From positions 1 to 26,401 of IMG/VR virus record IMGVR_UViG_3300024339_000074: a stretch of DNA of 26,401 nt; one strand, 5' to 3'. Numbering within the stretch: position 1 is the stretch's first letter; each line of letters starts with the position of its first letter. A program made the translations under genes and the position numbers. The notes under the pieces are model-generated. The model saw only the letters and a list, made by a program, of their open reading frames with translations, searched no databases and had not been told where the DNA came from. The DNA comes from a virus. Of the stretch, positions 1 through 26,401 are shown piece by piece.

Positions 1-348
1 ATCAAGATTGCACAGGTAGCTGGGTTTAGAAACTATGATCGTTCAGAGTTTGGACCGGTTGAACCATTAGCAGAAGATGACAAGTTAGAAACTATCTATA
101 ATCAAGAGTATTCTCTTAAAGAGTTTATTGATCCTTCTACATACAAGAGCTATGACGAACTTAATCTTAAGTTAACTCGTGTACTTGGTGAAGATGGTGC
201 AGTTACTAGTAGTGCTGAACAAGTTGATTTAGATGAGAAGATTGAGTCACCGTTTAATGATGTACCAACATCGACAATGGCCGCAGAACCTGCCGCTAAC
301 ACCGATGATACTATGAGTTACTTTGCTAAGTTAGCAGCAGAAGCCTAG
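1..348 (+). CDS. gp32: gp32 single-stranded DNA-binding protein, C-terminal part (5' truncated)
   Basis: This open frame enters from the left edge in frame 1 and ends at TAG 346-348, giving the last 115 residues. The segment IKIAQVAGFRNYDRSEF, followed by a YKSYDELN...RVLG stretch, matches from memory the end of the T4 gp32 core (KVKQVSGFSNYDESKF ... FKSFEELN...QVMG). gp32 coats single-stranded DNA during phage replication, recombination and repair, and its C-terminal tail recruits replisome partners. Here the tail is acidic and low in complexity (DLDEKIESPFNDV...), but it finishes with a short amphipathic MSYFAKLAAEA rather than T4's DDLLNDL-type end. A terminator follows directly. The zinc-binding and OB-fold core lies outside the window. 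Confidence 0.88.
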   Translation: MKIAQVAGFRNYDRSEFGPVEPLAEDDKLETIYNQEYSLKEFIDPSTYKSYDELNLKLTRVLGEDGAVTSSAEQVDLDEKIESPFNDVPTSTMAAEPAANTDDTMSYFAKLAAEA

Positions 349-356
349 TATAAATA
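349..356 (+). promoter_or_regulatory. TATAAATA late-promoter-like box after gene 32 (doubtful function)
   Basis: An exact TATAAATA starts one base after the gene 32 stop codon. It matches the T4 late promoter consensus, but the only thing downstream on this strand is the terminator about 20 bases further on. A transcript from it would be only about 40 nt long, and the next gene is on the opposite strand. It may be chance in AT-rich DNA or a relic. Confidence 0.3.
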
Positions 357-376
357 TTTAAAACACTCCTTGTTTT

Positions 377-400
377 AACCCGCTTAATTGCGGGTTTTTT
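377..400 (+). terminator. Rho-independent terminator of gene 32
   Basis: AACCCGC (377-383), a TTAATT loop and GCGGGTT (390-396) make a perfect 7-bp GC-containing stem, followed by a T run (395-400). The T tract lies only on the plus-strand side, so this stops gene 32 transcription. The minus-strand reading has no T tract after the stem. The T run overlaps the stop codon (399-401) of the convergent tape measure gene. Confidence 0.88.
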
Positions 401-2327
401 AGTATCCGGGAGTAATCATTCCTTCAGTAGGGACTCTTCCTGATAATGTAGAGTCAATTCCACCATAGTTAATGTTGTTGATAATGTTACCTGAGTTAGA
501 TGTATTGCCAGAGTTAATAACTCCAGTTTCTTTACCCTTACCAAATAGGTTAATATCTGAATCTGAACTTGGCTGGAGAGCTTGTGTACGAAGCTTTGTT
601 ACACGTTCAAGTACATCAGCTTGTGATTGTGTTTGGGCTCCAACGAATGTAGTATTAGGAGATAATAAGTCTAGTTTATCCTTGGTTGAATCCATTACAC
701 TAGAACCACTATTCTCAAGTTTATCAATCTCTTGTAATACTTGATATATGTCATACGCTGAGTACACTAATAATGCAGCTGTTAATAATGGTCCACCTAA
801 TACTGATCCTGCTAACAACGGCATCCGCATAGTGATCATACTAGCTAGTTTCTTCCAACCCATCTTAGCTGCTACTTTATTAGCTAATGAAAACAACTTC
901 ATAAAGGATGGACCAGAGGACTTCAATGCAGCTTTCTTAGCTGCGGTAGCAACAGCTTTCTTTTTAGTGGCTGAGACAGCCAACTTTTTAGATGCAACAG
1001 CGGCTGCTTTCTTGGCAGCTGCTTTCTTGGCAGCTTCTGCAGCTGCTTTCTTGGCTGCTTTCTTGGTAGCTTCTGCAGCTGCTTTTGCGGCTGCTTTCTT
1101 GGCAGCTTTCTTGGCAGCTGCTTTCTTGGCAGCTTCTGCAGCTGCTTTCTTGGCAGCTTTTGCGGCCAATTTCTTTTTAATTAGTGCATCAGCTGCTTTC
1201 TTAGCGGCATAGGCGGCAGCCCCTGTCTCTAATAAACCAGCACCAGTTGAACTCGGTACTACGGATTTAGGTATTACTCTATTACCACCACGACCACCCC
1301 TCTTACCGCTAGCACGAAGCACGATCTTTCTATTTTCCCTAGCTTCTTCTTTCCTTGCTAGTTTATCTCCTTTACCTTGATCCCTCAAGTCTTCTAACAG
1401 CATAACTGTCTTCTTACCTTGATCTACTTGAGTATCTTCCGCCTTTTTAGACTCGTGCTTGTTTGGGAGGTTTCCAATTAGTGTTTGCTGAACCTTTACG
1501 TGTTTCATGTACAGGTCAGCCATAGCACCTTCTCGTTGATCATCAGAAAGGTTAGCATCCCTAGTTATCTTAATGAATTCAGCCATAGCAGCCTGGTTAC
1601 CAGGAATAACCTTTTCCAGAGTATCAAGCATGTGTTTAGTTCTAGGATCATTTCCCTCGATTAAGTTATTATCTTTATCGAACTTCATGTCTTTAAAGAT
1701 GGCTTTAAGTACTGATAAATCGCGTGTTTGGGATTTGTCTTTAGTAGTCTTATCCCAAAGTTTTAATAATTCCTTCCTGGTTAGAGTCTCACCAGTTTCA
1801 GAGTTTTTAAATGAACCATTCTTATCGAGTCCTGAAACACTGGTTATGTTAAACTTTTCGAGGAAGTCCATTTGAGCCATACCTACAGAACGGTGTTTCT
1901 TAATGCCATCATTATGTTCTTTAGATGCAATCTTTAATCGATCAGCTTGTTGTTGTTTACTATTACCCATGAAGTCTGAATGAAATCTAATTACACCATC
2001 TCTAATAGCACGCAAGCCTGCTTCATTTCGAGCGTTCTGCTCAACCATGAACTTAGCTGAATCTTTATCAGTATCGACAAGTTCTCGAGTTTGCTTATCT
2101 GTTCTATCGATATTATCTTTGTTACTAACGCGGTCGTTAGCTAACTGCAATCCTTCAATTACGTTTAATACTTTAACGTTTTTGTTTAGTTCATCAAGAA
2201 CCTCTCTCAATTTATCAAAACCTCCTTCAAGGTTCTTCATTGAATTCTTAGACTTATCTAAAGTAGATTGCATTCTATTCTGCTGCTCTTTATTTTTTAG
2301 ACTTGATCCATTCCTATTTGCCGGCAT
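399..2327 (-). CDS. Probable tape measure protein (gp29-like role)
   Basis: This is a 642-residue protein starting at ATG 2327, with GAGGA about 9 bases upstream; it overlaps the end of the gp51-like frame by 14 bases. The first ~370 residues are charged and look mostly helical. Residues about 372-468 are almost entirely Lys/Ala blocks (KKAAAKKAAKKAAAKAAAE-type). Residues about 499-530 are hydrophobic (MPLLAGSVLGGPLLTAALL...) and could cross a membrane. The tail is Asn/Gly/Ser-rich and ends in ITPGY. I recognise no direct homologue. The tape measure call rests on position directly after the paired gp26/gp51 chaperone frames, on the helix-plus-membrane-segment architecture, and on a length close to T4 gp29 (590 residues). 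At about 1.5 Å per residue it would fit a tail near 95-100 nm. It could instead be another internal virion protein. Confidence 0.66.
   Translation of the reverse strand: MPANRNGSSLKNKEQQNRMQSTLDKSKNSMKNLEGGFDKLREVLDELNKNVKVLNVIEGLQLANDRVSNKDNIDRTDKQTRELVDTDKDSAKFMVEQNARNEAGLRAIRDGVIRFHSDFMGNSKQQQADRLKIASKEHNDGIKKHRSVGMAQMDFLEKFNITSVSGLDKNGSFKNSETGETLTRKELLKLWDKTTKDKSQTRDLSVLKAIFKDMKFDKDNNLIEGNDPRTKHMLDTLEKVIPGNQAAMAEFIKITRDANLSDDQREGAMADLYMKHVKVQQTLIGNLPNKHESKKAEDTQVDQGKKTVMLLEDLRDQGKGDKLARKEEARENRKIVLRASGKRGGRGGNRVIPKSVVPSSTGAGLLETGAAAYAAKKAADALIKKKLAAKAAKKAAAEAAKKAAAKKAAKKAAAKAAAEATKKAAKKAAAEAAKKAAAKKAAAVASKKLAVSATKKKAVATAAKKAALKSSGPSFMKLFSLANKVAAKMGWKKLASMITMRMPLLAGSVLGGPLLTAALLVYSAYDIYQVLQEIDKLENSGSSVMDSTKDKLDLLSPNTTFVGAQTQSQADVLERVTKLRTQALQPSSDSDINLFGKGKETGVINSGNTSNSGNIINNINYGGIDSTLSGRVPTEGMITPGY
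1011..1153 (-). repeat. Lys/Ala-coding direct repeats inside the tape measure gene
   Basis: A 44-base segment at 1011-1054 recurs exactly at 1110-1153, a spacing of 99 bases or 33 codons. Shorter copies of the same GCTTTCTTGGCAGC-type unit fill the surrounding ~940-1205. On the coding strand they encode KKAAAEAAKKAAA-type blocks. Exact in-frame repeats of this kind allow unequal recombination that changes protein length. Confidence 0.85.
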
Positions 2328-2448
2328 TTGCTATGTCCTCGTTAATTTGCTTAATAAGTAGACTAGTGTAAATTTCACGTTCCCAAGGGAGCATGTTATC
2401 CAACTCTAATAAACTGTATTTGTGCTCCTCCATCAACGAAAAATTCAT
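2314..2448 (-). CDS. gp51-like tail assembly chaperone segment (44 residues from its own ATG)
   Basis: This small frame reads MNFSLMEEHKYSLLELDNML and then PWEREIYTSLLIKQINEDIA up to TAG at 2316-2314. The YSL..LDNMLPWEREIY pattern is the kind seen in the short gp51-type hub assembly proteins that follow gp26 in T4-like phages. The frame stays open upstream of its ATG for 14 codons, back to the slippery run at 2496-2490. It is in the exact -1 frame of gp26. The ATG has AGGA directly abutting it with no spacer, inside a small TCCTA/TAGGA hairpin (2448-2460), so independent initiation looks poor. It is probably made mainly as the C-terminal part of a gp26 frameshift fusion of 292 residues (2314-3191). 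It overlaps the tape measure start by 14 bases. Confidence 0.78.
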   Translation of the reverse strand: MNFSLMEEHKYSLLELDNMLPWEREIYTSLLIKQINEDIANAGK

Positions 2449-2483
2449 CCTATAATAGGACTCTAATGATTCATGCGAAAGAG

Positions 2484-3191
2484 CTATATAAAAAAATCTA
2501 TAATTCCTGTGTAACTAAACTTCTCTTTATGTCCACACTTAGAACAAGTAAACTCACTTGAGTATTCTACGTATGGAGCCATTAATAAATAATCAACAGC
2601 TTGTTGAAACTGGGCATTACTAAACCCCTCTACAAACTCAATCCTTTCTTCAATTGGTGTGTCCGCTGCGTTATAGGTTTCTTCCCCATAATATACAACT
2701 GCTAAAGCTGTCGCGACACTTTTAATTAAAACTTCTGTATCTGAATCTTTACTATTATAATCAATTTTATTACCTAATGTAGGGTAATTCAATTCTAACG
2801 ATAAGTCGTCAGACAATCTAATAATACCGTCTTTAGGACTATGATCAATAACTGTTACTGTACTAATATCAATAGTAACATCATTACTAGCATCACACTC
2901 TACACAAGTCTTAAGAATATCAATCTTATCACCTACACTCTTACCGCGTAATTGTAAGAAGATGTATTCCAAATCACAATTGGTTAATGTATTAACATCC
3001 CCTTTATAATCCAAACACTCCGCCACCAGATCGATTAATGCTGTTTGAATTAGATCCGAGTCTTCTGACTCTGACGCAATCATTAATATCTTTTCTTCCC
3101 TAACTAAATAAGGTCTGTATGATACTCTCTCTTTCGTAGAGGGTATAATTAAACTGTACTTAGGTACAGATAACTTTGGTAATGTATTCAT
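2484..3191 (-). CDS. gp26: gp26-like baseplate hub assembly protein / tail assembly chaperone
   Basis: A 235-residue protein with GGAG 8 bases before ATG 3191; T4 gp26 is 208 residues. It looks like the T4 baseplate/hub family (Pfam T4_baseplate type): N-terminal LPKLSVPKYSLIIPSTKERV, a central region with CVEC (C96, C99), and a C-terminal CSKCGH pair (C216, C219). The two CxxC pairs could form one zinc site. In T4, gp26 acts with gp51 in hub assembly and is not a major part of the mature tail. Its position just before the gp51-like frame and the tape measure protein matches the G/T chaperone order of other tailed phages. The last codons form a slippery T heptamer, so some ribosomes should read through into the gp51-like frame. 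Confidence 0.82.
   Translation of the reverse strand: MNTLPKLSVPKYSLIIPSTKERVSYRPYLVREEKILMIASESEDSDLIQTALIDLVAECLDYKGDVNTLTNCDLEYIFLQLRGKSVGDKIDILKTCVECDASNDVTIDISTVTVIDHSPKDGIIRLSDDLSLELNYPTLGNKIDYNSKDSDTEVLIKSVATALAVVYYGEETYNAADTPIEERIEFVEGFSNAQFQQAVDYLLMAPYVEYSSEFTCSKCGHKEKFSYTGIIDFFI
2490..2496 (-). other. Putative -1 ribosomal frameshift site, T_TTT_TTT
   Basis: The minus strand reads GAT TTT TTT ATA TAG at the end of gp26. The seven T residues (2496 down to 2490) sit in the gp26 frame as a perfect X_XXY_YYZ heptamer, two codons before its stop. After a one-base backward slip, reading continues TAT ATA GCT CTT into the gp51-like frame without a stop to 2314. A TCCTA/TAGGA hairpin lies about 30 bases downstream, further than classic stimulators, so no normal stimulatory structure is evident. 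Confidence 0.75.
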
Positions 3192-3212
3192 AATATATCT
3201 CCATTATAAAAT

Positions 3213-3929
3213 TTAAAATAATCCTTTCACTTGACCCACTGTAGCATCAAATATATCTCTGCCTTTTGAAACTAAATCGGTAAACCCGTCTAGCAATCCT
3301 ACTTCTTCCCAATCATCAAATGATAATGTTATTGAACATTGTATTACACTATTCTCTGTTGTATTCGATAATTCAATTGCATTTACAGCAATAGGGAATG
3401 CATTCTTTAACTTAACAGAGTATGCTGGAATAACATCATTTGATGGTGTTAATTGTTGTATAGTAACATCTGTTACATAATCGTTCTTATAACTAACCTT
3501 TAAAGAGTCCTGATTAACCACTAATGATTGCCATGAATCAAAATACTTCTTAGCAAAGTAATCATTAGTAAGAATAAATGAAAAGGTAACCTCATCAACT
3601 AAGTATGAATAAGGTTTCTTAATAGCTTTATGTGTAACGAATGATTCCATTGCAGCAATACGTTTACCGGGCAACTGAACACTCTCACACAATAAGAACA
3701 TATCCCGAGGATCATTAATAAATGCCATAGGGTCAACAGAACCACCAGACAGCAATGAACCAGCCACGTTAGATACTAAGCCACCAATATCCATATTGAT
3801 TAAGCCAGGACCTAATGCATTCTTCATATTAGGGTGGGTAATATATATGGCGAATCTATTAGCTCTTGCTAAACCACCGCGTTTTCCGATTGTTGATTTT
3901 AAGGCATCAATGCCGACAGGTAAACTCAT
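3213..3929 (-). CDS. gp54: gp54-like baseplate tail tube initiator
   Basis: A 238-residue protein with AGGAG upstream of ATG 3929, which follows directly on the upstream gene's TAG. The order of elements resembles T4 gp54 and the tail tube fold in general. There is an N-terminal RANRFAIYI strand, then LCESVQLPGKRIAAMES and a VDEVTFSFILTNDYFAKKYF segment before a long helix (DSWQSLV). VKLKNAFPIAVNAIELS and a final strand set (SVIQCSITLSFDDWE) complete the fold. gp54 sits on gp48 and templates gp19 tube polymerisation. T4 gp54 is 320 residues, so this is a short form. A Gly/Ser-rich insert lies near residues 50-65. Since gp19, gp48 and gp54 share this fold, a tube protein role is the alternative, but size and neighbourhood favour gp54. 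Confidence 0.72.
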   Translation of the reverse strand: MSLPVGIDALKSTIGKRGGLARANRFAIYITHPNMKNALGPGLINMDIGGLVSNVAGSLLSGGSVDPMAFINDPRDMFLLCESVQLPGKRIAAMESFVTHKAIKKPYSYLVDEVTFSFILTNDYFAKKYFDSWQSLVVNQDSLKVSYKNDYVTDVTIQQLTPSNDVIPAYSVKLKNAFPIAVNAIELSNTTENSVIQCSITLSFDDWEEVGLLDGFTDLVSKGRDIFDATVGQVKGLF

Positions 3930-4514
3930 CTACCACTTACTCCTTGAATCTTTCCAAACTTTAGACTTCTTAGCTTTAGCAAAGTTCTCAGTAGGTAGGA
4001 ATATTGCTATGTCCCACTCTGACGCTTCTACCTTCATTATCTTAGAATCCACTTGAGATGTTAAATAGTGTTTAAAACATGGAGCAAAGTATTTAAACTT
4101 AGATGCTCCTTTTAATAATGCATAACTCAATTTTAATCGAGTTGTCTCATCATACCTTTTATTATTAGCAATGGCCGACAAATTATCTAAGAATATAGCC
4201 CTTTGCTTTAATGGTAGGTAATGTAAGTTCAACCCATAGAATCCACCAGGAGCTTTATCAACCATGATGGTTAATGGGAACCTATCATAATAAGGTAAGG
4301 TCTTTCTATGCTTTGGATCATACGCATACATAAACATATCGCCAACTCTAGGGCGAGACTTCTTAACTAACCTATCGTCCTTCATCATCTTATGCATGTT
4401 AATCTGACCCATGCCTTGTACTTGTTTTCTAAACCACGTCTGCGCTTCTTTAGATCTTTTACTAAGACCTTTACGGAACGCTTCTGATTCTAGTTTATCG
4501 AATAAGCTACCCAT
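3930..4514 (-). CDS. Conserved T4-type late protein of unassigned role
   Basis: A 194-residue basic protein. Clear features are RPRVGDMFMYAYDPKHRKTL, PYYDRFPLTIMV, FYGLNLHYLPLKQRAIFLD, and a C-terminal ASEWDIAIFLPTENFAKA before a Lys/Ser-rich end. I recognise this pattern as recurring in marine T4-like phages but cannot fix a function. It lies directly between gp4 and gp54. In T4, gene 2 (DNA end protector) and gene 53 flank gene 4, and gp53 is accounted for elsewhere here, so a gp2-like DNA-end or neck role is possible but unproven. It is first behind a TATAAATA box (4550-4543) and has no Shine-Dalgarno sequence, only an AT-rich leader of about 22 nt. Confidence 0.6.
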   Translation of the reverse strand: MGSLFDKLESEAFRKGLSKRSKEAQTWFRKQVQGMGQINMHKMMKDDRLVKKSRPRVGDMFMYAYDPKHRKTLPYYDRFPLTIMVDKAPGGFYGLNLHYLPLKQRAIFLDNLSAIANNKRYDETTRLKLSYALLKGASKFKYFAPCFKHYLTSQVDSKIMKVEASEWDIAIFLPTENFAKAKKSKVWKDSRSKW

Positions 4515-4542
4515 ATTTATTTGTATTGTTTATCATATTACT

Positions 4543-4550
4543 TATTTATA
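4543..4550 (-). promoter_or_regulatory. T4-type late promoter for 3930-4514 and downstream minus-strand genes
   Basis: An exact TATAAATA on the minus strand, ending 28 bases before ATG 4514. The box overlaps the stop codon (4548-4546) of gp4. The transcript should start near 4537. It would drive the 194-residue protein, gp54, gp26/gp51 and the tape measure gene. Confidence 0.75.
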
Positions 4551-5058
4551 ACTTTTTTTTTACCTTTATCCTTTTAAAAGACTTCCATATCTTCTTACCG
4601 GTTTTGGTCTTGGATACTTTGTTCTTCATAGTCATTAAGTTAATACCAAATGACTCTAATGTATTCTCTGTCCAGATCTCAAACTTATAACCTCTATCAT
4701 CACAATACCTTTTAGCATACTTCCACTTAGAGGTATTCTTCATATAGGCTAAAGCTTCATTAAGGTTCTTTCTCTTAGGTGGTTGGGTTTGTTGGGCGGG
4801 TTTTATTTCAACCAAGACAACCTTTCCATCCATCCTCTTAATAGTTAAATCAATAAAATATCTATGAGGCTTCTTGTCAGTAGAACAAATGTATGGTATA
4901 ATGGTCTCTTCTGAATTCCACCACTTAACCCAACTTTGCTTTTCAATCCACTTAAAGGTTTGTTTCTCCCAATAGGATCTGTATGTAACCTTAGTATGAT
5001 CACCATTGTATTTTTCTGGATACTTAACTTTGTATTTTCCGCTGTAAGTTTTTCTCAT
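4546..5058 (-). CDS. gp4: gp4 head completion nuclease (TnsA-like PD-(D/E)XK fold)
   Basis: A 170-residue protein; T4 gp4 is about 150. It opens with GKYKVKYPEKYNGD and YRSYWEKQ, typical of gp4, and has the layout of TnsA N-terminal type endonucleases. Candidate catalytic residues are E31 in SYWEK, D70 in HRYFIDLTI, and E84/K86 in VLVEIKP, with SEETIIPYICSTDKKPHRYF between them. The C-terminal ~50 residues are strongly basic. In T4, gp4 (also called 50/65) acts after packaging to ready the filled head for tail joining. It is the first gene of the minus-strand block, behind an imperfect late box at 5095-5088. It has no Shine-Dalgarno sequence before ATG 5058. Confidence 0.85.
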   Translation of the reverse strand: MRKTYSGKYKVKYPEKYNGDHTKVTYRSYWEKQTFKWIEKQSWVKWWNSEETIIPYICSTDKKPHRYFIDLTIKRMDGKVVLVEIKPAQQTQPPKRKNLNEALAYMKNTSKWKYAKRYCDDRGYKFEIWTENTLESFGINLMTMKNKVSKTKTGKKIWKSFKRIKVKKKL

Positions 5059-5064
5059 AATCTG

Positions 5065-5072
5065 TATAAATA
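5065..5072 (+). promoter_or_regulatory. T4-type late promoter for gp48-gp53-gp27-gp5
   Basis: An exact TATAAATA 28 bases before ATG 5101. The transcript should start near 5078-5079, leaving a leader of about 22 nt without a Shine-Dalgarno sequence. The box lies within the early transcribed region of the opposing minus-strand promoter. Confidence 0.8.
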
Positions 5073-5087
5073 AGTATTATTCATAAC

Positions 5088-5095
5088 TATTTATT
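5088..5095 (-). promoter_or_regulatory. Near-consensus late promoter for gp4
   Basis: The minus strand reads AATAAATA, one mismatch from TATAAATA, 29 bases before the gp4 ATG at 5058. The transcript start would be near 5082. It faces the plus-strand box at 5065-5072, so the two polymerase footprints would overlap. Confidence 0.5.
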
Positions 5096-5100
5096 CGACT

Positions 5101-6240
5101 ATGGGAAACCCATTTCAAAGTATATCTGACACAGTATCTGATTTTGCAGGAGATGTTGCTGATGCTTGGAATCGTCCAGGTAAAACAAGTGGTGGTGAAG
5201 GTAAGTACTTATCATACCCCAATTCTTTAGGCAATTCATCTGAATCATCATTTGAGTTTAATTCAGATGTTGTAGATGGTGACCTTAATAAATACACAGA
5301 CGCTAGGGCTGAAGATGGTGGTAGTAACTCTCCAGATCCTTTTATTATGTTCGAATTCTTTAGAGTTATAGAACCTGACTATGTCGCTAAAGCACAATTA
5401 GCGAGTGACATAAGCCATCTTAATACAACTAGTGTCAGCTTGACTCAGGCTAATCGCCAAGAAGCTATAGATGGGAAACAGTTAGCAATAAATGCCCTCG
5501 AGAAAAGAAAGGCAGAAATTATTGAAATGAAGGGTAAGAAGAAGCTTAATGAAACGGTAGCCCTTTACATGACTCCTGCTATCTCTGTTAATGATAGTAT
5601 GAATTACGAGCAAGAGTCCAGAAAATTAGCTGCTATGGCCGAAGAAATTAATAAGAACGGTATTTTAGGCGTGGGTGATAATTTCAGCAAAGAAGACGTT
5701 CAACTTGGTGGTGCATTAGCTGCAGGAGCTATCGCTGGTGGTATCGCATATAAACTTGCCGACTTATTGCCTGGTAACTCAGCAGCTTTGGCTACTGCAG
5801 GTGTTGCTGGTACTGCCGGTAATGCCTTTGGTGAAGAGGTTCTGAGACAGATGGGTAAGGCTTTAAACCCTAATGAGTACATGCAATATAAAACTACTCA
5901 ATTAAGAGCATTTACCTTTACATGGAAAATGCTCCCTGATAGTATTCAAGAATCTCTCGATTGTGAAGACATCGTTAGAATCTTTAGGGGGGCAGCTCAT
6001 GCTAATAGAAAGAGTCCCGTTACTTTGACAGTACCAGACCAAGTTGTTGTGTCGTTTCATGGGGTTTCTGGTATCCCTGCAATGCCTGCAATGGTTATAA
6101 CAAATGTATCTGTTACCTATAACCCAAATGCAGCATCATTCTTTAAACAAAATAACAATCCTGTAGAAATGGACTTAAGTGTTACCTTAAACGAAGTAAT
6201 GCCTATATACAGAGATGACGTTGAGATAAAAGGATATTAA
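5101..6240 (+). CDS. gp48: gp48-like baseplate tail tube cap
   Basis: A 379-residue protein; T4 gp48 is 364. The N-terminal part has YLSYPNSLGNSSESSFEFN and PDPFIMFEFFRVI, then a charged helical segment (about residues 110-150). A Gly/Ala-rich hydrophobic stretch follows at about 200-245 (GALAAGAIAGGIAYKLADLL). After NPNEYMQYKTTQLRAFTFTW comes KMLPDSIQESLDCEDIVRIF and a final tube-like domain ending in MDLSVTLNEVMPIYRDDVEI. The Y-P-x-x-LG start, the Gly-rich helix and the NPN...LR.F.F.WKM.P.S motif are the pattern I associate with gp48 of marine T4-like phages. gp48 caps the hub and, with gp54, starts the tail tube. It is the first gene of the plus-strand operon. Confidence 0.78.
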   Translation: MGNPFQSISDTVSDFAGDVADAWNRPGKTSGGEGKYLSYPNSLGNSSESSFEFNSDVVDGDLNKYTDARAEDGGSNSPDPFIMFEFFRVIEPDYVAKAQLASDISHLNTTSVSLTQANRQEAIDGKQLAINALEKRKAEIIEMKGKKKLNETVALYMTPAISVNDSMNYEQESRKLAAMAEEINKNGILGVGDNFSKEDVQLGGALAAGAIAGGIAYKLADLLPGNSAALATAGVAGTAGNAFGEEVLRQMGKALNPNEYMQYKTTQLRAFTFTWKMLPDSIQESLDCEDIVRIFRGAAHANRKSPVTLTVPDQVVVSFHGVSGIPAMPAMVITNVSVTYNPNAASFFKQNNNPVEMDLSVTLNEVMPIYRDDVEIKGY

Positions 6241-6243
6241 GAT

Positions 6244-6966
6244 ATGAGTTACTTTTCAAACTTTCAAACAATACCATATGATTTAAATGGAGATGGTGTA
6301 TATGATATTGTAACAAACTTAACAAGTTTTGTTGCCGCTTCTGAATCTTTACTAAATCAACAAACGTTTTATAATTTTGTACAGGTGCAAGACGGTGAAC
6401 GAATTGAACAATTGAGTCAAAGGTTATATGGCACTACCAGTTATTATTGGACCTTTATAGTAATTAATCCAAATATTAAAAACATTTGGAATGATTGGCC
6501 TAAGAACTCTGCACAATTAATAGATTATTCTATTTACAAGTATGCGGACTTTGCTGCTCTTGCTTGTTCGTGTACCGATGATCTTTTAAATAAGTTTATT
6601 GTTGGTGAGTATGTTCAAGGTGTTTTATCTGGTGCTATCGGTCAGTTGTTAGCAGTACATACTAATGACAAATATATTACGATTAAGCTTATTTCTGGTG
6701 AGTTCTTAGAGCAAGGCGAAGACTTATTTGGTTTAGAATCACAGGATACTATTACGGCTACTGAGGTTGTAAGTAGAGCATACGCACCTAAGTATCATGT
6801 TGATGATTCGACAGGGGATATTACAGCTCCGCGCCTCGCTGGCACTCATAAGGTTACTAACGTCGAACACGAATCATATTTGAATGACGCAAATAGATAC
6901 GTTAGAGCTATTCGACCTGAAAAGATTGATGAATTTGTTAATGAGTTTCAAAGAGAACTTGCATAA
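6244..6966 (+). CDS. gp53: gp53 baseplate wedge protein
   Basis: A 240-residue protein with AAAGGA upstream of ATG 6244, three bases after gp48. The start MSYFSNFQTIPYDLNGDGVY and the segment FYNFVQVQDGERIEQLSQRL, followed by YGTTSYYWTFIVIN, are the LysM-like signature of gp53. gp53 joins adjacent baseplate wedges and contacts gp25, gp6 and gp7 in the T4 inner baseplate. It is longer than T4 gp53 (196 residues). The extra length includes a small beta-rich insert (about residues 110-180, FIVGEYVQGVLSGAIGQLLA onward) before a terminal helix. The stop overlaps the next ATG. Confidence 0.85.
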   Translation: MSYFSNFQTIPYDLNGDGVYDIVTNLTSFVAASESLLNQQTFYNFVQVQDGERIEQLSQRLYGTTSYYWTFIVINPNIKNIWNDWPKNSAQLIDYSIYKYADFAALACSCTDDLLNKFIVGEYVQGVLSGAIGQLLAVHTNDKYITIKLISGEFLEQGEDLFGLESQDTITATEVVSRAYAPKYHVDDSTGDITAPRLAGTHKVTNVEHESYLNDANRYVRAIRPEKIDEFVNEFQRELA

Positions 6967-8084
6967 TGAAGGTATCAGCTTTTAAAGTATCTATTGGATA
7001 TACTGATGGAACATCTATCGATATAACTGATTCTGTATTATATGTTAACATAGAGGAAAATCTATTTGGATTCTTGGCAGGGAATTTATCTATTGTAGAT
7101 GGATTAGGAATATTAGATTCAGCTATTACTAATAGAAATAATATTATTATAGAATTTGAATATTTAAAATCAAAAGTTAAACAATCATTTTATTTAGATG
7201 GTGTGAATTCGATAGACAGTACAACCAGCCTAACTAAGAAAACATATGTAATTAACATTAAAGCGATTGATACTATTTTAAATTCCATGAAATTAGTATC
7301 TAAGTCCTTTAAGGGAAGAAGTACTGATATAATAAAGACTATATTTGACGAATCTTTTAATACCAAGCTGAAAGTGTTAACAGATTCTCTTACCCAAGGA
7401 CATTATATTGCCCCTAATGTTTCCCCTTCAACAGCAATTGCCCAAGTTCAGAATCGTGCTTATGATTTAAACCAGAATCCGTTTTTCTTATTCCAAAGAC
7501 TCGTTGATAACAAATCTACTTTCTTAACATCCTTGGGTCAAATAAATGATCAGATGACTTCTGCCGTAATCTCTACACAAATTCAAAATAGTGAAACTGT
7601 GGATAAGGTTTTAAAGAACATAGGACAACCAGCTAGTATTATCATCCATTCTGATAATGATAAACAAGCACAGAAGATAGCTGGTGGTGTATATGGTAAG
7701 AACATTGTTAATTTAGACGTGTCTAATTCTACTGTTACTAATGAAGCATATGGTGCATCTACTAATTCTACGAGCAAGCTTAACTTAGTACGTCCTGATA
7801 TGTTTGATAACGATTCAAAACCCCTATTACATAATGGAGATTACAGCAATTTGTGCAAGATGCAAACTATATTAAATCTGTTATTCAATACAAAAGTAAC
7901 TGCTTACGGATGTCAAGCTATTCCTGCTATTGGTGTGGGTAATAAAGTAGAGTTGCAAATACATCAGAATAGACAAGGTCAAGGTCCATCTGATAAATTC
8001 TCTGGCAATTACATTGTATCTAAAATAGTACATAGAATTGAAGATAATGAATACACCCAAACTATTGATTTGGCAAGAGGTTAA
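6966..8084 (+). CDS. gp27: gp27-like baseplate hub protein
   Basis: A 372-residue protein; T4 gp27 is 391. Translation is coupled to gp53 (TAATG overlap) and gp5 follows after two bases, the pairing expected for hub and spike. It begins with a beta-rich domain (VSIGYTDGTSIDITDSVLYV, then IEENLFGFLAGNLSIVDGLG). It then has FLFQRLVDNKSTFL and ends with SGNYIVSKIVHRIEDNEYTQ TIDLARG, a closing strand pattern usual for hub proteins. gp27 trimers form the hub ring between the gp5 spike and the tail tube. The call is from fold pattern and order rather than strict sequence identity. Confidence 0.75.
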   Translation: MKVSAFKVSIGYTDGTSIDITDSVLYVNIEENLFGFLAGNLSIVDGLGILDSAITNRNNIIIEFEYLKSKVKQSFYLDGVNSIDSTTSLTKKTYVINIKAIDTILNSMKLVSKSFKGRSTDIIKTIFDESFNTKLKVLTDSLTQGHYIAPNVSPSTAIAQVQNRAYDLNQNPFFLFQRLVDNKSTFLTSLGQINDQMTSAVISTQIQNSETVDKVLKNIGQPASIIIHSDNDKQAQKIAGGVYGKNIVNLDVSNSTVTNEAYGASTNSTSKLNLVRPDMFDNDSKPLLHNGDYSNLCKMQTILNLLFNTKVTAYGCQAIPAIGVGNKVELQIHQNRQGQGPSDKFSGNYIVSKIVHRIEDNEYTQTIDLARG

Positions 8085-8086
8085 TT

Positions 8087-9052
8087 ATGGATTTACATTA
8101 CGGAGTTATCGAAGATATAAATGACCCTAAGCGATTAGGAAGAGTTAAAGTGCGAGTTGTTAATGTACACTCGGCTGATAAGAATTTAATACCAACAGCG
8201 GATCTTCCTTGGGCTATTGTTATGGCTGGAACTAACACGCCTGGTATATCAGGGTTAGGTCACTCTACATTCTTAGTACAAGGTTCTTGGGTTGTAGGTA
8301 CATTTACCGATAATGATCTCCAAGCGTTTATGGTTATGGGTACACTCCCATCGGTATCGAATAAAGAAGAGACACCGGTGTCATTTGGTTTTACAGACCC
8401 TGATGGTATATACCCTAAAGAAGTATCAACCCCTGATAACAATATTAGAGTAAGAGATACAGATACTCCATATATTAAAGAGAAAGATGAGGCTTATGAA
8501 TACGGTAGAGTTGAAATGGTACCGTTGTATGATTCAGAAGGTGTTGAAGTTGATAAAGGGTATTACTATAAAGGTGATTCAAGACAAACGCTTCAACCAC
8601 CAACAATGTATGCACCAGAATATACATTTAATAATATGTACGAAACTAAGTCGGGTCACTTTAAAGAGTATGATGATACTCCTGGATCAGAGAGAATACA
8701 CGAAAGACATAAGAGTGGTTCATCATATGAAATAGAACCTAATGGATCAAAGATAGAACGGGTGGTTAATAATAACTATAAGGTTGTATTTGGTCACGAT
8801 ACATTAGAGGTTACGGGTAATGTAAGAATTATTGTTAGTGGCAATGCTGATATTGATGTTATGGGTAAGACAACCCTTGATTGTCCCAATACCCATATAA
8901 CGGGTGAATTAAGAGTGGATGGTAATATATCATGTGGTAAGGATGTATACACTGATGCTGTTGTATCTCTTAATAATCACACACATCCAGGTGATGGCGG
9001 TGGTGGATTAGCCGCCCATGCAGCTTCAACTGGTTCACCTAATGCGACATAA
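8087..9052 (+). CDS. gp5: gp5-like baseplate hub spike, without lysozyme domain
   Basis: A 321-residue protein with AGG 6 bases before the ATG. Residues about 1-95 are the gp5/VgrG OB-fold: HYGVIEDINDPKRLGRVKVR, PWAIVMAG, GSWVVGTFTD. A linker with KEDEAYEYGR-like and GDSRQTLQPP segments follows. Then comes a strand-repeat needle (about 205-295; KVVFGHDTLEVTGNVRIIVS, ADIDVMGKTTLDC, HITGELRVDGNISCG). The end is NNHTHPGDGGGG with H298 and H300, an HxH that could bind a metal at the spike tip. T4 gp5 is 575 residues because it carries a lysozyme between OB fold and needle; nothing here resembles it. The spike therefore probably only punctures, with wall hydrolysis supplied elsewhere if needed. 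Confidence 0.87.
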   Translation: MDLHYGVIEDINDPKRLGRVKVRVVNVHSADKNLIPTADLPWAIVMAGTNTPGISGLGHSTFLVQGSWVVGTFTDNDLQAFMVMGTLPSVSNKEETPVSFGFTDPDGIYPKEVSTPDNNIRVRDTDTPYIKEKDEAYEYGRVEMVPLYDSEGVEVDKGYYYKGDSRQTLQPPTMYAPEYTFNNMYETKSGHFKEYDDTPGSERIHERHKSGSSYEIEPNGSKIERVVNNNYKVVFGHDTLEVTGNVRIIVSGNADIDVMGKTTLDCPNTHITGELRVDGNISCGKDVYTDAVVSLNNHTHPGDGGGGLAAHAASTGSPNAT

Positions 9053-9055
9053 CCT

Positions 9056-9063
9056 TATAAATA
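9056..9063 (+). promoter_or_regulatory. T4-type late promoter directly before gp25
   Basis: An exact TATAAATA with only 6 bases between its end and ATG 9070. T4 late transcripts start about 5-7 bases after this box, so the message would begin at or beside the gp25 start codon, a leaderless mRNA. Confidence 0.72.
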
Positions 9064-9069
9064 AGTCAT

Positions 9070-9468
9070 ATGGCACAAATATCACAAACCTACAATTATT
9101 CTGATATAGATTTTATCTATAAGCTTAATCCTAATACAGGAGACATTTCTACCAAGAAAGGTATTAATGCTGTAAAGCAGAGTGTATTAAATATACTAAG
9201 AACCAATTACGGTGAACGCCCATTTAATCCACATTTTGGTGCTAACTTAAGACCATTCTTATTTGAGAATATCAACTATGTTACTGCTGCAGCAATATCT
9301 AGTCAAGTTAAATTAGCAATTACGAATGATGAACCCAGAGTTAAAGTATTAAATGTGAACGTAAAAACATTCCCTGATAGGAATGATGTCCAGATAACAG
9401 TAACAATTCAAATTATATCAACTGGTGCAACCACTGATATTTCAACCACATTAGAGAGACTACGATGA
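9070..9468 (+). CDS. gp25: gp25 baseplate wedge protein
   Basis: A 132-residue protein, the same length as T4 gp25 (132). It has the gp25/lysozyme-like fold signature: INAVKQSVLNILRTNYGERP at about residues 29-48, FNPHFGANLRPFLFEN, and NDEPRVKVLNVNV, containing the conserved E-P-R, at about 88-100. A final beta strand and ERLR close it. gp25 bridges the sheath, gp6 and gp53 and helps nucleate sheath assembly; it is conserved in contractile systems including type VI secretion (TssE). No Shine-Dalgarno sequence is seen before the ATG, and a late promoter lies 6 bases away. The stop overlaps the gp6 start by four bases (ATGA). Confidence 0.93.
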   Translation: MAQISQTYNYSDIDFIYKLNPNTGDISTKKGINAVKQSVLNILRTNYGERPFNPHFGANLRPFLFENINYVTAAAISSQVKLAITNDEPRVKVLNVNVKTFPDRNDVQITVTIQIISTGATTDISTTLERLR

Positions 9469-11321
9469 GTAATAATAGAAGAATTAATGCATCAGAATTA
9501 GATTTTAACGAATTAAAAGCTAATTTAATTTCATACATGCAAGAGCAACCTGGAGCATTTCAAGACTATAACTTTGAAGGTGCTGCAATGAATACTATGA
9601 TTGATGTGTTATCATACATCACCCATATTAACTCTATTAATGCTAACTTTGCTTTGAATGAAACATTCCTAGATACTGCACAGTTAAGAGAGAGTGTTGT
9701 ATCACATGCTAAGCTATTGGGTTATACACCTCGTTCAACTAAACCTTCTATAGCTGTTGTTAACATTGAAATGGTTGCACCTACTAACATTCAAGATGAC
9801 CATGGCAACTACCTACCATTGAGTCTAGTTAGAGGTACAGTATTCACTACGACTATTAACTCTGTAACATATAAACTTATTGCTGAATCTACTCACACAA
9901 CAACACGTGATATTAATGGCAAATACATCTTTGAAGGTGTTAAGTTAATGCAAGGCCAGTTAAACAATCGTACATACATTTATGATGAAACAGGCTTTGA
10001 GCATTACTTGTTGCAAGATAATTATGTTAATACAGATACAATGATTGTTGAAGTATACGAAAGTCAAACATCATCTAAGTATGATACGTTCGCTAACATC
10101 CCAAATATTATTGATATTGATAAGTCATCAACTGCTTACTTTTTAGAAGAGTCGAGATCTGGTTTTTATGAGATTAAATTTGGTGATGGTATTATTGGTA
10201 AAAGATTAACCCCAGGTAACATCATTAAAATAAATTACCTTACCGTTGGTGAGACAGATATTAACGGTGCATCAATGTTCTCATTAGCTGATACTATTAA
10301 TGGTAACACCGATGTTATTATTACAACAACCCAAAAGGCTGTTGGTGGTGCAATCGCAGAGAGTACAGATTCAATTAAATTTAATGCTCCATTAGGTTTC
10401 GTTGCTCAAAATAGAGCAGTAACCCCAGATGACTATAAAGGTATTATTCAAAACTCATACGGCAACATCGATACATTAACTGTTTGGGGTGGTGAAGATA
10501 ATGTTCCACCTGACTATGGTAAAGTATATATTTCAATTAAGCCATTAGACGGTGAGTTCTTAACAGCTGAAGAAAAGGCTGAGATCATTGGTGTACACCT
10601 AAAACCAAAAAACGTTGTATCAATCACACCTGTTCTTGTTGATCCAAAATACACATACATCGACTTAGAGGTATATTACAAATATAACCCTAACATCTCT
10701 AATGCTACAGAAGCTGCTTTATCAGAAAGAATTAGAGCAACACTACAAAAATATGATTCTGATAACTTAAAATCATTTGGTGGCGTATTTAGAAACTCTA
10801 ATGTACTTCAATCAATTGATTCTACGGATGTTTCAATTGTATCAAATATTACCCGTGTGGCAATGTATCAAATGTTTACTCCGATCTTAGGACAAGAGAA
10901 GTACTATGAGTTTAACTTTAACCAACCATTAGCTCCTTTATACGGTTCTACCAATTACATATCATCTACAGAATTTACATACAATAATGAAATCTGTGTT
11001 CTTAAAGATTACTTTAATACAGAGGAATCGAGAAACATTATTCAAGTTGTAAACCATAATAATAAGATCCTTAATCATACCGTTGGATATGTTGATAACC
11101 TTACAGGTAAGATTACTTTAGAAGGATTTAACTTAGATACTGTTGTTGGTTTAACCGATATGTTAAAACTTAAAGCTAAACCTGCATCGAATGATATTAG
11201 CCCTATGAGAAATGAACTATTAGTTGTTGATTATAATAACGTTATTATCAGAGGTGAAATTGATACTATGGTTATTGGTGGTACAACTGCTGGTATTGAT
11301 TACACTACAGTGAGTAGTTAG
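9465..11321 (+). CDS. gp6: gp6 baseplate wedge protein
   Basis: A 618-residue protein; T4 gp6 is 660. The N-terminal ~100 residues have the gp6/gpJ pattern: LDFNELKANLISYMQEQPGA, AAMNTMIDVLSYITHINSIN, LRESVVSHAKLLGYTPRSTK. The middle has GFVAQNRAVTPDDYKGIIQN and TLTVWGGEDNVPPDYGKVYI (about residues 310-360). KPKNVVSITPVLVDPKYTYI DLEVYYKYNP follows, the usual baseplate J-like C-terminal core. gp6 dimers form the continuous ring that holds the six wedges together. It is translationally coupled to gp25. The next gene starts one base after its stop. Confidence 0.92.
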   Translation: MSNNRRINASELDFNELKANLISYMQEQPGAFQDYNFEGAAMNTMIDVLSYITHINSINANFALNETFLDTAQLRESVVSHAKLLGYTPRSTKPSIAVVNIEMVAPTNIQDDHGNYLPLSLVRGTVFTTTINSVTYKLIAESTHTTTRDINGKYIFEGVKLMQGQLNNRTYIYDETGFEHYLLQDNYVNTDTMIVEVYESQTSSKYDTFANIPNIIDIDKSSTAYFLEESRSGFYEIKFGDGIIGKRLTPGNIIKINYLTVGETDINGASMFSLADTINGNTDVIITTTQKAVGGAIAESTDSIKFNAPLGFVAQNRAVTPDDYKGIIQNSYGNIDTLTVWGGEDNVPPDYGKVYISIKPLDGEFLTAEEKAEIIGVHLKPKNVVSITPVLVDPKYTYIDLEVYYKYNPNISNATEAALSERIRATLQKYDSDNLKSFGGVFRNSNVLQSIDSTDVSIVSNITRVAMYQMFTPILGQEKYYEFNFNQPLAPLYGSTNYISSTEFTYNNEICVLKDYFNTEESRNIIQVVNHNNKILNHTVGYVDNLTGKITLEGFNLDTVVGLTDMLKLKAKPASNDISPMRNELLVVDYNNVIIRGEIDTMVIGGTTAGIDYTTVSS

Positions 11322-11322
11322 A

Positions 11323-12576
11323 ATGGCTGAAAATTACTTTAATATATCTTCATTTGTAGATGACTTAGTACCAGAACACGTAGCTACTAGTTATCCAGAG
11401 CTTGTTGAGTTCATTAAGGTATACGCTTTATACTTAGAGCATAAGAATAAATCATCATTTTATCTTAACCAATTAGATCATCAAAGAGACATTGATTTAA
11501 TTGAAGATGAATTGTTAACAGAATTACAGAATGAAATTGGTGTACCTATTCCAAGAAACTTTGCGGCTAGTCCTCGAGTATTCTATAGACACTTAGTTGA
11601 ATTTTATAAGTCACGTGGAACACCAGAATCAATAACTGCATTCTTTAGATTAATATACGACGATAATGTAGAAGTATATTATCCTAAAGTTGATATGTTA
11701 ATACCATCGGATGGTAAGTGGTATGATTTAACAGATAACATTAAAGCAGATCCATCAGCACATACTCCTGCATATACATATACAATTAGTGCTATATCTA
11801 ATATAGTTGAAGGTGCCGATGATATTGGCTTTAAATTAGACATCGAAAAAGATGTTGTATTTGTTAATAGTGTACTAGTTGAAAACGGCGATTGGCATGG
11901 TGGGTTTTATATTGACAATGATGAGTGGGTCAGTTATATTAAATTTGATACAGCATTAGCAATAGGTGATGTAGTACAAGTTTACAAATCAGGACTATTT
12001 ACCACAGCTGATGGTTTTGCCTCAGATAAGAAATATATCCAAGATTCATTCTTTTATCAGAAGTTTTCATATGTATTAAAGACTGGTAAGAGTATTGTTG
12101 ATTGGAAGGATGCATTTACAAGATTAGTTCACCCATCAGGATTTATTTTCTTTGGTGAGATCCTTATCTTTATCGAGATGTTAACCTCGGCTAATAACGC
12201 AACACAGCCTGGTTATCAAGCGAGTGGTTTACCGAGAAATCTTTATATCGATGTGATTTCTTCTAATCCGTCTGCAATTACTCTTATAGATGTTATTAAG
12301 TCATGGACTGATTTTTATGGTAATGTATTTACTGATACGGATACCATTAGTAAATACACTTGGAATTTAGATCAAGGTACGTATGTAGAGAAAGAGTTAA
12401 TGCACGACTTCGATGTTGTGACACAAGTCGGATTTAGAGATCATTTCGATAATACTAAATTCATAAACTATAGACCTATAAGCGAATATAGTAATTTAAC
12501 ATTTGAAGATGTTATAAATAAAACTATTAGAAGAACACAACTTGGTTGTGCAATAACACAAACCGCAATAATATAA
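11323..12576 (+). CDS. gp7-like baseplate wedge protein (P2 gpI-like core)
   Basis: A 417-residue protein placed between gp6 and gp8, where T4 carries gene 7. The first ~130 residues hold FNISSFVDDLVPEHVATSYP ELVEFIKVYALYLE, a helix-rich acidic stretch, then FYKSRGTPESITAFFRLIYD and VEVYYPKVDMLIPSDGKWYD. This short-helix signature is common in tail protein I/gp7-like wedge cores, where gp7 bundles with two gp6 copies. T4 gp7 is 1032 residues, so this would be a minimal form with a different C-terminal half (about 230-417: FFYQKFSYVLKTGKSIVDWK, then WNLDQGTYVEKELMHDFDVV). The family call is from pattern and order. A TATAAATA box lies inside its 3' end. Confidence 0.62.
   Translation: MAENYFNISSFVDDLVPEHVATSYPELVEFIKVYALYLEHKNKSSFYLNQLDHQRDIDLIEDELLTELQNEIGVPIPRNFAASPRVFYRHLVEFYKSRGTPESITAFFRLIYDDNVEVYYPKVDMLIPSDGKWYDLTDNIKADPSAHTPAYTYTISAISNIVEGADDIGFKLDIEKDVVFVNSVLVENGDWHGGFYIDNDEWVSYIKFDTALAIGDVVQVYKSGLFTTADGFASDKKYIQDSFFYQKFSYVLKTGKSIVDWKDAFTRLVHPSGFIFFGEILIFIEMLTSANNATQPGYQASGLPRNLYIDVISSNPSAITLIDVIKSWTDFYGNVFTDTDTISKYTWNLDQGTYVEKELMHDFDVVTQVGFRDHFDNTKFINYRPISEYSNLTFEDVINKTIRRTQLGCAITQTAII
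12513..12520 (+). promoter_or_regulatory. Possible late promoter for gp8, inside the gp7-like gene
   Basis: An exact TATAAATA within the last 70 bases of the upstream gene, 66 bases before ATG 12587. It is in coding sequence (part of Val-Ile-Asn-Lys), so chance is possible, but the distance and direction suit gp8. Confidence 0.5.
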
Positions 12577-12586
12577 AGGGAACAAA

Positions 12587-13933
12587 ATGCCAGCAATTAT
12601 TACAAGCAAATTTAGATTAGATACAACAGAGCGTTTTGTTGATAGTATGTCTAGTGACACATATTACTTAGCTCTAGGAAGACCAAACGCATGGTTAGAC
12701 GCAGCTGGTTTAGTGGATGAAAACAATCCTACCACACCAGAAGAAAATGATTACACAACCAATACTACTTGGGAAGGCATGTATGCTATGAAGAAAGTAG
12801 ATTCAACGGATATCATTTATGCAGCACCAAGACATTTATGGACTTCAGGTACAGTATATGCAGAATATGATGACAGAGATGGTGACATCGAAAGTAAGGA
12901 ATATTATGTTATTACTGATAACAATAATGTATTCCTTTGTCTTAAGTCTTCTGGTCAATCAACAAGAAACCCGGATATCGCAGGTGTAGTTACATCAGGT
13001 GTTGTAGATAATACAGCATTCGATGGTTACATTTGGAAATATTTATACACAGTTCCTGTTGATACTGGTTCTAAATTCCTTACAGCTTCATTTATTCCGG
13101 TCCAGTATTTAACTGTACAACCAGATCCAAGTGCTGATACGGCTTTACTTAACCAATGGTCAGTGCAAGAGAATGCTATTAATGGTGCAGTATATAACTT
13201 TAAAGTATCGAGTACTGGTACTGGTTACACTTCAGCTCCTGTTTTGGAAGTTGAAGGTGATGGTACAGGTTGTACCGCTACCGCGACAGTCGATGCTTCT
13301 GGTAACTTAACCGGGGTAACTGTTACAGCTGCTGGTACAGGTTACACTAAAGCAACCGTTAAGATTACCGGTGGTGCTGGTTCAGGCGCAGTAATTAGAC
13401 CAGTTATTGGTCCTAAGGGTGGCTTTGGTGCTGACCCAAGAACCGATTTAAGAACTCATTACATATCAATTAATAAAGTATTTAACGGTACAGAGAATGG
13501 CGACATTCCAAGTGCTAATGACTTTAGACAAATTTCGTTAGTTCAGAATCCAATTGATGCATCTACTAGTGCAGTAGCAGCAACTAACGCATACACCGTA
13601 ACTAAATCTCTTGTTGTTTCAGGTGGTTCGTTTGCTGCAGATGATGTTATTATTGGCACTGACACTGGTGCTAAATGCATCGTGGTACAACATGATACTG
13701 TTAATGGCATTATCTATTATGTACAAAATGAAACTACTGGGTTTGGTGTATTCAATGCAGACAACGATTTGGTTCGATTAGCTTCTGCTACAACTGGTGG
13801 TCAAGATATAACGGCTGTTGTTGATGCACCTATTGATCACTACTCAGGTGACATCGTATTTTTAGAGAATAGATCACCCGTATCAAGAGGTTCAGACCAA
13901 ATTGAAACTATCAGATTAGTTATCGCATTCTAA
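12587..13933 (+). CDS. gp8: gp8 baseplate wedge protein with two inserted domains
   Basis: A 448-residue protein with AAGGGA upstream. It matches T4 gp8 (334 residues) at both ends: AIITSKFRLDTTERFVDSM (T4 AIVTSKFR...), YIALGRP-like YYLALGRPNAW, DGYIWKYLYTVPVD (T4 DGYVWEYLFEIPPD), FRQISLVQNPIDA (T4 FRQISIITNPLEA) and DIVFLENRSPVSRGSDQIET (T4 EMIYMENRPPIIMAMDQTEE). gp8 dimers sit on each wedge and bind gp7 and gp10. Relative to T4 there is a Gly/Thr-rich duplicated insert at about residues 204-275 (two GTGYT...GSG/GDG units). A second insert lies at about 338-415 (TVTKSLVVSGGSFAADDVII GTDTG...). Both are probably surface beta domains. Confidence 0.9.
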   Translation: MPAIITSKFRLDTTERFVDSMSSDTYYLALGRPNAWLDAAGLVDENNPTTPEENDYTTNTTWEGMYAMKKVDSTDIIYAAPRHLWTSGTVYAEYDDRDGDIESKEYYVITDNNNVFLCLKSSGQSTRNPDIAGVVTSGVVDNTAFDGYIWKYLYTVPVDTGSKFLTASFIPVQYLTVQPDPSADTALLNQWSVQENAINGAVYNFKVSSTGTGYTSAPVLEVEGDGTGCTATATVDASGNLTGVTVTAAGTGYTKATVKITGGAGSGAVIRPVIGPKGGFGADPRTDLRTHYISINKVFNGTENGDIPSANDFRQISLVQNPIDASTSAVAATNAYTVTKSLVVSGGSFAADDVIIGTDTGAKCIVVQHDTVNGIIYYVQNETTGFGVFNADNDLVRLASATTGGQDITAVVDAPIDHYSGDIVFLENRSPVSRGSDQIETIRLVIAF

Positions 13934-13947
13934 ATAGGAAATAAGAA

Positions 13948-16900
13948 ATGGCAATTAAGTTTAATATCGAACCGTATTGGGATGATTACAATGTTCCGAC
14001 TAGTGTAGATGGATTAACCCCTAAAGAGAAGTACAATCGAATTCTATTTAGACCTGGTCATGCGTTGCAAGCTAGAGAGCTTACGCAAATTCAGTCTATG
14101 TTGCAGAATCAAGTATCATCTATAGGTGATCATATGTTTAAAGAAGGTGCTATTGTAGTACCTGGTCATGTGCATGTTCATAACAAGATTGACTATTTAA
14201 AAATTAGTAATCCAATTACTAATATTACAGAATATGTTGGTGAGAGTATGGTATTGGGTACTTCAACATTTAAAGTTATTCATGTTGAAGCTGCGACAGA
14301 TACTGATCCAGTTACCTTATTTGGTAATTACGTATCAGGTAATGTATTTGCTGATACTTCTGTTATCTCTAATGGTACTATTACAGCAACTGTAGATTCA
14401 ACTGGCCATGGTTCATTAGTAAGTGTTGATGAAGGCATATATTACATTAAGAAGAACTTTGTTATTGTTAAATCAGCAACAATTGTTCTTTCAAAATATA
14501 CATCTGATGTATCATTTGATGTAGGTTTACGTGTCCAAGAAGAGGTTATTTCTGCTGGTTCTGATATATCATTAACTGATAATGCATTAGGTACTCCAAA
14601 CGAATCAGCTCCAGGAGCACACAGATATTCTATTACCACTGAATTAATCAAGAGAACAGTTAATGAAACTGTTGGTGACTTCATTCTACTTACAAGATTG
14701 GAAAGTGGTAAGATTGTTAAACACGCAAGAGAAACCGATTACGCTGTAATAGAAGATACCCTTGCTAGAAGAACATTTGATGAGAGTGGTAACTATACAG
14801 TTAATCCATTCCCTGCATCAGTTAAAGCTAACATAGGTGGTGATGATACTAAGTTAACTCTTGGTATTGAACCTTCTAAAGCATATGTACGTGGTTACGA
14901 GATTGAAACATTATCCACTACCGACGTGTCATTTGATAAAGCAAGAGATGCAGACTTAGCACAAGATAAAGTAACCACTATTGCTATTAATAACTATATC
15001 GATATTACTGGTCTTGTGGGTTTACCTGACACTGTAACATTTGATACTGTGTCATTGCGTGATGCTGGTAATGTACAGGTTGGTACTGTTCGTGTTAGAG
15101 CTATCCAACATTTAGGTTCTGGTGCATATAGACTTCATGTATTTGATTTATCAGGTACTATTACAGGCGCCGCAACAATTGAGTCAAACACAGACTTCGC
15201 CGCCACGGTTAATATTGCATCATATAACTTAGCTAATGACTCATTAGTATTTGCTTTACCATATTCAAGAATTAAGACATGTAATGCTGAAACAGATCCA
15301 TTACAGCCAGATGACTTTAATTACGCATACCAAGTAAACAAAACATTTACTCCTATTCAAGTTGCACAGAATCAAGTTCAGTTTTCATGTAATGCCGTTG
15401 GTGAAACGTTTAACGAATTTGAAACAACTAACTGGATCTTAAAGAATGATGATGACTCGTCTATTATAACGCTTACACCATCACAAGTTGCTGTCAATAA
15501 TAATAACACACCACCTCAAGTGGTTATTACTGGTTTACCACAAGTAGTCGAAACAAAGCTAGTAACTCTTGTTGCTCCTATTAATAGAACATTAAATCAT
15601 AAACAAAAATCACTAATTCCTAATCACACAGTGGTACTTGGTGCAGCATTAGACTTTGGTTCATATCAACATTTAGATCATTGTGATGTTCAGACTATTG
15701 TAAGTATTACGGAAAATGGCCAGGACGTTACTAAACACTTTGATTTCGATAATGGTCAGCGTGACACACACTATGCAACATCAGCTATTAAGTTGAAAGT
15801 TGATACCAACTTTACAGTGACCGCTGATTTATCAGTTAATTACAACTACTTCGATCATGGTACTGGAGACTTCTTTACTATTGATTCATATACGGGTCAA
15901 GTAGATTATGAAGGTATCCCTAGTCATGGTGGTATCGAATTGAGATCAGCGGTAGACTTTAGACCTCGGATGAACAATGGTGGTACTAACTTTACTGGAA
16001 CAGGTGCATCAGTAACTACGTGTCCTAGACCTAATACACAATTTACAACTGATATTCAATACTACTTAAATAGAATTGATAAAGTTTATTTGGATAAAGA
16101 TGGTGAGTTTGGTGTTCTTAAAGGTGTATCAGACTTGAATCCGTCTGAGCCTGGTGTACCTAAAGATGCTATGGTACTATATCACTTATTCATTCCTGCT
16201 TATACATTAACACCGTCTGAAGTTAACATTAGCTTTATTGATAATAGACGTTATACAATGCGGGACATTGGTAAGTTAGAGAAACGTATTAATACATTAG
16301 AGTATTACACAGTTCTTTCATTATTAGAGAAAGAAGCATCTAACAAGCAGATCCTTGGTGCTGGTAATATTGATAAGTTTAAAACTGGTTTCCTAGTTGA
16401 TTCGTTCCAATCTACAAATGTTGCAAATACAGAAAGTGTTGAATATAGTGCAGGTATCGATAGAGATAATGCTTTACTAAGACCTTTGTTCTCAGAGAAT
16501 AATGTATCGATGGACTTCAATTCTACTACTTCAACGGCTCAAAAGACTGGTGATTTAATTACATTACCATACACCTCTACTTCAATTATTGAACAACTTC
16601 AATATTCATCAACATCTAATGTTAATCCATATGATGTATTTAACTGGAGTGGTACCATTAAGTTATCTCCAGAAACTGATGAGTGGAAAGATATCGATAG
16701 ACGCCCTCAAGTTATTATTAATAACGATGGTGTATTCGATGCAATGTTAAACATTGTTAACGAATCGGTTGCTACAGGTACTGTATGGAACTCTTGGCAG
16801 ACTAACTGGACCGGCAGAAATACTGTTGCTTCTGGTAGACGTAGAACAGAAACAACTACAAGTGCACAGTCAAGAAGTGGTACTGTAACATCTATTGGTA

Positions 16901-18888
16901 CAGATACTGTAACTACTAATGTTGGCGATAGAGTTGTTGATGTTAACTTTGCTCCATTTATGAGAAGCCGATTAGTTACATTTGAAGCTACTAGACTTAA
17001 ACCTAATACTGAAGTGTTTGCTTTCTTTGATGGTGTTGATGTATCAAGTTACGTGTCTACAGGAAGTGTAGCTGGCATTAATCCAACAACAGGTGTTAAT
17101 AATACAACTGTTCACCCTGCTGGAGCAACTACATTAACAACGGATAATAATGGATCTGTTACAGGAACCTTCTGGGTACCTAATAACAACATATTAAGCT
17201 TTAACACTGGTGATAAGACATTCCTATTAACATCTTCATCTACTAATGATGCAAATGCTAATAACATTACTTTTGCTTCTACTAACTATGCTGCTAAAGG
17301 TTTAATCGAAACAAAAGAAAATGTATCGATCTCTACACGAGTTCCTACTATTCAACGTAATTCAGTTTCACAGAACAGAACAACTTCATCAACTAGAACA
17401 TACTGGGTTGATCCATTAGCTCAATCAATTATTATTGATACTAATGGTGGTGCATTTATTACTTCATTGGATTTATTCTTTGAAACTAAAGACACCAACA
17501 TCCCAGTTCAAGTTCAAATACGTGAAATGGATCAGGGTATCCCTACTCAAAAAGTAGTACCATTCTCTGATAAGACTATTAATCCAGCGGATGTTAATAT
17601 TCCTGATGCTGTTACGGTTAATCCATCTACAAAGTTTACATTTGACTCACCTGTTTACTTACAAGATAATATTGAATATTGTTTTGTTATCTTATCTAAC
17701 TCTAATGAATATAATGTTAGAATTGCTGAGATCGGTGAAGAAGATTCAAATGGTAACAGAATTTCTAAACAACCATATAATGGTGTTATGTTTAAATCAC
17801 AGAATGGTTCTACATGGACTCCTGATCAAAACAAAGACATTACATTCGTGATGAATAGAGCTGTATTTGAAACTTCTGCTACTATCAATTTAGAGAATGC
17901 TGAAGTGCAATTAAGAAGTCTTGAAGTTGATCCGTTCCAAACAGTATTAGGTTCTAATAAAGTTATTGTTTCACATAGAAACCACGGTTTAACTAATGGA
18001 GAATCAGTAGCACTTGACTATGCTGGTATATCAGATATTAATGGTATTCCACCAGCAGAGATCAAAACAAGCCACACTGTATCAGCTGTTGAAAGAGATA
18101 GGTATACTATTACAACTACTACTAATGCTACAGGTACTGGTATTGATGGCGATGATGATGCAACTGCTTCTGAAAACTTAGCATGGAATACGGTATATCC
18201 ATTCATTCAAGAAATTACATTACCTAATACAGGTATGACTTGGGGTATTAAATCAACTAGATTAGATGGTGATAATAACTACGCAGAAGTTCCTAGTTAC
18301 CTACCAATGATCATCAATAATAACTTTACTCCTCAGACACCAAGAGCAATCTTGTCTGGCGCTGCTAAGTCATTGAAGTTCCAAGGTAATCTGGTATCAT
18401 CTAATGATCACGTAAGCCCTGTAATTGATTTACAGCGTTGTTCAGCGATTACAGTATTTAATAGAATTAATAATCCTATTGGTGTTGCAACTGGTGGTTT
18501 TGATTTAGTTGCTAACTATGCAGCTGAAACTGATCCAGTTAGAGGTTCGTCATTAGCTAAATATGTAACTAAAACGATTCAATTGGATGAAAGTTCAGAC
18601 GAATTGAATATATATTTAGATGTTAATAGACCTTCATACACAGATATTAAATTGTTCTATAAGACAAGTTCTGAAGCTACTGGGTTTGATGAATTGAATT
18701 GGACAGAGATTACTTCAACAGTAGGTGCTGTTCCATATTCAGATGATCCAGATGTATATACCGAAATGGAATACACAATTAGTTCTAATCCATTTACTCT
18801 ATTTGCGATCAAGATTGTATTCACAAGTCAGAACACTTCTAAGATTCCATCTTGTAAGAGTTTAAGATCAATCGCGTTGTTATCATGA
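13948..18888 (+). CDS. Large DUF4815-type virion/baseplate structural protein
   Basis: A 1646-residue protein, AGGA before the ATG. The N terminus (IEPYWDDYNVPTSVDGLTPK and then ILFRPGHALQARELTQIQSM, residues ~7-55) is the signature of the DUF4815 family found next to gp8 in many marine T4-like phages. A middle part has VWNSWQTNWTGR near residue 950, then FMRSRLVTFEATRLKPNTEV FAFFDG. From residue 1152, YWVDPLAQSIIIDTNGGAFI TSLDLFFETKDTNIPVQVQI marks a beta-sandwich domain common in phage baseplate and fibre-network proteins. Its position after gp8 suggests a peripheral baseplate protein that takes the place of T4 gp9/gp10/gp12-type fibre attachment parts. That role is inferred; the family has no defined function I know of. 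The stop overlaps the next ATG by four bases. Confidence 0.8.
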   Translation: MAIKFNIEPYWDDYNVPTSVDGLTPKEKYNRILFRPGHALQARELTQIQSMLQNQVSSIGDHMFKEGAIVVPGHVHVHNKIDYLKISNPITNITEYVGESMVLGTSTFKVIHVEAATDTDPVTLFGNYVSGNVFADTSVISNGTITATVDSTGHGSLVSVDEGIYYIKKNFVIVKSATIVLSKYTSDVSFDVGLRVQEEVISAGSDISLTDNALGTPNESAPGAHRYSITTELIKRTVNETVGDFILLTRLESGKIVKHARETDYAVIEDTLARRTFDESGNYTVNPFPASVKANIGGDDTKLTLGIEPSKAYVRGYEIETLSTTDVSFDKARDADLAQDKVTTIAINNYIDITGLVGLPDTVTFDTVSLRDAGNVQVGTVRVRAIQHLGSGAYRLHVFDLSGTITGAATIESNTDFAATVNIASYNLANDSLVFALPYSRIKTCNAETDPLQPDDFNYAYQVNKTFTPIQVAQNQVQFSCNAVGETFNEFETTNWILKNDDDSSIITLTPSQVAVNNNNTPPQVVITGLPQVVETKLVTLVAPINRTLNHKQKSLIPNHTVVLGAALDFGSYQHLDHCDVQTIVSITENGQDVTKHFDFDNGQRDTHYATSAIKLKVDTNFTVTADLSVNYNYFDHGTGDFFTIDSYTGQVDYEGIPSHGGIELRSAVDFRPRMNNGGTNFTGTGASVTTCPRPNTQFTTDIQYYLNRIDKVYLDKDGEFGVLKGVSDLNPSEPGVPKDAMVLYHLFIPAYTLTPSEVNISFIDNRRYTMRDIGKLEKRINTLEYYTVLSLLEKEASNKQILGAGNIDKFKTGFLVDSFQSTNVANTESVEYSAGIDRDNALLRPLFSENNVSMDFNSTTSTAQKTGDLITLPYTSTSIIEQLQYSSTSNVNPYDVFNWSGTIKLSPETDEWKDIDRRPQVIINNDGVFDAMLNIVNESVATGTVWNSWQTNWTGRNTVASGRRRTETTTSAQSRSGTVTSIGTDTVTTNVGDRVVDVNFAPFMRSRLVTFEATRLKPNTEVFAFFDGVDVSSYVSTGSVAGINPTTGVNNTTVHPAGATTLTTDNNGSVTGTFWVPNNNILSFNTGDKTFLLTSSSTNDANANNITFASTNYAAKGLIETKENVSISTRVPTIQRNSVSQNRTTSSTRTYWVDPLAQSIIIDTNGGAFITSLDLFFETKDTNIPVQVQIREMDQGIPTQKVVPFSDKTINPADVNIPDAVTVNPSTKFTFDSPVYLQDNIEYCFVILSNSNEYNVRIAEIGEEDSNGNRISKQPYNGVMFKSQNGSTWTPDQNKDITFVMNRAVFETSATINLENAEVQLRSLEVDPFQTVLGSNKVIVSHRNHGLTNGESVALDYAGISDINGIPPAEIKTSHTVSAVERDRYTITTTTNATGTGIDGDDDATASENLAWNTVYPFIQEITLPNTGMTWGIKSTRLDGDNNYAEVPSYLPMIINNNFTPQTPRAILSGAAKSLKFQGNLVSSNDHVSPVIDLQRCSAITVFNRINNPIGVATGGFDLVANYAAETDPVRGSSLAKYVTKTIQLDESSDELNIYLDVNRPSYTDIKLFYKTSSEATGFDELNWTEITSTVGAVPYSDDPDVYTEMEYTISSNPFTLFAIKIVFTSQNTSKIPSCKSLRSIALLS

Positions 18889-19091
18889 TACCAGTGGCAG
18901 GTAAATCTAATTTATTTAGAGACCCAAATACGGGTGCTATTATAAATAAAGATAGAAGCAATGCTAAGATTGCTCGCGAAGCTTCAGCAAAGAGAAAGGC
19001 CGATGAAGATCGCTTAATTACTTTAGAGAATGACATGACCGAAATTAAAGGTATGTTGAAAACTTTACTAACTAAACAGAAGAAGAAATAA
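18885..19091 (+). CDS. Small coiled-coil protein of T4-like structural operons
   Basis: A 68-residue protein coupled to the large protein upstream (ATGA overlap). It begins MIPVAGKSNLFRDPNTGAII NKDRSN and continues with a basic helical region (AREASAKRKADEDRLITLEN) carrying a heptad-like LENDMTEIKGMLKTLLTKQ before a KKK end. A short protein of this shape (FRDxxTGAIIN followed by a coiled coil) is familiar from marine T4-like phages, but I know no function. It may be a small adaptor or a chaperone for the flanking fibre and baseplate proteins. Confidence 0.72.
   Translation: MIPVAGKSNLFRDPNTGAIINKDRSNAKIAREASAKRKADEDRLITLENDMTEIKGMLKTLLTKQKKK
18941..18948 (+). promoter_or_regulatory. Possible late promoter inside the small coiled-coil gene
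   Basis: An exact TATAAATA in coding sequence (Ile-Ile-Asn-Lys), 144 bases before the fibre ATG at 19093. It is in the right direction to feed the fibre gene, but the encoded motif itself may explain the sequence. Confidence 0.35.
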
Positions 19092-19092
19092 T

Positions 19093-21594
19093 ATGCCAAA
19101 TACAGTTAATATATCTCTGACTAATACCTTTGAAGAATGGAGGGTTAAGGATAATGAAATTGGCGCTGCTTTAGGCGATCTAGATAACATTAATTCAAAT
19201 GCAAAGACTGGTGAAGACACAGTTGTTGCAACCCTTAACAATTTAAGAACTGAAACAACTAATAACGCTGGTTGGATTGGTGATATATCAACTCTATTTG
19301 ATGGTTATGGTAATGTAGTAGCTGCAGCTAATAATTCTGATACTAGATTAAACACAAAAGATACTGAGCAAGGTGCCATTACAGGTCTTACTCATTATGC
19401 TACATATCCTACATTAGTAGGAACATTAAACTCACATGATTCCCGATTAGATACAGCTGAAACTAATATAGGCACTATCGGTGATATTGATAGCACTTTA
19501 TCAACAACCAATTTAGTTGGTGCGGTTAATGCTAATAAAGATTTCATTGATCAAATTTCAGCTGCTTCAGGTATATCATTAACGACTACATTCGGTGATG
19601 TATATAATGGCACACAAACCTCAGTATCGGGTGCACTGAATAATGACTATGCTAGATTAAATAAGATCAATGGATTAATTGGTGGTACCCAAACAAATGG
19701 TACTACTGTTGATTTTGCCTCTGCTGATTTATATGGTACTCATACTAACTTAGTATCGGCAATCAATGGTATTGAAGACTTTGTATTAACTAATTCTAAA
19801 TGGGATGGTACCAATGATAAGTCATTAATATGGGCCCTTAACAATCATGAATCTAGATTAGATACAGAAGAATCAAATGTTGATGCATTACAAGTGGACC
19901 TTGGTACTTGGAGTACTTATGAAAACCTTATGGCAGCTAACAGCTGGACTGAAGGTAACATTACCGATGCTATCATTGATATTAGAAATAGACAAGATAA
20001 TTTAACAGGTGATTTTGTTAATGCATCTGGTGATACCTTAACAGGTAACTTAAACTTCACAACAGGCGGTGTTCAAGCAACCGGTCAATACTTAAATATA
20101 GGTGTTGGTGGAACTAATACAATTCGTATTAACACATCTAATAGAGTGGGTGTTGGTAAAGCTGCACATTCATCGTATAAGTTTGATGTGTCTGGAACAT
20201 TAAATGCTACTGATCTTAAGATTGGCGGTGAGTCTTTAGATGATAGATTCTTAGAAGTTAATACTGTATCTAGTTGGGACGAAATTGGTGCCCAAGTTAA
20301 ATTCAATAATAACACCACGTTCGCTGATGAAGTTAAATTAGGGACAAAGGTAATATATAATAGCTCGTTATCATTTGATGAAGTTGTTCAAGATATCTCC
20401 GGTGGTATGTTTACGAGTAACACAGAATCTGGTGGTGTATGGGCTTCATACTCTGATTCAACGGGTAAGGTTACATTAGGTATTACTGATGATGGTCATA
20501 ACCATGTATGGGGTAATATAGACAACGCTACTGAAACGGTGCAAGATATTGTTGGTGGAATGGTTACTAGTAATTCTGAAAGTGGTATCCAAGTTGTGTA
20601 TCAAGATGGTGATGGTACCTTAGATTTTAATGTTAATGATCCAACAATTACCTTGACAGGTGATGTAACTGGCTCTGCAACTATGTCTAACTTAGGTTCG
20701 GTGTCAATTGCTACAACAGTATCTGCTAATAATGTTGCATTAGGTACTGATACAACAGGTAACTATGTTAAGAAAGGATCTACTAGTGGTTCTGGTATTT
20801 CTGGTTCAGTTGATTCTGAAGGTGGAACATTCACAGTATCATCTAATGCAACCTCGGGTAACACAGCCAATACAATTGTATATAGAGATGCGTCTAGAAA
20901 CTTCTCTGCTAATAATATCACAGTTAATACTATGTCATCATCTAGTGTATCAACTGGTAGTATTAGTTGTGATGCCATTACCGCTAATGGTGCTATCACG
21001 GTTAATGCTAACGATAACGCATCATATATTTACATGCATGACAGTGATCATGGGTCAAGAACAATACATTGTAATTCTAATAACATTGGCTTCTTGAATC
21101 AAGCTGGAAGTTGGAGTTCATATGCAGATGATACTGGCAATTGGAGATGTGCGTTTGATATATACGCCGATGGCGGTGATATGTATGCTAGCACATTCCA
21201 TGGTAATGCATCTACAGCTAATTACGCTGACCTTGCGGAGAACTATAGGGCTGATCAAGAGTATGAAGTTGGTACTGTATTATCATTTGGCGGTGGTTGG
21301 GAAGTAACTCAATCAAATAAAAAGGTTGATACTAGAATTGCAGGTGTTGTATCTACAGAGCCAGCATATCTTATGAATGCCGAGCAACAGGGTGAATTTA
21401 TTACTCCGGTAGCTTTAATGGGGAGAGTCCCATGTAAAGTCCAAGGAGCTGTCAGAAAGGGTGATATGCTGGTTTCTGCTGGTAACGGCAGAGCACGAGT
21501 TGTTGATACCCCCCTTATGGGATCGGTGATTGGTAAGGCCTTAGCCGATTCAGATGGCGATAACATTATCGAAGTGGTAGTTGGAAAACTATAA
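19093..21594 (+). CDS. Tail fibre-like protein with a peptidase-G2-type C-terminal domain
   Basis: An 833-residue protein. Residues ~1-275 repeat a helical unit with NxxLVGALN/VGAVN and NNHESRLDTxExN cores (LVGTLNSHDSRLDTAETNIG; WALNNHESRLDTEESNVDAL), probably a trimeric coiled coil. A beta-rich shaft follows (SGDTLTGNLNFTTGGVQATG). Two VQDIxGGMxTSNxESG modules lie near residues 429 and 482, then DPTITLTGDVTGSATMSNLG. From about residue 712 (YADLAENYRADQEYEVGTVL SFGG to RVPCKVQGAVRKGDMLVSAG and VIGKALADSDGDNIIEVVVG) is a domain widespread at fibre ends of marine phages. It resembles the auto-cleaving peptidase G2/intramolecular chaperone type; cleavage here is inference. It is likely a distal tail fibre or receptor-binding protein. 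Confidence 0.78.
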   Translation: MPNTVNISLTNTFEEWRVKDNEIGAALGDLDNINSNAKTGEDTVVATLNNLRTETTNNAGWIGDISTLFDGYGNVVAAANNSDTRLNTKDTEQGAITGLTHYATYPTLVGTLNSHDSRLDTAETNIGTIGDIDSTLSTTNLVGAVNANKDFIDQISAASGISLTTTFGDVYNGTQTSVSGALNNDYARLNKINGLIGGTQTNGTTVDFASADLYGTHTNLVSAINGIEDFVLTNSKWDGTNDKSLIWALNNHESRLDTEESNVDALQVDLGTWSTYENLMAANSWTEGNITDAIIDIRNRQDNLTGDFVNASGDTLTGNLNFTTGGVQATGQYLNIGVGGTNTIRINTSNRVGVGKAAHSSYKFDVSGTLNATDLKIGGESLDDRFLEVNTVSSWDEIGAQVKFNNNTTFADEVKLGTKVIYNSSLSFDEVVQDISGGMFTSNTESGGVWASYSDSTGKVTLGITDDGHNHVWGNIDNATETVQDIVGGMVTSNSESGIQVVYQDGDGTLDFNVNDPTITLTGDVTGSATMSNLGSVSIATTVSANNVALGTDTTGNYVKKGSTSGSGISGSVDSEGGTFTVSSNATSGNTANTIVYRDASRNFSANNITVNTMSSSSVSTGSISCDAITANGAITVNANDNASYIYMHDSDHGSRTIHCNSNNIGFLNQAGSWSSYADDTGNWRCAFDIYADGGDMYASTFHGNASTANYADLAENYRADQEYEVGTVLSFGGGWEVTQSNKKVDTRIAGVVSTEPAYLMNAEQQGEFITPVALMGRVPCKVQGAVRKGDMLVSAGNGRARVVDTPLMGSVIGKALADSDGDNIIEVVVGKL

Positions 21595-21597
21595 ATA
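21590..21597 (+). promoter_or_regulatory. T4-type late promoter directly before the 111-residue gene
   Basis: An exact TATAAATA that contains the stop codon (21592-21594) of the fibre gene and ends 5 bases before ATG 21603. The predicted transcript start falls at or within a base or so of that ATG, giving a leaderless message. Confidence 0.7.
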
Positions 21598-21602
21598 ATA
21601 GT

Positions 21603-21938
21603 ATGGCAATATATACAAACTTAACAATAGATCAAGGCTCAGATTACATGACTGAGATCACCGTAGAGGACGCAGCAGGTAATGATGCAGATTTAACCGG
21701 GTACATTGCATACGGACAAATTAGAAAAACATATTCATCCACAACAAAATATGATTTCATATGTACTATACCATGGCCAGTACAAGGTATAGTACAAATT
21801 AAGTTACCTAATTCGGTAACTAATGTTATGAAACCAGGAAGATATGTTTATGACGTGGAAGTACGTGTTGGAGTTAACGGTGATATAACAAGAATCGTTG
21901 AAGGCCAATTAGAAATAACACCGGGAGTAACACGATGA
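21603..21938 (+). CDS. Small beta-sandwich fibre-associated protein
   Basis: A 111-residue protein: MAIYTNLTIDQGSDYMTEIT VEDAAGNDADLTGYIAYGQI RKTYSSTTKYDF..., ending in a VYDVEVRVGVNGDITRIVEG QLEITPGVTR strand pair. The pattern (linear strands, 'DLTGY.A..QIRK', 'G.Y.YDVEV') is like the small Ig-like or BppU N-terminal type proteins found in phage fibre cassettes. A structural or attachment role is inferred. It has no Shine-Dalgarno sequence and sits right behind a late box. The stop overlaps the next gene's ATG (ATGA at 21935). Confidence 0.68.
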   Translation: MAIYTNLTIDQGSDYMTEITVEDAAGNDADLTGYIAYGQIRKTYSSTTKYDFICTIPWPVQGIVQIKLPNSVTNVMKPGRYVYDVEVRVGVNGDITRIVEGQLEITPGVTR

Positions 21939-22141
21939 AAGGCAAGATAGGTCCAACTAGAACCATCCAAGCTAAATCGGTTACACATATCCCAACAACA
22001 AGACTTACAGATCTGGCAGATGTAGATACATCAAACAGAGAAGATGGATCGGTTATCCTTTGGGACAACACTTCACAAACCTTTAAGGTACAAGGAAGAG
22101 TTGAGAATGATAAAGTGATTATAGCCGGAGGTAGTTTCTAA
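21935..22141 (+). CDS. Small fibre-cassette protein with LTDLADVDTS motif
   Basis: A 68-residue protein coupled to the gene upstream. After a basic start (MKGKIGPTRTIQAKSVTHIP) it holds TRLTDLADVDTSNREDGSVI LWDNTSQTFK, a motif common in fibre proteins of marine T4-like phages, and ends VIIAGGSF. The final GG(S/T)F is shared with the fibre encoded next (…IDGGTF), which suggests a common C-terminal contact or trimer cap. Function is unknown; probably a small structural part of the fibre assembly. Confidence 0.66.
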   Translation: MKGKIGPTRTIQAKSVTHIPTTRLTDLADVDTSNREDGSVILWDNTSQTFKVQGRVENDKVIIAGGSF

Positions 22142-22153
22142 ATGCATATGCAT
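22142..22153. repeat. 12-bp perfect palindrome ATGCATATGCAT
   Basis: It directly follows a stop codon in the 63-base gap between the 68-residue gene and the next fibre gene. It is self-complementary over 12 bases and could be a protein-binding site or chance. The rest of the gap is AT-rich, ending in a good TAGGAGA ribosome site before ATG 22205. Confidence 0.6.
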
Positions 22154-22204
22154 AAACAACTGCAAATTATATTTAATAAACTAACTAATTAATAGGAGAC
22201 ATTT

Positions 22205-23959
22205 ATGTCAGGTACAGTAATTATTACTAAGTTTTCGGATAGCAATAGTGCACCGATTACTAATGCCCTAGCCAAGGCAGAACAAGCCTATTCATATTCA
22301 TCAAACAAATTATGGATAGGAGAATCACAGGTAGGCGGAATTGAAGCCGTAGCTATTGGTGGTGTATTTTTCACAGATCAATTAAAATCAGCTTCAGCAC
22401 AGTTTGGAAGTGTAACAGCAAATCAAGCAATTGTAACAGGTTCTAATAATAAGATTGATTTAATTAACATTGATAACATCACTATCGATGGTAATACAAT
22501 TTCAACAACCAACACTAATGGAACACTAATAGTTGATCCTAATGGTACCGGTTCAATTAGCTTACATGCTAATACAGATGTTGTAGGTAACTTAACAGTA
22601 TCAGGTACAACAACCCTTACTGATCAATTAACAGTAAGCTCAATGAATGTAACAGATCTTACAAATGATCGTGTTATAATTTCAGGGCCTTCTGGTGAAT
22701 TAGAAGATTCAGCTAACTTAACCTTTAATGGTACTACATTAACAATCACCGGTGTTGTTGATGCTGATAACGTAAGAATTGATGGCAATACTATATCAGC
22801 TACTAATGCTGATGGATCAATTACTATTACACCGAATGGAAATGGATATGCCAAAGTTGATGCAGATACTGCATTAATCATTCCTTCTGGTGTTGACGGT
22901 ACGAGACCTAATGCTGCTACAATTGGTAATGCGGCAATTAGATACAATGAAACAACCAATCGATTTGAAGGTGTTGTATCTAATAACTGGACCGGTTTAG
23001 GTGGTGTAGTTGATATCGACCAAGATACATATATTAATGCTGAAGAAGCTACTGATGAAGATACATTAAGATTCTATACGGCCGGTAATCAAGAGTTATA
23101 TATTAATGATAATGGTTTATATGTAACTGAACAGATTACTACTCCAACCGCTAATATTACTACGGCGAATACAACAACTGCAAACATTGGTACAATCACT
23201 GTATCAACTCAAATGGATGTTAATGCAGATGCTAATTTCTCTGCTGGTATTGATGTAACTGCAGGTGATGTTGATATTACAGATAACTTAAATGTTGGTG
23301 GTAATACTGTTGTTGATGGTAACTTAACAGTTAATGGAACAACTACTACTATTGAGTCTACGGTAACAACATTAAATGATCCAGTAATTAAAGTTGGCGC
23401 AGGTTCATCTATTACAGTTGACTTAATTGATCGTGGTGTTAATTTTGACTATGGTGATGGCACAGCAGTTAAGACTGGTTTCTTTGGTTTTGATAATGCA
23501 ACAAATAGATTCTCATATAAACCTATTGTTGATATTACTGATGAAGATTATGTAGCACCTTGGGGTGATGCACAATTCGGTAGCTTATTCTTAAGAGGAA
23601 CACTCGAAGCTGGTGCTAATGGTAATTTAGTTATAACCGATAATGGTATTACATTAACCTCGGGTGATTTAACTATTGCTCCGGCCGGTGGTGATACTAA
23701 TATCACGGGTGACTTAAATGTATCTGCTGCCTTAGAGGTTACTAGTACAACAACACTATCTAATACATTAGATGTTACTGGAGCTACAACATTAAATAAC
23801 ACATTGAATGTTGTTAATGCGGCAGACTTTGATTCAACATTAAATGTTGATGGTACTGTTACATTAAAGAATAATACTTCAATTGGTTCTTCGGGCCAAA
23901 TGGTAATTAATAGTTCTGGTGTTATGACAGCAGGTACTATTGATGGTGGTACTTTCTAA
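22205..23959 (+). CDS. Tail fibre protein with repeated IDGNTIS modules
   Basis: A 584-residue protein with GGAG 8 bases before the ATG. Two copies of an IDGNTIS(T/A)TN..G module ending in PNG.G lie near residues 95-118 and 193-216. Residues ~220-280 hold IPSGVDGTRPNAATIGNAAI RYNETTNRFEGVVSNNWTGL GG, a module common in marine phage fibres. The C-terminal half is a series of short strand repeats (DNLNVGGNTVVDGNLTVNGT; TLSNTLDVTGATTLNNTLNV), as in beta-helical shafts, and the end is GTIDGGTF. No enzyme motif is seen. It is probably a long trimeric fibre or shaft protein, but which fibre of the particle cannot be told. The gene is closed by a hairpin and a terminator. Confidence 0.78.
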   Translation: MSGTVIITKFSDSNSAPITNALAKAEQAYSYSSNKLWIGESQVGGIEAVAIGGVFFTDQLKSASAQFGSVTANQAIVTGSNNKIDLINIDNITIDGNTISTTNTNGTLIVDPNGTGSISLHANTDVVGNLTVSGTTTLTDQLTVSSMNVTDLTNDRVIISGPSGELEDSANLTFNGTTLTITGVVDADNVRIDGNTISATNADGSITITPNGNGYAKVDADTALIIPSGVDGTRPNAATIGNAAIRYNETTNRFEGVVSNNWTGLGGVVDIDQDTYINAEEATDEDTLRFYTAGNQELYINDNGLYVTEQITTPTANITTANTTTANIGTITVSTQMDVNADANFSAGIDVTAGDVDITDNLNVGGNTVVDGNLTVNGTTTTIESTVTTLNDPVIKVGAGSSITVDLIDRGVNFDYGDGTAVKTGFFGFDNATNRFSYKPIVDITDEDYVAPWGDAQFGSLFLRGTLEAGANGNLVITDNGITLTSGDLTIAPAGGDTNITGDLNVSAALEVTSTTTLSNTLDVTGATTLNNTLNVVNAADFDSTLNVDGTVTLKNNTSIGSSGQMVINSSGVMTAGTIDGGTF

Positions 23960-23976
23960 ATAGGAAACCCTATTTA
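23957..23976. repeat. Perfect 8-bp stem hairpin at the end of the fibre gene
   Basis: TAAATAGG (23957-23964), an AAAC loop and CCTATTTA (23969-23976) pair perfectly. The stem begins with the fibre gene's TAA stop. AT-rich and without its own T tract, it more likely protects the 3' end of the mRNA than terminates transcription. Confidence 0.7.
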
Positions 23977-23980
23977 TGTA

Positions 23981-24008
23981 AAAAGGAGCTTAATCGCTCC
24001 TTTTTTTT
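23981..24008 (+). terminator. Rho-independent terminator after the 584-residue fibre gene
   Basis: AAAAGGAGC, a TTAATC loop and GCTCC followed by eight T (24001-24008). The 5-bp core GGAGC/GCTCC (23985-23989 with 23996-24000) is extended by A-T pairs. It ends the transcript just before a new late promoter. Confidence 0.88.
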
Positions 24009-24010
24009 CG

Positions 24011-24018
24011 TATAAATA
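24011..24018 (+). promoter_or_regulatory. T4-type late promoter for the downstream fibre genes
   Basis: An exact TATAAATA two bases after the terminator T run and 52 bases before ATG 24071. The predicted start is near 24024, at the edge of a 20-bp palindrome. Confidence 0.82.
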
Positions 24019-24022
24019 AACC

Positions 24023-24042
24023 TATAAAGTATATACTTTATA
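24023..24042. repeat. 20-bp perfect palindrome at the predicted 5' end of the fibre mRNA
   Basis: TATAAAGT, a central ATAT and ACTTTATA make a perfect inverted repeat (24023-24042). If transcription starts near 24024, the message begins with an 8-bp stem and 4-base loop. Such 5'-terminal stem-loops can stabilise mRNA. It could instead be a binding site for a DNA-binding protein. Confidence 0.72.
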
Positions 24043-24070
24043 TTACATTAAATAACAGAGAACCATACAT

Positions 24071-25810
24071 ATGGCTGGAACACAGATAAAAATTAAACAG
24101 AGTGCTGTTGAAGGGAAAATACCTGTATCGGGATCTCTACAACAAGGCGAATTAGCCTTAAACACATTCGACCAAAAATTATATTCAAAAGACTCTACAG
24201 GATATGTCTTTGAAATTGGTGGATCATCAGGTGCTAATGAGATTATTACAACTGATATTATTGCCACGGCATCTCAAACTAGCTTTCCAGTCTTATACAA
24301 TGTATTATATGATCATGTAAATGTATATTATAATGGTCTTAAATTAGCAGAAGTAGATTTTACAGCAACATCAGGAACCAATGTAATTCTTACAGCAGGT
24401 GCTCTTGTTGGTGATATAGTAACTATTGAGGTTATTAAAGCCTTTAATTTAGTTAATGGTTCTAATGTAAATGAACATGAATTCATTGCAACGTTAGGAC
24501 AAACCACCTTTGTTGTTCCCGATGGTTATAATAAAGCCGCGGATGACATTGATGTATATGTTAATGGTATTAAACTATTAGCTTCTTTAGACTATACTCA
24601 TACCAATGGCACTGATGTTGTATTAACTGATTCAACCGTGGCCGGTGATGAAGTTGTTATTAAGCATATTAAAATTATTGCTTTGGCCAATGTTGTTAAT
24701 GCTTCAGGTGAGAATGCTTCGGCAATCATACCTACAGGCACTACGGTTCAAAGAGATGTATCACCTGATGCTGGTTACCTAAGATTAAATAATACATTAA
24801 ATGTTATTGAATTTTATAATGGGACTACTTGGGTTTCCCTCGGTACCGAAGGTTATACTGATACTAAGATAACTGATCTTATTGCCGCGGCCCCTGCAGC
24901 CCTTGATACATTAAATGAATTAGCCGCGGCACTTGGTAATGATGATGACTTTGCAACAACTGTTACCAATGCATTAGCTGGTAAGGTAGATGACTCACAA
25001 GTTTTAACAGATGTTCCAGCAGGAGCAGTATTCACTGATACTGTTTATAGTCATCCAGCCTCTCATACAATTGCTGAAGTAACTGGCCTTCAAGGTGCAT
25101 TAGATGGTAAGGTTGATGATGCTCAAGTTTTAACTAATGTGCCTTCAGGTGCTTTATTTACTGATACAATATATAGTCATCCTACTAATCATGCCATCTC
25201 GGTTATCACAGGATTACAAACAGCCTTAGATGGTAAGGTAGATGACTCACAAGTTTTAACTGATGTACCTTCTGGTGCTGTATTTACAGACACTGAAACC
25301 ACTACAACGTTGTCTATTGCTACTAATATTCTATCTTATGTAGATGAATTAGGTGCAACAACTAACTTAGATTTATCTCTGTACTTAGATGACACCAACC
25401 TAGCTTACATCGCTAGTGGTGCCTTAAATGGTACTACAGGTATTGCTACATTCACTAGGAGTGATGCTACAACCTTCACAGTTGATTTAAGTGCTTTATT
25501 AGATGATACGAGTGTTACTGTAAACAATACATTAACAAGTACAAGTACAACTGAAGCGTTAAGTGCTAATCAAGGTAAAGTCTTAAAAGGTTTAGCTGAT
25601 GGTCTTGAAACTAGAGTTGCATTAAATGATGCCAAGGTATCTAACGTTGCACATCCTTTAGTTGAAACAGCAGTCCCGGTAGGAGCGGTATTCACTGATA
25701 CAATTTACACACATCCTGCAGCCCATAGTATTTCAGAGGTTACAGGACTTCAAGCAGAATTAGATAACATAAGGGCCGAAGCTGTCGCGATGGCAATTGC
25801 ATTAGGATAA
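24071..25810 (+). CDS. Tail fibre protein with 42-residue tandem repeats
   Basis: A 579-residue protein. The N terminus (KIKQSAVEGKIPVSGSLQQG ELALNTFDQKLYSKDS) is the head module of many phage fibres and probably the attachment end. Two related domains follow (about residues 60-205), each with a VY(Y/V)NG(L/I)KL core and TNGTDVVLTDSTVAGDEVVI-type strands. Residues ~304-409 are tandem 42-residue repeats (GKVDDSQVLTDVPAGAVFTD T.YSHPASHTIAEVTGLQGA LD). A relative recurs near the C terminus (AVPVGAVFTDTIYTHPAAHS ISEVTGLQAELD). The protein stops soon after in a short helix with no separate receptor-binding head. The tip may be a companion product such as the next small gene. No good Shine-Dalgarno sequence precedes the ATG. 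Confidence 0.8.
   Translation: MAGTQIKIKQSAVEGKIPVSGSLQQGELALNTFDQKLYSKDSTGYVFEIGGSSGANEIITTDIIATASQTSFPVLYNVLYDHVNVYYNGLKLAEVDFTATSGTNVILTAGALVGDIVTIEVIKAFNLVNGSNVNEHEFIATLGQTTFVVPDGYNKAADDIDVYVNGIKLLASLDYTHTNGTDVVLTDSTVAGDEVVIKHIKIIALANVVNASGENASAIIPTGTTVQRDVSPDAGYLRLNNTLNVIEFYNGTTWVSLGTEGYTDTKITDLIAAAPAALDTLNELAAALGNDDDFATTVTNALAGKVDDSQVLTDVPAGAVFTDTVYSHPASHTIAEVTGLQGALDGKVDDAQVLTNVPSGALFTDTIYSHPTNHAISVITGLQTALDGKVDDSQVLTDVPSGAVFTDTETTTTLSIATNILSYVDELGATTNLDLSLYLDDTNLAYIASGALNGTTGIATFTRSDATTFTVDLSALLDDTSVTVNNTLTSTSTTEALSANQGKVLKGLADGLETRVALNDAKVSNVAHPLVETAVPVGAVFTDTIYTHPAAHSISEVTGLQAELDNIRAEAVAMAIALG
24980..25300 (+). repeat. 126-bp tandem repeats in the fibre gene
   Basis: Units start at 24980, 25106 and 25232, exactly 126 bases (42 codons) apart; the third is partial. 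The first 29 bases of units 1 and 3 are identical (GGTAAGGTAGATGACTCACA plus 9 more). A diverged copy lies at about 25640-25770, and another in the gene starting at 26140. Confidence 0.88.
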
Positions 25811-25816
25811 TAAGAT

Positions 25817-26140
25817 ATGGCAAATACATTTAAAAGAAAGACTTTAGCAAACATTGATACAACTTTGGTAGCGGTATATACGGTTCCGGCAAGTACAACA
25901 ACAGTAGTTCTTGGTTGCACATTAGCTAACATTTCAAGTTCAAGCATTACTGCAAGTATTAGATTGGTTAACTCGGGTGATGACACGTACATCATTAAAG
26001 ACATTCCTATTCCTTCAGGCTCTTCAGTAGAGGTTATGGCAGGCAATAAAGTAGTAATGGAGCCTAGTGATATTCTACAAGTACAAGGATCCATTATTAA
26101 TTCACTTGATGCTACTTTAAGTATTATGGAGATGGGTTAA
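25817..26140 (+). CDS. Small fibre-cassette structural protein
   Basis: A 107-residue protein with AGGA before ATG 25817, six bases after the fibre gene. The sequence MANTFKRKTLANIDTTLVAV YTVPASTTTVVLGCTLANIS then alternates strands (ASIRLVNSGDDTYIIKDIPI; VEVMAGNKVVMEPSDILQVQ GS), which looks like a single compact beta-sandwich. Small proteins of this pattern (YTVPA.TT...G..LAN) are frequent beside fibre genes of marine T4-like phages. A role as fibre tip, adaptor or capsid/tail decoration is possible; none is proven. The stop overlaps the next ATG (TAATG). Confidence 0.7.
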   Translation: MANTFKRKTLANIDTTLVAVYTVPASTTTVVLGCTLANISSSSITASIRLVNSGDDTYIIKDIPIPSGSSVEVMAGNKVVMEPSDILQVQGSIINSLDATLSIMEMG

Positions 26141-26401
26141 TGCCATACGTAGGTAGAACTCCAACCCCGTCACCGGTTACTATTGATGATATTCCAGCCA
26201 ATAGTATTGATGCATCTAAGATTATTGATGGATCAATTGAAGTATCTGATATTAAAGATAATAGTATTACCGATGCTAAGTTAAATTCAACTAAGTTAGA
26301 CGGCATAGCCGATAGCGCTAATAATTATAGTCATCCAGCTGCTCATACAGTTTCTGAAGTAACAGGTCTTCAAGGTTTACTTGATGGTAAGACAACAGAG
26401 A
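26140..26401 (+). CDS. Tail fibre protein, N-terminal part (cut by window end)
   Basis: ATG 26140 overlaps the previous stop, with GGAGATGGG just upstream as ribosome site. Eighty-seven codons are visible: MPYVGRTPTPSPVTIDDIPA NSIDASKIIDGSIEVSDIKD NSITDAKL, then LDGIADSANNYSHPAAHTVS EVTGLQGLLDGKTTE up to the edge. The N-terminal YVGRTP and repeated DGSI/DNSI..AKI/DAKL pattern are typical of phage fibre starts. The YSHPAAHT.SEVTGLQ segment is the same 42-residue repeat family as in the gene at 24071. The frame is open at the right edge and too short for automatic listing. Confidence 0.8.
   Translation, partial: MPYVGRTPTPSPVTIDDIPANSIDASKIIDGSIEVSDIKDNSITDAKLNSTKLDGIADSANNYSHPAAHTVSEVTGLQGLLDGKTTE

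Follow-up and report, generated by a model that had tools for sequence, protein, structure and literature searches.

The locus studied here raises the question of whether a gp26-like protein and the gp51-like frame behind it are two separate genes, or one gene with two products of which the longer is reached by a ribosomal -1 frameshift. The DNA analysed, referred to as the window, is the whole stretch of 26,401 nucleotides formed by positions 1 to 26,401 of IMG/VR record IMGVR_UViG_3300024339_000074. The answer that we favour, with a probability of roughly 0.86, is that gp26 acts as TAC-N, the short tail assembly chaperone (TAC) of a T4-like phage, that a -1 slip on T_TTT_TTT before its stop codon would carry ribosomes into the gp51 frame and so yield TAC-NC, and that an RNA stem would help the shift. 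The marine T4-like phage of the window very probably makes its long chaperone form in this way, by a one-base slip-back of the ribosome at the end of gene 26. Comparison of related alleles demonstrates a conserved site, a -1 frame with the marks of protein coding and a conserved, covarying stem.

All features of the locus lie on the reverse strand. The zero-frame product, a gp26-like putative TAC-N of 235 aa, is encoded at 2484..3191 and was assigned through PF12322, phrog_150 and an AlphaFold2 model (pLDDT 88). Read from 3191 towards 2314, the gene ends in ATA GAT TTT TTT ATA TAG, with the slippery heptamer T_TTT_TTT at 2490..2496, one codon ahead of the zero-frame TAG stop (2484..2486); its phase was checked and corresponds to X_XXY_YYZ in the zero frame. 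The -1 frame, which would be read only after a shift, is the gp51-like TAC-C coding stretch (2317..2496), which matches phrog_634, has no stops and shows more synonymous than nonsynonymous changes. It translates as FF-YIALSHESLESYYR-MNFSLMEEHKYSLLELDNMLPWEREIYTSLLIKQINEDIANAGK, ends at a TAG at 2314-2316, and runs for 56 open codons past the gp26 stop, with 14 codons preceding the first ATG. The fusion is 234 + 58 = 292 aa long. Re-reading of the window confirms in every detail the T7 heptamer, the open -1 frame and the 292-residue fusion of the original prediction. Runs of seven T are not rare in the window (6 seen vs 12 expected), and chance must therefore be weighed by position and conservation. 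At its end the -1 frame shares bases with the ATG of a probable tape measure protein gene (399..2327, 642 aa). The gene order across 3191-399, namely TAC-N, -1 extension and tape measure, is the G/GT-like one that had been claimed, the tape measure gene being recognized by its position and a weak phrog_339 match (E=4.8e-4).

Concerning conservation, each of the 80 relatives initially retrieved from IMG/VR has an in-frame T_TTT_TT[T/C/G] 0-1 codons ahead of the gp26 stop, and so does each of the 36 lineages that remain after thinning to <80% identity (median pairwise identity 40%). The -1 frame extends 54-65 codons beyond the slip site in all but three of the 80 relatives, and in those three (L016, L051 and L058) the contig ends there. 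Throughout the 36 lineages Phe-Phe is preceded by Asp, Asn or Ser, whose codon has T and never C as its last base, and the first Phe codon is without exception TTT; from each gene's own usage, and ignoring shared ancestry, the joint probability of that T is ~10^-4.6 and that of the TTT ~10^-6.6. The seventh heptamer base is T in 71, C in 58, A in 9 and G in 2 of the 140 distinct alleles (242 loci), a set prefiltered for TTTTTT that cannot gauge how universal the site is. Among cultured phages the slip site is present in HTVC008M, P-SSM2, S-T4, Melnitz-2, S-CRM01, Aeromonas P19, Vibrio K571, nt-1 and Rhizobium I1_9, and most of the cultured marine T4-like gp26 loci examined, which represent distinct lineages, carry it, Vibrio D510 being the exception. 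In the outgroups Ackermannviridae and Vibrio D510/K444 the canonical heptamer is absent, though the -1 frame is open. Site and open frame are kept together in marine T4-like, Vibrio, Aeromonas, Rhizobium and Pelagibacter phages. In-frame stops ahead of the gp51 ATG, or a slip site without conservation, would have spoken against the original prediction; in this lineage the comparison across phages found both site and frame conserved.

The -1 frame of 42 diverse sequences has no stop from the slip site to codon 50, while codons 3-16 alone contain 80 and 75 stops in the two remaining frames. Over these same codons the synonymous to nonsynonymous ratio, counted as single-base codon changes over sequence pairs that are not independent, is 1055:660 in the -1 frame vs 360:1409 and 265:1559 in the others. 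Codons 3-16, into which a conserved LSH[DE] motif falls, lie upstream of the window's gp51 ATG, and the protein-like evolution of the -1 frame reaches upstream of any possible gp51 start. Mean column identity is 63% in TAC-C vs 48% in gp26. The lack of stops and these substitution patterns mark the -1 frame as an open one that is selected as protein. Since the slip site and the open -1 frame are conserved and this frame evolves as protein, the arrangement is not due to chance.

An RNA structure 5-9 nt past the heptamer is common, though not universal, at -1 frameshift sites. Here the edge of a predicted stem lies 5 nt 3' of the heptamer in the window and 6 nt 3' of it in relatives. Counting from x, the first T of the heptamer, the family-wide complementary stretches are x+13..x+24 and x+109..x+120, so that in most relatives the distant partner of the 5' arm consists of the codons for PWERE, ~85-107 nt downstream; the cultured phage Melnitz-2 is an example with this partner. 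In codons 5-7 of the -1 frame the nucleotides themselves are constrained across the family: in 70 alleles Leu6 is CTN in 64/64 cases (CTY in 58) vs a background of 56% TTR, Ser7 is TCN in 60/61 and Ala5 is GCC in 27/32. On the other side, Arg40 of PWERE is AGG in 42/64 vs 11% in the background. At offset +108 the 5' arm reaches its strongest mean duplex energy, -13.0, compared with roughly -1 to -4.5 at most other downstream positions; for the 69 alleles outside the window's, the distant duplex averages -13.2 vs -5.9 for synonymous shuffles of both arms, a kind of test that, here and below, counts related alleles as independent. Folding of x+7..x+129 gives a mean probability >0.5 for the best 8 of 12 pairs in 92/120 alleles.

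Covariation supports the distant pairing. Among 117 distinct rows, 63 double-change cells were counted vs 31 in shuffled data and 1-24 when the arms were slid, and the covariation score from pair counts is 0.144 vs 0.096. RNAalifold returned no consensus structure for the 120-sequence alignment, which is why named pairs were counted and a phylogeny-aware test was run; folded one by one, most of the sequences do show the stem. A FastTree tree of the chaperone was used for Pagel-type tests of dependent vs independent models. Three pairs, picked once these sequences had already revealed the pairing, gave p=7e-5 (x+17/x+116), 1e-5 (x+14/x+119) and 0.01 (x+13/x+120), and three third-position control pairs gave p=0.70-0.75. 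A change of G to C at x+120, mostly Glu41 to Gln, occurs only together with G at x+13 (17/17).

In the window, the proposed stimulator is a hairpin at 2424..2484, 5 nt past the heptamer, as indicated by folding, shuffles and monophyly. Its 5' arm, GCTCTTTCG (2476..2484), lies in the stretch of family-wide codon bias and begins with the final G of the TAG stop, while the local 3' arm, TGGAGGAGC (2424..2432), consists of the codons for M-E-E-H; the duplex energy is -13.5 (p=0.005 vs synonymous shuffles). The distant 3' arm position, in the codons for PWERE (2376..2387), is degraded, with CGT for Arg and a duplex energy of -4.3 (p=0.63). The hairpin has an MFE of -20.6 kcal/mol, with z of -3.2 vs dinucleotide shuffles and -4.7 vs synonymous shuffles; with any partner position allowed, the window's pairing has p=0.095. 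The 5' arm GCTCTTTC is common to the window (the L098 allele) and 13 alleles, with GCTCTATC in L109, and in this clade it pairs with x+57..x+72 at a spacer of 5 nt. The local duplex has p<=0.02 against synonymous shuffles in 14/14 clade alleles, and nine members of the clade have synonymous-shuffle z values between -3.3 and -8.6 for the region. On the tree, the 14 local-stem alleles form one clade (support 0.998) that includes no further allele. A distant partner is retained in addition by six to seven of them, and only the local one is found in the window's subclade (L098, L102, L103, L005, L106 and L108). Alleles with both partners include L107, L110, L152, L186 and L190. The same 5' arm has a different partner, i.e. 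the pairing partner moved in the window's branch, and the simplest reading of its order is distant, then both, then local. Within the clade there is modest covariation, with 8 double-change cells, a count reached in 4/500 shuffles.

It should be noted that in 22/139 alleles neither stem passes the set threshold. Because the alleles were collected through their resemblance to proteins of the window, the spread of the stem in cyanophages is under-sampled. Alternative partners in several cultured cyanophages are suggestive (HTVC008M p=0.005, S-CAM1 0.01, S-PM2 0.015 and S-SZBM1 0.02, uncorrected for the number of phages tried); the same search, from which the ACG-2014b and L229 rows were left out, found none in syn9 and DSL-LC03. 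Rfam gave no match in window positions 2200-2700. Two other candidate elements were considered and rejected: an upstream Shine-Dalgarno-like stimulator, with a weak enrichment of -0.68 +/- 0.22 kcal/mol vs synonymous codons from few alleles, and a GG-rich stretch ahead of the slip site as partner for the 5' arm, a pairing that is weaker (about -7) and lies within the ribosome footprint.

Frameshifting has to be weighed against two other accounts of the same DNA. A separate gp51 gene with its own start codon, next to a T run that arose by chance, is what is annotated in P-SSM2, HTVC008M, syn9, S-PM2 and others and in most databases, and an ATG exists in the -1 ORF of most alleles. The annotated starts, however, vary by phage (+2, +5, +50, +53 and +56 nt from the gp26 stop), the codons ahead of the ATG evolve as -1 frame protein, and the window's ATG is directly touched by AGGA. 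Moreover, the -1 ORF of L042 has no ATG, GTG or TTG anywhere, and thus cannot be begun independently with the usual codons, while that of AerP19 has no start codon before codon 34. A separate gene is, on this evidence, very improbable. Likewise very improbable, in our view, is transcriptional slippage, in which RNA polymerase slips on the T run and the same fusion results: the window and 71/140 alleles do have a 7-T homopolymer, but the other 69/140 have only six T followed by C, A or G, and six T are short for slippage by a bacterial polymerase. The codon phase is, in addition, always X_XXY_YYZ, and the RNA stem sits at the distance usual for ribosomal shifts.

The stem itself might do something other than stimulate frameshifting, either silencing an internal gp51 start or playing an unrelated role, e.g. 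in mRNA stability. The window hairpin does enclose the gp51 ATG, and the poor ribosome site inside a hairpin that was originally proposed is partly upheld, as AGGA directly abuts the start (AGGATG) and the hairpin around it is real; the hairpin, however, makes better sense as a stem that stimulates frameshifting from the 3' side. Its 5' edge stays at 5-6 nt from the heptamer while the partner moves, which counts against start-silencing because hiding a start needs no fixed edge, and relatives without a usable early start keep the slip site. We regard a role other than stimulation as unlikely. A tentative extension of the stimulator reading, possible although we hold it as doubtful, is that the stem is a kind of stimulator so far unreported, with a 5' arm fixed by the slip site and a 3' arm that can relocate within TAC-C. 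As the 3' arm is read by every shifted ribosome, such a ribosome would unfold the domain, so that those following it would shift less often, and the TAC-N:TAC-NC ratio might be set by this feedback.

Under the frameshift reading, a fraction of ribosomes would slip by -1 on T_TTT_TTT just ahead of the gp26 stop and, once shifted, would read the gp51 frame to produce the long chaperone TAC-NC. The stem, at the usual spacing of a -1 stimulator, would slow the ribosomes, being closed in most relatives by the distant partner in the PWERE codons and in the window's clade by a nearer partner of the same 5' arm. By analogy with lambda G/GT, from which we infer a chaperone role for the gp26/gp51 products, TAC-N would coat the tape measure protein encoded by the adjoining gene, and TAC-C would recruit tail tube subunits, the long form thereby linking tube and tape measure.

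Profile comparisons are consistent with these identities. The window's gp26 matches PF12322 over residues 10-234 (E=1.4e-48, 165.9 bits, gathering cut-off 24.5) as well as phrog_150, and the -1 extension matches phrog_634, 'baseplate hub assembly catalyst' (E=5.7e-24), over residues 2-57 of a 64-aa junction peptide, spanning the junction. AlphaFold was run on gp26 and TAC-C each alone, and the gp26 model (pLDDT 88) matches other gp26-type proteins. Among the PDB matches listed by Foldseek for this model, the HK97 TAC 2ob9 has the highest probability (0.54, 0.35), with weak E-values (0.66, 1.6) by which it ranks 10th and 13th, so that the likeness is suggestive only. A PDB sequence search with the gp26 profile gave nothing meaningful, and sequence and profile comparison found nothing between lambda gpG and gp26. 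In T4, whose proteins are homologous (PF12322, phrog_150, phrog_634), genes 26 and 51 are indeed separate as had been stated, each complete and divergent on opposite strands, hence no frameshift can join them. T4 gp51 has a PF12322 match over 1-201 and a phrog_634 match in its C-terminal part, and aligns weakly with T4 gp26 (E=2e-6, single comparison). The two look like paralogues, gp51 as a free-standing long form (gp26-like plus TAC-C) and gp26 as the short form; since gp51 is a full-length gp26-like protein with a TAC-C tail, T4 would have replaced the frameshift by two genes. The idea that gp26/gp51 are the T4-type equivalent of G/GT, expressed by frameshift here, gains support from the conserved site and -1 frame.

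Frameshifting is reportedly conserved in several T4-like groups, as the abstract of Vladimirov, Gautam and Davidson in Virology 2022 is said to state. T4 was still given as an exception to G-T frameshifting in 2016 (PMC5009743). Vladimirov et al. 2022 (PMID 34826709) is cited for poly-T -1 slip signals in T4-like TAC-N genes (PMC12846349) and for the occurrence, in some T4-like phages, of a short and a long TAC gene that are separate (PMC10885494). As far as these citing passages go, the window's frameshift is a new instance of a phenomenon already reported for T4-like phages, alike in its genes, in the poly-T -1 site (PMC12846349) and in the existence of separate pairs (PMC10885494); it differs in coming from an uncultured marine lineage and in the covarying, partner-switching stem, which the passages citing that work do not mention. 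No report of a downstream stem was found in the literature searched, outside which the full text of Vladimirov et al. 2022 lies, and a conserved post-slip RNA stem with a moved partner looks new. The TAC of Vandenendeviridae and Andersonviridae (phage Adele, PMC12846349) also has a poly-T -1 shift at the end of TAC-N and a -1 frame open in all genomes, but with a GTTTTT motif and in other phage families; hairpins, pseudoknots and stem-loops are not mentioned in the text of that paper. Lambda G/GT (slip site GGGAAAG) and P2 E/E+E' share the short gene, the -1 extension and the tape measure gene next to it, and chaperones of the lambda/P2 type are absent from virions (PMC5009743). Unlike in lambda, gp26 has no detectable gpG similarity, the slip site is at the very stop codon, and gp26 has zinc-ribbon-like cysteines. 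The heptamer, short spacer and 3' stem recall E. coli dnaX and retroviral-type -1 signals, but the stem described here closes, in most relatives, a domain of ~107 nt, its 3' arm lies in conserved coding codons and the partner moves between lineages.

On the comparative evidence, gp26 and 'gp51' of a large marine T4-like group are very likely one gene with two products, hence many annotated 'gp51' starts are probably wrong. The relocating stem makes natural alleles available as controls for a direct test. For the short and long pair of chaperones, the family would offer an evolutionary series that runs from a frameshift with a distant partner, through both partners and a local partner, to the gene duplication of T4.

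Of the 140 distinct gp26/gp51 alleles tallied, all of which had been preselected for TTTTTT, 97 end gp26 with TAG 3' of the slip site, 38 with TAA and 5 with TGA. In the clade of the window, base pairing in the hairpin begins with the G of the TAG stop.

Among the cultured phages, HTVC008M (fetched locus L082) carries a 5' arm, TGCCTCTC, that can pair with GAAAGAGGC approximately 150 nt downstream (p=0.005), and this pairing places its candidate partner about 171 nt 3' of the slip site. Further cultured phages show differing candidate partners, which suggests that the stem partner may have relocated repeatedly.

The T_TTT_TTN motif is absent from the Ackermannviridae PhaxI and KP6 (loci L093 and L094, both at 2750-2850), yet the -1 frame after gp26 is open; the same is seen in Vibrio phages D510 and K444 (L087 and L092). 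The stretch GAGATTTTCATTTAATTTTTGAAATTGATTTA around the gp26 stop, near-identical between PhaxI and KP6, is possibly a different type of shift site.

Concerning the neighbouring genes, the ORF at 399-2327 probably encodes the tape measure protein; its product contains a long Lys/Ala-rich low-complexity region with KKAAAKKAA repeats. The N-terminal part of the product of the minus-strand ORF 5058-4546 matches a TnsA-like endonuclease domain (PF08722, E=1.2e-15); cultured relatives carry a head completion (gp4) gene in this part of the genome. A nine-T run on the plus strand (4553-4561), at the 3' end of this ORF, encodes Lys.

Within gp26 itself (2484-3191, minus strand), the CxxC pairs C96, C99, C216 and C219 are invariant or nearly so, and many relatives give weak matches to zinc-ribbon profiles. 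Judging from these sequence features, TAC-N proteins of the gp26 type may bind zinc.

Follow-up and report, generated by a model that had tools for sequence, protein, structure and literature searches.

The 42-bp gap between the divergent gp4 and gp48 genes of a 26,401-base virus record (the window, i.e. the whole stretch of DNA analyzed) is best explained as two T4-type late promoters packed head-on, with their shared use by turns a by-product of the packing rather than a dedicated switch. We assign this reading a probability of about 80%. Here, both promoters would depend on a gp55-class sigma factor and be activated by the sliding clamp, one serving gp48 and the genes downstream of it and the other serving gp4 and its own downstream genes. 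Head-on packing would give each gene a leader of ∼23 nt inside the 42 bp, and each −10-like box would at the same time be part of the leader of the opposite gene. We infer that both promoters are active and that one polymerase at a time opens the site, such that the two operons would use it alternately. Single occupancy is suggested by the size of the complex, which in its activated form is described as reaching 13 bp further upstream (PMC2988020).

The window carries late structural genes of a T4-like phage (only such genes were seen in the 26 kb). The gap spans positions 5059 to 5100 and is flanked by gp4, the head closure protein (4546 to 5058, minus strand; phrog_218, E = 6e-47), and gp48, the baseplate tail tube cap (5101 to 6240, plus strand; phrog_230, E = 2e-33). 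When positions 1 to 12000 of the window were compared with the phage collection at the DNA level, zero matches were obtained. At the protein level, the closest relatives of its gp6 were found in the Melnitz group of Methylophilales phages and in the Pelagibacter phages HTVC008M and Mosig, with identities of 34–36%. The annotations of HTVC008M include a late sigma factor, a putative late promoter transcription factor, and a polymerase processivity factor.

Two 8-bp boxes of the T4 (gp55-dependent) late type, for which A at −13 was tolerated, lie on opposite strands of this divergent gap, each preceding the gene that it would serve. The gp48 box, TATAAATA, occupies 5065 to 5072 on the plus strand, 36 nt from the gp48 ATG, and the gp4 box, AATAAATA, occupies 5088 to 5095 on the minus strand, 37 nt from the gp4 ATG. 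The boxes are 15 bp apart and face each other, and the coordinates and strands given for them in the initial annotation were correct. The sequence directly downstream of both boxes is AT-rich, and the gap as a whole is 81% AT. Given that the T4 late box is numbered from −13 to −6 (PMC1524935), the predicted starts are 5078 on the plus strand and 5082 on the minus strand, with five overlapping bases. These positions agree within one base with the near-coincident starts proposed earlier (about 5079 and 5082). The complementary 5′ ends that had also been proposed would thus amount to 5 nt, which is likely too short to matter.

No Shine-Dalgarno-like 4-mer was found in the short leader of gp4 or gp48 in the window. 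In both of these leaders, unlike those of Mosig and Melnitz, the Shine-Dalgarno place is taken by UAUUUAU, the complement of the box on the other strand. A nine-codon frame (MNNTYLYRL; 5055 to 5084, minus strand) opens 11 nt past the first base of the gp4 box, and its stop overlaps the gp4 start in an ATGA. This frame was not adopted as a leaderless reading because its AUG would be at −2. With box-to-ATG distances of 37 and 36 nt, neither gp4 nor gp48 of the window has its own AUG at the predicted +1.

The head-on layout is not new. A scan of divergent gaps in 14 genomes or contigs revealed face-to-face boxes in the window, in two relatives from viral_contigs (L041 and L054), in Mosig, and in two gaps of T4. 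The first T4 gap (NC_000866, 77338–77384; 47 bp) resembles that of the window in having gp4 on one side and two facing TATAAATA boxes, 34 and 36 nt from the start codons. It differs in that the partner gene is gp53 rather than gp48 and in that the boxes are 7 bp rather than 15 bp apart, so the predicted RNAs would not overlap, unlike those of the window. The gp4/gp53 head-on pair is also present in T-even phage 107, where ribosome-binding sites are annotated in the gap, whereas none were seen in the window leaders. The second T4 gap, inh/segE (NC_000866, 112008–112056; 49 bp), likewise has facing boxes, 35 and 36 nt from their genes, but lies between other genes and has its boxes 6 bp apart. 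According to a review, inh is preceded by a late promoter, and the non-coding region before segE also contains a promoter (PMC2988022). Facing NATAAATA boxes also occur in the gp4/gp48 gaps of Mosig and Melnitz, where box-to-ATG distances of 32/48 and 41/51 nt, respectively, leave longer leaders than in the window, with Shine-Dalgarno-like sequence. Melnitz is a weak example of the layout because its gp4-strand box, 51 nt from gp4, overlaps the gp48 start codon.

The face-to-face gaps measured (window, L041, L054, Mosig, Melnitz, and T4) were 41–50 bp long, compared with 52–61 bp for five back-to-back gp4/gp48 gaps of the predicted leaderless type described below. Head-on packing is the tightest arrangement seen for keeping two leadered late promoters. 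Another compact layout, in which back-to-back boxes overlap and share bases (TATTTATAAATA), was observed at the gp4 junction of L066, L072, and phage Va1 (L325).

The initial annotation had proposed that the layout functionally couples the gp48-hub operon to the gp4 operon by mutual exclusion, and a selected coupling of this kind would keep tail hub proteins in balance with head completion proteins. Several observations are in keeping with such coupling: the predicted starts at 5078 and 5082 overlap and share the melting region; head-on pairs recur at the gp4 junction of T4, phage 107, Mosig, and Melnitz; and gp4 is divergent from a baseplate gene in 7 of 9 further T4-like records. The two exceptions are Aes012, in which a homing endonuclease precedes gp4 and which was left unscored given this co-directional gene, and Va1, in which the neighbor is annotated as gp13. 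The exact box pair was absent from the gp4 junctions of P-SSM3, S-MS29, phi-pp2, EC-W2, Moby, and Magnus, where only variants such as CTAAATA occur, a box type known from phage Aeh1. The junctions of the cyanophages P-SSM3 and S-MS29 therefore went unscored as face-to-face candidates. In Syn9, zero boxes were found in the 12 divergent gaps listed.

Conservation of the paired boxes was assessed with relatives of gp48 and gp4 taken from viral_contigs, the three gp4 searches contributing the best 80 each of 267, 243, and 311 matches. A total of 254 loci, including the window, HTVC008M, Mosig, and Melnitz, were processed by script; three were unusable (two without a gp4 match and one with too short an upstream stretch). 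The loci resolved into 76 distinct gp4 contexts, which include near-relatives, so that the counts do not represent independent events. Among the matches listed, 65 of the 76 contexts have back-to-back promoters, with a gp48 box and a gp4 box 12–14 nt before the gp4 ATG, and two further contexts have the gp4 box at this distance without an opposite box. Most IMG/VR relatives thus share the gp4/gp48 pair and the gp48 late box with the window but differ from it in a gp4 box that lies between gp4 and the gp48 box and is predicted to give a leader-free mRNA. The face-to-face layout was found in only six contexts among the matches listed, namely two of the window type, L041, L054, Mosig, and Melnitz. 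The remaining three have neither layout; in L010 and L152 the leaderless position still carries a remnant, TAAATA, and the third, HTVC008M, is rearranged.

In a gp4 tree with 65 rows, at least four changes are needed to account for the face-to-face state, even when only well-supported branches are considered. The layout switches between close relatives and is not conserved here; for example, the gp4 of L054 (face-to-face) is 96% identical to that of the L002 group (back-to-back). Such poor conservation argues against a switch maintained by selection. Mutual occlusion itself is likely, and this part of the earlier proposal is sound as a physical argument, given that an initiating polymerase would cover the other box. 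It is not specific to the head-on layout, however: back-to-back pairs 5–8 bp apart would block each other as well, so exclusion is not a distinctive contribution of the head-on arrangement. Selected coupling is accordingly considered improbable, and the leaderless alternative, which the initial annotation missed, is the better lead.

An equally doubtful alternative holds that the plus box alone is a promoter, with the minus-strand AATAAATA a chance match in AT-rich DNA and gp4 transcribed from elsewhere. The bare motif NATAAATA is not enriched across the window (14 matches against 17.0 expected from shuffles), and a gp4-strand ATAAATA arises in 6% of gap shuffles. Both boxes together, by contrast with the single motif, were present in 0.4% of dinucleotide shuffles of the window gap (P = 0.004), and the corresponding values for the shuffled gaps of L041, L054, Mosig, and Melnitz were 0.006, 0.0025, 0.014, and 0.001, respectively. 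It is the placement of the boxes, not the bare motif, that exceeds chance. In T4, all 29 boxes found within 8–70 nt upstream of called genes lie at 20–69 nt, most commonly at 35–36 nt, and the window distances of 36 and 37 nt fall at this peak. Gene calls followed a simple rule: the longest frames opening with ATG were taken if they had ≥60 codons, and where frames overlapped, length decided.

The A at −13 that sets AATAAATA apart is a normal variant, being the commonest deviation among the T4 late promoters tabulated in PMC2988020 (9 of the 50 sites listed). Five viral_contigs records match a near-exact pattern of the gap with one free base. The plus box is better conserved in place than the minus box, TATAAATA being retained on the plus strand in those listed relatives whose gp48 start is covered. 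The gp4-strand box of L041 and L054 is nonetheless placed similarly to that of the window, at 36 nt, despite a differing inner sequence, and a late box on the gp4 strand is present in 73 of the 76 contexts among the matches listed (67 at 12–14 nt and six face-to-face). Moreover, gp4 is the first gene of its strand in the window. That the boxes, complementary at 7 of 8 positions, are instead the arms of an imperfect inverted repeat acting as an operator or RNA hairpin is very unlikely, as the inner 15 bp are symmetric only in part, neither RNA, if begun at its predicted start, would include the two arms together, and the late-promoter motif itself makes up the arms on both strands.

The gap alone illustrates the compression of divergent late promoters in T4-like phages; the leaderless comparison that it prompted matters more. 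Given a gp4 box 12–14 nt before the ATG and T4 numbering of −13 to −6, the gp4 mRNA of most relatives would be leaderless. Taken together, the spacing data make it probable that the T4-like phages of the pelagi- and methylophage type possess a second class of late promoter that starts at the AUG. This class would comprise leaderless gp4, gp2, gp25, and HTVC008M gp48, with gp2 in some cases coupled through a small ORF, and the window would have lost the gp4 case. The reading assumes that the T4 start rule is valid for the polymerase and sigma factor of these phages. mRNAs with a 5′-terminal AUG have been described in Escherichia coli (PMC4965119); no report of leaderless late mRNAs in T4-like phages or pelagiphages was found in the open-licence literature searched.

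The distribution of box distances in HTVC008M, Mosig, Melnitz, and the relative G016 is consistent with such a class. A total of 111 boxes were found 8–70 nt upstream of called genes in these four genomes; 22 lie at exactly 13 nt and three at 14 nt, with no more than six at any other distance. As a rough figure, the chance of 22 boxes at one distance would be 6e-18 if distances were uniform. Boxes at 13–14 nt account for 8/23 in HTVC008M, 6/32 in Mosig, 8/26 in G016, and only 3/30 in Melnitz, as compared with 0/29 in T4 and 0/17 in Syn9. Searches for box-N5-ATG against a reversed control gave ratios of 39:2 in 15 IMG/VR relatives, 9:1 in HTVC008M, 8:0 in Mosig, 4:0 in Melnitz, and 7:3 in G016; the values for T4, Syn9, S-PM2, and P-SSM4 were 2:0, 1:1, 2:1, and 2:2, respectively. 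In the four related genomes, a Shine-Dalgarno-like 4-mer precedes 1 of 25 genes with a box at 13–14 nt versus 42 of 49 leadered late genes, although the former figure is partly forced because the box fills that space. A leaderless placement of the sigma-70-like motif TATAAT was also considered and rejected, as no comparable single peak at 12–13 nt was seen in these genomes (six matches in HTVC008M and four in Melnitz at distance 6, and three in G016 at 12).

The 13-nt spacing is maintained when the neighborhood of gp4 changes. In L038 and L049, gp4 lies behind a different, co-directional gene, and the distance from box to ATG is still exactly 13 nt. This box comes after a terminator-like hairpin and a T-run, and thus no other late box lies between the terminator and gp4. 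In one survey, attempts to predict middle and late promoters in pelagimyophage genomes are described as unsuccessful (PMC7029224). The 13-nt rule makes many pelagimyophage late promoters recognizable and predicts leaderless late translation in marine relatives of the SAR11 and OM43 phages.

In the lineage of the window, leaderless gp4 would have been lost by the change to the face-to-face layout, whereas the leaderless state would have been kept at gp25, at an ORF spanning 21603 to 21938, and, through a mini-ORF, at gp2. A TATAAATA box at 9056 to 9063 on the plus strand lies 14 nt before the gp25 ATG, for which no leader or a 1-nt leader is predicted. A second, at 21590 to 21597 on the plus strand, lies 13 nt before the ATG of ORF 21603–21938, which is likewise predicted to be leaderless. 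In three further genomes (G001, G004, and G005), a box is found 13–14 nt before ORFs with a similar N terminus.

The strongest support for the predicted class comes from gp2, the DNA end protector (3930 to 4514, minus strand; phrog_429, E = 4e-56). In the window, its TATAAATA box (4543 to 4550, minus strand) is 36 nt before the gp2 ATG, and a nine-codon mini-ORF, MINNTNKYG (4507 to 4536, minus strand), begins 14 nt past the first base of this box and ends with a stop that overlaps the gp2 start. Equivalents are present in 11 other distinct gp2 contexts. Overall, the ATG of gp2 itself is 12–14 nt after the box in 21 of 37 distinct gp2 contexts, and a mini-ORF of 6–9 codons starts from an ATG at 13–14 nt in 12, window included, its stop overlapping the gp2 start in 12/12. 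In the remaining four, a box lies ∼190 nt upstream, and a frame of 63–64 codons that begins exactly 13 nt after it extends into the gp2 start, its stop TAG lying within ATGGCTAG. An AUG is therefore present at about the predicted +1 in 37/37 contexts. Whenever gp2 does not itself start at +1, the mini-ORF or small ORF that does so, which ends on the gp2 start codon, would be leaderless and would couple gp2 to leaderless initiation. Mini-ORFs as a general trait of leadered late genes were considered and rejected, as an ATG at 13–14 nt is rare among leadered boxes (1/12 in HTVC008M, 3/26 in Melnitz, 1/27 in Mosig, and 0/16 in G016). The small ORF that occupies the leaderless position before gp2, 13 nt after the box, in the four contexts with the longer frame (L075, L160, L255, and L259) is membrane-like.
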